Source: Ancylobacter defluvii
GTDB lineage: Bacteria; Pseudomonadota; Alphaproteobacteria; Rhizobiales; Xanthobacteraceae
Length of the DNA: 64,000 bases
Direction of reading: 5' to 3'
NCBI RefSeq assembly: GCF_018390605.1
Contig: NZ_JAHBGD010000026.1
Coordinates: 186,001-250,000, forward strand
Shown piece after piece: positions 1 to 64,000 of the stretch. The notes under the pieces are model-generated. The model saw only the letters and a program-made list of their open reading frames with translations, searched no databases and had not been told where the DNA came from. The position numbers were made by a program, and so were the translations under genes. How positions within the stretch are numbered: position 1 is the first letter of the stretch; the number at the start of each line of letters is the position of its first letter.

Positions 1-584
1 TCGGCAGCGGGGTGATGCCGTTCCGCGCCATCCGCCAGCGCGGCATTCCGATCTGCCTCGGCACCGATGAAGCCATCGCCGACGACGCGGTGAACATGTG
101 GGCGGTCGCCAAGATGGCCGGCCTGATCCACAACATCGCGGGTCCCGATTATGAAAGCTGGCCCCGCGCCGGCGAGATCCTCGACTGCCTGCTGCGCGGC
201 GGCGCCCGCGCCATGGGGTTGCAGGACGAACTTGGCGCCGTCGAGGCCGGCCGGCTCGCCGACCTGACGCTCGTCGATCTCGACAGCCTCGCCTTCATCC
301 CGCTCAACGATCTGCACCGCCAACTGGTCTATTGCGAAAGCGGCGCCTCGGTCGTGCTCACCATGGTCGCCGGCCGCATCGTGTTCGAAGATGGCCGCCT
401 CACCACCATGGACGAGGCCGCGCTGCGGGCCGAGGCGCGCGAACTCTTCGCCGCCCGCTCCCCGACGCTGCACGCCGCTTCGAAAGCCGCCGGGCGACTG
501 CTTCCCTATTACCGCGCCATGTACGCCAAGGCCGCAGCCTCGGACGTCGGCATGAACCGCTGGGTCGGCGATGCCCGCCACTAG
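1..584 (+). CDS. Amidohydrolase family protein, C-terminal part (cut by window start)
   Basis: The frame is open from the first bases and ends at a TAG at 582-584, so only the last ~190 residues are seen. The visible part has the metal-dependent amidohydrolase barrel end: the segment ICLGTDEA carries the Asp that follows the last barrel strand in chlorohydrolase/deaminase-type enzymes, and the C-terminal part (LGAVEAGRLADLTLVDLD) is the small composite beta-sandwich typical of this superfamily. Members hydrolyse C-N or C-Cl bonds in purines, triazines, hydantoins and similar rings, normally in the cytoplasm. The N-terminal HxH metal motif lies outside the window, so the substrate cannot be judged. 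The next gene starts 11 bases after the stop, so the two are probably cotranscribed. Confidence 0.8.
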   Translation, partial: GSGVMPFRAIRQRGIPICLGTDEAIADDAVNMWAVAKMAGLIHNIAGPDYESWPRAGEILDCLLRGGARAMGLQDELGAVEAGRLADLTLVDLDSLAFIPLNDLHRQLVYCESGASVVLTMVAGRIVFEDGRLTTMDEAALRAEARELFAARSPTLHAASKAAGRLLPYYRAMYAKAAASDVGMNRWVGDARH

Positions 585-594
585 GAATCCACTG

Positions 595-1488
595 ATGTCC
601 GCCACCCGTCTCGCCACTCACGGCCGCTACGGCTTCTCCTCGATCAAGGATCGTCCGACCTATCGCTGGCCCAATGGCGCGGGTCTCGCGGTTTATGTCG
701 CCGTCGGCGTCGAGGAATATGCCTTTGGCGAGGGCCTGACCGAAGACCTGTTCCCCGGCGCCTCCAAGCCCGATCTGGTCAATGCTTCCTGGCGTGACTA
801 TGGCAACCGCGTCGGCGCGTTCCGGCTGTTCGAGCGGCTCGCCTCCTTCGGCATCAAGCCGGCGGTACTGCTGAACACGGCGGTCTACGACCATGCCCCC
901 GCCGTCATTCAAGCCGCGCGCGAGATCGGCGCCGAGTTCGTGGCGCATGGCGTCAGCAATTCCGACACGCTCGCCGGCATGAACCCGCAAGAGGAGACCG
1001 CCTATCTGCGTGCCGTGGTCGAGCGCATCACCCGCGAAGAAGGCGCGCCGCCCACCGGTTGGTCCAGCCCGTGGCTCGCCCACAGCCCGGCGACGCTCGA
1101 TCTGCTGGCGGCGGAAGGCTTCAAATATGTCGCCGATTTCCGCATGGACGACCAGCCGGTGTGGCTGACCACCCAGACCGGCCGGCTGATGTCGATGCCC
1201 TATGCCCTCGAACTCAATGACAGCACCACCATCATCGGCCGTCAGGCCAGCGCCCGCGACTTCGCCGAGATGATCATCGACGAGTTCGACGAGATGCTGG
1301 AGGCCGCGCGCACCCAGCCGCTGGTGATGAGCGTCGTGGTGCATTCCTTCATTTCCGGCCAGCCGTTTCGCCTGCGCGCGCTCACAAAGGCGCTGGAACA
1401 CATTGCCGCCCGGCAGGACGCAATATGGCTGGCCCGCCCCGGCGACATCGCCACATGGGCCGGGGAGCGGATGAACTCAGGCGCGTGA
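595..1488 (+). CDS. Polysaccharide deacetylase family protein (PuuE-like subgroup)
   Basis: A 297-residue cytoplasmic protein without signal peptide. It has the NodB/polysaccharide-deacetylase fold signature: an acidic pair in the first strand (VGVEEYAFGEG), an AHG motif in strand 2 (EFVAHGVSNSD), the SSPWLAHSP segment and a late histidine (VVVHSFISG). Such leaderless members resemble cofactor-light amide hydrolases such as PuuE allantoinase more than cell-wall deacetylases, so the substrate is probably a small cyclic amide or ureide; this is inference. I chose the ATG at 595 because it lies just after the stop of the upstream amidohydrolase gene and starts the conserved part; an ATG at 571 would overlap that gene. 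The pairing with an amidohydrolase fits nitrogen-compound catabolism. Confidence 0.78.
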   Translation: MSATRLATHGRYGFSSIKDRPTYRWPNGAGLAVYVAVGVEEYAFGEGLTEDLFPGASKPDLVNASWRDYGNRVGAFRLFERLASFGIKPAVLLNTAVYDHAPAVIQAAREIGAEFVAHGVSNSDTLAGMNPQEETAYLRAVVERITREEGAPPTGWSSPWLAHSPATLDLLAAEGFKYVADFRMDDQPVWLTTQTGRLMSMPYALELNDSTTIIGRQASARDFAEMIIDEFDEMLEAARTQPLVMSVVVHSFISGQPFRLRALTKALEHIAARQDAIWLARPGDIATWAGERMNSGA

Positions 1489-1592
1489 CCCATATGCCAA
1501 GGCCCAAGGATAACGGCCGCTTCCGGCGCCCGACGACTTAGGCCGACACATGCCGGCAACCATCGTCCTTGAAGCCAGGGTTATGGGTGCCG

Positions 1593-2213
1593 TCATTCGT
1601 CCAGCCTCAAGGAGCCGAAAGTCTTGGCGAGATGATCGATGAAGGCACGTACGGCCGGCGGCAGCCCTCTCCGGGTCGTGAGGACAAGGTGCATGATGCC
1701 GGACTGTCCGCCCCAGCCGGGGAAAACGCGCACGAGCCGCCCGCTGGTCAGATCGGCTTGGCAGATATGATCCGGCAGCAGTGCCACGCCAAGTCCAGCG
1801 GCGGCGGCCCCGCGCAGCGTTGCGAGGTCGCCGCAGGTCAGGCGCGGTTCATGCCGGTGGACAAAGCGTGCGCCCTCCGGCCCCTCGAGGTCCTAGAGGA
1901 CTTCGCCCGGCTCATCCGCGGAGCCGAGCGTCGGCAGCCCGGCCAGCGCCCCGATGCCCTCCTGCGCCTGGTTCGCCAGCGCCGGGCTCGCGACGAGGAG
2001 GCGTCGCGAATGGCCGAGCGTGCGCATGGTGAGCGAGGCGTCGGTGGTGAGATCCACCCGCACGCGAAGGGCGACATCCACGCGCTCGGCGATCAGGTCG
2101 ACGGGTGGTCCGTCGCGATCACCTGCAGCCGAACCTTGGGAAAGCGGGAGAGAAACCCCGGAATGCCGGGAGACAGCACCTCGACCATGCCATGGGGACA
2201 GCTGAAGCGGGCA
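1593..2213 (-). pseudogene. LysR-family regulator remnant (HTH lost, internal stop and frameshift)
   Basis: Only the effector-binding domain of a LysR regulator can be reconstructed. From 2213 down to about 2100 one frame gives ARFSCPHGMVEVLSPGIPG and RFPKVRLQVIATD. The continuation PPVDLIAERVDVALRVR is in a different frame, so there is a frameshift near 2100. That second frame is stopped by a TAG at 1893-1895 and then resumes in frame with the normal C-terminus (AAAAGLGVALLPDHICQ and onward to 1593). The N-terminal helix-turn-helix is absent because the sequence changes at about 2213 into an SDR fragment on the other strand. Cannot encode a working regulator. Confidence 0.8.
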
Positions 2214-2571
2214 CGTGGTGCTGACCGGCTCGGTCACGGGCTCGACCGGCAACCCGGCCTTCAGCGTCTACAGCGCGACCAAGGCGGCGGTGCCTAACTT
2301 CGCCCGCAACTGGATCCTCGATCTCAAGGACCGTCATATCCGGGGGAACGTCGTCAGCCCCGGCGTGATCGAAACCGCCGGCCTCGACGAACTCTTCGGC
2401 GGCGGCGTTCAGGCGGAGGGCGTGAAGGCCGGCCTGGTCGCCAGCATCCCCGCCGGCCGTGTCGGCAAGCCGGAGGATGTGGCGCAGGCCGTGCTGTTCC
2501 TCGCCTCCGACGCCGCAAGCTTCATCAATGGCGCCGAACTGTTCGTCGATGGCGGCATGACGCAGATCTGA
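2206..2571 (+). pseudogene. Short-chain dehydrogenase remnant (C-terminal half only)
   Basis: The frame is open from 2206 and gives the second half of a classical SDR: the strand before the active site (VVLTGSVTGSTGNP), the YSATKAAV catalytic Tyr-x3-Lys segment, the SPGVIET loop and the C-terminal GAELFVDGGMTQI. The cofactor-binding TGxxxGIG half is missing. Upstream sequence is the decayed LysR gene on the opposite strand, so a deletion apparently removed both 5' ends of a former divergent LysR/SDR pair. A GTG at 2215 could start translation, but a half-Rossmann protein without the dinucleotide site is unlikely to function. Confidence 0.78.
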
Positions 2572-2605
2572 CCGGCCCACGATCCAAGGAAAGCTCACCG
2601 GCACA

Positions 2606-2627
2606 GCGGCGGCGTGCATGCCGCCGC
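2606..2627. terminator. Hairpin between convergent SDR remnant and LysR gene
   Basis: GCGGCGGC (2606-2613) pairs perfectly with GCCGCCGC (2620-2627) across a six-base loop. It lies between two convergent reading frames, so it may end transcription from either side. No U-tract is obvious, so the role is tentative. Confidence 0.4.
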
Positions 2628-2693
2628 GAACACGCCTGGGCCGCTGTCAATGACGAGATCGCCGTCGATCGCCATCGAGCAAAACGTGCCCCA

Positions 2694-3611
2694 TCAGGGC
2701 TCCCAGACGGGCGGGCTTCCGATGCCCGCCCGCAGCGCCTCGGTGAACGCCCGCACCTTGGCGCTCGCCTGCGGCAGGGCGCGGAGCAGGTGGATTCCCG
2801 CCGGCTCGGCGTTCCAGGGTTCTTCATCCAGCCGGAGCCGAACCAGCCGTCCGGCCCTGACGTCCGGCCCGACGACCCAGCTCGACAGGAACGCTATTCC
2901 AAGGCCCGCCTCGGCCGCCGCGCGCAGGGCCTCGAAATCATCGGACCGGAACGTCACCACACCTTTTCCGGCATGGCCCGCCGGGCAATCAAGCACGTCC
3001 CGCCAGCCGAGAAGATCGGCACCATGCAGCTTGTCGAGCAGACGATGCGATGAGAGATTGACGAGACGGTCCGGCGCACCAGCCTGCGCCAGGTAGGCCG
3101 GGCTTGCCACCAGCAGCCGCGTCAGCGGCGCAAGCCTGGTGGCGATCAGCGTGCTATCGGTCAGCTCCCCCATGCGAATCACCACGTCGAGACGTTCGAG
3201 GACCGGATCGGCCAACCGTTCCGTCAGGTCGAGTTCGACCTTGAGCGCCGGGTGCTCCGCCTGCAGCGCCGCGACGATGGGCAGCACATAGCGCTTGCCG
3301 AAGGTCGGGAAGCAGGCGATCCGCAGCGTGCCGGAGACGGAGCCGTCGAAGGCGGAAACCTCCGCGTGGGTGTCGGCCAGCTCGTCGAGAAGCCGCAGCG
3401 CCCGCTCGTGCAGCCGCCAGCCGGCATCGGTAAGCGTGAGGGCCCGCGTCGAGCGGATCAGCAGGGCAACGCCCAGATCCGCCTCCAGCGTATCGATCTG
3501 GCGCACGATCGCCGAAGGCGTCACCGCGCGCCGGCGGGCGGCGCCGGAAAAGCTCCCGGCCCTGACGACATCGACGAAGGTGGCGAGGTACTCGGCGAAA
3601 TGGGGTCTCAT
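2694..3611 (-). CDS. LysR family transcriptional regulator
   Basis: A 305-residue LysR regulator. The N-terminus (FVDVVRAGSFSGAARRR then TPSAIVRQIDTLEADLG) is the winged helix-turn-helix, and the rest is the periplasmic-binding-like effector domain beginning SGTLRIACFPTFGK. I set the start at the ATG giving MRPHFAEYLATF because the helix-turn-helix begins there; an upstream extension to 3749 would add unconserved residues. It is divergent from the uncharacterised gene at 3890, its most likely target, with 278 bases between. Effector unknown. Confidence 0.85.
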   Translation of the reverse strand: MRPHFAEYLATFVDVVRAGSFSGAARRRAVTPSAIVRQIDTLEADLGVALLIRSTRALTLTDAGWRLHERALRLLDELADTHAEVSAFDGSVSGTLRIACFPTFGKRYVLPIVAALQAEHPALKVELDLTERLADPVLERLDVVIRMGELTDSTLIATRLAPLTRLLVASPAYLAQAGAPDRLVNLSSHRLLDKLHGADLLGWRDVLDCPAGHAGKGVVTFRSDDFEALRAAAEAGLGIAFLSSWVVGPDVRAGRLVRLRLDEEPWNAEPAGIHLLRALPQASAKVRAFTEALRAGIGSPPVWEP

Positions 3612-3889
3612 CTTTGCGATCCAGGCAAAGCCGTTTGCAGGAAGCGGTGGCTTATCGCCCATCCACGACAGTCGCATATTCGGCGCCGTCAACACAGCGG
3701 CGTCACCCGGCGCCAGGGAAGCCTCGCTGACATTCCATCTCGCAAACAACGACAGCGACTATGGAAATGGCGAAATACGCTACCCCCGGCACGGCGCATG
3801 ATCATACCCGATGTCGTCGTTTGCGTCCGGGTCTCGCCGGCGCAGCGATCGATCGCCGCTGAGACGATATGTGATTGAAGGGCAAAGCC

Positions 3890-4438
3890 ATGAATGTTCT
3901 GACCGACAAGATCCTCTCGCAGTCCGCCTATACCGCCGAGATCGACGTGCCACTGGAGAAGGTCGACATCGCCGACTGGCTGTTCACCCTGCCGGAGGCG
4001 GAATATCTGCGCTGCTGCCCGCCCGACCATATCGGCTCCGGCATCACGACGACCGATGACGGCCGTCCCATGGTCATCAATGTCGAGATGATCGGCACCG
4101 GGCTGGTCATCCAGCATTATGTCGCCGAGGAAGCGACCCCGAGCTATTGCCGGATGAACTCGATCTCCGACGTGTTCACCCCGGTGGGGCGCACGCAGGT
4201 CAACGTGATCTGGGAGTTGCTCGCAGAGGCGATCGACGGCGGCCGCACCCGCTACACCAACCGCGTCACCTCGCACCCGACCGACGTGTTCATAGAGTTC
4301 CTCGCCGCGCACGGCCAGACCTTCGAGCAGGCGGCGGTGGCCCGCCAGGAGGCCGGCGGCGACCATAACCGTCGCGAAACGCCGCTCTTCGCCGCCAGCA
4401 TCGCCCGCCGGGCGGTCGCCAAGGCCAGCGCGAAATGA
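3890..4438 (+). CDS. Uncharacterised protein, SRPBCC-like fold suspected
   Basis: I do not recognise a named family. The 182-residue protein has no signal peptide or membrane segment. The pattern is an N-terminal EIDVPLEKVDIADWLF strand-helix, a run of beta-strand-like segments ending in GGRTRYTNRVTSH, and a C-terminal helix (FIEFLAAHGQTFEQAAVAR). This order of helix, antiparallel strands and long C-terminal helix recalls SRPBCC/START-like ligand-binding domains, but that is a guess from pattern. The start ATG is preceded by GAAGGG at about 12 bases. The stop overlaps the start of the oxidoreductase gene (ATGA at 4435-4438), which implies translational coupling and a shared role. Confidence 0.6.
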   Translation: MNVLTDKILSQSAYTAEIDVPLEKVDIADWLFTLPEAEYLRCCPPDHIGSGITTTDDGRPMVINVEMIGTGLVIQHYVAEEATPSYCRMNSISDVFTPVGRTQVNVIWELLAEAIDGGRTRYTNRVTSHPTDVFIEFLAAHGQTFEQAAVARQEAGGDHNRRETPLFAASIARRAVAKASAK

Positions 4439-5421
4439 AGGCGGTCATGTTCGATGAGTTCGGCAAGGCGGATGTGCTCCGCCTTGCCGAGGCTCCGATG
4501 CCGGAGCCGCGTCCCGGCGACCTGTTGGTGAAGGTGATGGCCGCCGGCGTCAACCGTGCCGACCTGCTGCAACGGCAGGGCTATTACGGCAAACAGAGCT
4601 ATGGCGAGAGCGAGTTGCTGGGGCTGGAAGTGGCGGGCGAGGTGATCGCCGCGGGCCGCGACGTCACCGATGTCCGCCCCGGCGAGCGCGTCATGGCCAT
4701 CGTCGGTGGCGGCGCTTATGCCGAATATGCCCGTGTGGATCGCGGCATGGCGGTGCGCATTCCAGAAGGTCTCGACTATGTCGGGGCAGCGGCGGTGATG
4801 GAGTCCTTCGTCACCGCATGGGAGGCGGCCGTCCATCTCGGCGGCGCCGGCAAGGGTCTGGCCGTGCTCATACATGCCGCCGCCGGCGGCGTCGGTTCCG
4901 CCGGCGTGGAGATCGCCCACGCGCTCGGCGCCTGGGTGTTCGCGACGGCCAATGCCGAGCGCCGTGCCGACGTCGTCGCGCTCGGCGCCGACGCGGTGTT
5001 CGACTATCGCTCCGAGGATTTCGAGCAGGGTGTGTGCGAGGCAACCGGCGGAAGCGGGGTCGACGTGATCGTCGATTTCGTCGGCGGCGACTATCTCGCC
5101 CGCAACTTGCGCAGCCTCGCGCCGGGCGGACGCCTCGTACAGGTCGGCCTGCTGGGCGGGCAGGACAGCACCACCATCCCGCTGGCCCTCCTGCTGCACA
5201 ATCATTTGCGCCTGATCGGCACGGTGATGAAGTCGCGGACGGCGGAGGAGAAGCGCGCCATGGTACGGCGCTTCTCCGAAGGCGCGTTGCCGATGTTCGC
5301 CGATGGCCGGCTTAAGCCTCTGGTCGGCAAGGTCTTCCCGCTCTCCGAAGCGGCGCAGGCGCATCGCTGCATGGAAGCCGGCGGCGGGTTCGGCAAGATC
5401 GTGCTCGACACCGCGGCGTGA
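4435..5421 (+). CDS. NAD(P)H quinone oxidoreductase, PIG3-type MDR family
   Basis: A 328-residue zinc-independent medium-chain reductase. The N-terminal GroES-like part carries the AGVNRADLLQRQGYYG motif characteristic of the PIG3/TP53I3 quinone oxidoreductase branch. The Rossmann domain follows with AAAGGVGSAGVEIAHALGA, where the Ala-Ala-Gly-Gly-Val-Gly loop binds NADPH. The cysteines expected for catalytic and structural zinc are absent, as usual for this branch. Likely reaction: NADPH-dependent one- or two-electron reduction of quinones or other alpha,beta-unsaturated carbonyls in the cytoplasm. It overlaps the upstream gene by four bases and may be controlled by the divergent LysR at 2694-3611. 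Confidence 0.87.
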   Translation: MKAVMFDEFGKADVLRLAEAPMPEPRPGDLLVKVMAAGVNRADLLQRQGYYGKQSYGESELLGLEVAGEVIAAGRDVTDVRPGERVMAIVGGGAYAEYARVDRGMAVRIPEGLDYVGAAAVMESFVTAWEAAVHLGGAGKGLAVLIHAAAGGVGSAGVEIAHALGAWVFATANAERRADVVALGADAVFDYRSEDFEQGVCEATGGSGVDVIVDFVGGDYLARNLRSLAPGGRLVQVGLLGGQDSTTIPLALLLHNHLRLIGTVMKSRTAEEKRAMVRRFSEGALPMFADGRLKPLVGKVFPLSEAAQAHRCMEAGGGFGKIVLDTAA

Positions 5422-5423
5422 GG

Positions 5424-5439
5424 CGTCTGCGGCCAGACG
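5424..5439. terminator. Short hairpin between convergent operons
   Basis: CGTCTG (5424-5429) and CAGACG (5434-5439) pair across a four-base loop three bases after the oxidoreductase stop. It lies in the 96-base gap where the plus-strand oxidoreductase operon meets the minus-strand signalling operon. Short stem and no clear T-tract, hence low confidence. Confidence 0.3.
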
Positions 5440-5517
5440 GTCCCCCGACGAAGTTCTGACGCCCGGCACAAGACGGTTGCACGGGATTTCACGTCGGAGC
5501 TTTGCTATCGGTCCCGT

Positions 5518-6195
5518 TCATTCGCGCGCTTGCCGCAAATGCCTCGGCAAGGTTGACCATGCCCGGATCAGCTCGCCGACGGTGGCGACCTGCATCTTCC
5601 GCATGGCGTTGCTCCTGTGAAGCTTCACCGTGACCACGCTGATGCTGAAGTCATGGGCGATCTGCTTGTTGAGGCGTCCGCGGACCACCTCCATGAGGAC
5701 GGATCGCTCGCGTGGCGTCAGCAGTTCCAGCAGTTCGACATTACGCTTTGCGACATCCGCCGTCGCGCGCTGCAACCGGTCGCGCTCCAGCGCGACGGTG
5801 ATGGCGTCCAGAAGCACCTGGTCGCGGACCGGCTTGGTCAGAAAGTCGACGGCACCGGCCTTCATGGCCTGCACCGTCATCGGGATATCGCCGTGCCCGG
5901 TCAGGAAGATGATCGGCTTGGTGTTGCCACTGGCCGCCAGGCGGCGCTGGAGGTCGAGCCCGCTCGCGCCGGGCATGCGCACGTCGAGGATGAGGCAGCC
6001 GGGCTCGTCCGGGTCCCACGAGGCCAGGAGCTCCTGCGTGGAAGCAAAGCAGACCGGGTTCAACCCGATCGACGATATCAGCTCGCTCAAGCCCTCCCGG
6101 ACCGCGGCGTCGTCATCCACCACCAGAACGACCGGCGCCTCCACCCTGGTGGAATCCGGTGACGTTCGGGCTTCGCGGGACAATCGCTGCAACAT
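5518..6195 (-). CDS. FixJ/NarL-type response regulator (REC plus LuxR HTH)
   Basis: A 225-residue two-domain regulator. The receiver domain has the acidic pair in VVDDDAAVREGL, the phospho-acceptor Asp in LILDVRMPG and the conserved Lys in FLTKPVRD. A LuxR-type helix-turn-helix follows (LTPRERSVLMEVV, then ISVVTVKLHRSNAMRKM). The FixJ-like hallmark is the LTGHGDIPMTVQAMKAGAVDF stretch. The start ATG was chosen because GGAGAGG sits just upstream; the open frame extends further but without homology. Last gene of the four-gene kinase operon, 17 bases after the receiver-only gene. It should activate or repress promoters after phosphorylation by the multi-PAS kinase. Confidence 0.9.
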   Translation of the reverse strand: MLQRLSREARTSPDSTRVEAPVVLVVDDDAAVREGLSELISSIGLNPVCFASTQELLASWDPDEPGCLILDVRMPGASGLDLQRRLAASGNTKPIIFLTGHGDIPMTVQAMKAGAVDFLTKPVRDQVLLDAITVALERDRLQRATADVAKRNVELLELLTPRERSVLMEVVRGRLNKQIAHDFSISVVTVKLHRSNAMRKMQVATVGELIRAWSTLPRHLRQARE

Positions 6196-6212
6196 GGTCA
6201 CCTCTCCCAGAT

Positions 6213-6578
6213 TCACTCGGTGAAGGTCTTTTCCACGGCGGCCAGCAATAGCTGGCCATCGATCGGCTTGCGGAACAGAGCGGTCGCCAAGGCGGACTTG
6301 CCTGGGCGGTCTGCGATCTCGTGGCGGCCGGTCACCAGGAAGATGGGGAGGTTGGGACGCGTTTGGCCGATGGCTTCGCGAAGCTGGAAACCATCCATTT
6401 CGGGCATGCCGATATCGGTGATCAGGCAATCGAGATCAGCCAGCCCCGCCGCGAGAAGCGCCTTCGGCGACGAGAACGTCCGAACGGCATAGCCGGCCGA
6501 TTCCAGGAGATTCTCCAGGGACTCGAGCAGCCGGATGTCGTCGTCGACGATCGCGATGATACGCTTGGAACTGCTCAC
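6213..6578 (-). CDS. Single-domain response regulator (receiver only)
   Basis: A 121-residue stand-alone receiver domain: acidic triplet in AIVDDDIRLLES, phospho-acceptor Asp in LITDIGMPEMDG, Thr in FLVTGRH and Lys in LFRKPIDG. There is no output domain. Such proteins work as phosphate sinks, shuttles in a relay, or by binding a partner. The GTG start overlaps the stop of the upstream regulator gene (GTGA), so the two are translationally coupled; GTG is preferred because the domain begins at once after it. It lies between two FixJ-type regulators in the same operon and may tune how the kinase divides phosphate between them. Confidence 0.85.
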   Translation of the reverse strand: MSSSKRIIAIVDDDIRLLESLENLLESAGYAVRTFSSPKALLAAGLADLDCLITDIGMPEMDGFQLREAIGQTRPNLPIFLVTGRHEIADRPGKSALATALFRKPIDGQLLLAAVEKTFTE

Positions 6579-7219
6579 GCTTCTCTCTCTCCGCGACGCG
6601 AATGTGTAACCGGGATGCTCAGCCGCTCGGCTATCCTCACCAGGTCGGCGAGCGAGTCGGCGCCCATCTTTCGCAACACGTTTCGCCGGTGCAGCTGGAA
6701 TGTGACCTCGCTGAGCTCCAGCGCAGCGGCGGCCTGCTTGTTCAACAATCCGCTGACGATGAGCGGCAGAACCTCGCGCTCGCGTGGCGTCAACGTTGCG
6801 TAGCGTGCCTTGAGGCGTTCGAGGTCGACGCGCTCGGCGCGCAGATGCCTGTCCTGGGCGAACGCGGCATCGAGGGCGGCCATGAGGGCCTCCTCGCTGA
6901 ACGGTTTGGTCAGAAAGTCGACGGCGCCGTGCTTGATCGCCCGCACCGACGAGGGGATGTCGCCATGGCCGGTGATGAACACGATCGGCGGATGGTTTGT
7001 GCCGGCCAGCCGGGCCTGCAGCTCGAGACCATTGATGTCGGGAAGCTCTATGTCGAGGAGCAGGCACGCCGGCGCTTCGGGCCGGCCAGCGAGCGCATAG
7101 TCGCCGGCCGACGCATAGGAGGCCACGCGGACCCCGTGGGATTCCAGCAGCTCGCTGAGGGCTTCGCGCACGCTCGGGTCATCGTCCACGATCAACACGA
7201 TGGGCTTCTCCGTGGTCAT
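6575..7219 (-). CDS. FixJ-type response regulator (REC plus LuxR HTH)
   Basis: A 214-residue regulator: receiver domain with VLIVDDDPSVREAL, phospho-acceptor Asp in LLLDIELPDING, ITGHGDIPSSVRAIKHGAVD and FLTKPFSEEAL, followed by a LuxR-type helix-turn-helix beginning LTPREREVLPLIV and containing LSEVTFQLHRRNVLRKMGA. The start codon overlaps the stop of the kinase gene (ATGA at 7216-7219), showing tight coupling with its presumed kinase. It is the first of two full FixJ-type regulators in the operon. It resembles the later one in architecture but the sequences differ clearly, so they may bind different promoters. Confidence 0.92.
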   Translation of the reverse strand: MTTEKPIVLIVDDDPSVREALSELLESHGVRVASYASAGDYALAGRPEAPACLLLDIELPDINGLELQARLAGTNHPPIVFITGHGDIPSSVRAIKHGAVDFLTKPFSEEALMAALDAAFAQDRHLRAERVDLERLKARYATLTPREREVLPLIVSGLLNKQAAAALELSEVTFQLHRRNVLRKMGADSLADLVRIAERLSIPVTHSRRGEREA

Positions 7220-10200
7220 GTGGGCTCGAACGCCTGGATCGGCAGGGTGAAGGCGAACGTTGCGCCTCCGGTGTCGTTACCTTCCACCCATAGCCGGCCG
7301 CCATGGGACTCGATGATCGACCGGCAGATCGCGAGCCCCATCCCCATGCCGGTCTGCTTGGTGGTGAAGAAGGCGTCGAAGACCTTCTCCGGATGCAGGA
7401 CGCCCGGTCCGTTGTCGCTCACCTCGACCCGCACGACGTCGCCGTCGCGAGCCGCGCGTACGCGGAGGCGGGGCTCGGGCGTGTGGCCATCCATCGCCTC
7501 GATAGCATTGCGCATGAGGTTGACGAGTACCTGTTGGACCTGGACGACGTCGAACGCGATGTCCGGCAGTTCGGCGTCGACATCCGCCGCCACGCCGACC
7601 CGTGTTTGCGACGTCCGGTCCGCAAGCAGCCGTTCGACATCGGCGATGACGTCCCCGATCGACGCCCGATGCCGCGGCACCACCGCCTGCTGGAACAGGG
7701 CGCGGATCCGGCTCACGAAGTCGGCCGCGGCATTGGCGTCGCGAATGATCCGTTGAACGGTGATCTGGGCCCGTTCCAGGTTCGGCGGGCTGGCGGTCAG
7801 CCAGCGCTGGCAGGCCTGGGAGTTCCAGACCACCGCGGCCAAGGGCTGGTTCACCTCATGGGCGATCGACGCGGAAAGCTCGGCAAGGCTTGCCGCCTGG
7901 CTCGCACGCGCAAGGCGCTCCTGCGCCAATCGGAGGTCCTCCTGCGCCTGGACCTCGGCGTCGATGTCGAGGCAGATCACGTTCCACTGCACGATGCTGC
8001 CGTCGGCGTTGCGCATCGGTGCCGCGCGCGTCTCGATCCAGCGATATGCGCCGTCATGGCGCCGCAAGCGATGGCGACGTGCGTAAGGTTCGCCCGTCAC
8101 CAGAGAGTGCGCGTAGTCGCTCTTTACGGCAGCAAGGTCGTCGGGGTGAACGCCCGCATCCAGCGTCTGCATCAGTCGGGACCCTTCGGTCTCGCTCAGG
8201 TCCTCAAGCTGGTATCCCAGGAACTCGCGAAGCTGCTGGCTCCGATACACCGGCTCGCCGTCCGGCGCCGCACAATCGATCATAGCCGGCAACGTTTCCA
8301 CGAGTTGCCAGAGGAACCGCTCTCTTTCGCGCAAGGCGGCCTGCGCCTGCATCTCTTCCTCGATGTCGATCGAGGCGATGTACCATTGCACGATCTCGCC
8401 ATCGGCATTGCGGAGCGCCTGCGCCCGAGCCTCGATCCAGCGATAGACGCCATCGCTGCAACGCCGGCGGAATCGATTGACGAACGGCTCACCCGTCGTG
8501 AACCCGTGCAACGCCCTGCGAAGCATGATGGGGAAGTCTTCCGGGTGAGATAAATCCTCCGCCAGGGCCTCGAAGTCTTCGATGTGGCCGGGCGCACCTA
8601 CGGTGTCGAGATATCGCTTGCTGGCATAGGTCAGCTTCCGCGCGCGATCAAAGCTCAGGATGTTGATCGGCACCGCGTCGATCATCTGCTCCAGCTGCTG
8701 CTTGCTGCGGCGCAACGATTCCTCGGCCAAAACCAGATCGTCAATATCGTGGCAGAGACCGTACAGCTGAGCGATACGGCCATCCTCATCGCGCATTGCC
8801 TCCGCACTGGCCTCCATCCAGCGATACACGCCGTCGGCCCGACGCATGCGCCACTTCATGGAAAGACTCTCGCCCGTCGCAAAGTGGCGTTCGAACGCGG
8901 CGAAAACCTCGGCGCGATCGTCAGGATGGATAATGGCCTCCGTTATGGCGGCGAACCGGCTCTTGTCCGGCTGATCTGCGTCGGCGACATCCAGCCCCAG
9001 ATAGTCCACCATCCGTTTATTGAAGAATACCGGCAAGCCATCGGCATCGATCCGCCAGAGATAGCTTGGAACGATGTTCACCAGTTGCGAGAGCTCCCTC
9101 TCCCGGTCGCGTACCGCGGCTTCCGCGCGCTTGCGTTCGGTCAGATCGAGAATATAGGCGACCCCCTGCCGGGATTGGCCGTCGAAGCAGGCCGCGCCGA
9201 TCAACACCGGAACTCGGCTGCCATCCTTCCGGAAATATTCCTTTTCGCGGGCCTGCATCTTGCCGGTTGTGGCCAGTTCCTCGGCCTCTTCCTCGGCATG
9301 TACCGCCTGCCATTCGGGTGGCGTCATGTCGAGCCATCGGATGCCGGTTTCGACGTCCTCCCGGTCGTACTGAACCATGCGGAGAAACGCGTCATTGGCG
9401 TCGATAAGCGTGCCGTCCAGATCCCAGATGACGATGCCGATAATGTCCGAATCGACGAGCTGGCGGAGCTGCCCTTCGCGCTCCTGCAACGCTCGCTGCG
9501 CGACGACACGGTCGTGGACATCGACGCACACGCCGTACCATCGGATGATCGCCCCGCTTTCGCTGCGCAGGGGCTCGGCGCGCCCTTCCGTCCATCGGAA
9601 CCCGGCATCGGTGCGACGCTGCCGGTAGGTCATGCAAAACGGCTCGCCCGTCTCAAATGCCTGGCTGAGCGCCTTCTCGACCGCCGGCATGTCTTCGGGA
9701 TGGATATCCGCGAGCGAGCGCGAGCCGTCAGGCCCGGTGAGGTCGCTCAACTCGACCCCCACCGCGTCCGCCAGCCGCTTGTTGATATAGGAGGGCTCGC
9801 CATCCGGAGTGACGCACCAGATCATCGCGGGCACGGTGTCGACAAGTCGCTTGAGTTCCTGCTCGCGCAGTCGAAGCGCCTCCTCCGCCCGGGCCTGATC
9901 GTCGATGTCGTGGCACACGCCGTACCAGTGCAGGATCTCGCCCGCATGGTTGCGCAGCGGCTCGGCCCGGCTCGACATCCAGCGATAGCCGCCGTCCAAC
10001 CGGCGCAGCCTGTAGCGCAGCGAGAACGGTTCGCCGGTCGCCAGGCTGCGGCCGAGCGTATCGCGGAAGGCACGCGCCTCGTCGGGGTGGACCGAGGCGA
10101 TCAATGCTTCCAGGCCGACGGGTGCGCCGCCGGCAATATCCACCCCCAAATAATCCGCCATGCGCCTGTTGAAGAATGTCGGCTCGCCATCGGGCCTGAG

Positions 10201-10302
10201 GCGCCATACGTGACACGGAACCATGTCCACGAGTTGCGAAAGCTCCCGTTCACGGTCGGGCAGAGGCTCGTCGTTCATTGCGTCAACTGCGATGGACGAC
10301 AT
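7216..10302 (-). CDS. Soluble multi-PAS sensor histidine kinase (six PAS repeats)
   Basis: A 1028-residue kinase with no signal peptide or membrane segment. Six PAS/PAC modules follow each other at about 128-residue spacing (starts near residues 20, 148, 276, 402, 534 and 662), each opening with a helix such as LSQLVDMVP or LKRLVDTVP, and most carry a YRW motif and a GEI/GSI..WYGV PAC end. The third (DLDGTLIDANDAFLRMVQ) is of a different type and probably arose separately. The HisKA domain has the phospho-His near residue 815 (SIAHEVNQPLAAVVW), followed by an ATPase domain with N-box LVNLMRNAIEAMDG, SDNGPG and GMGMGLAICRSI. The ATG at 10302 has an AGGAGG eight bases upstream; an upstream in-frame start lacks this. 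The signal is unknown but should be cytoplasmic (redox, small ligand or light). Confidence 0.93.
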   Translation of the reverse strand: MSSIAVDAMNDEPLPDRERELSQLVDMVPCHVWRLRPDGEPTFFNRRMADYLGVDIAGGAPVGLEALIASVHPDEARAFRDTLGRSLATGEPFSLRYRLRRLDGGYRWMSSRAEPLRNHAGEILHWYGVCHDIDDQARAEEALRLREQELKRLVDTVPAMIWCVTPDGEPSYINKRLADAVGVELSDLTGPDGSRSLADIHPEDMPAVEKALSQAFETGEPFCMTYRQRRTDAGFRWTEGRAEPLRSESGAIIRWYGVCVDVHDRVVAQRALQEREGQLRQLVDSDIIGIVIWDLDGTLIDANDAFLRMVQYDREDVETGIRWLDMTPPEWQAVHAEEEAEELATTGKMQAREKEYFRKDGSRVPVLIGAACFDGQSRQGVAYILDLTERKRAEAAVRDRERELSQLVNIVPSYLWRIDADGLPVFFNKRMVDYLGLDVADADQPDKSRFAAITEAIIHPDDRAEVFAAFERHFATGESLSMKWRMRRADGVYRWMEASAEAMRDEDGRIAQLYGLCHDIDDLVLAEESLRRSKQQLEQMIDAVPINILSFDRARKLTYASKRYLDTVGAPGHIEDFEALAEDLSHPEDFPIMLRRALHGFTTGEPFVNRFRRRCSDGVYRWIEARAQALRNADGEIVQWYIASIDIEEEMQAQAALRERERFLWQLVETLPAMIDCAAPDGEPVYRSQQLREFLGYQLEDLSETEGSRLMQTLDAGVHPDDLAAVKSDYAHSLVTGEPYARRHRLRRHDGAYRWIETRAAPMRNADGSIVQWNVICLDIDAEVQAQEDLRLAQERLARASQAASLAELSASIAHEVNQPLAAVVWNSQACQRWLTASPPNLERAQITVQRIIRDANAAADFVSRIRALFQQAVVPRHRASIGDVIADVERLLADRTSQTRVGVAADVDAELPDIAFDVVQVQQVLVNLMRNAIEAMDGHTPEPRLRVRAARDGDVVRVEVSDNGPGVLHPEKVFDAFFTTKQTGMGMGLAICRSIIESHGGRLWVEGNDTGGATFAFTLPIQAFEPT

Positions 10303-10426
10303 CGTCACGTCCTCCTCTGGGGGCCGCATACCCGGGCCCGCTACCGTGGCGGCAGACTATCACTCCTTCCGACCGGGTGATCCCATCCGGCAGGAGGATA
10401 GGGCGGCGAAGGGCGGCAGGCATCCT

Positions 10427-10438
10427 ATGGAAATCCAT
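10427..10438. promoter_or_regulatory. Short palindrome upstream of the kinase operon
   Basis: ATGGA-AA-TCCAT is a perfect dyad about 125 bases before the kinase start codon, in the 242-base gap between the SDR gene and the kinase operon. It could be an operator. No known consensus was recognised. Confidence 0.25.
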
Positions 10439-10446
10439 GGGTTGCC

Positions 10447-10487
10447 CAAGGTGCATGGCCGCCCGGGGAGCGCGGCCATGCACCTTG
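10447..10487 (-). terminator. Strong hairpin after the SDR gene
   Basis: A perfect 16-base stem: CAAGGTGCATGGCCGC (10447-10462) with its reverse complement at 10472-10487 and a nine-base loop. It begins 57 bases after the SDR stop codon in the direction of transcription and separates that gene from the kinase operon on the same strand. There is no T-tract, so it may need a factor or act as a processing or stability stem. Confidence 0.55.
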
Positions 10488-10544
10488 CGCTTCACGGCAC
10501 ATCCCTGCCCCCCAACCGGAATGCGGACGCGGGAAGCCAGGCGC

Positions 10545-11294
10545 CTACAGGCCGAAGCCTCCATCGACGCCGATGATCTGGCCGGTGACCCAATCGGCCG
10601 CCGGGTCGGCCAGCGCCACCACCCAACGGGCGACATCATCGGGCACGCCGCGCCGTCCCAGCGGGATCATCTCGACCTCCTTGGTCTTGATGGCGGTGAT
10701 CTCGTCATCCGAGAACCCCATGCGCTCGCGCAGGAAATCGGATTCCACCGGCCCCGACGCCACCGCATTCACGCGAACGCCCTGAGCCGCGAGTTCGAGC
10801 GCCCAGCTTCGGGTGAGTTGTTCGAGCGCGGCCTTGCTGGCGCTATAGGCCGAGAAGCCCGGCACCGGCTTGCGCGCCAGCGTGCTCGACAGGTTGACGA
10901 TCGCACCGCCTGCCTTGCGCAATTCCGGCAGCGCCGCCTTGGCGAGCAGGGTCGGTCCGAACACGTTCGTGCTGAAGATCGCCTGGAGGCTTTCTGCCGA
11001 CACCTCTTCGAGCGCCGCTGGCTGGCCGGCCCCAGCATTGTTCACGACGATGTCGAGACGTCCCCAGCGTCGGAGCACCTCCCGGACCGTGGCCTCGATG
11101 GCCTCCGGGCGGGCGGCATCCGCCACGAAACCTTCGATTGAGGGATGAGCGGCGGCGGCGGCCGCAACAGCCTCCGGTCGGCGCCCGGTGATGAGAACAT
11201 AGGCCCCCTTATCCGCAAGCTGCCGGGCTGCAGCCTGGCCGATGCCAGCCCCGCCTCCGGTGACGATGGCAACGCGGCCTTCGAATGTCGTCAT
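10545..11294 (-). CDS. SDR family NAD(P)-dependent oxidoreductase (FabG-like)
   Basis: A 249-residue classical SDR. The cofactor motif is TGGGAGIGQAAARQL, the NNAG segment appears as VVNNAGAGQP, and the active site has Ser in VNLSSTLARK and Tyr-x3-Lys in YSASKAALEQL; the C-terminus ends GVDGGFGL. It reduces a ketone or oxidises an alcohol with NAD(P)H in the cytoplasm; substrate unknown. It is divergent from a LysR gene starting 101 bases away. A LysR-type operator lies between them, so this SDR is the probable target of that regulator. Confidence 0.9.
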   Translation of the reverse strand: MTTFEGRVAIVTGGGAGIGQAAARQLADKGAYVLITGRRPEAVAAAAAAHPSIEGFVADAARPEAIEATVREVLRRWGRLDIVVNNAGAGQPAALEEVSAESLQAIFSTNVFGPTLLAKAALPELRKAGGAIVNLSSTLARKPVPGFSAYSASKAALEQLTRSWALELAAQGVRVNAVASGPVESDFLRERMGFSDDEITAIKTKEVEMIPLGRRGVPDDVARWVVALADPAADWVTGQIIGVDGGFGL

Positions 11295-11369
11295 GATGAC
11301 CTCCGTGAATGGTCATCGACATATGCGGCGCGAGGATCATTCCTTCAATTGATGCAGAACTGGTCGAAC

Positions 11370-11386
11370 GTTGCATGATCTGCAAC
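11370..11386. promoter_or_regulatory. LysR-type operator (T-N11-A) between SDR and LysR genes
   Basis: GTTGCATGATCTGCAAC is a dyad with perfect six-base arms around a five-base centre. It contains the T-N11-A core (TGCATGATCTGCA) defining LysR regulator sites. It ends nine bases before the LysR start codon, a position fitting autorepression, and lies in the shared promoter region of the divergent SDR gene. Confidence 0.65.
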
Positions 11387-11395
11387 AATCGAACG

Positions 11396-12307
11396 ATGGA
11401 TCGCCTGCGCGCCTATCAGATTTTCGTCGCCATCGTCGCACGCGGCGGTTTTGGCCGCGCGGCCGCGGACCTCGGCATTTCGCCCGCGAATGTCAGCCGG
11501 AACGTCCAGCAGTTGGAAGCCTCCCTCGGCACCCGGCTGCTGGAGCGCACCTCGCGTCGGCTGGCGCTCACGGACAGTGGCCGCGACGTCTATGAACGGG
11601 CGCGGCGCGTTCTCGACGAGATCGCCGACCTGGAGACGAGCTTCGCCGATCCCGACAGCGCCGCGCGCGGACGGCTGCGGATCAACGCGCCGATGACCTT
11701 CGGGCTCGCCTGGCTCGCCCCCCTCCTGCCCGAATTCGCCGCGCAGCATCCCGCCGTCGAACTCGACATCCGTTACAATGACCGGGTGATCGAGATGACC
11801 GAGGAGGCTTTCGACATCGCCTTGCGCATCTCGCCCTCCGGTTCCGAAAGCCAGGTATCCCGAAAGGTCGCACCCACACGAATGCTGCTGTGCGCGGCTC
11901 CCTCCTTGCTCGCCCAGACCGGCGATGCCGAGCGCAGCGAGACGCTGCGGTCACTCCCGCGCGTCGGCTACCAGTTCTCCGATACCGGAAATGTCTGGTC
12001 GCTGCTCGCTCCCGATGGTTCCCGACGGGAGATCGATTCACCCTGCGCGGTGATCTGTGCGAACGGCTTCGGAATGAAAGCCGCCGTCCTGCGCGGCGAG
12101 GGGGCGGCCCTGTTGCCGGAATTCCTCGTGCATGGCGAGCTCGCATCCGGCGAGATCGTCCAATGCCTGCCCACGCTTCACAGCGAGGCGATGGACATTC
12201 GCGTCGTCTATGTCGGGCGCCGGCACCTTGCACGGCCGGCACGGCTGTTCATCGATTTCGTGGTGGAACGGTTTCGTCGAGTTCCGTGGGAATCACCGCG
12301 GCGATGA
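11396..12307 (+). CDS. LysR family transcriptional regulator
   Basis: A 303-residue LysR regulator of the branch with AYQIFVAIVARGGFGRAA, SPANVSRNVQQLEASLG and RTSRRLALTDSGRD in the winged helix-turn-helix, followed by the effector domain (GRLRINAPMTFGLAWLAPLLPEFA). Earlier in-frame starts back to 11309 add residues with no homology and would run over the operator, so the ATG giving MDRLRAYQIF is preferred. It faces the SDR gene across a 101-base intergenic region. By family precedent it should regulate that gene and itself in response to the SDR substrate or product. Confidence 0.88.
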   Translation: MDRLRAYQIFVAIVARGGFGRAAADLGISPANVSRNVQQLEASLGTRLLERTSRRLALTDSGRDVYERARRVLDEIADLETSFADPDSAARGRLRINAPMTFGLAWLAPLLPEFAAQHPAVELDIRYNDRVIEMTEEAFDIALRISPSGSESQVSRKVAPTRMLLCAAPSLLAQTGDAERSETLRSLPRVGYQFSDTGNVWSLLAPDGSRREIDSPCAVICANGFGMKAAVLRGEGAALLPEFLVHGELASGEIVQCLPTLHSEAMDIRVVYVGRRHLARPARLFIDFVVERFRRVPWESPRR

Positions 12308-12402
12308 ACCCGCCGATGAGCGAACGCGCGCGAAACTTAGCGCCGAGATGCGGGCCGTCTTGCGCGTCGCTGCGGCCGATGCGCCGATCCACCGGCACAA
12401 GA

Positions 12403-12426
12403 CGACCTATGCCACAGCATAGGTCG
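12403..12426 (+). terminator. Terminator-like hairpin after LysR gene
   Basis: CGACCTATGC (12403-12412) pairs perfectly with GCATAGGTCG (12417-12426) over a CACA loop. It stands about 95 bases after the LysR stop. The following bases (CGTTCTGCC) are only weakly T-rich. Confidence 0.5.
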
Positions 12427-12508
12427 CGTTCTGCCTCGATCTGATCGACGCGAACCGCGCCTCTCCATAGCGTCATCCCTGCCGAGTGTAAGACCCGGAC
12501 AGCAGGAG

Positions 12509-13432
12509 ATGAACATGAGCCTCGACATTGCATCGACCCCCGTCAGATCAGGGCCCGACGAATTGGTACCGTCGCGCTATGCCGTAAAGGTCGGCGAGAT
12601 CGACGTGCTGATCATCAGCGACGGGGTACTGCCGCTCCCGACCAAGATGCTTGGACACAACGCGGATTCGGCCGCGCGCGCCGCCTGGCTGAAGGAGATG
12701 TTCCTGCCGCCGGACGCGTTCGACTGGTCGCTGAACGTGGTCCTGGTGCGCAGCGGCGGCCAGACCATACTCATCGACGCCGGGCTCGGATTGGACCCGG
12801 ACCTGAACCTTCCGCGGGCAGGCCAACTGGTGAAGCGACTGGCCTCCGCCGGCGTCGATCTCGCCTCGGTGACCGACGTGGTGCTGACCCACATGCACAT
12901 GGACCATGTTGGCGGGCTCCTCGTCGAGGGCGTGAAGGACCAATTGCGTCCTGACCTGCGGATCCATGTGGCGGCCGCCGAGGTCAAGTTCTGGGAGGCG
13001 CCCGATTTCACCCAGGTCGACATGCCGCAGGGGTTCCCGGACGCACTCCGTTCGGCTGCCACGCGTTTTGCGAGCGAGTATCGCAGCCAGCTTCGCCTGT
13101 TCGATGAAGAGCACGAGGTGGCGCCGGGCGTCGTCGTCCGCCGCACCGGCGGCCACACCCCCGGGCACAGCGTGGTCCGCCTCGCCTCCGGCAACGACCG
13201 GCTGACATTTGCCGGCGATGCCGTGTTCACCGTCGGCTTCGACCATCCGGACTGGCACAACGGTTTCGAGCACGATCCCGAGGAAGCCGCCCGCGTGCGG
13301 GTGCGCCTTCTGACCGAGCTGGCGGCGACCGGCGAGCAGCTGGTGGCCACTCACCTGCCGTTCCCCTCCGTCGGCCGGGTGGCGGTCGACGGCGACGCCT
13401 TCCGCTGGGTGCCGGCCTACTGGGATTACTGA
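12509..13432 (+). CDS. MBL-fold metallo-hydrolase
   Basis: A 307-residue metallo-beta-lactamase-fold hydrolase. The metal ligands are all present: HMHMDH (in VVLTHMHMDHVGG), His in GGHTPGHS, Asp in FAGDAVF and the final His in VATHLPFPS, so a two-metal centre is expected. There is no signal peptide. Relatives in this size class include lactonases and other esterase-like hydrolases, but the sequence does not single out a substrate. The first ATG has AGGAG about eight bases upstream; a second in-frame ATG two codons later is possible. A hairpin follows the gene. Confidence 0.85.
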   Translation: MNMSLDIASTPVRSGPDELVPSRYAVKVGEIDVLIISDGVLPLPTKMLGHNADSAARAAWLKEMFLPPDAFDWSLNVVLVRSGGQTILIDAGLGLDPDLNLPRAGQLVKRLASAGVDLASVTDVVLTHMHMDHVGGLLVEGVKDQLRPDLRIHVAAAEVKFWEAPDFTQVDMPQGFPDALRSAATRFASEYRSQLRLFDEEHEVAPGVVVRRTGGHTPGHSVVRLASGNDRLTFAGDAVFTVGFDHPDWHNGFEHDPEEAARVRVRLLTELAATGEQLVATHLPFPSVGRVAVDGDAFRWVPAYWDY

Positions 13433-13460
13433 CCCCGCGTCCGATCAGTGCCGGAACGGA

Positions 13461-13491
13461 GCGTGGGCGCGTGAATCTCATGAGCCCACGC
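13461..13491 (+). terminator. Hairpin after the MBL-fold hydrolase gene
   Basis: GCGTGGGC (13461-13468) pairs with GCCCACGC (13484-13491) over a 15-base loop, about 28 bases after the stop. No T-tract follows, so termination is uncertain. Confidence 0.4.
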
Positions 13492-13532
13492 CCGGCAAAC
13501 CTCGTCTCATCGCAAACGAAATAGAGCCCCCG

Positions 13533-14012
13533 ATGTCTCAGCGTATCAACTACCCCCAGCAGTCGCCGGAGCTGTTCAGGAAGTTCATGGATTTCAGCGC
13601 GGCGCTGAAGGACAGCCTCATCGAGGAGAAGATCCGCGACCTGGTGCAGATCCGCGCTTCGCAGCTTAATGGCTGCGCCTTCTGCCTCGACATGCACGTC
13701 AAGCAGGCGAAGATCGCCGGCGAGACCGAACTCCGCCTGTACCACGTCGCCATCTGGCGCGAATCCGCCCTGTTCTCTCCCCGCGAGCGCGCCGCCCTCG
13801 CCTGGACCGAGGCGCTCACGACGCTGCCCGAGGGCGGGGTCTCCGACGAGCTCTATGAGCGTGTGCGCGGCCAGTATTCCGAGAAGGAGCTCTCGGACCT
13901 TACCTTTTCGGTGATGGCGATCAATGCCTGGAACCGCGTCGCCATTGCCTTCAAGGCCGTGCCGGGCTCCGCCGACAAGGCGTTCGGCCTCGACAAGGCC
14001 GGTCTCAGCTGA
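13533..14012 (+). CDS. Carboxymuconolactone decarboxylase / AhpD-like protein
   Basis: A 159-residue all-helical protein of the AhpD/CMD family. The redox CxxC with its downstream His is present (NGCAFCLDMHVKQAK), preceded by the usual LVQIRASQLNGC helix, and the second half shows ERAALAWTEALT. Members with CxxC-x3-H act as alkylhydroperoxidase-like peroxidatic enzymes needing a thiol donor, or as sensors of oxidants. First of three co-directional genes (AhpD-like, NmrA-like, cupin), 67 bases before the next, a combination that suggests a small oxidative or electrophile stress unit. Confidence 0.88.
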   Translation: MSQRINYPQQSPELFRKFMDFSAALKDSLIEEKIRDLVQIRASQLNGCAFCLDMHVKQAKIAGETELRLYHVAIWRESALFSPRERAALAWTEALTTLPEGGVSDELYERVRGQYSEKELSDLTFSVMAINAWNRVAIAFKAVPGSADKAFGLDKAGLS

Positions 14013-14079
14013 GCCGCTGACCCGCTTATTGAACGCATTACGCACCGCCCCGCGCGGCTGCGATAGGGAGATCCGCGTC

Positions 14080-14838
14080 ATGAAGATCGTCATCATCGGC
14101 GGAACCGGCCTGATCGGTTCCAAGACCGTCGACCGCCTGCGCCAGCGCGGCCACGACGTGCTGCCCGCCTCGCCGAACTCCGGCGTCAACACCGTCACCG
14201 GCGAAGGTCTCGCCGCGGCGCTCGCCGGCGCCGAGGTGGTGCTGGACCTCGCCAACTCGCCGTCCTTCGAGGATCAGGCGGTGCTCGACTTCTTCGAGGC
14301 CTCGGGCCGCAACCTGCTGGCGGCCGGCAAGGCCGCCGGCGTGCGCCACCACATCGCGCTGTCGGTGGTGGGCACCGGGCGGCTGCAGGAAAGCGGCTAT
14401 TTCCGCGGCAAGCTGCGGCAGGAAGAGCTGATCCGCCAATCCGGCCTGCCCTACACCATCGTGCATTCGACCCAGTTCTTCGAGTTCCTGCCCGGCATCG
14501 CCAAGTCGGCGACCCGCGGCGAGACGGTGCGGCTGTCGCCGGCCCCCGTGCAGCCGATCGCCTCCGACGACGTCGCCGACGCCATGGCCGACGTGGCGCT
14601 CGCCGTGCCGGCGAACGGCATCGTCGAGATCGCCGGTCCCGAACGCGTCGCGCTGAGCGAACTCGTCGGGCGCTATCTGCGCGCCATCGGCGATGCGCGC
14701 GTCGTCGAGGCCGATCCCGAGGCCCGCTATTTCGGTGCCCGGCTCGACGGGAACAGCCTCGTCTCCGACGCCGGTCCGCGGCTCGGCGCCATCACCTTCG
14801 AGCAGTGGATGAGCACGCAGCGTCCGGCCGCCGCCTGA
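14080..14838 (+). CDS. NmrA-like NAD(P)-binding protein (atypical SDR)
   Basis: A 252-residue atypical short-chain dehydrogenase. The N-terminal Rossmann motif is GGTGLIGSKTVDRL and the mid part has HHIALSVVGTGR and SGLPYTIVHSTQFFEF, features of the NmrA/SDR_a5 group, which binds NAD(P) and often lacks a catalytic Tyr-Lys pair. Such proteins act as quinone or flavin reductases or as redox-sensing regulators. The ATG giving MKIVIIGGTG was chosen because the Rossmann strand starts there; the longer frame overlaps the preceding gene. It lies 67 bases after the AhpD-like gene and 44 bases before the cupin gene. Confidence 0.87.
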   Translation: MKIVIIGGTGLIGSKTVDRLRQRGHDVLPASPNSGVNTVTGEGLAAALAGAEVVLDLANSPSFEDQAVLDFFEASGRNLLAAGKAAGVRHHIALSVVGTGRLQESGYFRGKLRQEELIRQSGLPYTIVHSTQFFEFLPGIAKSATRGETVRLSPAPVQPIASDDVADAMADVALAVPANGIVEIAGPERVALSELVGRYLRAIGDARVVEADPEARYFGARLDGNSLVSDAGPRLGAITFEQWMSTQRPAAA

Positions 14839-14882
14839 TCGGCACCGGCCGTCGTTCTCGCCTGAAACCCTAGGAGAGTCTC

Positions 14883-15326
14883 ATGATCCGCACTCTGGGC
14901 GCCGTCGTCATTCTCGCCCTGTGCCTCGGCTCGGCGCAGGGGCACGGTGTCGACCAGAAATCCGCCGACCAGAAATCCACCGACAAGGAATCCAGGGTCA
15001 CCCTAGTCTACGAGCACGCACTGCCCAACGTGCCGGGCAAGAGCATGAAGGGGGTGCTGGTGGAGTACGGCCCCGGTGGTTTCTCGGCCGCCCACACTCA
15101 TCCGAGCTCGGCCTTCATCTATGCGACGGTGCTGGAGGGCGCCATCCGCAGCCAGGTCAATGACGGCCCGGTCGTCACCTATCGCGCCGGCGAGAGCTTC
15201 TCGGAACTGCCGGGCGACCGCCACGGCGTCAGCGAGAACGCCAGCGCGACCGGGCCGGCGAGGCTCCTCGCCGTCTTCGTCGTCGATACCGGCGAGACCG
15301 AACTGACCTATCCGCTGGCGAAATAG
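14883..15326 (+). CDS. Secreted cupin-domain protein
   Basis: A 147-residue protein with an N-terminal signal peptide (MIRTLGAVVILALCLGSAQG) and a lysine/aspartate-rich linker containing two DQKS repeats. A single cupin barrel follows, with metal-site residues in AAHTHPSSAFIYATVLEG and DRHGVSENA. It is expected in the periplasm and may bind a metal and a small ligand. It closes the AhpD-like/NmrA-like/cupin set and is followed by a strong hairpin. Confidence 0.85.
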   Translation: MIRTLGAVVILALCLGSAQGHGVDQKSADQKSTDKESRVTLVYEHALPNVPGKSMKGVLVEYGPGGFSAAHTHPSSAFIYATVLEGAIRSQVNDGPVVTYRAGESFSELPGDRHGVSENASATGPARLLAVFVVDTGETELTYPLAK

Positions 15327-15333
15327 CGCCAAT

Positions 15334-15366
15334 CCCCCACCCGGCCGCGCAGGCCCCGGGTGGGGG
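15334..15366 (+). terminator. Strong terminator-like hairpin after cupin gene
   Basis: CCCCCACCCGG (15334-15344) pairs perfectly with CCGGGTGGGGG (15356-15366) over an 11-base loop, beginning eight bases after the cupin stop. It separates the three-gene unit from the MscS gene. No long T-tract follows. Confidence 0.6.
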
Positions 15367-15390
15367 CGATCTTGTGAGGAGGAGAGCCGG

Positions 15391-16329
15391 ATGACGGTGA
15401 TGGAAATCGGGTCTCCGCTTGCGCTGATCAATCTGTTCGGCGCCGGGGGGATCCTGGTCTGGCATGCGATCCCTGGCCGGCGCGCCACGGTGCGATTGGT
15501 GGTCCAGCTCGGCTTCTTTGCCGTCATGACCGGCGTGCTGCTGTATTACGGCGTCGTGCCCTACCATCTGGAAGGATATGGCGACTATCAGTCGACCGAC
15601 CTCACCCTGATCCTCGCCAAGGTGCTGTGGTGGATCCATCTCGCCTGGGCCGTCATCGGTTTTGTCCGGCTGTATCTGGTGATCGAGGGGCATCCCCGGC
15701 AGGCCCGGCTGCTTCAGGATATTCTCGTCGCCGTGATCTATCTCGGCGTCGGCCTCGCGATCATGTCCTTCGTCTTCGGCATGAACGTCTCCGCCCTCGT
15801 GGCCACCTCGGGCGTCGTGGCGATCACGCTCGGCCTCGCGCTTCAGAACACATTGGGGGACGTGTTTTCCGGCATCGCCCTGACTTTGGGCAGGCCATAC
15901 CACCTCGGCGACCTCGTGCTTCTCGCTGACGGCACCGAAGGCCGCGTCAGCGAAACCAACTGGCGCGCGACGCATGTCCAGACACTCGCCAACAACGTTG
16001 TCGTGCTGCCCAACAGCGTGCTGGCCAAGATGACCATTACCAATCTGACCCGGCCCGATCGCTCGCAGGTGCAGAGCGTCACCCTACGCGTCGCTCCGAC
16101 GCACATGCCGTCCATGGTGACAGGCGTGATGCGCGAGGCGCTTGCCAGCTGCGACAGCCTCATGCGCGATCCCGAGCCGGTCGTGGCGCTCAAAAGCATC
16201 GACGCCGAGGCGATCGTGCTCGAACTGAGCTATCGGGTCGCGACGCCGGCCGATCGCATCCCGGCGCGCAACGAAGTGCTCGATCTGGTCTACCGCCACG
16301 GCAAGGCAGCGGACCTCAAGCTCGCCTGA
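15391..16329 (+). CDS. MscS-family small-conductance mechanosensitive channel
   Basis: A 312-residue inner-membrane protein with about four predicted membrane segments (near residues 10-25, 35-55, 75-95 and 110-145). The pore-lining helix and beta domain show the MscS signature: SGVVAITLGLALQNTLGDVFSG, then GRPYHLGDLV and LLADGTEGRVSETNWRATHV with VVVLPNSVLAK. It should open under osmotic downshock. Many related alphaproteobacterial channels carry a C-terminal cyclic-nucleotide-binding domain; this one stops right after the C-terminal alpha/beta domain (GKAADLKLA), so it is either a short form or has lost that domain. A short tandem repeat lies downstream. Confidence 0.87.
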   Translation: MTVMEIGSPLALINLFGAGGILVWHAIPGRRATVRLVVQLGFFAVMTGVLLYYGVVPYHLEGYGDYQSTDLTLILAKVLWWIHLAWAVIGFVRLYLVIEGHPRQARLLQDILVAVIYLGVGLAIMSFVFGMNVSALVATSGVVAITLGLALQNTLGDVFSGIALTLGRPYHLGDLVLLADGTEGRVSETNWRATHVQTLANNVVVLPNSVLAKMTITNLTRPDRSQVQSVTLRVAPTHMPSMVTGVMREALASCDSLMRDPEPVVALKSIDAEAIVLELSYRVATPADRIPARNEVLDLVYRHGKAADLKLA

Positions 16330-16466
16330 GCGTCGGGCCACGGCCGACGGACGGCCGAAGGACCGGCGCCGCCGCGGCGTCGATGCGATAGCTGCACTCG
16401 AGGGTGAGCCTGTGCGGTCACAGGAGGGCATGGCTGGATGCGCCGCAGCACCGGCGCGATCCGATG

Positions 16467-16539
16467 TCGGCCAACCCATGTTCGGCCAACCCATGTCAGC
16501 CGACCCATGTTCGGCCAACCCATATCCGCCAACCCATGT
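16467..16539. repeat. 15-bp tandem repeat, about five units
   Basis: Units of TCGGCCAACCCATGT occur head to tail at 16467 and 16482 (identical), then degenerate copies at 16497 (14 bases), 16511 (one change) and 16526 (14 bases). The array lies in the 270-base gap between the convergent MscS and autotransporter genes. It is too short-period for CRISPR. Slipped-strand variation in copy number is likely. Confidence 0.8.
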
Positions 16540-16599
16540 CGGCCCGACGCGGCGAAGCCCTCATGCTTCACTGCGCCCCGCCCTGAAGCAGAGGCCCCC

Positions 16600-19500
16600 T
16601 CAGAAGGGCACCGAGAGGCGGATGCTCGCTTCCTGGGCGAGATAGTCGTCGCCGATCTGGGCGCGGTATTCCCCGCGCAGCTCATAGCCATTGCCGGCGA
16701 CGAATTGCACGCCGGCGCCGAGATCGATCAGCGTGTCGGGCAAGCTGACCTCGGAAACGAAGTCGATGCCCTGGCGGGAATCCGTGTCGAAACTCAGTGC
16801 CTGGCTCATCCCGTCATTCGACAGGAAGGTCGCCCCCGCCATGGCGAAGGGCCGCAGCCAGCCGCCCTCGGCGAGATCGATGCGGGCGCCGACCTCCACC
16901 GCCGGGCTGACGGCGAAACTCCATTCGCGCATGGCGTCGCTGGCCAGATTGACCCCTTCGCCGGTGTCCATGACGACGCCCGGCATGTAGGTGTAGAGCG
17001 CGTCGAGATCGACATAGGGCCGCAGATAGAAACTCGGATTGGGCAGCACGAACTCATAGGCCGCCCGCAGCCGCCACCCGGCGGTCCAGACATCGTTGGT
17101 GTTGGAGGCGCGCCAGGCCTCGGTGTCGAAATCGAACAGGCGGGTGGTGTCGAACCGGCCATAGCTTCCCTGCATCGCGGCGGAAAGCAGCAGCGGCCCC
17201 ATCTGGTGCTTGATCGCCACCGATACGTCGCCGGCCTGGCCATTGCTGTTCGTGTAGCCGTCATTGGCATCGAGATCGGTGGTGCTGTAGGCGCCGGACA
17301 CGCCCATGAACCAGTCCTTGGCGACTTCCCACTGGGCGCCGGCGCGCATGGTGATGCCGGTCTGCGAGAAGCCGTCCGCAGCGGAAGTGTCGTCCATGGT
17401 GATCCGCGACGCCGTCACCTTGCCCCAGGCGCACTGGCTTTCGGTGATCATCACCCCGTCGTCGACGAAGATCGGGCAGCTCATCGCCGCGCTCAGCGAA
17501 CTGCGGGCGGCCAGGGTCTGGGTGATGGCCGGTGCCTGCTGGCCTTCGCTGGACTGGCTGTCCACCATCTGCCGGTAATCTTCCGCCGAGCCGAGATTGG
17601 CGATCTGGGCGAAGATCGCCGAGCTCGGCCAGGGATCGCGGTCCCATGCCTGTTGCAGCCCGTCGGCAAGCCGGCGCTCATTGTCGTTCCAGGCGTCGGT
17701 CCCGCTCTCCGGGGTGCGGAAGCGGGCCGTCGGCGCCACCGACAGGGCGTGATCGGTGGAGCTTGCCGACCAGGAGATCGGGTTGCCCTCGCGGGCGAGC
17801 GTGGTGACCTGGCTCGCCGAGAGCCGGCCGGTCGAGGAGATCAGCTGAAAGGACTGCGGCACCAGTCGGTCGACGGCATAGGGCGAGATCAGCAGGTCGC
17901 GCACCGTGATCGTTCCGCTGGCATAGAGCCTGTCCTGCACGGAGGCAGGGGGCGTGAGGCTGGTGACGTCGGCCAGCATCTCGCCGCTCAGGACGACCTT
18001 TTCGGCGGTCACGTTCAGCACGGAGACGTTGTTGCGGCCGCCAATGTCGAGCGTGCCCTTGCTTTCGAAGCTCGACCCCCTGCCGCCCATCTCGACGGTG
18101 CCGAGACCCGGCCGGCTCCTGTAGGTGCCGCCGGCCTCGGTGGAAAACGGGTTGGCGCCCGACGACAGCAGCACGTCGCCCTCGATCGTGCCCCAATTGG
18201 TGACGCTGGTCGTGCCCAGCCGCGAGAGCAGCGCCAGCCCGGAGGTCGCCCCCAGCAGCGAGCCGTCGGCGAGCTTGACGGTATTCTGCCCGGACGAGTC
18301 GATCCGGATTCCCGCCCCGGCTCCGGAGCCGCCCCAGATCGTGCCGTCATGCGTGATGTCGACGCTGCCGTTCCAATAGGCGACGCGGCTGTCGATCGAG
18401 CCGTCCGTCTTCTGGCGGCCGGCCTGGATGAAGACGCCATAGGCGTCCCTGCCGGTGGCGATGATGTCGCCCCGGGTATCCAGCGTCACCTTGCCGGCAT
18501 GGCCGGTGTGCCAGTTCGGATTGAAGTGGTCGGCTCGGCCGGGTGGGTCGGTGTGCTCGTCATAGGTGTCCTCGATGATGCCCCAGACGAAGGTCTTGAA
18601 CCGGCGGATCGGCCGGCTCAGCGCGCTGGTGATCGGCGCCACGTCGCTTCCGTTGACGTCGAAGGCGGCGCCTCCGCCCCCCGTCAGGCTCTGGATGAAC
18701 AGGCCGTGCGCCCGCGTGCCGGAGGTGGCGATGGACATGCGCGAGGCGGGGGGGTCCATGTCCACGGTGACGTTGCCGCCATGGCCGTAGGACGGCACCC
18801 AGCCATTGACCCGCCGCGTGGTCTCCGCCAGGTCGAAGATCGACGCCATCTTGATCTGGCCGGTTCCGACGCCGCCATAGCCGCCGCCGCCGCCGATCGA
18901 CTGGAGCAGCGCGCCATGGGCGCCGTCGCCGGCCGTGGTGATCCGTGCGCCCGCGCCCATGGTGAGGGTGACATTGCCGCCGTCTCCACCGGCGTTGCGC
19001 TCGTTATCCGAGCTGGAGAGGCCGCCAAAGGTCAGGTTGAAGTGAACCGGCTTCTGCTGGCTGCTGGCATCGGCGCCGAGGCCGCCGCCCGCGCCGATGC
19101 TCTGGGCCACCACGCCGATGGCGCCGAGGCCGGTGGTGGTGATGGCGCCGGCGGTCGTCACCTTCACCTCGCCGCCCGACCCGCCGAAGGGGTCGTACAA
19201 GCTGTTCGCCGCCCCGCCGAACTGGGCGGTGACGTTGGCGGCGGAAAGGCCCCTGGTCTCGGCCTCGCGCAGCGCCTTCAGGTTCAGGCGCGAATCGCCG
19301 GCCTCGCTGGCGACATCCGCCAGCAGCGCATCGAGTTCCTGGAGCGCCTCCGCCTCCTCGATGCTGGCCGCGAGCGCATCGGCCTGGGCGGGATCGCGCC
19401 GGTTGATCACATAGACGCCGCCGCCACCGCCGATGCTCTGCGCGACGATGCCGTGCGCTTCCTTGCCGCGGGTGGTGATGGAGTGGAAATTGTTCAGCGT

Positions 19501-22500
19501 GACGACCCCGCCATCGGCCTGCGAATTGATGCGGGCGCCAAGGTTCACCCTGGCGTTCATGTCCGCCGTCATCGCCTTGCTGGAGGTCGCCGCCACCAGG
19601 CCGCCGCCGCCGCCGATGCTCTGGCCGAGCATGCCGAAGGCCGCGTTGCCGGTCGTGGTGATCGTCCCGCTATTGGTCAGCGTGGCGCCGGCCCCGGCGC
19701 CGGAGGCGCTGCCGGAGCGGTTGCCGATGGTCATGTTGATATCGAACACCCCGGGCCCGACCGTGACCGAGCCGCCGGCGGTGCCGCCGCCGCCGCCGAT
19801 CGATTGCGCCAGCATGGCATGGGCGATGGCGCCACGTGTGGTGATGGTGCCCTCGTTCTTGGCGGTGACCTCGCCGCCCTTGCCGCCGGCGCCGCCCTTG
19901 CCGCCGACCTGCACGTCGAGCGTGATCGGCACCGGAATGGGGGTTTCCTTCACCTTGCCGCTCGCCCAGCCTTCCTTGGCGAGATACTGCGTCACGCTGT
20001 TCACGCGCGTGATCAGATCCTTGACCGCGGCGGTCTTCACCGCCTCGACGAGCGCGTCGGTATAGATCTTCTTGTAGTCGATCCGCCGCTCCACCTCCTC
20101 AAGCGCCGCCTTGGCCGACAGCGAGCCGTCATTGCCCGCCGCGATCTGCCGCGCCGCGTCGCGCCGCGCGTCCGCGATGTCCTGCTTGGCCTGGGCCAGT
20201 CCGGCCTTGATGCCGGTCAGGATCGATTTGGCGGTGAGCAGCTTGAGCTGAAACGACGAGTTCTCGTTCAGCCAGCCGACCTTGTTGCCGGCAATCTTCG
20301 AGAGCAGGTCGTTGCCCTGGACCAGGTGGTTGGCGATCTTGACGACGCTTGAGGCGACATCGGTGACCGCGTCTCCCTGAGGTTCGGTGGAGTCGCCATA
20401 GGCGCCGCCATTGCCGCCGCCGCCGCCCACGCTCTGGGCGTGCATGCCGAAGGCACCGTCGCCATGGGTGGTGATGCTGGCGAGGCGCTCATTGGTGGCG
20501 TTCGCCGGGCCGCCATCGCCGCCCTTGCCACCCTTGCCGCCGACGCCGAGCTGCACGTTGCCGTCGGCCGAACTCGCCGTCAGATAGCCGCCGCCATTGC
20601 CGCCGCCGCCGCCGACGCTCTGCACCAGCAGGCCGGTGGAGGACGAGCCGCGCGTCAGCAGGCTCGACGCATTGGTCGCGTCGGCCTTGCCTCCCGTTCC
20701 GGCGTCGGCGCCGTTGCCGCCGACGCCGATGCTGACCCCGAGGGAGGCCCCGTTCGGGATCGCGCCCGCCGCCGTCTCCAGCACATAGCCGCCGAGGCTG
20801 GAATCGGTGCTGAGCCCGGTCTTCACCGATGAGGAGCCGGGGCCGCCATTGCCGCCGCCGCCGCCGATGCTCACCACCTGCATCGCCGGGGAGAAGGCGC
20901 CGGAGGTGGTGATCGTCCCCCTGTTGGTGGCCAGCGCGTCGGCGCCATTGCCGCCGCCGCCGCCGGTGCCGCCAATGCCCAGCGAGACGCCGAAATTTAA
21001 GCTGACGCCCAGCATGTCGCTGATCGAACTGGCAGCGGCGCCATTGCCGCCACCGCCGCCGATGCTGCTGATCAGCATGCCGACGGAACTGTCTCTGGTG
21101 GTGGTGATGTCGGCGCGGTTCACCACCGTGGCGGTGCCGCCATTGCCGCCCTTGCCGCCCGATCCGCCCAGCGAATAGGTCATGCTGAAGCTCGGAATAT
21201 CCGGCAGGCCCACGGCCATCGCATAGGCGGAGGCGTCGCCCCCTCGCCCGCCGCCGCCGCCGATGCTGCTCGCCTCCATGCCGTGCGCACCGACGCCGGT
21301 CGTGGTGATGTTCGAGGTGTTGTCGATGCTCACCCGGCCGCCGGTGCCGCCATCGCCGCCATCGCCGCCGATCGACACCGATATGGCCGCCACGATGCCG
21401 CCGGTCTTGCTGGTCGCGCTGCCGCCGACGCCGCCGCCGCCGCCGATGCTCTGGGCGACGATGCCGCTGGCATTATTGCCCGAGGTGACGATGCTCCCGT
21501 GCTTGCCGTCGGCGGTCGGCCGGATCCTGACCGTGCCGCCATTGCCGCCGGCGCCCCCGTCGCCGCCGCGCGCGACACCCAGGAGGATGGCGAAGCCGCC
21601 GGCATCGCCACCGGCCCCACCGCCGCCGCCGACGCTCTGGGCCAGCAGGCCATAGGCATCCTTGCCGGATGTGGTGATGCTGCCGTCATGGGTGATCACC
21701 ACCCGCCCGCCGTCGCCTCCATAGCCGCCGGTTCCCCCCTTGGAGAAGAAGGTCCCGTCGCCGCCGGCGCCGCCGCCGACATAGGAGCCCGGCACTATCC
21801 GCGACAGCCGCACCGCCGCCAGCGCCGCACCGCCGCCGAGACTCTGCCCCACCAACCCGATCGAGCCCTGCCCGGTCGTGGTGATGGTGCCGGTATTGAA
21901 CACGTCGACGCTGCCGCCGCGGCCGCCATCCCCGCCATTGCCACCCCGTGTGAAGATGTCCTCGGAACTGCCGCCATGGCCGCCGGGCCCTCCCATGGCG
22001 GCGGCATAGGCGCCGAATGCATAGTCCCCGGAGGTGGTGATGCTGCCGTTCTGGAACAGTTGCACACGGCCGCCACGGCCGCCGGCCGCGCCGGGAGTGC
22101 CGCCGATGGCGACGCCGTCATCGTCGAAATGGGTAATGGCCTGGCCGCCCTGGCCGCCGACGGAGCGAAGAATGACGCCATGCGCCCGCTGCTCATGGGT
22201 TTGGATCTGGCCGTCATTGGTTACGGTCACATCGCCGCCGATGCCGCCCGGCGTGAGCCTGCCCTCATCGTCATAGCCGGCTTCCAGACCGGCGCCTCCA
22301 ATGGATTCCGCCAGGAGGGCGGGCAGCTCGCTCCAGGTCTCGACGCGGCCCGTCTGGCCGATATTGACCGTCACCGTGCCGCCGGCTCCGCCGGCATACT
22401 GGCTGGCTTCCCAGACGTCATTGCGATCGAAGGCGAACGCGATCGGATCGCCGGCCCGGTTGCGGCCGGACTGCCCACCTTTCGAAAGCGCCCAGATTCC

Positions 22501-23073
22501 CATGACCGAACCGATATCGGCCCCGCTCTCGAACAACGTCGCGTCCAGATCGACGGTAACCGCCCCGCCGCTGCCGCCGCGACCGATCCTGTCGCCGCCG
22601 ACACCGCCATACCCGCCGATGGAATAGGCCTCGACGACCGCCCGGTCGTTATTGGCGCGGTGGACGTCAGGAACATACAGCGCGGCGCCTTCCCGGATGG
22701 TGACGTGGACATCGCCGGCATCGCCGCCATCCTTGCCCGATACGTCGGCCGCATGCCCGAGAATCTCGTCGAGCCGGGTGCGCTCGGCAGCGCCGGTCCC
22801 GCCATTGCCGCCGACCGACCCCGCTTCGACGAGCGGGCTGTCCTTGGCGCCAAAACCCTTTTCCACGACGACGGACACCGGTTCGGCCGACTGCCCCGCC
22901 GCCGCCCCGTGTTCATTGGTGTAGGAAGTGCCGCTTGCGCCGCGCACGACATTGGCGATGCGCTCATCGGCCTGTGCCGACGCATGGGTCTGCACGCATA
23001 ACGCAATCACGAGGCAACTGGCGCCGGTCAGGAGAAGCTGGCGCTGCTGCCTCATATACGCGTGTCGGCTCAT
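16600..23073 (-). CDS. Giant glycine-rich autotransporter (type Va)
   Basis: About 2157 residues. The N-terminus has a signal peptide (hydrophobic core LLLTGASCLVIALCV, then QTHASAQA). The passenger is built of about fifteen repeats in which a strand such as ITTTGNAAFGMLGQSIGGGG is followed by a glycine-rich loop, typical of a long beta-helix. Two stretches lack this pattern and look helical: residues ~893-1050 and ~1222-1295. The last ~280 residues are the autotransporter barrel (starting near CAWGKVTAS) and end in SVPF, the aromatic end read by the Bam machinery. I chose the ATG at 23073 because GGAG lies just upstream and the signal peptide follows; a frame extension to 23247 is unconserved. 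Likely an adhesin or surface layer protein; function not readable. Confidence 0.9.
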   Translation of the reverse strand: MSRHAYMRQQRQLLLTGASCLVIALCVQTHASAQADERIANVVRGASGTSYTNEHGAAAGQSAEPVSVVVEKGFGAKDSPLVEAGSVGGNGGTGAAERTRLDEILGHAADVSGKDGGDAGDVHVTIREGAALYVPDVHRANNDRAVVEAYSIGGYGGVGGDRIGRGGSGGAVTVDLDATLFESGADIGSVMGIWALSKGGQSGRNRAGDPIAFAFDRNDVWEASQYAGGAGGTVTVNIGQTGRVETWSELPALLAESIGGAGLEAGYDDEGRLTPGGIGGDVTVTNDGQIQTHEQRAHGVILRSVGGQGGQAITHFDDDGVAIGGTPGAAGGRGGRVQLFQNGSITTSGDYAFGAYAAAMGGPGGHGGSSEDIFTRGGNGGDGGRGGSVDVFNTGTITTTGQGSIGLVGQSLGGGAALAAVRLSRIVPGSYVGGGAGGDGTFFSKGGTGGYGGDGGRVVITHDGSITTSGKDAYGLLAQSVGGGGGAGGDAGGFAILLGVARGGDGGAGGNGGTVRIRPTADGKHGSIVTSGNNASGIVAQSIGGGGGVGGSATSKTGGIVAAISVSIGGDGGDGGTGGRVSIDNTSNITTTGVGAHGMEASSIGGGGGRGGDASAYAMAVGLPDIPSFSMTYSLGGSGGKGGNGGTATVVNRADITTTRDSSVGMLISSIGGGGGNGAAASSISDMLGVSLNFGVSLGIGGTGGGGGNGADALATNRGTITTSGAFSPAMQVVSIGGGGGNGGPGSSSVKTGLSTDSSLGGYVLETAAGAIPNGASLGVSIGVGGNGADAGTGGKADATNASSLLTRGSSSTGLLVQSVGGGGGNGGGYLTASSADGNVQLGVGGKGGKGGDGGPANATNERLASITTHGDGAFGMHAQSVGGGGGNGGAYGDSTEPQGDAVTDVASSVVKIANHLVQGNDLLSKIAGNKVGWLNENSSFQLKLLTAKSILTGIKAGLAQAKQDIADARRDAARQIAAGNDGSLSAKAALEEVERRIDYKKIYTDALVEAVKTAAVKDLITRVNSVTQYLAKEGWASGKVKETPIPVPITLDVQVGGKGGAGGKGGEVTAKNEGTITTRGAIAHAMLAQSIGGGGGTAGGSVTVGPGVFDINMTIGNRSGSASGAGAGATLTNSGTITTTGNAAFGMLGQSIGGGGGLVAATSSKAMTADMNARVNLGARINSQADGGVVTLNNFHSITTRGKEAHGIVAQSIGGGGGVYVINRRDPAQADALAASIEEAEALQELDALLADVASEAGDSRLNLKALREAETRGLSAANVTAQFGGAANSLYDPFGGSGGEVKVTTAGAITTTGLGAIGVVAQSIGAGGGLGADASSQQKPVHFNLTFGGLSSSDNERNAGGDGGNVTLTMGAGARITTAGDGAHGALLQSIGGGGGYGGVGTGQIKMASIFDLAETTRRVNGWVPSYGHGGNVTVDMDPPASRMSIATSGTRAHGLFIQSLTGGGGAAFDVNGSDVAPITSALSRPIRRFKTFVWGIIEDTYDEHTDPPGRADHFNPNWHTGHAGKVTLDTRGDIIATGRDAYGVFIQAGRQKTDGSIDSRVAYWNGSVDITHDGTIWGGSGAGAGIRIDSSGQNTVKLADGSLLGATSGLALLSRLGTTSVTNWGTIEGDVLLSSGANPFSTEAGGTYRSRPGLGTVEMGGRGSSFESKGTLDIGGRNNVSVLNVTAEKVVLSGEMLADVTSLTPPASVQDRLYASGTITVRDLLISPYAVDRLVPQSFQLISSTGRLSASQVTTLAREGNPISWSASSTDHALSVAPTARFRTPESGTDAWNDNERRLADGLQQAWDRDPWPSSAIFAQIANLGSAEDYRQMVDSQSSEGQQAPAITQTLAARSSLSAAMSCPIFVDDGVMITESQCAWGKVTASRITMDDTSAADGFSQTGITMRAGAQWEVAKDWFMGVSGAYSTTDLDANDGYTNSNGQAGDVSVAIKHQMGPLLLSAAMQGSYGRFDTTRLFDFDTEAWRASNTNDVWTAGWRLRAAYEFVLPNPSFYLRPYVDLDALYTYMPGVVMDTGEGVNLASDAMREWSFAVSPAVEVGARIDLAEGGWLRPFAMAGATFLSNDGMSQALSFDTDSRQGIDFVSEVSLPDTLIDLGAGVQFVAGNGYELRGEYRAQIGDDYLAQEASIRLSVPF

Positions 23074-23401
23074 CGTGCTCCACCCCGGCCCTGCTTCCCG
23101 ACACCGCACTTGGGCGGCCTCCCATCGGGGGCGCCATGTGATCATCAATGACCTTCGGGGCCAAGATGATAGGGCGGACGGACACGTCACCATACGGAAT
23201 CGTGAGGAACCTGTTACCGTTTCAGCACACTCTGGCGTGCGGCTCACCAGGCAGGCGCCACAGGCGCCAGGGCCGGATCCGGATGTTCCGGTGCGGGCGC
23301 ATCGCTGATAAGCAACGGGCGGCCATCGTCACCGACACCGATCGTCGCCGGATGCCGGCCGGACGTGCGGCAAGTCAGGCAACAGGTTGGGTCCAGCCCC
23401 G
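23074..23401. other. Divergent intergenic region, autotransporter / LysR
   Basis: 328 bases between two divergent start codons, so both promoters should be here. I see short palindromes (GGCGCC-ACA-GGCGCC near 23259 and CCGGATCCGG near 23273) and a moderately AT-richer patch around 23135-23220, but no convincing promoter or operator consensus. Confidence 0.5.
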
Positions 23402-24298
23402 ATGGATACACGGCATCTCGAAGCCTTCCGGGCCGTCTATGAGAACGGCTCGATGAGCGCGGCGGCGGCGGTGCTGCGCAAATCGCAGCCGGCCATCAGC
23501 AACCTCATCGCCCGGCTGGAGGACGAGATCGGCCTGAAGCTGTTCCACCGCGCCCATGGGCGGCTGGAGGCGACGCCCGAGGCCGAGACCTTGTTCGCCG
23601 CCATCGTGCGCACGCTGGACGCGATGGACCGCACCCTGGCGATCTCCCGCAATCTCAAGGGCCTGTCCTCGGCGACGCTGCTGATCGCCTCGCCGCCCGG
23701 CCTCGCCACCTATCTGCTGCCGCCGATCATCGCGGGCGTGCTCCGGGAGAACGCCGGCGCCACCGCGCGCTTCATCACCCGCTCCTCCTATGCGGTCCGC
23801 GACCTCGGCACCATCGGCGCCTTCGATGTCGGCTTCGCGGAGCTGCCGATCGACATCCATGTCGCCTCGCTCGAACTGTTCGAGGTCGGCTGCATGTGCG
23901 TGATGCGCGCCGATCACCCGCTGGCGCGCGAGACGGTCGTCGGGCCGGCCCAGCTGGATTCCATGCCCTTCGTCACCCTGTTTCCCGAGCACATCACCCA
24001 CATCGCCGCTGCCGAGGCGTTCTTCGAGGCGCATGCGCATTGGAACGTGGTGGCGGAGGTGGAGTTCTTCGGCACCGCCTGCGTGCTGGTGCAGCAGCTC
24101 GGCGCGGTGACGCTGGTCGACCCCGCCACCGCCCGCTTCTTCCAGGCGATGGGGCTGGTCGCGGTGCCGTTCCGCCCGGTACTACCCTACCGCTTCGGCA
24201 TGTTCCGCCCGAGCACCCGGCCGCCCTCGCGCATTTCGGTCGCCTTCATGGACCGTTTCCGCCGCGCCATCGCGCCGGATCTGCTCGCCCCGCGCTGA
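23402..24298 (+). CDS. LysR family transcriptional regulator
   Basis: A 298-residue LysR regulator. The helix-turn-helix is HLEAFRAVYENGSMSAAA and SQPAISNLIARLEDEIG; the effector domain starts near ATLLIASPPGLATYLLPP. The ATG at 23402 is chosen as the first codon before the conserved helix. It lies upstream of, and in the same direction as, the RidA/Liv cluster, with a 175-base gap holding a hairpin and a dyad, so it is the likely regulator of that cluster. The divergent autotransporter is an alternative target. Confidence 0.87.
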   Translation: MDTRHLEAFRAVYENGSMSAAAAVLRKSQPAISNLIARLEDEIGLKLFHRAHGRLEATPEAETLFAAIVRTLDAMDRTLAISRNLKGLSSATLLIASPPGLATYLLPPIIAGVLRENAGATARFITRSSYAVRDLGTIGAFDVGFAELPIDIHVASLELFEVGCMCVMRADHPLARETVVGPAQLDSMPFVTLFPEHITHIAAAEAFFEAHAHWNVVAEVEFFGTACVLVQQLGAVTLVDPATARFFQAMGLVAVPFRPVLPYRFGMFRPSTRPPSRISVAFMDRFRRAIAPDLLAPR

Positions 24299-24311
24299 AA
24301 CCCGGCCCAGT

Positions 24312-24352
24312 TGCGGCCGGCGGCGCCCAAAGTTGGGGCAGCCGGCCGCCCC
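24312..24352 (+). terminator. GC-rich inverted repeat after LysR gene
   Basis: GCGGCCGGC and GCCGGCCGC, about 23 bases apart, form a nine-base perfect stem shortly after the LysR stop. It may end LysR transcription before the catabolic operon begins. The end coordinates are approximate. Confidence 0.35.
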
Positions 24353-24406
24353 CGTTCCGGCAGGCGCCAGGCTATAACCTTGCCTTATGGACAATCGCTG
24401 ATTTTA

Positions 24407-24423
24407 CGTTTGACGACGCAACG
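24407..24423. promoter_or_regulatory. Candidate LysR box before the RidA/Liv operon
   Basis: CGTT-N9-AACG is a dyad 50 bases before the RidA gene start, in an AT-richer stretch (ATTTTACGTTTGACG). Position and shape would suit a LysR regulator site, but the arms are only four bases. Confidence 0.3.
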
Positions 24424-24473
24424 AAATCGAAGGGAGATCGAGGGCAAGGCACGGTGAGTGGAGAGGTGTACGG

Positions 24474-24968
24474 ATGGTCATGTCGGCAACGCAGCGCGTG
24501 GCGGAGCTCGGGCTCGCCATTCCGTCGGCCGGCGGCGGCGATAGCTATTACGGCACGCTCTACGGCAAGATGAAGCCGCATTATCTCAGCGACAAGCTGC
24601 TGTTCCTGTCCGGTCAGACCGCCGGCGTCGACGCGAGCGGCAAGGTGCGGTTCCCCGGCCGCCTCGGCCGCGACGTCACCGTCGAGGAGGGCTACGCGGC
24701 CGCCCGGCTCACCGGGCTCAACTGCCTCGGCTGCATCCTCGATGCGGTGGGCGACCTCGACCGCGTCAAGGGCCTGGTGCGCTCGCTCAATTTCATTGCC
24801 TGCGACCCGGCCTTCACCCAGCCGCATCTGGTGGCGAGCGGGCTGTCGGACCTGTTCGAAGAAGTGTTCGGCCCCGAGATCGGCGTCGGCGGCCGCGCCT
24901 CCATCGGCGTGATGTCGCTGGCCGACGATTATTGCTTCGAAACCTGGATGACGGTCGAGCTCCGCTGA
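24474..24968 (+). CDS. RidA family protein (YjgF/YER057c/UK114)
   Basis: A 164-residue chorismate-mutase-like fold protein of the RidA superfamily: KLLFLSGQTAGVD near residue 41, ARLTGLNCLGCILDAVGDL as the central helix, and the later DLFEEVFGPEIGVGGRASIGVMSL strand-turn. The conserved catalytic Arg of archetypal RidA is replaced in context (GGRASIGV), so it may belong to one of the Rid branches with other chemistry. RidA hydrolyses reactive enamines/imines made by PLP enzymes or oxidases; in catabolic operons such proteins often act as deaminases or aminoacrylate hydrolases. The ATG has GAGAGG seven bases upstream. It opens the Liv-linked cluster. Confidence 0.85.
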   Translation: MVMSATQRVAELGLAIPSAGGGDSYYGTLYGKMKPHYLSDKLLFLSGQTAGVDASGKVRFPGRLGRDVTVEEGYAAARLTGLNCLGCILDAVGDLDRVKGLVRSLNFIACDPAFTQPHLVASGLSDLFEEVFGPEIGVGGRASIGVMSLADDYCFETWMTVELR

Positions 24969-25051
24969 TCGCCCGCGCCCATCGAAACTTCGCCCATCAC
25001 AACAAGGCAGCGTGCGGCAAACGCACGATCTTCCCCCAGAGGAGAACTCGC

Positions 25052-26173
25052 ATGACGGTCAAACGCATCGCCGCTGCCCTCATCGGCATCGGCCTCCTGG
25101 CAACGCCCGGCCTCGCCCGGGCGGAAGACATCACCATCGGCTTCACCGCCGCTTTGTCCGGCGACTTCGCCGCCTTCGGCCTCAACATGCGCAAGGGTCT
25201 CGACTTGGCGGTGGCCGAGCTCAACAAGAAGGGCGGCGCCACCTACAAGATCGACGCGGTGGACGATCGCGGCGAGGCGCGCGAGGGCGTGCTGATCGCC
25301 CAGCGCTTCTGCTCCGACAAGAATGTCGACGTGGTGATGGGCTATTCCTTCTCCTCCATCGCGCTGGCGGCCATCCCGGTATTCACCGAGTGCAAGCTGC
25401 CGGTGCTCGCCTCGGCGGTCACCAGCCCGGCGCTGTCGAATGTCAGCCCGTATTTCCGCCGCAACGTGCTCACCGACGCGGTGCAGGGCGCGATGGCCGG
25501 CACCTACGCGGCCAAGACGCTGGGCCTCAAGTCGGTCTACGTGCTCAACCAGCAGGACGATTACGGCATCGGCGTCGCCAAGGCGTTCTCCGAGGCCGCC
25601 GAGAAGGCCGGGGCCAAGATCGCCGGCACCGAATCCTATCTGCTCGGCGCCAAGGACTTCCGCACCCTGCTGACCAAGGTGCGTTCCGCCCAGCCGGACG
25701 CGATCTTCATCGGTGGCTTCTACACCGAAGCGGCCAAGATCGCCGAGCAGGCCCGCGCGCTGGGCATCAAGGCGCAGCTGCTGTCGACCGACGGCGCGCT
25801 CAACGTCGATCTGATGAAGCTCGGCCGCGGCGCCGTCGAAGGCATGATCGTCTACGGCATGTTCGATCCGGCGGTCGCCACCCCGGCGACGGAAGCCTTC
25901 CTGTCGGCCTACAAGGCGACCTACAAGGAGGATCCGAGCGCCTGGGCGGCCCTGGGCTACGATGCCGGCATGGCGCTCGGCGCCGCCGTCGATCTCGCCG
26001 CCAAGGACGGCCCGGTCACCCGTGAAAGCCTCAACACCGCCTTCGGCAAGCTGAAGGACGTGCCCGGCGTCACCGGCCCGACCAGCTTCGACGCCAGCGG
26101 TGACCGCGCCGGCGCGCTGTATTTCCTCGCCGTGAAGGACGGCAAGTTCGGCCTGGCGCCCAAGCAGCCGTGA
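25052..26173 (+). CDS. Branched-chain amino acid-type ABC substrate-binding protein
   Basis: A 373-residue periplasmic binding protein (LivK/Leu-Ile-Val-BP family, Peripla_BP_6). Signal peptide VKRIAAALIGIGLLATPGLARA; the mature part starts EDITIGFTAALSGDFAAFG and has the family VVMGYSFSSIALA and AVTSPALS segments. It feeds the LivHM/LivG/LivF transporter encoded next. This family handles aliphatic amino acids but also aromatic acids, amides, urea and other compounds, so the ligand is open. The ATG is preceded by AGAGGAG. A 419-base gap with several palindromes follows before the permease gene. Confidence 0.92.
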   Translation: MTVKRIAAALIGIGLLATPGLARAEDITIGFTAALSGDFAAFGLNMRKGLDLAVAELNKKGGATYKIDAVDDRGEAREGVLIAQRFCSDKNVDVVMGYSFSSIALAAIPVFTECKLPVLASAVTSPALSNVSPYFRRNVLTDAVQGAMAGTYAAKTLGLKSVYVLNQQDDYGIGVAKAFSEAAEKAGAKIAGTESYLLGAKDFRTLLTKVRSAQPDAIFIGGFYTEAAKIAEQARALGIKAQLLSTDGALNVDLMKLGRGAVEGMIVYGMFDPAVATPATEAFLSAYKATYKEDPSAWAALGYDAGMALGAAVDLAAKDGPVTRESLNTAFGKLKDVPGVTGPTSFDASGDRAGALYFLAVKDGKFGLAPKQP

Positions 26174-26592
26174 GGCGGGGGCCGCCCGGTGGGCGGCGGC
26201 AGAGGGGAAAGGATCGGCGGCAGGCTGCCTCCGCCGTTGCCCTTCCCGACAACGGCGGTAGGAGGGGATGCTCCCTCTCCCCGTCGGAGAAAGGAAAGGA
26301 GCCGCCCGTCGGCGGTTCCACCATTGCCCGCCGGAGCCACGGCGGAGAGAAGCGAGCCTCCCTCTCCCCGTCGGGGAGAGGGGTGGGGTGAGGGGTCTTC
26401 GACGCTTCCCAATGGCGTCTCCCCTCACCGACCCGCTAACGCGGGCCACCTCTCCCCAACGGGGAGAGGGTAAGAAAGAAGAGGGCGTCCGCCCCGGCGG
26501 CACACGCCCTCCACCATCGACCGGCGCCGCGCCCGACGCGCGGCACCGAAGCACCTGACGGGCAAGGGCCCAGCCGGGCCACGCGAAGAGGC
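26174..26592. repeat. Intergenic palindromic repeat elements
   Basis: The 419 bases between LivK-like and LivHM genes hold related palindromes: CCCTCTCCCCG-TCGGGGAGAGGG at 26360-26383, CCTCTCCCC-AAC-GGGGAGAGG at 26449-26469, and a degenerate copy at 26273-26298. Between the first two, GGTGGGGTGAGGGG (26381-26395) faces CCCCTCACC (26421-26429), so the whole 26360-26469 segment can fold into one cruciform. This is the look of the dispersed intergenic repeats common in Hyphomicrobiales genomes. No gene is seen in the gap. Confidence 0.7.
26181..26197 (+). terminator. Hairpin directly after the binding-protein gene
   Basis: GCCGCCC-GGT-GGGCGGC is a seven-base perfect stem with a three-base loop, eight bases after the stop codon. 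Probably a transcript-stabilising or attenuating stem between the binding-protein and permease messages. Confidence 0.5.
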
Positions 26593-28620
26593 ATGATGGA
26601 CTATTTCGGACAGCTACTGGCGAACGGATTGGTGCTCGGGGCGATCTACGCCCTCACCGCGGTCGCGTTCACGCTGGTCTATGGCGTGGTGCGGCTGGTG
26701 AATTTCGCCTTTGGCGAGCTGTTCATGCTCGGCGCCTTCCTCACCACCTCGCTGATGCTGCCGGAGGTGCGGCTGTTCGGAACCGTCGTGCCGATGCCCG
26801 GCTTCCCGCTGCCCATCGCCGCGCTCGGCGCCATCGTCATCACCGGGGTGATCGGCGTGGTGGTGGACCGCATCGCCTACCGGCCGCTGCGCAACGCCCC
26901 GCGCCTCGCCCCGCTCATCACCTCGATCGCAGTCTCCGTGGTGCTGCAGAGCCTCGCCCAGACCGCCTGGGGCGCCGAGGAGCTGCGCTTTCCGCAATTC
27001 TACCTCGCCACCCTGCCGCCGGTGGTGCTGTTCGATTCCATCTATCTGTCGGTGATGGATCTGGTGGTGATGGCCACCGCCATCGTCGCCATGCTCGGCC
27101 TGTCGCTGTTCATCGCCCGCTCCTCGCTCGGGCGTGCCATGCGCGCCAGCGCCGAGGACCAGACCGCGGCGATGCTGGTCGGCATCCCGGTCAACCGGGT
27201 GGTAGCGGCGGCTTTCGCCATCGGCTCCGGCTTCGCCGCGCTCGCCGGGCTGCTCTATGCGCAGACCTATGGCTTCGCCCATTCCAGCATGGGCTTCCTG
27301 CCCGGATTGAAGGCGCTCACCGCCGCCGTGCTCGGCGGCATCGGCTCGATCCCCGGCGCGGCGCTGGGCGGCCTCATCCTCGGCCTGGTCGAGGCGCTGG
27401 GCGCCGGCTACCTGCCGAACGGCACCGCCTGGAAGGACGCGATCAGCTTCGTGCTGCTGGTCGGTCTGCTCTATCTGCGCCCGCAGGGCCTGCTGGGGCG
27501 GCCGGAGCTCAATTCCGCCGGACGCGGCAGCCTGCTCGGCGGCGCCTCGGAGGCCGGCGCCTTCTGGCTGCGCGCCGTCTTCGCCCGCGTCGATGCGCTG
27601 CTGGCCCGCTTCGCGGCCGCCGGCGCGCCGGCAGCGCTCGGCCTGCTCGCCATCGCCATCGTGGTCGGCACGCTGGTGCCGTCCGACTACTGGCTGCGCA
27701 TCCTCACCATGGTGGTGATCTACGGCATGCTGGCGAGCGGGCTGAACGTCATCGTCGGCTTCGCCGGGCTGCTCGATCTCGGCTTCGTCGCCTTCTGGGC
27801 GGTCGGCTCCTATCTCACCTCCATCCTGTTCGTGCTGGTGCTGAAGGAGAGCTACGGCGTCGCCCCGCAGGAGGTGTGGTGGCTGCTCTATCTCAACCTG
27901 CCGCTCGGCGGCCTGCTCGCCGCCGGCCTGGCGGTGCTGCTCGGCACCCCGACGCTCAGGCTGCGCGGCGACTACCTCGCCATCATGACGCTGGGCTTCG
28001 GCGAGATCGTCCGCGTCGTCGCCATCAACTGGATGGACCTGACCCGCGGGCCGATGGGCATTCGCGGCATTCCGGCGCCGAATCTGTTCGGCATCTCGCT
28101 CGGCTCGCCGCGGGCGCAGTTCTTCTTCGCGCTGGCGCTGGCGGCGGTAGTGGTGTTCGCCGTCGCCCGGCTGGTGCGCTCCTATGTCGGCCGCGCCTGG
28201 GTGGCGATCCGCGAGGACGAGGAGGCCGCCGAGGCGATGGGCGTGCCCACCGCCCGCTACAAGCTCTATGCCTATGCCGCGAGCGGCTTCGTCGGCGGCT
28301 TCGTCGGCGTGTTCTACGCCCATTCCCAGCAATATATCAGCCCGCTGAACTTCAGCCTGTTCGAGAACATCCTGCTGCTGATGCTGGTGGTGCTCGGCGG
28401 GCTCGGCACCTTTATCGGCCCGTTCGTCGGGGCGCTGATCTGGATCGTGTTCCTGCAGCTGGCGCTCGACCTGCCCTTCGTGCAGGCCTATCCGGAAACC
28501 CGCTTCGCCCTGCTCGGGGTGGTGCTCATCGTGCTGATGGTGTTCCGCCCGCAGGGCCTCGCCGCCAGCGCCCGCGTCGGCCTCACCATGCCCGGCGCGC
28601 GGGCGAAGGAGGCCGCATGA
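26593..28620 (+). CDS. Fused LivH-LivM ABC permease
   Basis: A 675-residue integral membrane protein joining two permeases that are usually separate. Residues 1 to about 300 are LivH-like (GLVLGAIYALTAVAFTLVYG at the start, ASAEDQTAAMLVGIPVNR, LGGIGSIPGAALGGL). After a linker (~305-340) residues to about 660 are LivM-like (GLNVIVGFAGLLDLGFVAF, MTLGFGEIVRVVAIN, FRPQGLAA). Each half should hold 8-9 membrane helices, and a single chain can form the whole translocation pore. The stop overlaps the LivG start (ATGA). Two ATGs lie in tandem at 26593 and 26596. Confidence 0.92.
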   Translation: MMDYFGQLLANGLVLGAIYALTAVAFTLVYGVVRLVNFAFGELFMLGAFLTTSLMLPEVRLFGTVVPMPGFPLPIAALGAIVITGVIGVVVDRIAYRPLRNAPRLAPLITSIAVSVVLQSLAQTAWGAEELRFPQFYLATLPPVVLFDSIYLSVMDLVVMATAIVAMLGLSLFIARSSLGRAMRASAEDQTAAMLVGIPVNRVVAAAFAIGSGFAALAGLLYAQTYGFAHSSMGFLPGLKALTAAVLGGIGSIPGAALGGLILGLVEALGAGYLPNGTAWKDAISFVLLVGLLYLRPQGLLGRPELNSAGRGSLLGGASEAGAFWLRAVFARVDALLARFAAAGAPAALGLLAIAIVVGTLVPSDYWLRILTMVVIYGMLASGLNVIVGFAGLLDLGFVAFWAVGSYLTSILFVLVLKESYGVAPQEVWWLLYLNLPLGGLLAAGLAVLLGTPTLRLRGDYLAIMTLGFGEIVRVVAINWMDLTRGPMGIRGIPAPNLFGISLGSPRAQFFFALALAAVVVFAVARLVRSYVGRAWVAIREDEEAAEAMGVPTARYKLYAYAASGFVGGFVGVFYAHSQQYISPLNFSLFENILLLMLVVLGGLGTFIGPFVGALIWIVFLQLALDLPFVQAYPETRFALLGVVLIVLMVFRPQGLAASARVGLTMPGARAKEAA

Positions 28621-29399
28621 CGGAGCTGAAAGGCGGCGCTCTGCTCGAAGCCCGGCAGGTAGTGGTCCGCTTCGGCGGGCTGGAAGCCGTCGGCGGGCTC
28701 GACATGGCGGTCGCGCGGGGAGCGATTCACGGCCTCATCGGGCCGAACGGCGCCGGCAAGACCACGGTGCTGAACGTGCTCACCGGCTTCATCCGCCCGA
28801 CCGCCGGCCGTCTCGTCTTCGATGGCGAGGAAATCGGCGGGCTGAACGTCAACGGCTTCGCCCGCCGCGGCCTTGCCCGCACCTTCCAGAACATCCGCTT
28901 GTTCGGTGCCATGACGGTTTTGGAGAGCGTGCTGGTGGGCGCGCATCAGCGCTTTTCCGCCTCGGCCCCGGCGCTGATCTTCGGTGGCCGCGCCGCCCGC
29001 ACCGCCGAGCGGGCGATGATCGCCCGTGCCCATGAGCTGCTCGACTTCGTCGGCTTGCGGCACGACATTGCCGACCGCGTCGCCACCACCCTCTCCTACG
29101 GCCACCAGCGCCGCGTCGAGATCGCCCGCGCGCTGATGTCCTCGCCCAAGCTGCTGCTGCTCGACGAGCCGCTCGCCGGCATGAACGCGGTGGAGAAGCA
29201 GGAAATCGCCGAGCTGGTCCGGCAGGTGCGGGCGCAGGGCATCGCCGTGCTGCTCATCGAGCACGACATGCAGATCGTCCGCAGCCTGTGCGACCATCTG
29301 ACCGTACTCGAATACGGCAAGCTACTGGCCGACGGCGCGCCGGAACGGGTTCTGTCCGATCCGGCCGTGCAGGCTGCCTATCTCGGCCGGGCGAGGTGA
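28617..29399 (+). CDS. livG: LivG-type ABC transporter ATP-binding protein
   Basis: A 260-residue ATPase: Walker A GPNGAGKTT, Q-loop in ARTFQNIRLFGAMTVLE, signature LSYGHQRRVEIARAL, Walker B LLLLDEPLAGMN and the H-loop in LLIEHDMQIV. The branched-chain-type signature LSYG and the length match LivG rather than LivF. The start codon overlaps the permease stop by four bases, which sets the start against a much longer open frame. It drives import through LivHM together with LivF. Confidence 0.93.
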   Translation: MTELKGGALLEARQVVVRFGGLEAVGGLDMAVARGAIHGLIGPNGAGKTTVLNVLTGFIRPTAGRLVFDGEEIGGLNVNGFARRGLARTFQNIRLFGAMTVLESVLVGAHQRFSASAPALIFGGRAARTAERAMIARAHELLDFVGLRHDIADRVATTLSYGHQRRVEIARALMSSPKLLLLDEPLAGMNAVEKQEIAELVRQVRAQGIAVLLIEHDMQIVRSLCDHLTVLEYGKLLADGAPERVLSDPAVQAAYLGRAR

Positions 29400-29404
29400 T
29401 CCCG

Positions 29405-30172
29405 ATGACGCATTCTGGCCCCATCATACACCCCACTGGCCTCATCGAACGGCCGGTCGAACCGCTGCTGAAGGTCTCCGGCCTGTCGGTCTCCTATGGC
29501 CGCATCCGCGCCGTCGACGCGGTCGACCTCGCCGTCGAGCCGGGCCGCATCGTATCGCTGGTCGGCTCCAACGGCGCCGGCAAGACCACGACGCTGATGG
29601 CGTTGTCGGGCCTGCTGCCGCTCGCCGCCGGCCGCATCGTGTTCGCCGGCGAGGACATCACCGGCCTGGCGCCGGAGCTGCGCGTGAGCCACGGCATCGC
29701 CCATGTCCCTGAAAGGCGTAGGGTTTTCGCCGGCATGAGCGTGCGGGAGAACCTGGCGCTCGGCGCCTATTCGCGCGGCGACGCCACCGAAATCGCCGGC
29801 GACATCGAGCGGTTGACCCAGTTGTTCCCCATTCTCGGCAAGCGGATGCACCAGGCGGCGGGCACCTTGTCCGGCGGCGAGCAGCAGATGCTCGCCATCG
29901 CCCGCGGGCTGATGTCCCGGCCGCAGCTGCTGATCATGGATGAGCCCACCATGGGCCTCGCCCCGCAGATGATCGACCTGATCCTCGACACCGTGCTGGA
30001 GATCCGCAAACTCGGCACCACCGTGTTGCTGGTCGAGCAAAACGCCATCGAGGCCATGCGCCTCTCCGATCACGTCTACATCATGCGCCTCGGCCGCATC
30101 GTCCACGAGGACAGCGGCGCCAACATCGATACCGAGCGCGTGAAGGCCTTCTACATGGGAGTCGATGCATGA
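29405..30172 (+). CDS. livF: LivF-type ABC transporter ATP-binding protein
   Basis: A 255-residue ATPase: Walker A GSNGAGKTTT, LivF-like VPERRRVFAGMSVRENL, signature LSGGEQQMLAIARGL, Walker B LLIMDEPTMGLAP and H-loop VLLVEQNAIEAM. The ATG lies five bases after the LivG stop. The N-terminus has about 20 residues before the first conserved strand (LLKVSGLSVSYGRI), slightly longer than usual. The stop overlaps the ureohydrolase start (ATGA at 30169), tying transport to the catabolic enzymes. Confidence 0.93.
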   Translation: MTHSGPIIHPTGLIERPVEPLLKVSGLSVSYGRIRAVDAVDLAVEPGRIVSLVGSNGAGKTTTLMALSGLLPLAAGRIVFAGEDITGLAPELRVSHGIAHVPERRRVFAGMSVRENLALGAYSRGDATEIAGDIERLTQLFPILGKRMHQAAGTLSGGEQQMLAIARGLMSRPQLLIMDEPTMGLAPQMIDLILDTVLEIRKLGTTVLLVEQNAIEAMRLSDHVYIMRLGRIVHEDSGANIDTERVKAFYMGVDA

Positions 30173-31122
30173 CGGAATTCTCTGGCGCATCAACGCCTAA
30201 GATGCGCCTGGGCACCTTTCTCGGCGTGCCGCAGGCAACGCAGGCCAGCGCCGGACAGATCGCGGTGATCGGCCTGCCGTTCGACTGCGGCACCCATGCC
30301 ACTCGCATCGGCTCGCGGCAGGGACCGGCGGCGTTCCGCGCCATGTCGAGCGAGGTCCGCCCCTATTACCCCCCCCTCGCCGATGTCGATCCGCGCGCCG
30401 GCGGCCGGGTTGTCGATCTCGGCGACGTCGACGTGATCGCCTCCGACATCGGCCCCTCGCTCGCGACCATGGAGGCGGCGATCCATGAGGTGGTGAAGGC
30501 CGATGCGGTACCGCTCTGCGTCGGCGGCGACGGCACCGTGACGCTGCCGGTGTTGCGCGCCCTCGCCCGCCGCTATCCCGAGCTGGTGCTCATCCACATC
30601 GACGCCCACACCGACGCCTATCCGGGCGACGACATCAACACCGGCACCACCTTCACCCGCGCCGCCATGGAGGGGCTGATCGACACCCGCCGCTCCTTCC
30701 ACATCGGCGCCCGCGGCACCATGCCGGTGCCCGGCGCCTATGATCATACGCGCGGGCTCGGCTTCCGGCTGATCACCGGCGAGGAGGTGCGCCGGCGTGG
30801 TGCTGTCGCCATCGCCGCCGAAGTGCGCGAGGTGGTCGGCACGCGCCCGGTGCACCTGTCCTTCGACATGGATTATTTCGACCCTTCGGCGGCACCCGGC
30901 GTCGCCACCCCCACCTGGGGCGGCCCGCCGGTGGCCGAAGTGTTCGACCTGCTGCACGGGCTCAAGGGGCTCGACCTCGTCGGGGTCGACATCAACACGC
31001 TGAGCCCGCCGCACGACGTCCAGGGCATGGCGGCCATGCTGGCCGGCCACGTCGCCGTCATCGCCCTTCATCTCGTCCAACTCGGCCAGGCGGAACACCG
31101 CCTGAACGCCGAGCCCCGCTGA
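30169..31122 (+). CDS. Ureohydrolase (agmatinase/arginase family), variant metal site
   Basis: A 317-residue ureohydrolase. This family releases urea from guanidino compounds (agmatine, arginine, guanidinobutyrate, guanidine) using two Mn or Ni ions. The DAHTD (residues 145-149) and SFDMDYFDP (D233, D235) ligand motifs are present, but the first motif, usually GGDHS, reads GGDGT (119-123), so the His ligand to metal A is replaced by Gly. Similar GGDGS-type members exist in the family as I recall it, so this may mark a subgroup rather than a dead enzyme. Translationally coupled to LivF, so the imported compound is probably its substrate or a precursor of it. Confidence 0.85.
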   Translation: MTEFSGASTPKMRLGTFLGVPQATQASAGQIAVIGLPFDCGTHATRIGSRQGPAAFRAMSSEVRPYYPPLADVDPRAGGRVVDLGDVDVIASDIGPSLATMEAAIHEVVKADAVPLCVGGDGTVTLPVLRALARRYPELVLIHIDAHTDAYPGDDINTGTTFTRAAMEGLIDTRRSFHIGARGTMPVPGAYDHTRGLGFRLITGEEVRRRGAVAIAAEVREVVGTRPVHLSFDMDYFDPSAAPGVATPTWGGPPVAEVFDLLHGLKGLDLVGVDINTLSPPHDVQGMAAMLAGHVAVIALHLVQLGQAEHRLNAEPR

Positions 31123-31138
31123 ACGGAGGCACCCGGTC

Positions 31139-32284
31139 ATGAACGTTGAGACCACTCTGGTTCCCGAGCCCTATGTCTGGACCGAGCCGCCGCTCGGCGA
31201 CGCCAAGAGCGCGCCGACGCGATTCTACACCGATCCCGCGGTGTTCAAGGCGGAGGTGGAGCATATCCACCTGAAGAACTGGTTCTTCGCGGGACGCGTC
31301 GAGGAGGTGCGAAATCCCGGCGACTACAAGGCGCTCGACAGCGTCGGCGGACCGGTGCTGCTGGTGCGCGGCGAGGACGGCGTGCTGCGCGCCTTCGCCA
31401 ATGTGTGCCGGCATCGTGCCTCGATCCTGCTTGAGGGATGCGGACACGCCAGCAACATCATCTGCCCCTACCACGCCTGGAACTACCGGCTCGACGGCAC
31501 GCTGGCCGGTGCGCCGGGCATGCGCGAGGTGCCGAAATTCGAGAAGCCGCCGCACGGGCTGATCCCGATCCGGCTGGAGGTCTGGGAGGGCTCGATCTTC
31601 CTCAATTACGACGACCACGCACCCGACCTGATGACCCATCTCGGCAACATGCCGGAACTGATCGGCAGCCATCGGCTGGGCGAGATGGTGAAGACCTGGC
31701 ACATCGAGATCGAGACGAAGTGCAACTGGAAGCTGCTGCTCGAAAACGCCATGGAGACCTACCACACCGGCATCGTCCATGCCGCCACCGTCGGCGCGCA
31801 GCGCTCGGTGAGCTTTCCGACGCAGGGCGAGTGGCACGTCATCCAGGTGCAGTCGAACCGCTCCATCGCGGTGCTCGGCCAGGAGCCGCCGTTTCCGGTG
31901 ATCGAGGGCCTTTCGGAGCAGTCGCGCAAGGGCACCTACTTCACCGTCATCGAGCCGACCATCCAGTTCGCCTGCGCGCAGGACTGCATGTGGTGGCTGG
32001 CGGTGCGCCCGATCGCGGTGGACCGCTCGGTGCTCTCGGTCGGCGGCTGCTTCCCCAAGGCCTATACCGAATTGCCGGACTTCGAGGAGCGCGCCGCGCC
32101 CTACTACAAGCGCTGGGAAGCGGTGGCGCTGGAGGATGTCGGCATCCTCGAAAAGCAGCAGATCGGCCTCTCCTCCATCCTCGCGCGGCCCGGCCCGCTC
32201 TCCTGGCGCGACGACATGGTGCTGGCGATGAACCGCTGGGTGATGGCGCAACTGCCGGCCCATATCGTTGATGGAATGGCCTGA
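31139..32284 (+). CDS. Rieske non-heme iron oxygenase, catalytic subunit
   Basis: A 381-residue aromatic-ring-hydroxylating-type oxygenase alpha subunit. The Rieske [2Fe-2S] ligands are C90 and H92 (VCRHRAS) and C109 and H112 (CPYHAW). The mononuclear iron site shows NWKLLLENAMETYHTGIVH, giving the two His, and EDVGILEKQQ, giving the Asp. The layout and the CPYHAWNYRLDGTLAGAP segment resemble the branch that acts on quaternary amines and small carboxylates (glycine-betaine or carnitine-type) as much as true ring dioxygenases. No reductase or ferredoxin gene is in the window. ATG 16 bases after the ureohydrolase stop, with CGGAGG upstream. Confidence 0.88.
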   Translation: MNVETTLVPEPYVWTEPPLGDAKSAPTRFYTDPAVFKAEVEHIHLKNWFFAGRVEEVRNPGDYKALDSVGGPVLLVRGEDGVLRAFANVCRHRASILLEGCGHASNIICPYHAWNYRLDGTLAGAPGMREVPKFEKPPHGLIPIRLEVWEGSIFLNYDDHAPDLMTHLGNMPELIGSHRLGEMVKTWHIEIETKCNWKLLLENAMETYHTGIVHAATVGAQRSVSFPTQGEWHVIQVQSNRSIAVLGQEPPFPVIEGLSEQSRKGTYFTVIEPTIQFACAQDCMWWLAVRPIAVDRSVLSVGGCFPKAYTELPDFEERAAPYYKRWEAVALEDVGILEKQQIGLSSILARPGPLSWRDDMVLAMNRWVMAQLPAHIVDGMA

Positions 32285-32285
32285 C

Positions 32286-33275
32286 ATGCGTGTATTGCTG
32301 ACCCATAACCGCGACCTACTCACGCATTTCTACGGCTTGCGCGCCGTGGAGGCGCTGAAGGCGCTCCCCATCGAGCTGGTGATGAACGACAGCGACACGC
32401 CGCTGTCCGGCGATGCGCTGGTGACGGCGGCGGAGGGCTGCCAGGTGGTGATTTCCGACCGTCTCGCCGCCGGCCCGCGCGAGGTGATGCAAAAGCTGGG
32501 CGATGTGAGGCTGTTCACCCGCTGCGCGGTCGACATGCGCAACATCGATGTCGCCGCCGCGTCCGACGCCGGCATCCTGATCTGCAACTGCTCCTCCGGC
32601 TATAATGACGCGGTGGCCGAACACGCACTCGCGCTGATGCTCGATCTCGCCCGCAACATCACCCGCGACGCCGGGCGCTATCATGCGGGCGATGCCGGCC
32701 ACCCGATGGTGTTCGGCCGGCAGATGGCCGGTGCCCATGTGGGAGTGATCGGCTACGGGTCGATCGGCCGCCGCATCGTCGAGCTGGCGCTGGCCTTCAA
32801 GATGAAGGTGTCGGTCCACGATCCCTATGCCTGGATGGACAATGGCGCGGTGAACGCGGTCGGTCTCGACGAGGTGCTGTCGCAGCCGGATTTCGTCGTC
32901 TGCGCCGCCTATGCGACGCCCGAGACCGAACGCATGATGAACGCCTCGGCCTTCGCGAAGATGCGTAGCGATGCCTTTTTCATCAACATCTCGCGCGGCA
33001 TCCTCGTCGACGAGGATGCGCTCGAGGCCGCGCTCACCTCCGGTGCCATTGCCGGCGCCGGGCTCGACGTCGGTGATGGACCCGACCAGCAGCCCTCGCT
33101 GCGGCTTGCCCGCCTGCCGAACGTTGTCGCCACGCCGCACTCGGCGGCGTTGATGATCGAACCGTCCGAGTTTCAGGCGATGGAAACCGTCGAGCAGGTC
33201 AAGGCGGTGCTGGCGGGACGGCTGCCGATCCATGCCAGGAACCCCGACCGCGTGCCCGGCTGGCTGACGCGATGA
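32286..33275 (+). CDS. D-isomer-specific 2-hydroxyacid dehydrogenase family protein
   Basis: A 329-residue NAD(P)-linked dehydrogenase: nucleotide-binding loop GVIGYGSIGRRIVELA, catalytic Arg in NISRGILVDEDALE and catalytic His in ATPHSAALM. The catalytic Glu, normally in a DVFEQEP-like motif, is not at its usual place (GLDVGDGPDQQPSL), so an Asp may substitute or the enzyme belongs to a variant group. The likely role is reduction of a 2-keto acid or oxidation of a 2-hydroxy acid. It begins just after the oxygenase stop and overlaps the following amidohydrolase start (ATGA at 33272). Confidence 0.87.
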   Translation: MRVLLTHNRDLLTHFYGLRAVEALKALPIELVMNDSDTPLSGDALVTAAEGCQVVISDRLAAGPREVMQKLGDVRLFTRCAVDMRNIDVAAASDAGILICNCSSGYNDAVAEHALALMLDLARNITRDAGRYHAGDAGHPMVFGRQMAGAHVGVIGYGSIGRRIVELALAFKMKVSVHDPYAWMDNGAVNAVGLDEVLSQPDFVVCAAYATPETERMMNASAFAKMRSDAFFINISRGILVDEDALEAALTSGAIAGAGLDVGDGPDQQPSLRLARLPNVVATPHSAALMIEPSEFQAMETVEQVKAVLAGRLPIHARNPDRVPGWLTR

Positions 33276-34147
33276 ACGCACTCTTACCCGCGAATGCGCC
33301 GTCGTTTCGTCCGCCGGCAGGCGCCTGCGATTGCCACATGCACATTTACGGTCCGGCGGACACCTATCCGCCGGCGCCGGACTCGCCGTTCCCGCCGGTC
33401 GCCGGCGGCGACATCGCCGCCTATCTCGAGGCGAGGGAAGTGCTCGGCCTTACCCGCGCGGTGGTGGTGCAGCCTTCCGTATACGGCTTCGACAATCGGG
33501 CGACGCTGGATGCCATGGCGGTACTCGGCGCGGATGCGCGGGGAGTTGCCGTCGTCCCACCGGATGTCAGCGACGCGGAACTCGATCGGCTGACCCGGCT
33601 CGGTATACGTGGCATACGCTTCTTCATGATCGGCGGCGGCCTGCTCGGCTGGGACGATCTGGAGACGCTCGCGGCAAAGACCGCCGCCTTCGGCTGGCAT
33701 GTGCAGATGCAGATGGACGGGCGACGGCTGGATGAGGTCGAGGAACGTCTGGCCCGGCTTCCGGGCGGGGTGGTCATCGACCACAACGGCAAATTCCTGG
33801 AGCCGGTCAGTCTCGACCATCCCGGCTTCGCCGCGCTGCGCCGCCTGCTCGACAACGGTCGCACCTGGGTGAAAACGTCCGGCGTGTACGAGACGTCGCG
33901 TATTGGTGCACCAGACTACCCGGACGTTGCCACGCTTGCCCGCGCGCTGATCGCCCACGCTCCCGAGCGCTGCCTGTTCGCAACCAACTGGCCGCACCCG
34001 TCGAAACCGGGCAATCCGCCGGACGATGCCGGGCTCGTCGACCTGTTCCGCGACTGCTGCGGCAGCGACGAGGTCGCCGGTCGGATCATGGTCGACAATG
34101 CGGCGGAACTGTACGAATTTCCGTCCCTCACCGGAACAGGGCACTAG
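33272..34147 (+). CDS. TIM-barrel amidohydrolase (amidohydrolase 2 / PDC-lactonase-like)
   Basis: A 291-residue amidohydrolase-2 protein. The N-terminal metal motif is CDCHMHIYG, the strand-end residues include VVVQPSVYG and VVIDHNGKF, and the end has FATNWPHPSKPG with the conserved NWPHP. This pattern is that of 2-pyrone-4,6-dicarboxylate lactonase-like hydrolases, which open lactones or cleave C-C bonds in aromatic-acid breakdown. The start overlaps the preceding gene by four bases, and the next gene follows at once, so it is within the operon. Substrate inferred only broadly. Confidence 0.85.
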   Translation: MNALLPANAPSFRPPAGACDCHMHIYGPADTYPPAPDSPFPPVAGGDIAAYLEAREVLGLTRAVVVQPSVYGFDNRATLDAMAVLGADARGVAVVPPDVSDAELDRLTRLGIRGIRFFMIGGGLLGWDDLETLAAKTAAFGWHVQMQMDGRRLDEVEERLARLPGGVVIDHNGKFLEPVSLDHPGFAALRRLLDNGRTWVKTSGVYETSRIGAPDYPDVATLARALIAHAPERCLFATNWPHPSKPGNPPDDAGLVDLFRDCCGSDEVAGRIMVDNAAELYEFPSLTGTGH

Positions 34148-34151
34148 CCAC

Positions 34152-35753
34152 GTGATCTCGACCCGCCGCGCCGACTTCTTCGGCCCCTCGCGCCCGACCG
34201 TCTTTGCCCGCGACGCCGCCATCGCCACCTCGCACCCGCTGGCCACCGCGGCGGGACTGGAGATTCTCCAGGCGGGCGGAAACGCGATGGACGCGGCGCT
34301 GGCCGCGGTAGCGACGCAGTGCGTGGTCGAGCCGGCAATGACCGGCATCGGCGGCGACTGCTTCGTGCTCTATGCGCCGCAGGGCAAGCCGACGGTGGCG
34401 ATCAACGGCAGCGGCCGCGCGCCGGCGGCGGCAAGCGTGGAGGCCCTGAAGGCCGCCGGCCTGACGGACGAGATCCCGCGCACCAGCGCTCATGCCGTCA
34501 CCATTCCCGGCGCCGTCTCCGCCTGGACGCGGCTGCATGCCGACCATGGCAGCCTGCCGCTCGACCGGCTCTTCATGCGGGCCATCGACTATGCCGAGAA
34601 CGGCTACCCGATCGCCCAGCGCGTCGCCTTCGACTGGGCGGACGAGGCGCCGCTCTTGGCGCAGGACGAGAATGCCAGCGCCTTCTTCCTCTCCGGCGGC
34701 GCCCCGCTCCGGGCGGGCCAGCGCCACGCCCAGCCGCTCCTCGGCCAGCGCCTGCGCGAGATCGCGAACCAGGGCGCCGCCGCCTTCTACGAGGGCGCGA
34801 CCGCCGCCTCGCTGGTGCGCTATCTCAACGGCCTCGGTGGCCTGCATACGCTGGACGACTTCGCGGCGATGAAGGACGGCGCCTTCTACACCACCCCCAT
34901 CGCCACCGATTACCGTGGCTGTACCATTGAGGAGTGCCCGCCCAACGGTCAGGGCGTCGCGGCGCTGATGCTGCTCAATATTCTGCGCGAGTTCGATCTT
35001 GGCGACGGACTGTCGCTGGTCGACCGCGTTCATCTTCACGCCGAGGCGACCAAGCTCGTCTACCACAATCGCGATGCGCTGCTGGGCGACCCGTCAGCGA
35101 TGACCGTGCCGGTCGAGACGCTGCTGGCGCCGGAAACCGCCCGGCGCCTTGCCGCGCGCATCGACATGAGCCGCGCACTGCCGCCGGTGCTGTGGGACGA
35201 GCCGGCGCACGCGGACACCGTCTATCTTTGCGTCGTCGACCGCGACGGCAACATGGTGTCTTTCATCAATTCGATCTTTCACGCCTTCGGCTCGACGCGG
35301 ATCGACCCGGCGACCGGCGTGCTGCTGCATTCGCGCGGCAGCTCCTTCCGCCTCATCGAGGGGCATCCCAACGCCATCGCCCCCGGCAAGCGGCCGATGC
35401 ACACCATCATCCCCGGCCTGCTGCGTCGCGATGGCGAGGCCATCGGCGTGTTCGGCGTCATGGGCGGGCATTATCAGGCGGCCGGTCAGGCGGCGCTGCT
35501 CTCCGGCCTGCTTGACCGTGGTCTCGATCCGCAGACCGCCATCGACGCACCGCGTTCCTTCGCCTTCGATGGCGTGCTGGAAATCGAGCCGACCTATCCC
35601 GAGGAGGTCCTGGCGGATCTCGCGGAACGCGGGCATCGGCTGAAGGTCGCCGTCGAACCGATCGGCGGCGCCCAGCTGATCGTCCGGGAACAGGGTGGAC
35701 TGCTGCTCGCCGCCTCCGATCCCCGCAAGGATGGCTGCGCGCTGGGCGTCTGA
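34152..35753 (+). CDS. Gamma-glutamyltransferase-family Ntn hydrolase, no signal peptide
   Basis: A 533-residue GGT-family protein. N-terminal AIATSHPLATAAGLEILQAGG and GIGGDCFVLY are family hallmarks, and the C-terminal small-subunit part has the self-cleavage nucleophile Thr in HADTVYLCVVDRDGNMVS and GVMGGHYQAAGQ. Unlike the usual periplasmic GGT, it has no signal peptide: conserved sequence begins within 15 residues. Cytoplasmic members are known as amidases in nitrogen catabolism (for example oxamate amidohydrolase HpxW), so an amide hydrolase role is likely. The GTG start directly follows the upstream stop; the ORF extension upstream overlaps that gene. Last gene of the cluster. Confidence 0.85.
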   Translation: MISTRRADFFGPSRPTVFARDAAIATSHPLATAAGLEILQAGGNAMDAALAAVATQCVVEPAMTGIGGDCFVLYAPQGKPTVAINGSGRAPAAASVEALKAAGLTDEIPRTSAHAVTIPGAVSAWTRLHADHGSLPLDRLFMRAIDYAENGYPIAQRVAFDWADEAPLLAQDENASAFFLSGGAPLRAGQRHAQPLLGQRLREIANQGAAAFYEGATAASLVRYLNGLGGLHTLDDFAAMKDGAFYTTPIATDYRGCTIEECPPNGQGVAALMLLNILREFDLGDGLSLVDRVHLHAEATKLVYHNRDALLGDPSAMTVPVETLLAPETARRLAARIDMSRALPPVLWDEPAHADTVYLCVVDRDGNMVSFINSIFHAFGSTRIDPATGVLLHSRGSSFRLIEGHPNAIAPGKRPMHTIIPGLLRRDGEAIGVFGVMGGHYQAAGQAALLSGLLDRGLDPQTAIDAPRSFAFDGVLEIEPTYPEEVLADLAERGHRLKVAVEPIGGAQLIVREQGGLLLAASDPRKDGCALGV

Positions 35754-35823
35754 CCCAGCCGCCGGCCGTCGCCGCGGGAATCCGGCGTCGAACGGCTCAG
35801 GCCCGGGCGGGACGCCGTTCACC

Positions 35824-37428
35824 TCAGTCGCGCAGGCTGCGATACGCCGCCTGCAAGGCTTCGAACCCCTTGAAGCGCCGCTGGTGCCAGGCTCGGGTGG
35901 CGGCGTTCGGCGGATAGACGACCTCGATCTCCGACATCGACGACATCGCCTTGCCGAAGTCGTCATAGCCCCCCGCGGCCACCGCCCCGAGTATGGCGGC
36001 GCCCAGCAGCACCGGCTCGGGCGAGCTGGTCGCGGCGATGTTCACGTCGGCCGCATCCGCCAGCACCTGCCGCACCAGTGCGCTCTGGCCGGCGCCGCCC
36101 GAAACCACCACGGTATCGGTCCGCGCGCCCTTCGCCGCCTGGGCGTCGAGGATCTGTCTCAGGCCGTAGCCGATGCCGGCAAGGCCGGCCATGTACAGCC
36201 CGACGAGGCTGTCGAGGTCTTCGTCCATGCCCAGCCCGACAACGATGCCGCGCGCCAGATGATCGGCGAAGGGGGCGCGATTTCCCAGAAATTCCGGCAC
36301 CACGTAAAGCGTGCCGGCGAGTTCCGCGATCGCCGCCGCTCCTCCTGCCGCCTCGGCCCGGTGCGCCAGCCACACGCTTAGATTCTGGCCGTCGGCCTTG
36401 GCAAGTTCCAGGGCCTGCGGCGCCGCCGGATGCAGGCGGACCAGACGGTCAATGGCGGCGCCGGCCGCCGACTGGCCACCCTCGTTCAGCCAGAAGCCCG
36501 GCACCATGGCGGAGAAATACGGGCCCCATACACCCGGCACGAATGCAGGCTCGGTGGTGGTGAGCAAGGTGCAGGCCGAGGTGCCGAACACATAGGCCAT
36601 GCGGTTCAGCGCACTGCCACTGCCGCCGCGCGCGCCGACGGTGCCGATGCCGCCCGCATGCGCATCGATTAGGCCCGCCGCGACGGCGATCCCCGGCGCG
36701 AGCCCGAATTGCTCTGCTGCCTGCGCGGTGAGGCCTTGCCCAAGCGGCGTGCCGGCGGCAACGATTTCCGTGCCGATCCGCGCGAAGCCTTCGTCGGCCA
36801 ACGCGCCGAGGCCTATGCTCCGGAAATAGCCCTCGTCCCAGCGCTGCTCATGGGCGAGATAGGTCCATTTGCAGGTGACGGTGCAAACCGAGCGGGCAAG
36901 GCTGCCGGTCGCCTTCCAGGTGAGGAAGTCGGCGAGATCGAGAAACTGCCAGGCACCGGCGAAGGTCTCCGGCAACTCCTCGCTCAACCACAGCAGCTTC
37001 GGCGTCTCCATCTCCGGCGAGATGATGCCGCCGACATAATCGAGCACCCGGCTGCCGAGCGCGTTGATGCGGTCGGTCTGCCCGGTGGCACGATGATCCA
37101 TCCAGACGATGACGTTGCGTGCCGGATCACCGTGGCGGCCGACCGGGAGCGGGTGCCCCTCCGCGCCCAGCACCACCAGCGAGCAGGTGGCGTCAAAGCC
37201 GATGCCCTTGACGTCCGCCGCCGTTGTCCCGGCACGGGAGATGGCCTCCCGCACGCTGGCGCAGACGCAGGCCCAGATGTCGTCGCTGGATTGCTCGACG
37301 ACATCGCCATGTTCCTTCCAGATGCGAATGTCCCGCTTGGCGACGGCCAGCTGCCGGCCGTTGCTGTCGAAGATGCCGGCGCGCACGCTGCCGGTGCCGA
37401 CATCGATCCCAGCGAAACATCCGCTCAT
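35824..37428 (-). CDS. FGGY-family carbohydrate kinase (ribulokinase-like)
   Basis: A 534-residue FGGY kinase. The N-terminal ATP-grasping motif is AGIDVGTGSVRAGIFD, the sugar-contact part has WMDHRA and FLDLADFLTWKATGS, and the C-terminal domain has VVVSGGAGQSALVRQVLAD. Length and the GFDATCSLVVL segment match the pentulose kinase branch (D-ribulose kinase-like) rather than xylulokinase. It phosphorylates a keto-sugar made by the dehydrogenases encoded just upstream. The ATG lies two bases after the SDR stop. Last gene of the ten-gene polyol operon. Confidence 0.9.
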   Translation of the reverse strand: MSGCFAGIDVGTGSVRAGIFDSNGRQLAVAKRDIRIWKEHGDVVEQSSDDIWACVCASVREAISRAGTTAADVKGIGFDATCSLVVLGAEGHPLPVGRHGDPARNVIVWMDHRATGQTDRINALGSRVLDYVGGIISPEMETPKLLWLSEELPETFAGAWQFLDLADFLTWKATGSLARSVCTVTCKWTYLAHEQRWDEGYFRSIGLGALADEGFARIGTEIVAAGTPLGQGLTAQAAEQFGLAPGIAVAAGLIDAHAGGIGTVGARGGSGSALNRMAYVFGTSACTLLTTTEPAFVPGVWGPYFSAMVPGFWLNEGGQSAAGAAIDRLVRLHPAAPQALELAKADGQNLSVWLAHRAEAAGGAAAIAELAGTLYVVPEFLGNRAPFADHLARGIVVGLGMDEDLDSLVGLYMAGLAGIGYGLRQILDAQAAKGARTDTVVVSGGAGQSALVRQVLADAADVNIAATSSPEPVLLGAAILGAVAAGGYDDFGKAMSSMSEIEVVYPPNAATRAWHQRRFKGFEALQAAYRSLRD

Positions 37429-37430
37429 GC

Positions 37431-38159
37431 TCAAAGGTCCGTTCCGTTTGGCAGGATCACCAGGTCACGAACTGTGACGTTGCGCGGACGGGTCAGCATG
37501 AAGATGACGCAGTCCGCCACCTCCTTTGCCTCCATGAGGGCGCCGGAGGCAAGCGCCTCGTCGAGCTTGGCCTGCGGCCAGTCCTTGATGAGGGCGGTGA
37601 CCACCGGTCCCGGAAGCACGGCGCCGACACGGATGCCGTGCTTGGCTACCTGCCGGCGCGTCGTGTGGACGAAGGCCTGCACCGCGAATTTCGACGCCGT
37701 GTAGATCGGTTCCCACACCACCGGCACCACGCCGGCAATGGAGGAGGTGAAGATCACGTCGCCGGTCTGGCGCTCGACCATATGCGGCAGCACCGCCTGC
37801 ACGGTGCGGAAAGCGGCATTGACGTTGAGGTTCAGCACCCGGTCCCACACGTCCGGGTCGCCCTCCACCACGTCGCCGCCAATATAGGCGCCGGCATTGG
37901 CGTGGAAGATGTCGAGCGAACCGCAGGTGTCGAGGATCTGCGGCAGCATGGTGGCGACGCTCGCCGTATCGAGCAGGTCGACCACCACCGGCACGGCTTT
38001 CGGGCCGAGTTCGGCACAGATGGAATCCAGCGCGTCGGCGGCGCGATCGACCAGCGCCACCGTCGCGCCCTCATCAAGCATTGCCCGCGCGCATTCGAGG
38101 CCGATGCCCGACGCCGCGCCGGTGATGGCGGCGACCTTGCCCTGAAGCCTGCTTGCCAT
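37431..38159 (-). CDS. SDR family oxidoreductase of the polyol operon
   Basis: A 242-residue classical [26 protein letters not shown], Ser in FTSSIAGVV and Tyr-x3-Lys in [11 protein letters not shown]. The context (Zn-dependent polyol dehydrogenase upstream, FGGY kinase downstream with a two-base gap) suggests a second oxidation or an epimerising oxidation/reduction of a polyol or keto-sugar. A GC-rich hairpin separates it from the upstream dehydrogenase gene. Substrate not deducible. Confidence 0.9.
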
Positions 38160-38191
38160 TTCAGTCCTCGATCTTTTCAGGAACGGAAGAA

Positions 38192-38216
38192 GCCCGGCCG
38201 CACGCGGCGGCCGGGC
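38192..38216 (-). terminator. Intercistronic hairpin inside the polyol operon
   Basis: GCCCGGCCG and CGGCCGGGC form a nine-base perfect stem with a seven-base loop. In the transcribed (minus) direction TTCTTCC follows, so partial termination is plausible between the Zn-dehydrogenase and SDR genes. Confidence 0.5.
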
Positions 38217-38237
38217 CGAGTGAAGATCGCCGGCCTC

Positions 38238-39278
38238 TCAGCCACGCAGCTTGATCTGCAGCTTCACGTCGTCCGGCAGGCCCTTCGCCGCCCGGTCGAA
38301 GGCCTCGATGCTTTGGGCGAAGTCGAAGGTCTCGGAGATCAGCGGCTTGAGGTCGACCTTGCCGGAAGCGATGAGGTTGACCGCGCGGTCGAAATTATTG
38401 GCATAGCGGAACACGGTCTCGATCCGCGCTTCCTTGATGATCGCGGCGGCGACGTCGAATTTGGTCGGCTCGACCGGCATGCCGATCAGCACCAGCGTGC
38501 CGCCGGGGCGGACGAGATCGAAGATGCCGTCATAGGCGCGCGGCGAGCCGCTGGCCTCGAACACCACGTCGGCGCCCCAGCCCTCGGTCTCCGCGGCGAT
38601 GACGTCGGCGAGCTTGCGCTCGGTGATGTTCACCGGGTGGATGCCGGCATATTGCCCGGCAATGGCGAGCTTCGGCGCCGAGAGATCGGAGATGTAGACC
38701 CGCGCGCAACCGCCGGCCAGCGCGGCCAGCGCCGTCATGATGCCGATCGGACCGCAGCCGATCACCAGCCCGACGTCGCCGGGGGTGATCCGTGCCCGAG
38801 TCGCCGCCTGCAGGCCGACGGCGAACGGCTCGACCATCGCCCCCTCGGCGAAGGAGACGTTGTCCGGCAGCTTGTAGGTGAAGGCCGCCGGATGCACGAC
38901 CTCGGGGGTCAGCACACCGTGGATTGGCGGCGTCGCCCAGAAGCGCACGTCCGGATCGACATTGTAGATGCCGAGCTTGGTGGCGCGGGAGTTCATATTG
39001 GGAACACCCGGCTCCATGCACACCCGGTCGCCGACCTTCAGGTTCTTCACATGGACGCCGACGGCGGTGATGGTGCCGGCGGCTTCATGGCCTAGCACCA
39101 TGGGCTCACGCACCACGAAGGAGCCGATGGCGCCATGGGTGTAGTAGTGAACGTCGCTGCCGCAGACGCCGACAGTATCGATGGCGATCTTCACGTCGTC
39201 CGGCCCGACCTCCAGCGGAAGATCGATGTCGCGAAGGGAAAGCTCGCCCTTCTTTTCGAGAACCAGTGCCTGCACCAT
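38238..39278 (-). CDS. Zinc-dependent polyol dehydrogenase (sorbitol/xylitol type)
   Basis: A 346-residue medium-chain dehydrogenase of the sorbitol/xylitol dehydrogenase branch. The catalytic zinc ligands are Cys in [11 protein letters not shown] and His-Glu in VLGHEAAGT; the NAD loop is [18 protein letters not shown]. The four-Cys structural zinc lobe usually seen after RVCMEPG is absent: the segment reads [15 protein letters not shown], without cysteines. Loss of the structural zinc is known in sorbitol dehydrogenases, so activity is expected. It likely oxidises the imported polyol to a ketose, which the FGGY kinase phosphorylates. Confidence 0.9.
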
Positions 39279-39314
39279 GGGCTTTTCCTGCTGGGGTTGC
39301 CGTCGTCGGCGCGC

Positions 39315-40397
<1,083 letters not shown>

Positions 40398-40446
40398 CGG
40401 CTCAAACTCCAGATAGGGCCGGCCCCGGCATGGCGGGCGCCGTCCA

Positions 40447-41424
40447 TCAGCTTTCCAGCAGTGCGGCGGCGCATCGCTCGTCCGTCACCAGTCGTTTCAC
40501 ATATCCCGCCCGCAGGATCGCCCGGACGATCGGCACCTTGTAGAGACCTCCGGAAGCCAGGATCGAATGGCGCACCGGGCTCAGCTCATGCGGCGCCAGC
40601 GACAGCACGCGCTCGTTGAGCGGATGGTCGACCGGCCGCCCATCCGCGTCGAGAAACACCCCGAGCAGATCGCCGACGGCACCGGCGGCGCGCAGGCTTT
40701 CGAGATTTTCCGAGACGGTCTGCGTCTGCACCAGCAGCGAGCGGGTCGTCATGTCGCCGCAGGACAGCAGCGCCACGTCCACCGTACGCGCCCGGCGCAT
40801 GGTTTCGCTGATGCCGTGATGCGAGAGCAGCATGGTGCGGCTCTCCGGGGTCGGGAAATACAGCGGCGCGGCGAGATAGTAGCACTCCGCCGAGATCGAA
40901 CGGGCATAGCCGGTCGCCACCTCGAAAGTGCTGGCGCCGGAGCCGCGGGTCAGCCCGCCCATGACCGATGTCACCCAGCTCTGCGGCAGCGGGCGCGCCG
41001 TCACGCGCTTGAGGCCGGCAGCGAGCGTCTTGCCCCAGCCGACGCCAAGGCCCATGCCGTCGTCGAGGAGGCCGTCGAGCACCGCCCCGGCGGCCTCGCC
41101 GATCACCCGCTGCTGCTCGGCCTCGTCCGGCAGGCTCGGCACCACCGTCGCTTCCGCAAGACCGTACCGCTGCTTGAGGCGCTGCTCGGCCTCCACGCAT
41201 TCCGCCATCGGCAGGCGGATATCGATGAAGACCGAACCGTCGGAGCGCACCTGGCCGAGAATCTTGTTGATGCGCAGGCGGGTGAGCCCGAGCTGGTCGG
41301 CAATGTCCTGCTGCGTCAGTCCGCCGATGAAATACAGCCAGGCGACGCGGGCGCGGATCTGCGCCGCCTCAATCTCCTGCACTCCCGTCAGCTTGCCACG
41401 CTCGCGTCCACCGCCGTTCATCAT
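40447..41424 (-). CDS. SorC-family sugar-binding transcriptional regulator
   Basis: A 325-residue SorC/DeoR-type regulator. The N-terminal helix-turn-helix is [20 protein letters not shown], and the rest is the sugar-phosphate-binding domain ([34 protein letters not shown]). Such proteins sense a phosphorylated sugar or polyol and control the operon that holds them. The start is a pair of ATGs at 41424; the second is equally possible. It sits in the middle of the polyol operon, so it should autoregulate. A candidate operator is the dyad at 46371-46386 ahead of the operon. Confidence 0.9.
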
Positions 41425-41432
41425 GTTCCCCC

Positions 41433-42347
41433 TCAGGCAAAGGCCTGCCTGATCCGCGCCGAGGTGGCCTCAAGCGCGTTCAGGATAGACCCGCTGTCGT
41501 GTTCGAAGGGATAGAACACCTCCAGGAACACCGGTGCTGGCGCAATGCCGGTCCGGCGCAGCAGCGCCGCGGCCTCCACAGGATCCACCTTGCCGGGCAC
41601 GGTGAAGTCCCAGTGGCGGTCGAGGAGGAAGTCGGTCTGCTGAATATGTACGGCGGTGATCACGTCGCTAAGGTCGCGGAACCACGGCTCCATCGCGCCG
41701 TGATCCGGCCCGTAGAGCGGCTCGAAGGTACCATGGCCCCAATCGGGGCAGAGGCGCCACGGCACCGGGCTGTCCGCCACGTCGGTCATCATCTGCCGCG
41801 CCTGCGCCACCGTCCACGGCCATTCGCGCCGCATCGGCGTCGGCTCGACATAAAGTTCGCTCAAGCCCTCCGCGGCGGCGCGGGCGCCAAGCCGATGCAT
41901 GCGGGCGATCAGGCAGTCATAGTCGGCGGCATCGAGCGCGTCCGCCTCGCTTCCATCGAGGCGCGAGGGAATGGCGCCGAGCGGACCGCCGACGCGAGGG
42001 ATGCCGGCCAGCGCCGCGAAACGATAGGCGCGACCGAGCCATTCTTCGGCATAGTCGCGCACCGCCGGGTCGGGATGCAGCAGCTGGTTGAAGGTGTAAT
42101 GGGCGAGGCCGATGAAGGCGCTGTGGACGGCAATCCCACTCGCCTGCGCTTCCCGCCGCAGGGCGGCGGCGTGGCGGTCAAGGATGAAGTCCGGCCACAT
42201 CGGATCGACGAGGTCGAAGGAGAACTGCACCAGATCGAGGTCGAAACGCTCGCGCACCAGCGGCGCCCACAATTGCGGCGTCACCCAGCGCTTGACGCAG
42301 AAGGACAGGTTGATGCCGAAGGGAATGGGCTGACGCTCGCCCGTCAC
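41433..42347 (-). CDS. Sugar phosphate isomerase/epimerase (xylose-isomerase-like TIM barrel)
   Basis: A 304-residue AP-endonuclease-2/xylose-isomerase-like barrel. Metal-site candidates are Glu in ELYVEPTPM, Asp/His in LCPDWGHGTF, His in AVHIQQTD and Glu in PVFLEVFYPF. The family epimerises or isomerises keto-sugars and their phosphates. The GTG start overlaps the permease stop (GTGA at 42344-42347) and was chosen for that coupling and for the conserved FGINLSFCVKRW start; a longer open frame on this strand is a shadow of the permease gene. Substrate not assigned. Confidence 0.85.
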   Translation of the reverse strand: MTGERQPIPFGINLSFCVKRWVTPQLWAPLVRERFDLDLVQFSFDLVDPMWPDFILDRHAAALRREAQASGIAVHSAFIGLAHYTFNQLLHPDPAVRDYAEEWLGRAYRFAALAGIPRVGGPLGAIPSRLDGSEADALDAADYDCLIARMHRLGARAAAEGLSELYVEPTPMRREWPWTVAQARQMMTDVADSPVPWRLCPDWGHGTFEPLYGPDHGAMEPWFRDLSDVITAVHIQQTDFLLDRHWDFTVPGKVDPVEAAALLRRTGIAPAPVFLEVFYPFEHDSGSILNALEATSARIRQAFA

Positions 42348-43153
42348 TTGGTCGCTCCCATGGTCAGGCCGCGCACCATGTGGCGGGAGACGATGAGGGC
42401 GAAGATCGTCACCGGCAGCACGATGACGGTGCCGGTGGCCATGATCTTGCCCCAGGGCAATTCGTAGCCGGACATGAAGGAGGTCGCGACCACCGGCGCG
42501 GTCTGCACGTTGCGGCGGGTCAGCACCAGCGCGTAGAGCAGCTCGTTCCAGGAGAAGATGAAGGAGAAGATCGCCGACACCGCGATGCCCGGTGCGCCGA
42601 GCGGCAGGTAGATCTTGCGGAAGATGGTGAACTGGTCGGCGCCGTCGAGCCGCGCCGCCTGCTCCAGCTCCGGCGGGATCGACTTGAACTGGTCGGTGAC
42701 GATCCACACCACGATCGGGATGTTGAAGGTCAGGTAGATCAGGATCAGCACAAGGTGCGTGTCGAGCAGGTTCATGTACATGGCGAGCAGATAGACCGGC
42801 AGCGCCAGCACGATCGGGCTCGTCATCCGGTTGGAGATGAACCAGAACCACAGATCCGACTTGCCGCGAAAATCATAGCGCGCCAGCGCGAAGGCCGCCG
42901 GGGTGGCAAGGGTCACCGACAGCAGCGTGCTCAGCGTCGCCACGATCAGCGAGTTGAGGATCGAGCCGGAGACCTTGGTGTCGGCGAAGATGTCGACATA
43001 GTTCTGCAGCGTCGGGGTGAAGAACCACACCGGCGGCGAGGCGAGGATGTCCGCCTGCGTCTTGAAGCTGGCCATCACCATCCAGAGGAACGGGAACAGC
43101 GTGAAGACGACGATGGCGGCGAGGCCGATCGCGTGAAGGAGCTTTCCGCGCAT
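42344..43153 (-). CDS. Sugar/polyol ABC permease, MalG type
   Basis: A 269-residue inner-membrane permease with six predicted helices. The EAA loop that contacts the ATPase is EQAARLDGADQFTIFRKIYL, and the N-terminus (AIGLAAIVVFTLFPFLWMVM) matches the MalG half of carbohydrate uptake transporter 1 systems. It forms a heterodimer with the MalF-type protein encoded three bases upstream. The stop overlaps the epimerase start. Confidence 0.92.
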   Translation of the reverse strand: MRGKLLHAIGLAAIVVFTLFPFLWMVMASFKTQADILASPPVWFFTPTLQNYVDIFADTKVSGSILNSLIVATLSTLLSVTLATPAAFALARYDFRGKSDLWFWFISNRMTSPIVLALPVYLLAMYMNLLDTHLVLILIYLTFNIPIVVWIVTDQFKSIPPELEQAARLDGADQFTIFRKIYLPLGAPGIAVSAIFSFIFSWNELLYALVLTRRNVQTAPVVATSFMSGYELPWGKIMATGTVIVLPVTIFALIVSRHMVRGLTMGATK

Positions 43154-43156
43154 CGC

Positions 43157-44068
43157 TCAGACCTCCCGATAGAGCAGCCGGATATACAGCCGGCTGATGA
43201 TGATGGTGATGATGAGCAGCAGGATCGCCTGCGCCGAGGCGGTTCCCAGATCGAAGATGCGGAAGCCGACGCGCTGGATGTAGATCGAGATCAGGTCGGT
43301 CGCCGAGCCCGGCCCGCCGCGTGTCATCACGAACACCATGTCGAACAGCTTCAGCACGTCGGCCGAGCGCAGGATCATGATCGCGGTGAGGCCCGGCAGC
43401 AGATAGGGCAGCTGGACATGGCGCAGAAGCGCGAGCTTGGAGGAGGTCTCCAGCCGCGCCGCCTCCTCGATCTCGCCCGGCACCATGGACAGGCCGGCGA
43501 GGAAGAGCAGCGCGCAGAACGGCGTCCACTGCCAGACATCCATGATGACGATGGCGGCGAAGGCGCCGCCCGGCGTCGAGAGCCAGTCGACGGGGCCGAA
43601 GCCGGCGAAGCCGAGGAACTGGTTGGCGACGCCGAAATCGCGGTTGAAGATCAGTCGGCCGATAAGCCCGACCACCGCATAGGTGGTGGCGAGCGGCACC
43701 ACCAGCGTCACCCGGGCGAGCGACTTCAGAAAGCCCATGCCCGGCTTGTGCAGCAGCAGTGCGATGATCAGCCCGAGCACGACCTGGATCGGCAGCACGG
43801 TGACGTAGAACTTCGCTGTGAGGAACAGCGACGACCAGAAGGTGCTGTCGGTCAGCACCCCGATATAGTTCTCAAAGCCGACGAAGGGAAAGCCTTCGCG
43901 CGGCCGGGTGATGTTGTAGCGCCGGAACGAGGTCACCAGCGCGAACAGGGTCGGATAGATGCCGATCAGGAACAGCGTGAGCACGGCGGGCGCCAGGAAC
44001 CACAACGGCGTCCAGCGGCCGTAACCTCGGTTGGGCTTGGTGGGGGCTGTGCGCATGGCTTCACTCAT
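43157..44068 (-). CDS. Sugar/polyol ABC permease, MalF type
   Basis: A 303-residue permease with six predicted helices (first: WFLAPAVLTLFLIGIYPTLF) and the EAA loop EEAARLETSSKLALLRHVQL. The MalF half of a CUT1-type importer. Preceded by a 57-base gap after the SIS gene and followed at once by the MalG-type gene. Polyol importers of alphaproteobacteria (SmoEFGK) have the same set of parts, which supports a polyol ligand. Confidence 0.92.
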   Translation of the reverse strand: MSEAMRTAPTKPNRGYGRWTPLWFLAPAVLTLFLIGIYPTLFALVTSFRRYNITRPREGFPFVGFENYIGVLTDSTFWSSLFLTAKFYVTVLPIQVVLGLIIALLLHKPGMGFLKSLARVTLVVPLATTYAVVGLIGRLIFNRDFGVANQFLGFAGFGPVDWLSTPGGAFAAIVIMDVWQWTPFCALLFLAGLSMVPGEIEEAARLETSSKLALLRHVQLPYLLPGLTAIMILRSADVLKLFDMVFVMTRGGPGSATDLISIYIQRVGFRIFDLGTASAQAILLLIITIIISRLYIRLLYREV

Positions 44069-44125
44069 GGCGTCGTCCTGATGAAACGGTCTGGAGCGGG
44101 AATGGCCGCGCGGCGGCGCGCCCGG

Positions 44126-44680
44126 TCACTCCAGATTCGTATGGTTGGCGCGCATCTGCGCGGGCGACACGCCCAGCCGCTCGCGCAGGCTGAGGATCAG
44201 GAGTTCGAACAGGATGTAGAGCGCGCCCTCATAGAGCGAGCCCATCGGCAGCACCGAGACAGCGGCCGCGCGTTGGTCGCTCGCCATGGTCTGGGCCGGC
44301 ACGGCGAGCACGAGGTCCGCCTGCCCTGCCGCGGCACCCGCCGGCTCGGCGGTGACCACCAGCACCCGAGCGCCTGCGCCATGCGCCACGCCGATCAGGG
44401 CGGAAACGGTGGAGAAATTCCCCGGACCGGCAGAGACGACGAGCAGGTCGCCCTTGCCGACCGGCGGCGTCGTCATGTCGCCGACCACCGCCGCCTTGAG
44501 GCCGAGGTGGAACAGGCGCATGGCGAGCCCCTTGATCTGCAACCCTTCGCGGCCGACGCCGTAGAGCGCGATGCGCCCGGCGGCGGCGATCTCGGCGACG
44601 GCGGCATCGAACTCCTCGCCGCGTACCGCGTCGAGGCAGCCGCGCAATTCGTCCAGCGCCCGGCCATGCAGAGTGGTCAT
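44126..44680 (-). CDS. SIS-domain isomerase resembling 6-phospho-3-hexuloisomerase
   Basis: A 184-residue single SIS-domain protein: RIALYGVGREGLQIKGLAM (phosphosugar-binding loop), VVGDMTTPPVGKGDLLVVSA, VLPMGSLYEGALYILFELL and the C-terminal NHTNLE. The length, the TTPxxxxGDLL motif and the NLE ending are those of HxlB-type 6-phospho-3-hexuloisomerases, which interconvert arabino-3-hexulose 6-phosphate and fructose 6-phosphate. The usual partner hexulose-6-phosphate synthase is not in the window, so it may isomerise a phosphorylated sugar from the polyol route instead. ATG at 44680 preferred over an upstream GTG. Confidence 0.82.
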   Translation of the reverse strand: MTTLHGRALDELRGCLDAVRGEEFDAAVAEIAAAGRIALYGVGREGLQIKGLAMRLFHLGLKAAVVGDMTTPPVGKGDLLVVSAGPGNFSTVSALIGVAHGAGARVLVVTAEPAGAAAGQADLVLAVPAQTMASDQRAAAVSVLPMGSLYEGALYILFELLILSLRERLGVSPAQMRANHTNLE

Positions 44681-44714
44681 GTCGTCGGATCCCGGCACGG
44701 TTTCAGAGAGAAGG

Positions 44715-44750
44715 GGGCGGACGCCGCTTCGCGGGAGAGGGCGTCCGCCC
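44715..44750 (-). terminator. Intercistronic hairpin 1 after binding-protein gene
   Basis: GGGCGGACGCC (44715-44725) pairs perfectly with GGCGTCCGCCC (44740-44750). Second of two tandem stems between the binding-protein and SIS genes; in the transcribed direction it is followed by CCTTCTCTCTG. Confidence 0.6.
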
Positions 44751-44759
44751 GTCGAGGTC

Positions 44760-44793
44760 GGCGATGCCCGGGGGGAGAACCGCGGGCATCGCC
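44760..44793 (-). terminator. Intercistronic hairpin 2 after binding-protein gene
   Basis: GGCGATGCCC (44760-44769) pairs perfectly with GGGCATCGCC (44784-44793). It starts nine bases after the binding-protein stop in the transcribed direction. Such stems often protect the upstream message and reduce read-through to the permease genes. Confidence 0.6.
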
Positions 44794-44802
44794 GGCTTCA
44801 GT

Positions 44803-46152
44803 TCACTGGAGAAGCTTCTTCGTCCCGTCGTAATAGCCTTCCTTGCCGAGGACCTGCTCCATGCGGGTGCCGATCTCCTTGGCGCCGCCTTCGACGGTGA
44901 CTTCACCCAGCATCATCTTCGAACCCCACTCGGCGACGATCTCGGAGATCGCCGGCCAGGCCGGGAAGCGCGGACGATATTCCGGCACGCCGGCCTGCCA
45001 GGAGGCGACCAGAGGCTCGACGAACTTGTACTTCGCCTTCACTTCCGGGTCCTGGTAGACGGCCATGCGGCCCGACACGCCGCCGGCATCGACATAGGCC
45101 TTGGCGATGGCTTCCGAGGTCGCCCACTGGATGAACAGCCAGGTGGCCTTCTGCTGCTCGGGCGAGGCCTGCGAGGCAACGGCGAGCGAGAAGCCGCCGA
45201 GCGCCGGCAGGCGGCCGGCCGGACCGGCGGGCTCGGGAGCCACCGCGAGGCAGTCGCCGAGCTTGGAGGTCGCCGGGTCGGCGAGGGTCGAATAGAAGGC
45301 CGACCATTCGGTGATCATCGCCACTTGGCCCTGCGCCAGCGCGTTCACCGCCTCGGCATGGTCAAAGGAGACGTCGCCCGGCGGCATGTACTTCATCAGG
45401 TCCTGACGGAAGGCGAGGCCGGTCTGGCTGTCTTTGCTGTTGAGGTTGGACTTGAATTCCTTGTTCAGCAGCGAGCCGCCAAACGGCCACAGGAAGCGCA
45501 TGAAGCTGTCGGCCGACTGCGTCTCGCCGCGGCGCGACTGCAGGGCGTAGGCGTACTGGTTCTTGGAGGCGTCGGTGAGCTTGGGCGCGTAGACGTCCTT
45601 CAGCTCGGCCCAGGTCGCCGGCGGCTTGTCGAAGCCGGCCTCCTTCAGCTTGCACGAATTGTAGAACAGCAGGCCGGAATAATTGTCGAACGGCAGGCCG
45701 TAGGTCACGCCGCCCCAGGAGCCAAACGCGTCGAGCAGCAGCGGGAAGAAGCCCTTGAGGTTGAGGTCGGGATCGGTGATCGACTTGTCCTTGGCCAGTT
45801 CGTCGATCGGAACCAGCCAGTCGTTCTCGGCGAACTCGCCGATCCAGACGAGATCGACCAGCGCCATGGTGAGGTCGCCGCGCGAAGTGAAGTTCAGCAC
45901 TTCCTTCTCGCGCGCGTTCTCGTAGGGGACGATCTCGTAATTGACCTTGATACCGGTCTTTTTCTCGAATTCGGGCAGCAGCTTGATGATGGCCCGATAG
46001 CCGGGGCGATCGAGGAAGATGCCGTTGATCTCGGTGCCCTTCAGCGGCTTGGCGGCGTCTTCGAGCCAGTCGGCCATGGCGGCGACCGGCATGGCCGCCG
46101 TCGCCGCGGCAAGAGCAACGACGCTGGCGCAGATTCTCAATGCACGCTTCAT
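44803..46152 (-). CDS. Family-1 extracellular solute-binding protein (polyol/sugar)
   Basis: A 449-residue periplasmic binding protein of the MalE/SmoE group. Signal peptide [19 protein letters not shown] ending PVAAMA; the mature part starts near [12 protein letters not shown] with [17 protein letters not shown] and [18 protein letters not shown] typical of the family. The ATG at 46152 has AGGAGGAAAAC upstream; an open extension to 46290 lacks homology. It is the first gene of the ten-gene polyol operon and is followed by two strong hairpins, consistent with higher expression than the permeases. Confidence 0.93.
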
Positions 46153-46370
46153 GTTTTCCTCCTGAGATGGCGCAGCGCCGGGTGCAGGGCGAGGCCGACA
46201 TAGGGACGGCTGGGGCCGCCTCTGATTATTGGCGAACAAGCGTGGCCCCTTGTCGGGCACCGCCATTATCCGCATACCCGCGCGACGCACCCCTCTCCCG
46301 GCACCGAGCCCTCGAAACGGCCTTGGCCGGCGATGTGGTGTGCGTCCGTCTTTCGACGTGAAATCGATAC

Positions 46371-46386
46371 ATTTGTAATCTCAAAT
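46371..46386. promoter_or_regulatory. Candidate operator between divergent polyol genes
   Basis: ATTTG-TAATCT-CAAAT is an inverted repeat in the only AT-rich patch of the 298-base region between the binding-protein gene and the divergent phosphatase gene. It could bind the SorC regulator of the operon; nothing else in this gap (46153-46450) stands out. Confidence 0.35.
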
Positions 46387-46450
46387 ATGCAATAGCATCG
46401 TGACGCAGTATCTTCCGGTACGAGGCGCAGTCAGGGCATGGAGGCTCGGA

Positions 46451-47254
46451 ATGGAATCGGGACAGGGTGATGAAGCCGATCCGCTCGCAAGCCGGCTGGC
46501 TGCCGCCGAGAGACTCGCCCGAACCGCCGGCAACAACGCCCGCACCTTCTTTCTCGCCCGCGACACGCTGAATCCGGAGCTGAAATCCGCCTCTCAGGAC
46601 CTCGTCAGCGAGGCGGATCGCACGGTCGAGGCCTGGCTGCGCCGGGCGATCCGCAGGCGCTTTCCGCAGGACGGCATCGTCGGCGAGGAAGAGGCGGCGA
46701 CCGAGGGAAGCTCCGGTTTCGTCTGGGTGATCGACCCGATCGACGGCACCATGCCGTTCCTGGTCGGCCAGCCGAACTGGACCGTGTCGATCGGCATCGC
46801 CCGTGGCGACGCGCCGGTGGTGGGCGTCGTCTACGCTCCCATGCTGCGCGAGTGCTACTCGGCAGCGGAAGGCGGAGGCGCTCGCCTCAACGGCTGCCTG
46901 CTGACCATGAATCCGGACTGGAGCGTCGCCTCGACCACCATCGGCTTCGGCGCGACGCAAAAGGCGGACCCCAGCGAGGCTGGCGCCTTCGTCGAAGCGC
47001 TCTATCGCGAAGGCGGGGTCCTGTTCCGCGTCGGCTCGGGCGCGCTAATGCTGGCCTATGTCGCGGCCAACCGGATCGCCGGCTATTATGACCCCACGCT
47101 GCACTGCTGGGACTGCTGGGCCGGCATGATACTGGTGCGGGAAGCCGGCGGCGTGGTGACGTTTGAGGGCGATCTCGGCCAGCCCGGCCCGATATGGGCC
47201 GGCAATCGCCGCGTGCATGACCAATTGCGCCGCCTCAGCCGCGCCACGCCTTGA
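46451..47254 (+). CDS. Inositol monophosphatase family protein
   Basis: A 267-residue Mg/Li-sensitive phosphatase family protein. Metal-site motifs are present: GEEEAATEG (GEE), WVIDPIDGTMPFL (DPIDGT) and HCWDCWAGMIL (WD). Members hydrolyse inositol phosphates, histidinol phosphate, fructose bisphosphate or other small phosphates. The ATG at 46451 has GGAGG seven bases upstream. Divergent from the polyol operon and sharing its control region, it may remove toxic sugar phosphates or act on a pathway intermediate; this is inference. Confidence 0.87.
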   Translation: MESGQGDEADPLASRLAAAERLARTAGNNARTFFLARDTLNPELKSASQDLVSEADRTVEAWLRRAIRRRFPQDGIVGEEEAATEGSSGFVWVIDPIDGTMPFLVGQPNWTVSIGIARGDAPVVGVVYAPMLRECYSAAEGGGARLNGCLLTMNPDWSVASTTIGFGATQKADPSEAGAFVEALYREGGVLFRVGSGALMLAYVAANRIAGYYDPTLHCWDCWAGMILVREAGGVVTFEGDLGQPGPIWAGNRRVHDQLRRLSRATP

Positions 47255-47346
47255 GCGCACGCGCTCACCTGTTGCTCGCGACGACTGCCGCCGGCAGTTG
47301 ACGGCTTGACGCCCGACGGCTTGGCACCGCCGGGCGGACCGCGGGA

Positions 47347-47362
47347 GGGGCGTCGCCGCCCC
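47347..47362. terminator. Hairpin between convergent genes
   Basis: GGGGCG-TCGC-CGCCCC lies in the 138-base gap between the convergent phosphatase and DhaL genes and could terminate from both sides. Confidence 0.4.
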
Positions 47363-47392
47363 CGCATCGCGCCGTGTTGCACGCCGTGCCGA

Positions 47393-48031
47393 TCAGCCGG
47401 CGACGAACTCGCTCATCGTCGTCACCAGCAGCACCCCGACGGTGGCGCCGGCGTCCTGGAGCCCGACGGTCTTCTCCTGAAAGGCCGCCGCCTTGCCGTG
47501 CTGGGCAACCATGGTCTTGGTGGCCTCCAGCGCCGCATCGGCCGCCACCGCCGCGGCCTTCATCGCCGGGGCGAGCGCCGCGCCGGAAGCCGCCTGCGCC
47601 TCCAGCACGCCAGCCACCGGGTCGAGGACGTCGAGAATGGTCTTGTCGCCCAGCTTCGCCTTGCCGCGCTCGGCAATGCCGGTGGCGTAGGCACGCCAGA
47701 ACGCCGCCATCTCGGCGGTGCCAATGACGTCCTTGCCCTCCAGCGCCTTGGCGCCGCGCAGGAAGCCGGTGGCGGTGAGCGTGCCCATGGTGGAGGGCGC
47801 GGTCTTCGCCATGATGGCGCCGGCCGAGCGCAGCAGCTTGGTAAGCCCCGCCGCGGCGCCCTCGGCCGCCACCGTGTCATAGGCGGCGGCGAAGGATTTC
47901 GACATGGTGATGCCGAGATCGCTGTCGCCGACCTTGCCGTCGAGCGCGATCAGGAATTCGCGCTGGGCAGCGAACATGTCGCGCCAGCTCTGGAAAAGGC
48001 CGATCAAGTCGTCGGCGCGGATCGCGTCCAT
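47393..48031 (-). CDS. dhaL: DhaL-type kinase subunit (nucleotide-binding)
   Basis: A 212-residue all-helical DhaL domain. The Mg-binding Asp cluster is LDGKVGDSDLGITM, and GDKTILDVLDPV is the conserved family segment. In dihydroxyacetone-type kinases this subunit holds ATP or ADP and phosphorylates the ketose bound to DhaK. It lies 10 bases after dhaK. No DhaM (PTS phosphodonor) gene is in the window, so the kinase may use ATP directly. Last gene of the ribose-type ABC operon. Confidence 0.9.
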   Translation of the reverse strand: MDAIRADDLIGLFQSWRDMFAAQREFLIALDGKVGDSDLGITMSKSFAAAYDTVAAEGAAAGLTKLLRSAGAIMAKTAPSTMGTLTATGFLRGAKALEGKDVIGTAEMAAFWRAYATGIAERGKAKLGDKTILDVLDPVAGVLEAQAASGAALAPAMKAAAVAADAALEATKTMVAQHGKAAAFQEKTVGLQDAGATVGVLLVTTMSEFVAG

Positions 48032-48041
48032 CGTCCCCTCC

Positions 48042-49043
48042 TCACGCCTTGTAGTGGGCGAAGAACGGCGTATTGACCGCCGCGGCGATCAGCGGGTCGA
48101 GCTCGGCATCGAGCTTCAGCACCGAGATCGAGGCGCCGGCCATTTCCATGGCGGTGGCGAACTCACCGATCCAGACATACTTCACCTTGGAGCCCTTCGC
48201 CTCGAACAGCTGCGAGACGCGGCGGAACAGGATGTACAGCTCTTCCTTCGGCGTGCCGCCGAGGCCGTTGACCAGCACGGCGAACTCGTCGCCCTCGCCG
48301 GCCGGCAGTTCGGCGAACACGCGGGCCATCATCTGGTCGACGACGTCATCGGCCGGGGCGAGCTTGGTGCGGCCGATGCCGGGCTCGCCATGGATGCCCA
48401 TGCCGATTTCCATCTCGTCCTCGCCGACCGAGAAGGTGGCATGGCCGATTTCCGGCACCACGCAGCTCGACAGCGCGACGCCGATGGTGCGCACATTCGC
48501 CCGCGCCTTGTCGGCGAGGCGGGTCACCTCATCGAGCGAGAGACCATTGGCCGCCGCCGCGCCCGCCGCCTTGTAGACGAAGAAGATGCCGGCGACGCCG
48601 CGCCTTTTGTGCTCCTCGCCAACCACCGAGGAGGCGATGTCGTCATTGCCGATCACCTGCTTCACGGTGATGCCGTCAATGTCGGCAAGCTCGGCGGCCA
48701 TGTCGAAATTGATGATGTCGCCGGTGTAGTTGCCGTAGATATAGAGCACGCCGGCGCCCTGATCGATGTACTTGGTCACCTCGTGCATCTGGTCGGCGCT
48801 GGGCGACTGGAACACCCCGCCGACGGCGCAGCCATCCAGCATGTTGTCGCCGACATAGCCGAGGAACAGCGGCAGGTGGCCCGAGCCGCCGCCGGTGGCG
48901 ATGCCGACCTTGCCGGCCTTGGGCTTGGCGACGACGAGACAGCGCTTGTCGTCGTTCACATAGGTCACTTGGCTGTGAGCCCGGTAGATGCCCTCGAGCA
49001 TCTCGTCGACGAAATTCGCCGGATCGTTGAGAAACTTCTTCAT
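48042..49043 (-). CDS. dhaK: DhaK-type kinase subunit (ketose-binding)
   Basis: A 333-residue DhaK subunit. The substrate-binding His is H218 in MGIHGEPG, and the GGGSGH loop is at residues 51-56. After it the sequence reads LPLF instead of the EPAH of canonical dihydroxyacetone kinases. This variant loop is what I recall from kinases acting on C4 ketoses (erythrulose) or branched ketoses, so the substrate is probably not dihydroxyacetone. The surrounding ABC operon and aldo/keto reductase support a small sugar or polyol. It works with the adjacent DhaL. Confidence 0.9.
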   Translation of the reverse strand: MKKFLNDPANFVDEMLEGIYRAHSQVTYVNDDKRCLVVAKPKAGKVGIATGGGSGHLPLFLGYVGDNMLDGCAVGGVFQSPSADQMHEVTKYIDQGAGVLYIYGNYTGDIINFDMAAELADIDGITVKQVIGNDDIASSVVGEEHKRRGVAGIFFVYKAAGAAAANGLSLDEVTRLADKARANVRTIGVALSSCVVPEIGHATFSVGEDEMEIGMGIHGEPGIGRTKLAPADDVVDQMMARVFAELPAGEGDEFAVLVNGLGGTPKEELYILFRRVSQLFEAKGSKVKYVWIGEFATAMEMAGASISVLKLDAELDPLIAAAVNTPFFAHYKA

Positions 49044-49083
49044 CTCGGTCCTCTTGAGCTCGAAGCTTGGCGTCTCTTTGGAG

Positions 49084-50112
49084 TCAGTTCTTCTTCTGGC
49101 AGAACACGAAGAAGGCGGCGGCGAGCAGGATGAAGCCGCCGACGACCACGCGCTGCCAGGTGGAGGGAATGCCGACCATTACCAGCACGCTGTTCACCAC
49201 CACCACCAGCAGCACGCCGAGCAGCGTGCCGAGCACGGTGCCGGTGCCGCCGGTGATGCGCGCCCCGCCCAGCACCACCGCGGCGATGACGTTGATCTCG
49301 GTGCCGACGAGGTCGAACGGGTTGGCCTGCCGGTTGGCAGCGGTGTGGATGATGCCGGCGAGGCCGGCCAGCGCGCCGGCATAGGCGAACATGAAGATGT
49401 GGATCGTGCGCAGGCTGTAGCCGAGCCGCTCCGCCACATTGGCATTGCCGCCGACGGCGAAGATCGCGCGTCCCATCAGCGTACGGTTCAGCATCCACCA
49501 GGTGACCAGTGCCGCCGCCGGCAGCACCAGGAAATAGAACGGCAGCGTGATGGTGCGCCCGCCGGAATCGAACTGCACCAGCGGCAGCCGGCCGAAGGCG
49601 CCGAGCGTCGGCGGCAGCGACACGATCCACACCGTGCCGATGAAGGCGAGCAGGATGCCGCGGAACAGGTATTGCGTGCCGATGGTCACGATCAGCGACG
49701 GCACCCGCAGATAGTGCACCAGCAGGCCGTTGACGACACCGAGCAGCGCCCCGCCGGCCGTCGCCGCCACCAGCACCAGCGCGATCGGCGCATCGGGCCA
49801 GTAGTTCTTCACCAGCAGCGTCATCGAATACATGGTGAAGGCGGCGATGGCGGTGAACGACACGTCGATGCCGCCTGCCGCCAGGATGATGAACACGCCG
49901 AGCGCGAACAGCCCCATCACCACGCTGGCGCGGCCGATATCGACCAGCGAGGAGGGCTGCAAGAAGGCCGGGTTGATGATCGACACCGCCACGCAGATCG
50001 CCACCAGCAGCGCCAGCGTGATCGTCTCTGGCCGCCGACGCACCAGTTGCAGCAGCGGGTTCGGCTTCGCCGGGGGAGCGGCGGCGCTCTCGTGCAGATG
50101 CGTGGCGCTCAT
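49084..50112 (-). CDS. Ribose-type sugar ABC permease (second of two)
   Basis: A 342-residue RbsC/BPD_transp_2 permease with eight or more predicted helices. The family signature is GALLGVVNGLLVHYLRVPSLI, and AERLGYSLRTIHIFMFAYAG is the ATPase-contact region. The start overlaps the ATPase stop (ATGA at 50109-50112). A second permease of the same family begins this operon, so the transporter pore is probably a heterodimer. Confidence 0.92.
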   Translation of the reverse strand: MSATHLHESAAAPPAKPNPLLQLVRRRPETITLALLVAICVAVSIINPAFLQPSSLVDIGRASVVMGLFALGVFIILAAGGIDVSFTAIAAFTMYSMTLLVKNYWPDAPIALVLVAATAGGALLGVVNGLLVHYLRVPSLIVTIGTQYLFRGILLAFIGTVWIVSLPPTLGAFGRLPLVQFDSGGRTITLPFYFLVLPAAALVTWWMLNRTLMGRAIFAVGGNANVAERLGYSLRTIHIFMFAYAGALAGLAGIIHTAANRQANPFDLVGTEINVIAAVVLGGARITGGTGTVLGTLLGVLLVVVVNSVLVMVGIPSTWQRVVVGGFILLAAAFFVFCQKKN

Positions 50113-51722
50113 TGGACGGTCTCCGAATTGGCCACGCCCGAGATCGCCGCCGATGTCGCCGCCGACGTCTTGGACGACAGCATCGCTTTGTAGAGCTGGT
50201 CCTCGTCGGTCTCGCGGGCGTCATATTCGGCGACCACGCGCCCGCCGTTCATCACCAGGATGCGGTCGCAGTTCTGCAGCAGCTCCGGCAGGTCGTCGCT
50301 GACGATGACCAGGCCCATGCCGGCCTCGGCGAGTTGCTGGATGACACGGTAGATCGTGTCCTTGGAGCCGACGTCGACGCCGACCGTCGGGCCGTGCAGC
50401 ACCATGAGCTTCGGCAGGATCGACAGCCAGCGGCCGATCAGCACGCGCTGCTGGTTGCCGCCGGAGAGCGCGCCGACCGGCAGGTCGAGATTGCGGGTGT
50501 TCAGTCGCATCTCCTGCGACAGCTTGTCGGCCAGCGCCCGGCCCTTCGCCTTGTCGACAATGCCGAGGCGGTTGGCGAGGTCGCGCACCACCAGGGCGAT
50601 CTCGTTCTCGAGGATCGACTTGTCGAGGAACAGCCCCTCGGCGAGCCGGTCCTCCGGCACATAGCCGATGCCGAGCTTGATGGCTTCCGAGGGATGGCGG
50701 ACCTTTTCCACCTTGCCGTCGATGCGGAGGCTGCCACCCGTCGCCGGCATGACCCCGGCGATCGCCATGGCGAGCTCGTTGCGGCCGGAATCGGCGAGGC
50801 CGGTGATACCGAGTATCTCGCCCTTGCGGACGACGAAGCTCACATCGCGCACATTCGGCGGCAGCGAGAGCCCCTGCGCCGCAAACAGCTCTCCATCCAT
50901 CGGTGCGCCGGTGCGGTAGCGCTCGGCATCGATCCGGCGGCCGGTCATCAGCTCCGCGAGCCGGTGCTTGGTGTAGTTGGCGAGTGGCCCCTGCTCGACG
51001 CACTGCCCGTCACGGAACACGATGGCATGGCCGCCGATACGGTAGCACTCGTCGAGCTTGTGGGTGACGAACAGCACCGCCACGCCTTCGGAGCGCAGCC
51101 GCTCGACCACGGCGATGAGGTTGTCGACCTCGCGGCGGGTGAGCGAGGTGGTCGGCTCGTCCATGATCACCATCTTCGCCTTGGTGGCGATGGCGCGGGC
51201 AATGGCGACCAGCTGGCGCTGCGCCAGTGGCAGGTCGGAAACGATGGTACCGAGGAAGCCGCGGTCGCTCGGCAGGCCGACAGTGGCGAGCGCTGCCGCG
51301 GCGGTCTCGCGCAGGCGGGTACGGTCGAACAGCCGCGCCAGCCGGCCGCCACTGGCGACCAGCTGTTCGTTGAGCGCGACGTTCTCCGCCACCGTGAGGT
51401 TCGGCAGCAGCGACAGGTCCTGGTAGACGGTCTCGATGCCGGCGCTCAGCGACTGGATCGCCGTGAGGGAATGGAAGCTCTTGCCCTCCAGCACGATCTC
51501 GCCCTCGTCGGGCACCAGCGCGCCGGACATGACCTTGATAACGGTGCTCTTGCCGCAGCCATTCTCGCCGAGCAGGTGATAGGCCTCGCCCGGCTCGATG
51601 GTGAAACCGACGCCGCGCAGGGCGTGCACGCCGCCGAAGCGCTTATGGATGCCGCGCAATTCGAGGAATGTCTCCGCTCTCGCGGAGGCGGCCGGCCGAG
51701 GGGCTGCTGAGACGTGGGACAC
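50109..51722 (-). CDS. Ribose-type sugar ABC ATPase (two nucleotide-binding domains)
   Basis: A 537-residue RbsA/MglA-type protein with two ABC domains. The first has Walker A GENGCGKST, signature LPLAQRQLVAIARAI and Walker B MVIMDEPTTSLT. The second has the degenerate Walker A usual in this family (GLADSGRNELAM) and a good signature LSGGNQQRVLIGRWL. It powers the two permeases encoded in the same operon. A 104-base gap with a strong hairpin separates it from the upstream binding-protein gene. Confidence 0.93.
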   Translation of the reverse strand: MSHVSAAPRPAASARAETFLELRGIHKRFGGVHALRGVGFTIEPGEAYHLLGENGCGKSTVIKVMSGALVPDEGEIVLEGKSFHSLTAIQSLSAGIETVYQDLSLLPNLTVAENVALNEQLVASGGRLARLFDRTRLRETAAAALATVGLPSDRGFLGTIVSDLPLAQRQLVAIARAIATKAKMVIMDEPTTSLTRREVDNLIAVVERLRSEGVAVLFVTHKLDECYRIGGHAIVFRDGQCVEQGPLANYTKHRLAELMTGRRIDAERYRTGAPMDGELFAAQGLSLPPNVRDVSFVVRKGEILGITGLADSGRNELAMAIAGVMPATGGSLRIDGKVEKVRHPSEAIKLGIGYVPEDRLAEGLFLDKSILENEIALVVRDLANRLGIVDKAKGRALADKLSQEMRLNTRNLDLPVGALSGGNQQRVLIGRWLSILPKLMVLHGPTVGVDVGSKDTIYRVIQQLAEAGMGLVIVSDDLPELLQNCDRILVMNGGRVVAEYDARETDEDQLYKAMLSSKTSAATSAAISGVANSETVQ

Positions 51723-51779
51723 GGGCGATCCCCTTCATCGATTGGCGGCGCGTGCCGCGAGACTGCGCGTTCGGAACGT

Positions 51780-51806
51780 CCCGGAGGCGTGCGAAGCGCC
51801 TCCGGG
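51780..51806 (-). terminator. Hairpin between binding-protein and ATPase genes
   Basis: CCCGGAGGCG (51780-51789) pairs perfectly with CGCCTCCGGG (51797-51806) over a seven-base loop, 21 bases after the binding-protein stop. No T-tract, so probably a stabilising or attenuating stem. Confidence 0.6.
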
Positions 51807-51826
51807 CATCCGGGTCGAACCACCGA

Positions 51827-52837
51827 TCAGAAGAGGAACTCTTTGTAGTTCTTCTTGTCGGCGATCACCATGCCGTTGCCGATGATGAGCACGCCTTCGC
51901 CCGGCCCCTTGGTGACCTTCACCTTCTCGTAGCCGGGCACGCCGAGATTGGCGCCGTCCTCGACCTTCTCCTTTGCGATCAGCTTCTTGGCGACCGCATT
52001 CATCGCCATGCCGGCCTTCTGCGGATCCCAGAAGCCGATGGCGGTGATGGCGCCGGCGTCGAGCAGGTCGGCCGAAGGGTTCGGCAGGCCGGTGCCGACC
52101 AGGCACACCTTGCCGGCAAGGCCGGCCTCGTCGATGGCGCGGCCGACGCCGAGCACGTCATTGCCCGCCGAGGTCTGGAAGCCCTTGATATCCGGGTGCT
52201 TGCGCAGGATTTCCTTGGCCTTCTCGTAGGTGCCGTTAGCGTCGTCGAACGACTCGTTGTTCGCGTCGACCAGCACCATCTCGGGATGCGTCTTGGCGTT
52301 CGCCTCGCCCGCGCCGACCCACTGCATATGGGTACGGCTGCCCAGCGAGCCGACGAAGGTGGTCCACTTGCCCTTGCCGCCCATGCACTGGGCCAGACGC
52401 TCGTTCAGCGCCTTACCGTAATCGGCATTGTCGAAGGCCTCGACGTCGGCATGGGTGTTCTTCTGGTTGTCGGCCTCGTGGGTCACCACGATGATCCCGC
52501 GATCCATGGCGCGCTTCAGCGTGCCCTCGAGCACCGACGGGTCCATCGGCACCACGGCGAGACCGTTGACGCCCTTGGCGATGAGATCGGTGACGATCTG
52601 CAGCTGCTGCGCAGCATCGGCGGTGGCGGGACCGTACTGGGTGGCGACGACGTCCGGGTTGTCCTTCTGGAACTGTTTGACGCCAGTCTCCATGCGGTCG
52701 AACCACGGGATGCCGCTGATCTTCACCACGGTGGCGATCACCGGCTTGTTCTGCGCCATCAGCGCACCGGCGGAACCGGCGACGATGGCCACGGCCATTG
52801 CCGAACCGAGCAGGATCTTCTTCGAAATAGCGCCCAC
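51827..52837 (-). CDS. Ribose-type sugar ABC substrate-binding protein
   Basis: A 336-residue periplasmic binding protein (Peripla_BP_4). Signal peptide with core ILLGSAMAVAIVAGSAGALM; the mature part starts near NKPVIATVVKISGIPWFDRM and has PVDP-like VVPMDPSVLEG and VTHEADNQKN, typical of ribose/xylose binding proteins. I chose the GTG at 52837 because GGAGGAAACT precedes it; an ATG ten codons upstream lacks a good site. Ligand unknown, probably a C4-C6 sugar or polyol. Confidence 0.92.
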   Translation of the reverse strand: MGAISKKILLGSAMAVAIVAGSAGALMAQNKPVIATVVKISGIPWFDRMETGVKQFQKDNPDVVATQYGPATADAAQQLQIVTDLIAKGVNGLAVVPMDPSVLEGTLKRAMDRGIIVVTHEADNQKNTHADVEAFDNADYGKALNERLAQCMGGKGKWTTFVGSLGSRTHMQWVGAGEANAKTHPEMVLVDANNESFDDANGTYEKAKEILRKHPDIKGFQTSAGNDVLGVGRAIDEAGLAGKVCLVGTGLPNPSADLLDAGAITAIGFWDPQKAGMAMNAVAKKLIAKEKVEDGANLGVPGYEKVKVTKGPGEGVLIIGNGMVIADKKNYKEFLF

Positions 52838-52895
52838 AGTTTCCTCCACTGTTGTTGCCACCCTCATGGCCGGATCGATGCGTGAGGGGTTCGCA

Positions 52896-53891
52896 TCACA
52901 CGAGCTTTTTGCTCTTGTTCGGGGTCAGGAGGCCGACCACGTTGTAGCGGCCGACCGCCAGGAAGGTCAGAAGCAGCGCGCCCCAGGCGAAGTCGCGCAC
53001 GAAGTTCGACAGCCCGCCGAAATTCAGCATGCTGGACATGAGCTGTAGCGCGATCGCCGCCAGCACCACGCAGACCACCCGGCCATAGCCGCCCTCGGGG
53101 CGCACGCCGGCCATCACCGCGATCAGGATGGCGATCAGGAGGTAGGACGTGCCGTAGTCCCACTTCACGTTGACGTTGCGCGCGGCGATGATCACCCCAG
53201 CGAGGCCGGAAAGCAGGCCGCTGGTGGCGTAGGTGGCGATCAGCACCTTGGTGCGGGGAAAGCCGGCATACATGGCGGCCTTCGGGTTGGTACCCATCAG
53301 CATCAGCCACAGGCCGAAAGGGGTGAATTTCAGCAGTGCCGCGACGAGGCCGGCGACGGCGATGAAGATCACGAAGCTGATCGGCACGCCGAGGAACAGG
53401 CCGTTGCCGATTTCGGACAGGAGGTCCGGGCTGCCGACCGCCACCGCCCGCCCCTCCGACACCACTACCGCGAGACCGGTGAACAGCATCTGCGTGCCGA
53501 GGGTGCACAGGATTGGGGTGATGTTGAGCCGGCTGATCAACAGGCCATTGAAGACGCCGCCCAGCACGCCCACCACCAACGCGCCGGCGATAAAAGCCAG
53601 CGAATAGGCGGCCTGCTGATCGACGCTCGACAGGAACGAGCCGATCACCACCGCCGAGACGACGCCCGACAGATTGGCGAGCGCGATGCCGGAGAGGTCG
53701 ATGCCGCCATTGCCGGCGCACATGGCCAGCATCACGCCGATGGCGAGGAAGCCGATCTCCGGCAATTGCCCGGCCATGGACTGCAGATTGAACGGCGACA
53801 GGAAGGCGCCGCCGGAAATCGCGGCGCCAAAGACCAGCAGCGCCACGTTGATGACGACGAGCATGACCAGCTGTCCGCCGGTGGTCCGCAT
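52896..53891 (-). CDS. Ribose-type sugar ABC permease (first of two)
   Basis: A 331-residue RbsC-family permease with eight or more predicted helices. Signature segment VGVLGGVFNGLLISRLNITP and the ATPase-contact NPKAAMYAGFPRTKVLIATY. First gene of the operon, with GGGAGGAGACC just before the ATG. It lies under two TTTACTAAA-like palindromes that probably bind the divergent LacI protein. Confidence 0.92.
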   Translation of the reverse strand: MRTTGGQLVMLVVINVALLVFGAAISGGAFLSPFNLQSMAGQLPEIGFLAIGVMLAMCAGNGGIDLSGIALANLSGVVSAVVIGSFLSSVDQQAAYSLAFIAGALVVGVLGGVFNGLLISRLNITPILCTLGTQMLFTGLAVVVSEGRAVAVGSPDLLSEIGNGLFLGVPISFVIFIAVAGLVAALLKFTPFGLWLMLMGTNPKAAMYAGFPRTKVLIATYATSGLLSGLAGVIIAARNVNVKWDYGTSYLLIAILIAVMAGVRPEGGYGRVVCVVLAAIALQLMSSMLNFGGLSNFVRDFAWGALLLTFLAVGRYNVVGLLTPNKSKKLV

Positions 53892-53917
53892 GGTCTCCTC
53901 CCGAAGTCGTTCGCGTT

Positions 53918-53926
53918 TTTACTAAA
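53918..53926. promoter_or_regulatory. LacI-type operator O1
   Basis: TTTACTAAA, a nine-base palindrome around a central C, 27 bases before the first permease start codon and just downstream of the predicted -10 box. The same core is present ahead of the LacI gene. Confidence 0.55.
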
Positions 53927-53928
53927 TT

Positions 53929-53956
53929 ATTGTCAGCTTCACTAAATCCCTAGCAA
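53929..53956 (-). promoter_or_regulatory. Predicted promoter of the ribose-type ABC operon
   Basis: On the minus strand TTGCTA (53951-53956) and GACAAT (53929-53934) are spaced by 16 bases. The match is moderate, but both operator copies overlap or flank it as expected for repression. Confidence 0.35.
53938..53946. promoter_or_regulatory. LacI-type operator O2 (one mismatch)
   Basis: TTCACTAAA, centred 20 bases from O1, or about two helical turns, so two dimers could sit on the same face. It lies between the predicted -35 and -10 boxes. Confidence 0.45.
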
Positions 53957-54330
53957 AGCCTCTGGCGAGGTGCAAGCCGCCTTCCGGTGCTGCATGGCCG
54001 ACTTTCGCCGGTGACGGCTGCGCCGCCTTGCGGAGGGCGGCGATCAAAATCGCGCCAGCTCCAACCGGCATGGCGATAACATGCGGGCACCCGGCATTCA
54101 TTATACCAAACCCTTATAGGACAGCGCTTCTCACCCATATGGACAGCCAGCCGACTTGTACGCCGCCGCAAAACGCACGCCCGCCGGATCGGGCGCCCGC
54201 TCGATTTAACATCAGATTTCGCGCAAATTCCGGGCAATTCCGCCACCGTCGCCTGTCGGCGTTGCATTGCTCTTGCAGGGCAGTTGCCAGCCCGAATCTT
54301 TTGGCTTAACCCTCAAAAGAGAGCCCAAAT

Positions 54331-54341
54331 GTTTACTAAAC
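54331..54341. promoter_or_regulatory. LacI-type operator O3 before the regulator gene
   Basis: GTTTACTAAAC, a perfect 11-base palindrome around a central C, 52 bases before the LacI start codon. Probably used for autoregulation. Confidence 0.55.
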
Positions 54342-54392
54342 AAAAAGCGCCTTCCGGCGCATCATGGGCTCCGTGAGGACACGCGTCGGGCC

Positions 54393-55481
54393 ATGAAAGA
54401 GAAGAAGTCCTTCACCATCCGGGACATTGCCGGCGCGGCGGGCGTATCGCCGGCGACGGTCTCGCTCGTGCTGAACGGCAAGGGCGAGATTTCCGGCGTC
54501 ACCCGCGCCCGCGTCCTCGAGGCCGCCGCGCGGCTCAACTACGTGCCGCGCCTAGCCCGGCCGCGGGTCGAGGCGGCCGGCACCGTCCGCTTCCTCAAGA
54601 TCGCCAAGCACGGCCATACGGTGAACCGCGACCACAGCGTGTTCGTCTCGGACTACATCGACGGCATGTCGGCCGAGGCGACGCGGCGCGGCTACACGCT
54701 GGAAGTGGTGAGCCACGAGGGCCAGAGCATCATTTCCGTCGCTGATACGTTGGCGGTGGCGCCGGTGAGCGGCGTCATCGCGCTCGGCACCGAGATATCG
54801 GAAACCGACATCCGGGTGTTGCAGGGCGTCGGCCGGCCCATCGTGTTCATCGATACCTTCTACGACGTGGTGGAAGCCAATTTCGTCAACATGAACAACG
54901 AGGATGCGGTGCATCAGGTGCTGGCGCGGCTGCGCCAGCAGGGCTTCGAGCGCATCGGCTTCGTGGCGAGCCACGTCGACACCACCAATTTCCGCCTGCG
55001 GCGGGAAGCGTTCCATCGCAACATGGCCCGGCTCGGCCTGCCCATCGATCCCGCGCATATCATCTCGGTGGAATCGACCTATGACGGCGCCCATGCCGAC
55101 ACGCTGAAGGCCTTGGGCGAAGGCATCGCGCTGGCGGACGGCTATTTCTGCACCAATGACGTGATCGCCTATGGCTTCATCAAGGCACTGCGCGATTTCG
55201 GCATCCGCATCCCGGAGGATGTCGGGGTGATCGGCTTCGACAATCTGCCGCTCAGCTCCACCATGGAGCCGGCGCTGACCACCATCGACGTCTCGAAGCG
55301 CAAGATCGGCAATCTCGCCGTCACCGTCCTCGACGACCTCATTCATGCCGCCGAACCGCAGCCGCCGGTCAAGATCCTCGTCGGCGCCCGCCTCGTCACC
55401 CGCGCCAGCGATCGCGGGCCGGGCGAGCCGGGTCCGGCGCCGCAGGCGGTCCGTCGGCGCGGCATTGCCGAAACCGCCTGA
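54393..55481 (+). CDS. LacI family transcriptional regulator
   Basis: A 362-residue LacI-family regulator. The helix-turn-helix is FTIRDIAGAAGVSPATVSLV with hinge LNYVPR, and the sugar-binding core runs from about residue 65 (DYIDGMSAEATRRGYTLEVV, CTNDVIAYGFIKAL, GVIGFDNLPLSS). The ATG giving MKEKKSFTIRD is the natural start; an open extension upstream would cross the palindrome at 54331. It is divergent from the ribose-type ABC/DhaKL operon and followed 30 bases later by an aldo/keto reductase gene. It should repress both until the sugar or its product binds. Confidence 0.92.
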   Translation: MKEKKSFTIRDIAGAAGVSPATVSLVLNGKGEISGVTRARVLEAAARLNYVPRLARPRVEAAGTVRFLKIAKHGHTVNRDHSVFVSDYIDGMSAEATRRGYTLEVVSHEGQSIISVADTLAVAPVSGVIALGTEISETDIRVLQGVGRPIVFIDTFYDVVEANFVNMNNEDAVHQVLARLRQQGFERIGFVASHVDTTNFRLRREAFHRNMARLGLPIDPAHIISVESTYDGAHADTLKALGEGIALADGYFCTNDVIAYGFIKALRDFGIRIPEDVGVIGFDNLPLSSTMEPALTTIDVSKRKIGNLAVTVLDDLIHAAEPQPPVKILVGARLVTRASDRGPGEPGPAPQAVRRRGIAETA

Positions 55482-55511
55482 GCAAGCCGTCATGCCCTGG
55501 GAGACGCCTTC

Positions 55512-56573
55512 ATGAAGTACCGCACGCTCGGCCGCTCCGGCCTCAAGGTCTCGGCGCTCAGCATGGGCACCTTCTCCTTCGGCGGGGTCGGCGATTTCGC
55601 CAAGGTCGCCAGCCACGGCGTCGCCGAGGCACGGCGGCTGGTAGATGTCTGCCTCGATGGCGGCATCAACGTGCTCGACACCGCCAACATGTATTCGCTC
55701 GGCCGCTCGGAGGAGATCGTCGGCGAAGTGCTGGAAGGCCGCCGCGACCGGGTGCTGCTGTCGTCCAAGGCGCGCATGCGCATCGGCGACGGGCCGAATG
55801 ACGAGGGCGCGTCGCGCTACCACCTCATCCGCGAGTGCGAGCGCAGCCTGAAGCGCCTGCGCACCGACCACATCGATATCTATTTCCTGCACGAATGGGA
55901 CGGGCTGACGCCGCTCGACGAAATGCTCTCGGCGCTGGACGCTTTGATGCGCGCCGGCAAGATCCGCTATATCGGCTGCTCCAACTATTCCGGCTGGCAC
56001 GTGATGAAGGCGCTCGGCATCGCCGAGGCGAAAGGCCTGCCGCGCTTCGTCACCCAGCAGATCCACTACACATTGGAAGCTCGCGAAGCGGAGTACGAGC
56101 TGCTGCCGATCGCCGTCGACCAGGGTGTCGGGGTGATGGTGTGGAGCCCGCTCGCCGCCGGCCTGCTGTCCGGGCGCTTCGGCCGCGACAAGTTCCCCGC
56201 CGATTCGCGCCAGGCCGCCGGCTGGACCGAGCCGCCGATCCGCGACAGCGAGCGCCTGTGGTCCATCGTCGACGTGCTGGGCGATATCGCCGCCGCGCGC
56301 GGGGTGACGGCGGCGCAGGTATCGATCGCCTGGACCCTGTCGCGCCCCGGCATCGCCTCGCTGGTGGTCGGCGGCACCGAGGAAGCCCACTTCCGCGACA
56401 ATATCGCCGCCGTCGATCTCGAATTGACCGTCGAGGAACGGGAGCGGCTGAACCTCGTCAGCCGCCCGCCCTATATCTATCCGTACTGGCACCAGCACAA
56501 TTTCGCCCGCGACCGCTTCAGCCCCGGCGACTGGGCGCTGCATGCGAGCTACGAGGATCTCGGCAAGGTCTGA
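55512..56573 (+). CDS. Aldo/keto reductase
   Basis: A 353-residue NADPH-linked barrel reductase. The catalytic tetrad is readable: Asp and Tyr in INVLDTANMYSLGRSEE, Lys in VLLSSKARM and His in IYFLHEWDGL. The NADPH-binding end has SIAWTLSRPGIASLVVGGT. GGGAGA precedes the start. Cotranscribed with the LacI regulator and so probably part of the same sugar route, perhaps interconverting an aldose or ketose with its polyol. It resembles the large family of YajO/AKR11-13-type enzymes, whose natural substrates are often unknown. Confidence 0.9.
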   Translation: MKYRTLGRSGLKVSALSMGTFSFGGVGDFAKVASHGVAEARRLVDVCLDGGINVLDTANMYSLGRSEEIVGEVLEGRRDRVLLSSKARMRIGDGPNDEGASRYHLIRECERSLKRLRTDHIDIYFLHEWDGLTPLDEMLSALDALMRAGKIRYIGCSNYSGWHVMKALGIAEAKGLPRFVTQQIHYTLEAREAEYELLPIAVDQGVGVMVWSPLAAGLLSGRFGRDKFPADSRQAAGWTEPPIRDSERLWSIVDVLGDIAAARGVTAAQVSIAWTLSRPGIASLVVGGTEEAHFRDNIAAVDLELTVEERERLNLVSRPPYIYPYWHQHNFARDRFSPGDWALHASYEDLGKV

Positions 56574-56626
56574 GCTTCTCCGGCACCGCCGGGCGTCGCG
56601 AACGGCGTAAAACCGGAACGGACGGC

Positions 56627-58594
56627 CTAGCGGGAACGTCGCTCCCCGGTCCGGTTCAGCAGCCAGATGAGATAGGGCACGCCGATCAGCGCGGCGAACA
56701 GGCCGGTCGGCATCTGGTAGGGAAAAACCACCAGCCGCGCCAGCCAGTCGGCGACGATCAGCAACAGCGCGCCGATCAGCAGCGCCGCCGCCAGTTGCTC
56801 GCGGGCGCGGGCAAACCCCGCCAGGCGAGCGAGATGCGGCGCCATCAGCCCGATCAGGCTCAACGGGCCGACGGCAAACGATGCCATGGCGGTGAGCGCC
56901 GCCGCGAGCAGCGCCAGCGCCAGACGCGCCCGGCGCACCGGAATGCCGACGCTACGGCTGGCATCCGGCCCGAGCGGCAGCACCGAGAGCCAGCGGGTCA
57001 GCAGCCACGCCGGCACGACGAGAACGAGCGTGCCGCCCAGCGCGGTCAGCGCCTCGAAGGCCCCGACGCGGTTGGTCGAGCCCGACATCCAGACCAGCAG
57101 ACTATAGGCGGCCATGCCGCCGCTGGAGAGCACCACCGACAGGATCGCCATGCACAGGGCCCCGCAGGCGACGCCCGCCAGCAGCAGCCGCTCCGGGCCA
57201 AGGCCCGACCGGGCGGTGATGGCCAGCATGAGCCCGAGCACCGCCAGCGCGCCCGCCACCATGCCGGCGAGCAGCCACGGTCCCGACGCCCCGCCGGCCA
57301 GCAGCAGAACCGCCAGGCCGACGCCGCTGCCGGCACTGACCCCGAGCACTTCGGGGCTCGCCATCGGGTTGCCGGTCATCCGCTGCAGGATCAGGCCCGC
57401 CGTCGCCAGCATCATGCCGGCGCTGCCGGCCGCCACCAGCCGCGGCCAGCGCAGCGGCAGCAATTCCATGAACGGCCCCCCGGTGGCGACGTGCCAGCCT
57501 TCGGCTGAGCGGCCGATGCAGAGGGTTGCGGCCATGGCGAGCAGCGTCCCGAGGCCGAGCAGACCGAGCCCCAGCCAAGGACGGCGTAGCCGGCGCGGCG
57601 CCAACGCCGCCGCCGGGTGCCGATGCGGCCCTCCTGCCGGCACCCGCGACAGCAGCAGGAGCAGCAACGGGCCGCCCAGCAACGCGGTCGCCGCGCCGGT
57701 CGGTGCCAGATCGCGCCCCTGCCATCCGCCGAGCTGCACGACACTGTCGGTGAAGGACAGGATCAGCGCCCCGGCAAGCGGGGCGGCAAAGAGGATCTGC
57801 CGTGTGGTGCGGGCGCCCATGAACCCGGCGAAGGCCGGCGCGGCAAGGCCGACAAAGGCAATGATGCCGACCTCCGCCGTCACCGTGGCGGCCAGCCACA
57901 CCGCGATCGCCGTCGCCGCCAGCCGGGTGGCGAGCAGCCGCAGGCCGAGGCTGCGCGACCCGGCATCGTCGAGCCCGAGCAGGATGAGCGGCCGCACGAT
58001 GACGGCGCTCGCCGCCAGCCCGAGCAGCAGCCGGATGCCGAGGGTGCGGGCGCTGCTCCAGTCCTGTTGGTCGAGCGCGCCGGCACCCCAGATGAACAGC
58101 GACAGCACATAGTCGCCCCGGGCCAGCACCAGCGTCGCGCTCAGCGCTCCCGCCAGCAGCGAGATCATCATACCCGACAGAACCACCGTCACCGGATCGA
58201 GGCCGCGCCGCCATCCGAGCGCAAGCACCACGGCGGCGGCGGCCGTGCCGCCGGTGAGCGCCACCACCTCGCGGCCGGCGCCAAGCAGCGCCGGGGCATA
58301 GGCCAGCGCCACGGTGAGCGCCAGCTGGGCGCCCGAGGCGATGCCGAGCGTCGAGGCATCGGCGATGGGATTGCGCAGCACCCGCTGCAGCAGCGCCCCC
58401 GACAGGCCGAGCGCCGCGCCCGCCAGCAACGCCACCGTCGCGCGCGGAAGCTCCACCTGCCACAGCATCACCTCGTCGAGACCCGGCACGACGGGCCGCG
58501 ACGCCAGCGTGGCGAGCAGCGCCAACGCCACCACCAGCGCGCACCCGATCCATCGACGGCGTAAAAGCCGATCAGCCACGGCCGCGAGCCTCAA
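56627..58594 (-). CDS. Fused siderophore ABC permease (FhuB-like, two FecCD halves)
   Basis: A 655-residue membrane protein made of two FecCD permease halves, as in FhuB. The first half (about 1-320) has LLAGAALGLSGALLQRVLRN and GIASGAQLAL; the second (about 335-650) has GSAGMMLATAGLILQRMTGN and LGVSAGSGVGLAVLL. Each half carries about ten helices and one ATPase-contact GLxxP site (VGLAAPAFAGFMG; IGLMAPHLARLAG). It imports a ferric siderophore. The start overlaps the binding-protein stop region (58572-58594), so the two are coupled. No ATPase lies next to it on this strand; the one at 62956 could serve it. Confidence 0.9.
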   Translation of the reverse strand: MRLAAVADRLLRRRWIGCALVVALALLATLASRPVVPGLDEVMLWQVELPRATVALLAGAALGLSGALLQRVLRNPIADASTLGIASGAQLALTVALAYAPALLGAGREVVALTGGTAAAAVVLALGWRRGLDPVTVVLSGMMISLLAGALSATLVLARGDYVLSLFIWGAGALDQQDWSSARTLGIRLLLGLAASAVIVRPLILLGLDDAGSRSLGLRLLATRLAATAIAVWLAATVTAEVGIIAFVGLAAPAFAGFMGARTTRQILFAAPLAGALILSFTDSVVQLGGWQGRDLAPTGAATALLGGPLLLLLLSRVPAGGPHRHPAAALAPRRLRRPWLGLGLLGLGTLLAMAATLCIGRSAEGWHVATGGPFMELLPLRWPRLVAAGSAGMMLATAGLILQRMTGNPMASPEVLGVSAGSGVGLAVLLLAGGASGPWLLAGMVAGALAVLGLMLAITARSGLGPERLLLAGVACGALCMAILSVVLSSGGMAAYSLLVWMSGSTNRVGAFEALTALGGTLVLVVPAWLLTRWLSVLPLGPDASRSVGIPVRRARLALALLAAALTAMASFAVGPLSLIGLMAPHLARLAGFARAREQLAAALLIGALLLIVADWLARLVVFPYQMPTGLFAALIGVPYLIWLLNRTGERRSR

Positions 58595-59456
58595 CGAGCG
58601 CCTCGGTCAACAGGCGGGCGAAGCGGCGGGCCGAGGGCAGCGCTCCGAACGGGTCGATCGGATCCAGCCAGACCACCCGACCGGCCTTGACCGCTGGCAG
58701 CGCCTGCCAGAACGCACTGCGCCGCAGGACTGGCGTGGCGTCGGGCGGAACCGGGCCGATGACGGCGATCCACGCCTCGCCGTGCCGCGCCAGCGTTTCC
58801 AGCCCCAGCGGCGCCGCCGCCGAATAGCTGGTGGCTTCGGCCCAGGCATTCTGGAGACCGATGCGCTGCAACGTCTCGCCGATCATGCTGTCGAAGCCGA
58901 AGACGCGAAAATGGCGGGCATCGCCGAGATTGATCGGCAGCACCGGCCGCCCCAGTCCCTCGAGGCGGCGGCGCGCCTGCGCGAAGCCCGCATCGGTCCG
59001 CCCGACCAGCGCATCCGCCGCGTCGCCGATGCCAAGGCGCTCGGCGACACGGCGCGTCATGGCGATGACGGGGTCATAGGGAGAATGGCCGGGCCGGTAG
59101 AGCGTGAAGCTCTCCACCGGCGCGATGGCGGCCAGGCGCGGCTCCAGCGCGACGTAGAAATTCGAGTTGAAGATTATGTCGGGCCGGGCAAAAAGTAGCG
59201 TTTCAAGGTTCGGCAGGCCGCGCAGGCCGAGATCGGCAACGCTGTCCGGCATCGGCGGCTCGACCGCGACCTCGCGGAACTGCACCAGCTCGGTGGCGGC
59301 GACCGGCGGATGCCCGAGCGCCAGCAACGTCTCCAGCACCGCCCAGTCCAGCGTCGCCGCGCGCATGGCGGCTTTCGCCCCCGCCGCTGCGCCGAAGGGC
59401 AAGACCGCCGCCGCGGCGAGCAGAGCGCGACGGCCGATGCCGCCGTCAGCCTTCAT
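58572..59456 (-). CDS. Iron-siderophore ABC substrate-binding protein (FhuD-like)
   Basis: A 294-residue periplasmic binding protein of the FhuD/BtuF group (Peripla_BP_2). The N-terminus has twin arginines and a hydrophobic stretch (IGRRALLAAAAVLPFGAAAG), so Tat or Sec export is possible. The core has the long linking helix and LPNLETLLFARPDIIF, FRVFGFDSMIGETLQRIGL. The ATG giving MKADGG was chosen because the signal sequence begins there; the frame extends further without homology. It delivers the siderophore to the fused permease encoded downstream. Confidence 0.88.
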   Translation of the reverse strand: MKADGGIGRRALLAAAAVLPFGAAAGAKAAMRAATLDWAVLETLLALGHPPVAATELVQFREVAVEPPMPDSVADLGLRGLPNLETLLFARPDIIFNSNFYVALEPRLAAIAPVESFTLYRPGHSPYDPVIAMTRRVAERLGIGDAADALVGRTDAGFAQARRRLEGLGRPVLPINLGDARHFRVFGFDSMIGETLQRIGLQNAWAEATSYSAAAPLGLETLARHGEAWIAVIGPVPPDATPVLRRSAFWQALPAVKAGRVVWLDPIDPFGALPSARRFARLLTEALVEARGRG

Positions 59457-59535
59457 CGGGCAAAACCGGCCCGAACGCCGCTGCGGCAAGTGCACAGCGA
59501 TGCGATAGCAGAGGCGGCGGGCATCGGATCGGCTC

Positions 59536-61818
59536 TCACCATTTGTAATGCGCGGACAGAGTAAGGGTCCGGCTGTCGCCATAGCCGCAGCTGGAAAGCC
59601 CCTGGCAACCGGAGACGTAGACCTCGTCGAAGATGTTGTTGAGGTTGAGGGCGACACCCCAACTGTCGCGCTCATAGCGGATGGCGGCGTCGAACAGTGT
59701 CACCGAGGGCACCTGCAACGTGTTCTCGTCGTCGATCCAGGAGGAGCCGATATAGCGCACGCCGCCGCCGACGCTCACCCCGGTCAGGGGTCCCTGGTCG
59801 AACTTGTAGTCGGCCCAGGCGGAGGCCATCACGTCCGGCACCAGCATGGGCTCGTTGCCGATGATGGCGGCATTGGTGTCGTTGGTGATTTCCATGTCCA
59901 GCACGGTGAACGTGCCGATCAGGCGGAAATTCTTGGTGACATTGGCCTTGGCTTCGAGCTCGAAGCCGGTCGACCGGACTTCGCCGAGCTGGGTGTCGAA
60001 GAAGATGTTGTCGACATCCGGCACCGTGACGTTCTGCCGGGTGATCTGGAACACCGAGGCGGTGATCAGCGCGTCGACGAAGGTCGGCTGATACTTAATG
60101 CCGGCCTCGTACTGGTACCCCTCCTCCGGCTTGAAGCCGGTATTGGTCACGTCGACGCCCACCACCGGATTGAAGAAGCTGGAGACCGCCACATAGGGGG
60201 TGACGCCATTGGCGAACTCGTAGCCGAGGCCGGCACGCCCGGTGAGGGCACTGTCATTGGTCTCGTAGTTCGGCGAGAAGGCCAGCGTCGCCGGGCTCTC
60301 CGATTCGGTGTTCACATAGTCGTAGCGGCCGTTCAGCGTGACGATCCAGCCATCGCCGAAGCGCAGCTGGTCCTGCAGGTAGCCGCCGAGCTGCTGCTGT
60401 GTCAGCGTCTGGTCCATATAGACTGCGGTCGCCCCCTGCGGCACGCCATAGACCGGATCGGTGGCGCTGATCGGCGTCGCGCCGCCCGAGGCCTGGACAT
60501 TGTCGAGGTGGTAGAGCGTGTAGTCGACGCCGACGATGAAATCGTGCGCCACCGCGCCGGTGGTGAATTCGCGGCGGAAATGATTGTCGGTGGCGAAGCT
60601 GTTGACCTCGCTATGGCCCTCGAAGCCGATGCGATTGAGCAGGTTGTTCGAGGTCAGCGGCAGGGGATTGCCGCCATAGCCGGTCGTCGGGTCGTAATAG
60701 CCATAGGGATAAGGGCCGATCTCGCGCTTGTTGAGATAGCCGTAGCGGGCGCTGGAATTGAAGATCCAGTCGTTCTCGAATTCGTGCTTCAGCTCATAGC
60801 CGACCATTAGCTGGGTATAGCGGCTATTATCGAGATCCGGCTCGCCGAAATAGGCGTCGCGGGAGATCTTGCCGAACGGGGCATTGGCCACCGTGCCGTA
60901 ATAGGGCAGGAAGCCGCCGCCGACATTGACCTGGTCGAGCGCGGCGATCTGCGCGTAGACGGTCACCTCGGTCTGCTGCGACGGCCGATAGGTGACCTGG
61001 GGCATGATCACCCCGCGCAGGTCGTTGGAATAATCGGTATAGGTGTCGCCGCCGGCGATGCGGCCGGTGATGCGGTACATCCAGACCGGGTCGGTGGCGG
61101 CGGCCGGCGCCTTGGTCACCAGGCCGGGATCATTGGGATTGCGGGCAAGCGGATCGGCGGCGCCATAGACCTCGTTGATATCGAAGGCGAAATAGGCGTT
61201 GCCGAAATTGTTGATACCCACCTCGGCATAGCCGAAGCGCTCCTCGCGCGGCCGCTTGCTGACCAGATTGACGAGGCCGCCGGGGCTCGACCCGCCATAG
61301 AGCACGGAAGCTGGCCCCTTCAGCACCTCGATGCGCTCCAGCATGAACGGATCGACCTGGAAGCCGCCGAAGCCGTAGCTGTAGAGCGAGAGACTATCGA
61401 GGAAGATGCCGGTCTGCGTGGCATTGAAGCCGCGAATATAGAACCAGTCGGTATCCGGATCCGGCCCGCCATAGGGCGAGGAGTGCACGCCGGCGGTGTA
61501 GCGCAGCGCCTCGTCGACCTTCAGCGCCTTGCGGTCGTCGATCTCGTCGCGCCCGATCACCGAGACCGATTGCGGAATTTCGGTGATCGGAACGTCGGTT
61601 TTCATGCCGGTTGTGGTCTGGGTCGCGACATAGCCGTTGACCGGGCCGGTGCCGGTCTGCCGGTCGGACTGGACCGACACCGTATCGAGCTCGATCGCCG
61701 GGCTGCCGCCGGAAGACTGCGCCTCCTGAGCGACCGCCGCGTTCCACGAGGGCAGCACCACCGCCATGGCACTGGTCAGAAGCAGCAGCTTGAAGGAACG
61801 TCCATACATTGCAATCAT
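59536..61818 (-). CDS. TonB-dependent siderophore receptor
   Basis: A 760-residue outer-membrane receptor of the FhuA/FpvA type. Signal peptide FKLLLLTSAMAVVLPSWNAAVA; a TonB-box-like IELDTVSV near the mature N-terminus; a plug domain with ITEIPQSVSVIGRDEI, ALRYTAGVHSSPYGG and IEVLKGPASVLYGG; and a barrel ending LTLSAHYKW with terminal aromatic. The start at 61818 is the first ATG before the signal peptide; one three codons later is possible. The adjacent siderophore binding protein and permease complete the uptake route. Confidence 0.93.
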   Translation of the reverse strand: MIAMYGRSFKLLLLTSAMAVVLPSWNAAVAQEAQSSGGSPAIELDTVSVQSDRQTGTGPVNGYVATQTTTGMKTDVPITEIPQSVSVIGRDEIDDRKALKVDEALRYTAGVHSSPYGGPDPDTDWFYIRGFNATQTGIFLDSLSLYSYGFGGFQVDPFMLERIEVLKGPASVLYGGSSPGGLVNLVSKRPREERFGYAEVGINNFGNAYFAFDINEVYGAADPLARNPNDPGLVTKAPAAATDPVWMYRITGRIAGGDTYTDYSNDLRGVIMPQVTYRPSQQTEVTVYAQIAALDQVNVGGGFLPYYGTVANAPFGKISRDAYFGEPDLDNSRYTQLMVGYELKHEFENDWIFNSSARYGYLNKREIGPYPYGYYDPTTGYGGNPLPLTSNNLLNRIGFEGHSEVNSFATDNHFRREFTTGAVAHDFIVGVDYTLYHLDNVQASGGATPISATDPVYGVPQGATAVYMDQTLTQQQLGGYLQDQLRFGDGWIVTLNGRYDYVNTESESPATLAFSPNYETNDSALTGRAGLGYEFANGVTPYVAVSSFFNPVVGVDVTNTGFKPEEGYQYEAGIKYQPTFVDALITASVFQITRQNVTVPDVDNIFFDTQLGEVRSTGFELEAKANVTKNFRLIGTFTVLDMEITNDTNAAIIGNEPMLVPDVMASAWADYKFDQGPLTGVSVGGGVRYIGSSWIDDENTLQVPSVTLFDAAIRYERDSWGVALNLNNIFDEVYVSGCQGLSSCGYGDSRTLTLSAHYKW

Positions 61819-62057
61819 TCCAGACTATTTGCCCAACCCGTGCCCAGATCGGAAATATTCAAAGGAAAATTATTTGATTATCTTCGATCTCGGCATGAAA
61901 CGTCTGGTAGCAACCCTTTCCATTGGATGATTGTTCGCTTTTGTCAAATCTTGTACATTCTTGGTTGATCGATCCGATAGGGAGCGGCATTGGCACTCCA
62001 TTTGCCCTTGACCCGCCCGGCGGAACATCCAGGAGATTTAAACCACCGGGGAGAGGC
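61819..62057. promoter_or_regulatory. Divergent AT-rich control region, receptor / AraC gene
   Basis: 239 bases between divergent starts, clearly AT-richer than its surroundings from about 61840 to 61975. Both promoters and the AraC and iron-regulator sites should be here. I looked for TGA-N9-TCA iron-box patterns and found none that convinced. Confidence 0.5.
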
Positions 62058-62945
62058 ATGACGGCATCGTTCGTCCCCAACATGACCACGCGCCACGAAG
62101 GCATTTCCGTGCTCGGGGAAGGTCATCGCCGTTCATGGGACGGGGTGCTGGTGGAATTATGGGAGGCGGAGGGTGCCGAAGGAGCGCGCGCCGAATATGT
62201 CTCGGAACACCCTCGCCTCTTCGTGCTGCTGGACCAGTCCGGCGGCGAGTTCGAAATGCTGCTCGCGCCGGACCGGCGGACGATGCCGCGGCGCCACGCC
62301 CCGCGCCAGATCAGCTTCATCCCGGCCGGTGTGCCGCTATGGTCGCGGGTTTCCCGCACCACCTATGTGCGCCATCTCGACCTGCATTTCGACATGGAGG
62401 CGCTGCGTCGCCGCCTGGTCGAGCATTTTGATCCACAGCCCTTCGAGGCGCCCCGGCTGATGTTCACCGACGAAAGGCTGATGACCTTCGCCAATCTGAT
62501 CGCCGCCGAATGCCAGGAGCCCCAGGCGTTCCATCAGCTGTATGGCGACAGCCTGACCACCGCGCTCTTCATCGATTTCCTGCGCTCGACGCAACGGCTC
62601 GGCCGCAAGCGCCCCGCGCTGGCGCCCTGGCAGCTCCGCCGCGTCACCGATTATATCGAGGCCAACTGTCTGAAGGGGATACGGCTGGAGGAACTGGCGG
62701 AGCTGGTCGGGCTGTCGCCCAGCTATTTCAGCCACGCCTTCAAGGCCACCACCGGCATCCCGCCGCATCAGTGGCAGACCGATATGCGGCTGAAGCGGGC
62801 GCAGGGCCTGCTGCTCGGCACCGACATGTCGCTCACCGAAGTGGCCGCCGCCACCGGCTTCTACGATCAGGCGCACTTCACCCGGATGTTCCGGCAGCAT
62901 CTCGGCGCCACACCTGCCGCCTGGCGCCGCGACCGCCGCAGCTGA
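62058..62945 (+). CDS. AraC family transcriptional regulator
   Basis: A 295-residue AraC-type regulator. The N-terminal part is the ligand-sensing domain, and the C-terminal double helix-turn-helix is readable as IRLEELAELVGLSPSYFSHA and SLTEVAAATGFYDQAHFTRM. The ATG at 62058 follows GGGGAGAGGC; a longer open frame upstream has no conserved sequence. It is divergent from the TonB-receptor gene. Siderophore-linked AraC regulators (PchR-type) often activate the cognate receptor gene when the ferric siderophore is present, which is the likely role. Confidence 0.9.
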   Translation: MTASFVPNMTTRHEGISVLGEGHRRSWDGVLVELWEAEGAEGARAEYVSEHPRLFVLLDQSGGEFEMLLAPDRRTMPRRHAPRQISFIPAGVPLWSRVSRTTYVRHLDLHFDMEALRRRLVEHFDPQPFEAPRLMFTDERLMTFANLIAAECQEPQAFHQLYGDSLTTALFIDFLRSTQRLGRKRPALAPWQLRRVTDYIEANCLKGIRLEELAELVGLSPSYFSHAFKATTGIPPHQWQTDMRLKRAQGLLLGTDMSLTEVAAATGFYDQAHFTRMFRQHLGATPAAWRRDRRS

Positions 62946-62955
62946 CCGCGGCGGA

Positions 62956-63753
62956 TCACGGGCGGGCGGCTCCGCGCGGGATCACCATCGGCCGTCCCGT
63001 GGTCGGATCGGGCAGCACCAGGCAGCCAATGCCGAACACCCGCTCGACCAGGCTCTCGGTGACGATCGCCGCCGGCGCCCCCATGTCTTCGATCCCGCCC
63101 TGCCGCATGGCGACCAGATGGGTGGCATAGCGGCAGGCGAGGTTGAGGTCGTGCAGCGCGGCGATCAGCGTCTTGCCGCGGCGATTGAGTTCGACGCACA
63201 GATCGAGCACCTCGATCTGATGCGCGATGTCGAGATAGGTCGTCGGCTCGTCGAGCAGCAATATGTCGGTCTCCTGCGCCAGGGCCATGGCGATCGACAC
63301 ACGCTGCCGCTGGCCGCCGGACAGTTCCTGCACCGGCCGCTCCGCCAGCCCGGTGGTGCGGGTTGCCGCCATTGCCGCGGCGACGGCAGCCTCGTCGCCG
63401 CGCGACCATCGGCGCAACAGGCTCTGATGCGGGTGCCGGCCGCGGCCCACCAGCTCGGCGGTGGTGATACCGTCGGGAATCTCGGTCTGTTGCGGCAGCA
63501 GCCCGAGCCGCCGGGCGAGTGCGCGCCGGTCAAGGCCGGCCAGGTCCTCCCCGTCGATCCGCACCTCGCCGGCTATCGGCCGGACCAGCCCGGCGAGGCA
63601 GCGCAGCAGGGTGGATTTGCCGGACGCGTTGGGGCCGATAATGATCGAGAAGCCGCCGCGGGGAAACCGCACGTCGACGCCATCGAGCACCGGGCGAACG
63701 CCATGGCCCGCCGTGAGGGCGCGCACTTCCATTGCCGGGGCAGGCATCTGCAT
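62956..63753 (-). CDS. Siderophore ABC transporter ATP-binding protein (FhuC/FecE-like)
   Basis: A 265-residue ATPase: Walker A GPNASGKST, Q-loop GLLPQQTEIPDGITTAEL, signature [15 protein letters not shown], Walker B ILLLDEPTTYLD and H-loop LIAALHDLNLACRY. The sequence matches FecE/FhuC/BtuD partners of FecCD permeases. The ATG overlaps the stop of the upstream FecCD permease (TGATG arrangement at 63751-63755), so it belongs to that permease first. Convergent with the AraC gene, 10 bases apart. Confidence 0.92.
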   Translation of the reverse strand: MQMPAPAMEVRALTAGHGVRPVLDGVDVRFPRGGFSIIIGPNASGKSTLLRCLAGLVRPIAGEVRIDGEDLAGLDRRALARRLGLLPQQTEIPDGITTAELVGRGRHPHQSLLRRWSRGDEAAVAAAMAATRTTGLAERPVQELSGGQRQRVSIAMALAQETDILLLDEPTTYLDIAHQIEVLDLCVELNRRGKTLIAALHDLNLACRYATHLVAMRQGGIEDMGAPAAIVTESLVERVFGIGCLVLPDPTTGRPMVIPRGAARP

Positions 63754-64000
63754 CAGCCGGGCCTCCCGCCGGCGCGCTGGCTCCACAGCAAGGCGACGAA
63801 GTAGAGCCCGCCGATTCCGGCGGTGAGCGCGCCGGCCGGAATCTGGCGCGGCGCAAAGGCAAGGCGCCCCGCCACGTCGCTGCCGAGCAGGAACAACGCC
63901 CCGAACAGCGCCGAGGCCAGCAGCGGCAGCGAGGCGCCGCCGGCGAGCCGCCGCGCCGCCTGCGGCGCGATCAGCGCGACGAAGCCGATCGGCCCGGCGA
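63753..64000 (-). CDS. FecCD-family siderophore permease, C-terminal end (cut by window end)
   Basis: The open frame enters from the window edge and ends with TGA at 63753-63755. It encodes about 81 residues with the ATPase-contact segment AGPIGFVALIAPQAARRLAG, two hydrophobic helices (LPLLASALFGALFLLGSDV and IGGLYFVALLWSQR) and the IPAGALTAGIGG loop typical of the FecCD C-terminus. It is a different permease from the fused one at 56627 and overlaps the ATPase start. Its substrate-binding protein is probably outside the window. Confidence 0.88.
   Translation of the reverse strand, partial: AGPIGFVALIAPQAARRLAGGASLPLLASALFGALFLLGSDVAGRLAFAPRQIPAGALTAGIGGLYFVALLWSQRAGGRPG

Follow-up and report, generated by a model that had tools for sequence, protein, structure and literature searches.

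Which compound is taken up and broken down by the genes at 23402-35753 of the window (the whole 64-kb stretch of DNA analysed here), and does their combination correspond to a known pathway? As read from the open reading frames, a LysR-type gene is followed by ten plus-strand genes, in the order RidA, Liv binding protein, LivHM, LivG, LivF, arginase-fold protein, Rieske oxygenase, D-2-hydroxyacid dehydrogenase, Amidohydro_2 protein and GGT-like protein (Table 1). Searching the literature for this combination of genes or for the GGDG motif gave no description and no named pathway with this set, which, as far as the literature was searched, is best read as a catabolic operon not previously described. 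An earlier note on this DNA, made from the letters alone, had likewise proposed an importer-linked cluster outside any named pathway, and the conserved set, matched by nothing in these searches, bears that proposal out.

Gene layout and conservation of the cluster

Family assignments rest on Pfam for ten proteins, NCBIfam for nine and, in addition, PDB relatives; that of the GGT-like protein comes from NCBIfam and PDB relatives, and its residue numbers are counted from 34149, the start used in the search. The genes and families named in the earlier note were all recovered on the plus strand from open reading frames, Pfam, NCBIfam and PDB relatives, whereas its count of nine genes after LysR becomes ten, LivH and LivM forming a single reading frame. 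Its description of mostly tight junctions stands for seven of the ten, from LivHM to GGT (genes overlapping by 4 bases or at most 16 bases apart), and fails for the first three, LysR-RidA (181 bases), RidA-binding protein (83) and binding protein-LivHM (419). The Liv/HAAT ABC importer is complete, with a binding protein, two permease parts and two ATPases (Pfam, NCBIfam); the best PDB relatives of the binding protein are of the branched-chain amino acid type and give no further clue to the ligand.

Table 1. Features of the cluster, with positions in the window and the basis of each call
Feature	Position	Strand	Basis
LysR-type regulator	23402..24298	+	PF00126, PF03466
RidA/YjgF-like protein	24480..24968	+	PF14588; GxRxxIG motif with conserved Arg
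Liv-type periplasmic binding protein	25052..26173	+	PF13458, 202.7 bits
Gap of 419 bases, 22-nt palindromic repeat x3	26174..26592	.	Sequence
LivH-LivM fused permease, 675 aa	26593..28620	+	PF02653, two stretches
LivG ATPase	28617..29399	+	Pfam, NCBIfam
LivF ATPase	29405..30172	+	Pfam, NCBIfam; ATG at 29405, search begun at 29399 in same frame
Arginase-fold protein, GGDG/NT subfamily	30169..31122	+	PF00491; aligned to 3nip, 3nio, 7lol
Rieske oxygenase alpha subunit, ENAMETYHTG subgroup	31139..32284	+	PF00355, PF00848; aligned to CntA, Stc2
D-2-hydroxyacid dehydrogenase-like protein	32286..33275	+	PF02826, PF00389; motifs
Amidohydro_2 protein, TNWPH motif	33272..34147	+	PF04909; nearest PDB chain 4mup
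GGT-fold N-terminal-nucleophile amidase, accessory	34152..35753	+	TIGR00066 (below cut-off); GTG start at 34152

The earlier note had staked its proposal on these genes co-occurring in other genomes, and on this point it stands. Among 80 loci gathered with the arginase-fold protein as query and picked by two peptide patterns, one containing Cys40, the gene set is present in 20, spread over several bacterial families and two gene orders (order A, the 15 loci L007-L021; order B, L022-L025 and L053). The run of nine genes that begins with RidA and ends with Amidohydro_2 is complete in 18 of the 20, and LysR keeps its place and strand in every order-A locus; the GGT gene, absent from five of the 18 cluster loci where this could be judged, is optional. 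Furthermore, a single branch (SH-aLRT 99) separates the arginase-fold proteins of the cluster loci and the window from all others, and presence of the cluster requires a single change on that tree against a shuffled mean of 19.0. When 297 genomes of the order were sampled, close relatives of the Rieske protein (at least 83%) and of the arginase-fold protein (at least 87%) occurred in the same three genomes, our own included, and the two genes adjoin each other in all three. The cluster is a conserved unit, beyond chance.

In 60 of the 80 loci a GGDG arginase-fold gene occurs without the cluster, so that the function of the subfamily is not bound to these partners alone. Neighbour clustering of these loci provides leads only, ORF picking being crude in GC-rich DNA, and the importers near the GGDG genes vary (SBP_bac_3 in L061, SBP_bac_8 in L027 and DctP in L033; Pfam, one example each); from such varied importers and neighbours no single substrate class follows. 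Other neighbours include an M20 peptidase in L061 and a TPP enzyme in L027. L144-L146 have the dehydrogenase and Amidohydro_2 genes paired, but neither the arginase-fold nor the Rieske gene.

An arginase-fold subfamily with a remodelled active site

The arginase-fold protein matches PF00491 with 225.5 bits (cut-off 22), and among PDB chains it is closest to guanidinopropionase and guanidinobutyrase; it falls below the NCBIfam agmatinase cut-offs (138.5 against 174.3 bits and 221 against 302 bits). Residue counts cover 81 proteins, that of the window and those of the 80 loci. The Mn_A His (E. coli His126) is Gly122 in all 81, the catalytic His (E. coli His163) is kept in none and is Thr158 in the window protein, and the guanidinium-binding Glu (E. 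coli Glu274) is Thr277 in 80 and Ala in one, while the other five metal ligands (D145, H147, D149, D233 and D235) are invariant throughout. In addition, the PFDCGTH loop carries one extra residue relative to aligned relatives; the predicted structure is weak (pLDDT <50) at 41-48 and 239-250. Each of the five further arginase-family proteins encoded in this genome retains H, H and E at the three replaced positions.

Loss of the Mn_A His with retention of the five ligands was repeated in 15/15 matches, our own included, in an order-wide search without motif patterns. Profile scores across the 297 genomes, with no more than seven candidates scored in each, separate at least 16 matches scoring 359 bits or higher from the next at 272, the high-scoring group lying in 15 of these genomes of one order. 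When 30 loci were fetched, all 15 above the score gap (our own included) were GGDG/NT and all 15 below it GGDH/VE. On sequence grounds, the GGDG/NT proteins are thus a discrete subfamily. Invariance of Cys40 was dropped as evidence, since the locus-selection pattern contains this residue; the pattern-free set has Cys in 8/15.

One reading of these losses is that the protein has no catalytic activity left and functions in binding or as a partner, as MetCb does in metformin hydrolase. Arginase-family partner proteins are known, and the loss of three catalytic residues would suit such a role; however, MetCb has lost five of its six metal ligands (PMC11271267), whereas the GGDG/NT subfamily has lost one. 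Moreover, the five other PF00491 matches in the genome all lie on other contigs, so that no paired active subunit stands beside the arginase-fold gene. Given the five invariant ligands, a paired pseudo-enzyme of this kind is unlikely.

The earlier note had instead envisaged removal of urea from a guanidino compound, which would require the arginase-fold enzyme to work through an unusual active site. The family match, the nearest PDB chains and the five retained ligands point that way, and MetCa, an active metformin hydrolase, works with Asn in place of the catalytic His (PMC11271267). Against this stand the agmatinase scores and the replacement of the catalytic His and the guanidinium Glu throughout the sampled subfamily. 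In E. coli agmatinase, where these two residues and the Mn_A His matter, E274A keeps 1-2% and H163F 3-5% of activity, and the minimum requirement is one Mn (PMC8125230). Loss of the Mn_A His alone therefore does not forbid guanidine hydrolysis, and the case against guanidine rests on the three losses together. With all three residues gone, the guanidino reading was set aside as improbable. Existing sources name these proteins agmatinase or arginase family; the name agmatinase is probably wrong for the GGDG/NT subfamily.

The Rieske oxygenase and other enzymes

The redox motifs of the Rieske protein are intact, with the Rieske ligands, the His-His-Asp iron site and the bridging Glu present in 21/21 cluster rows. 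Its nearest solved structure is CntA, and it is closer to the CntA/Stc2 group than to the ring dioxygenases. The ENAMETYHTG motif of the subgroup occurs in 19 of the 20 cluster loci, the exception being L023, whose contig ends too early; outside the cluster, such a Rieske gene adjoins a GGDG arginase-fold gene in five of the 60 loci, and those five form one clade. With Pfam, none of the ten cluster proteins matched a reductase family, and the three PF00970 matches of the genome (contigs C4, C17 and C21) all lie off the window's contig, C19.

Kinship with CntA and the retained bridging Glu raise the prospect that a carnitine- or betaine-like quaternary ammonium compound is degraded, with the Rieske protein demethylating it or splitting its C-N bond. 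Of four kin outside the cluster whose neighbourhoods were examined (L136, L138, L139 and L141), L136 has an MTTB gene at a distance of about 5.6 kb and L138 a DAO-GCV_T gene at about 3.7 kb. Two reports describe Tyr203 of CntA as binding ammonium and a Cys pair as lying next to the iron (PMC7948474, PMC10952381), the pair being found in some, not all, group V members (PMC10952381). In the present proteins, however, the Tyr203 position is Ala204 (25/25 A2 rows and 21/21 cluster rows); at the Cys206 position the 25 A2 rows have Thr, Ser or Ala, and at Cys209 all have Thr, the cluster rows carrying Thr207 and Thr210 in 21/21. Stc2 has Asn at the Tyr203 position, so that the Tyr is not general in group V. 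Against the GbcA model of NCBIfam the protein reaches 142 bits, short of the cut-off of 670. Missing both the Tyr and the CxxC pair weakens this reading, to which we give a small chance, and the demethylation suggested in the earlier note remains unsure.

The Arg of the GxRxxIG motif in the RidA-like protein, which may correspond to the catalytic imine-deaminase Arg of RidA, is conserved in 21/21 rows. The Amidohydro_2 protein is nearest to 4mup, presumably a galactarolactone isomerase, and to 2-pyrone-4,6-dicarboxylate hydrolase (PDB), and matches the 4-sulfomuconolactone hydrolase model with 142 bits against a cut-off of 500. Its HxH motif is present in 25/25 rows, and its xNWPH motif has Asn in 25/25, at the position of the xDWPH Asp that we assume to be catalytic in LigI-type lactonases; both compared PDB chains also have Asn, one of them presumably an engineered mutant. 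The lactone opening proposed in the earlier note is unsure, given this Asn. Equally unsure is the amide-splitting step attributed to the optional GGT-like protein, which scores 343.8 bits against TIGR00066 (cut-off 357.85), has Thr357 aligned with the first residue of the small chain in several GGTs and carries a DTVY motif in 15/15 rows. A route in which an aromatic-derived or sugar-acid compound is degraded via a lactone, RidA deaminating an enamine as it does in aminomuconate pathways, agrees with the relatives of the Amidohydro_2 protein but is very improbable, given the absence of any ring-cleavage family among the cluster proteins (Pfam, NCBIfam), the low 4-sulfomuconolactone hydrolase score and the grouping of the Rieske protein.

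Proposed function and relation to known systems

We lean towards reading the cluster as an operon dedicated to the catabolism of an organonitrogen compound that is imported, in which the arginase-fold enzyme would have been remodelled to act on a C-N bond other than that of guanidine. The Liv system would import the compound; the Rieske oxygenase, with a reductase encoded elsewhere, would oxidise a carbon next to nitrogen, and the resulting imine would be hydrolysed by RidA. The arginase-fold protein, which keeps its Mn_B-type site but has lost its guanidinium pocket, could hydrolyse an uncharged C-N bond of amide, ureido or similar type. The carbon skeleton would be handled by a module of the hydroxyacid dehydrogenase and Amidohydro_2 proteins through a 2-keto or 2-hydroxy acid and a lactone-like intermediate. 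The GGT-like amidase may provide an optional entry step in some strains, and the order of steps is a guess. Histone-deacetylase-like relatives of the arginase fold use one metal. A broader proposal, possible and put forward more tentatively, is that the whole arginase-fold subfamily, which occurs with several unrelated importers and oxidases in Proteobacteria, was rebuilt to attack a C-N bond outside guanidine, perhaps using a single metal likewise, and acts with a new Rieske subgroup in a new pathway.

The operon offers a direct route to the function of the subfamily, since the binding protein of its importer can be screened for a ligand. Moreover, a rebuilt arginase site would show how the fold shifts to new substrates, and the Rieske partner represents a subgroup without two marks of CntA.

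Among known systems, the Rut pyrimidine pathway also has an operon that encodes an oxygenase, a hydrolase and a RidA protein, whereas no luciferase-like or isochorismatase-like family was found among the scanned cluster proteins (Pfam). With the PF04909 enzymes galactarolactone isomerase, LigI and 4-sulfomuconolactone hydrolase the cluster protein shares the fold and HxH, and TNWPH as in 4mup; in 4mup, however, Gln replaces the first HxH histidine, and the cluster protein, which keeps both, scores below the 4-sulfomuconolactone hydrolase cut-off. The group V Rieske enzymes CntA (carnitine monooxygenase), Stc2 (stachydrine demethylase) and GbcA (glycine betaine monooxygenase) share the Rieske ligands, iron site and bridging Glu, but compared with CntA the cluster protein lacks the Cys pair and the ammonium-binding Tyr, and no reductase gene is seen beside it. 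Agmatinase, guanidinobutyrase and guanidinopropionase have in common with the arginase-fold protein the fold and five of six metal ligands, and differ from it in the Mn_A His, catalytic His and guanidinium Glu, all replaced here, and in a PFDCGTH loop shorter by one residue. Metformin hydrolase MetCa/MetCb likewise combines arginase-family proteins, altered catalytic residues and a catabolic setting; MetCa keeps all six metal ligands and MetCb loses five, whereas the cluster protein loses one (PMC11271267).

Gene content and conservation of the cluster

The LysR gene is followed by ten plus-strand genes reaching position 35753 (ORF lists, translations and family scans), one more than the nine counted in the earlier note, whose named families were confirmed by the scans. 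LivHM is a 675-aa fusion with two PF02653 stretches. The tight joining previously described holds for the seven junctions from LivHM onward (four-base overlaps or gaps of at most 16 bases) but not for the first three, which measure 181, 83 and 419 bases. The last of these gaps, which separates the binding protein gene from that of the permease, carries a 22-nt palindromic repeat three times, and the repeat core, CTCTCCCC, occurs once more on the plus strand of the window. The source genome comprises 5.28 Mb in 29 contigs.

Features of the window and of other loci (L-numbers, loci fetched from other genomes or contigs; G000, the window's own genome)
Feature	Source	Position	Strand	Content
LysR gene	window	23402-24298		
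RidA-like gene	window		+	PF14588 (family scan)
Liv binding protein gene	window		+	family scan
Repeat-bearing gap	window	26174-26592		
LivHM gene	window		+	family scan
LivG gene	window		+	family scan
LivF gene	window		+	family scan
Arginase-fold gene	window	30169-31122	+	PF00491 (family scan)
Rieske alpha subunit gene	window		+	family scan
D-2-hydroxyacid dehydrogenase gene	window		+	family scan
Amidohydro_2 gene	window		+	PF04909 (family scan)
GGT-like gene	window		+	family scan
Further repeat core	window	13775	+	
Upstream ORF	window	16600-23247	-	2215 aa; no Pfam match at 1e-5
Downstream genes	window	35824-54000	-	FGGY kinase and one binding protein (Pfam); short-chain dehydrogenase, another dehydrogenase and sugar-type ABC genes (by eye)
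Fusion ORF	L020	5195-8476		1093 aa; Liv binding protein fused to both permease domains
Amidohydrolase gene	L025	2564-3943		PF01979, hydantoinase-like by eye; ends ~1.3 kb upstream of the order-B binding protein gene
Amidohydro_2 locus	L144	7909-13674		dehydrogenase/Amidohydro_2 pair, then two further Amidohydro_2 genes, Rieske ferredoxin, another Liv system
M20-linked locus	L061	7263-10936		GGDG arginase-fold gene adjoining M20 peptidase-like gene
Rieske/arginase-fold stretch	L032	2170-8256		
Two adjoining arginase-family genes	G000, C5	129010-130790		both canonical at the three altered residues

A scan of genome contigs with A1 (an alignment built from 29 PF00491 proteins) found 272 relatives, of which the best 80 were taken as loci; the window's proteins were mapped onto all 80 to score the gene set. 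This gene-neighbourhood search, proposed in the earlier note, found the set co-occurring in two gene orders in 20 of these best 80 (L007-L025 and L053; PF00491 identity at least 57%), the other 60 being without it. All nine genes from RidA to Amidohydro_2 are present in 18 of the 20; the exceptions are L020, from Acetobacter garciniae, where RidA finds no match, and L023, a 3.6-kb contig that is cut off ahead of the Rieske gene. Order A (L007-L021) is the window's arrangement, with LysR in front in 15 of 15; in order B (L022-L025 and L053), the RidA and Rieske genes follow the Amidohydro_2 gene and no LysR lies close. Thirteen of the 20 carry the GGT gene. In L017 and L023 the contig stops short of its position, and because the sequence continues without it in five loci (L019, L020, L021, L022 and L024), it is considered accessory.

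According to titles and taxonomy lines, the cluster loci, several of them MAGs, belong to Xanthobacteraceae, Acetobacteraceae, Rhodospirillaceae, Paracoccaceae, Aestuariispiraceae, Nitrobacteraceae and Rhizobiaceae, although the Nitrobacteraceae or the Rhizobiaceae label may be wrong, since both sit on very similar sequences. The 21 cluster rows, window included, form one side of a branch (SH-aLRT 99) in an 86-row tree of 81 subfamily members and five paralogs, built by a quick method and unsure in its deep joins owing to long branches elsewhere. The nearest named relatives of the window's PF00491 protein are from Ancylobacter (Xanthobacteraceae).

In a sample of 297 genomes from the order, matches exist for the Rieske protein in 12 (E <= 1e-90), for the PF00491 protein in 14 and for the PF04909 protein in 20 (both E <= 1e-70). 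Identities of at least 83% and 87% for the first two are confined to G000, G077 and G045, which also carry neighbouring cluster genes; for PF04909, identities of at least 77% extend to G004, where its gene and the 2-hydroxyacid dehydrogenase gene lie together near a different Liv system. None of the three proteins has a match in the sample's nine same-family genomes of other genera (eight g2, one g3). Two further loci, L145 and L146, hold the dehydrogenase/Amidohydro_2 pair (52-53% and 46%) without arginase-fold and Rieske genes, L146 with a GGT match (28%) ~6 kb away. The cluster is therefore patchily distributed among the 297 genomes, and the dehydrogenase and Amidohydro_2 genes form a module of their own.

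An altered arginase-fold subfamily

Aligned to 3nip, 3nio and 7lol, the arginase-fold protein carries GGDG in place of GGDH and DxNTxSP in place of the DxVEVSP-type motif. Across the window and the 80 loci (n=81), the Mn_A His position is Gly in every protein, the catalytic His position is His in none, and the guanidinium Glu position is Thr in 80 and Ala in one; the remaining five metal ligands and Asn276 are kept in 81/81, and His282 in 75/81. The genome's five further PF00491 proteins all retain His, His and Glu at the Mn_A, catalytic and guanidinium positions. For E. coli agmatinase, PMC8125230 assigns the weaker Mn to His126 and guanidine binding to Glu274, with 3-5% of activity left in H163F and 1-2% in E274A. 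Loss of the catalytic His alone is not decisive, because active MetCa has Asn there (PMC11271267). Judged by its residues, the window's protein is not a normal ureohydrolase, and the name agmatinase, used by some sources for this subfamily, should not be trusted. Its predicted structure has a mean pLDDT of 82.4, with two poor loops.

Searching the 297 genomes with the A1 profile (E <= 1e-60, up to seven candidates scored per genome) gave matches in 95. Their scores fall into two separate groups: 15 genomes supply 16 matches of at least 359 bits, and the next lies at 272 bits. Thirty loci were fetched for motif reading, namely 15 of the 16 above the gap (the window's own included) and 15 of those below it; GGDG and NT occur in 15/15 of the former, GGDH and VE in 15/15 of the latter. 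The nearest outgroup, just under the gap (L173-L176), has Ala at the catalytic His and keeps GGDH and Glu, a pattern that suggests an order of residue loss and possibly an intermediate form. G122, N276, T277 and H282 are present in all 15 matches of the E <= 1e-70 search, found without motif patterns, the window's own included; Cys40 is present in only eight, so its prevalence in the first set is partly a selection effect.

In L061, L064, L067 and L075, a GGDG arginase-fold gene adjoins an M20 peptidase-like gene (assigned by Pfam in L061, by similarity in the others); an amino-acid-type ABC importer also adjoins in L061 and L075, the latter with a GGT-like gene nearby.

Rieske oxygenase and partner enzymes

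The solved chains closest to the Rieske protein are CntA, 3n0q and 3vca, which we take to be Stc2. All 21 cluster rows keep the Rieske ligands, the iron-site two His and Asp, and the bridging Glu. In 21/21, Ala stands at the CntA Tyr203 position and Thr at the Cys206/Cys209 positions, the roles of these CntA residues being taken from PMC7948474 and PMC10952381. The protein's ENAMETYHTG motif is shared by four non-cluster kin (L136, L138, L139 and L141).

Rieske relatives occur in seven of the 60 non-cluster loci among the best 80 of 272. Five of these, in one clade (L030, L031, L032, L035 and L042), place a 38-39% Rieske relative beside a GGDG arginase-fold gene, so that the pairing of these two extends beyond this operon; their motif reads ENALETYHTG, with one residue unread in L035. 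The remaining two relatives, in L028 and L044, lack a match to the motif. All five are MAGs; in L032, 2OG-Fe(II) oxygenase, amidase and methyltransferase genes surround the pair, and parts of these surroundings recur in the other four. In the window's genome, PF00970 matches three places, all on contigs other than the window's, so the electrons are probably supplied by a protein whose gene lies outside the cluster.

Regarding the other enzymes, the Arg of GxRxxIG in RidA is kept in 21/21 rows, and the HxH and the Asn of the xNWPH motif in the Amidohydro_2 protein in 25/25 (L144-L147 included). The GGT protein has DTVY in 15/15 rows, and in alignments its Thr357 (numbered from 34149) falls on the first residue of GGT small chains. 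The dehydrogenase keeps its Rossmann motif, Arg and His in 25/25; its acid residue is uncertain, because the Glu region reads DVGxxxDQQP or similar.

Proposed route and relation to known systems

The sequences show which genes stand together, that this set is conserved and which residues have changed; the route that follows is proposed. The Liv system would take up the substrate, the Rieske enzyme would oxidise a position next to nitrogen, and RidA would hydrolyse the imine. The arginase-fold enzyme may hydrolyse an uncharged C-N bond via its intact Mn_B-type site, the dehydrogenase and Amidohydro_2 pair may process a lactone-like intermediate as well as a 2-hydroxy or 2-keto acid, and the GGT-like enzyme could contribute an optional amide split.

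Full-text literature searches, which covered few subscription papers, listed none that describes the gene set or motif, in agreement with the earlier note, to which no named pathway with this set was known. The cluster is best read as a catabolic operon built from ordinary families, of which one is represented by an unusual and apparently undescribed subfamily. That subfamily is unlike MetCb, the inactive partner in which, according to PMC11271267, five of six ligands are lost.
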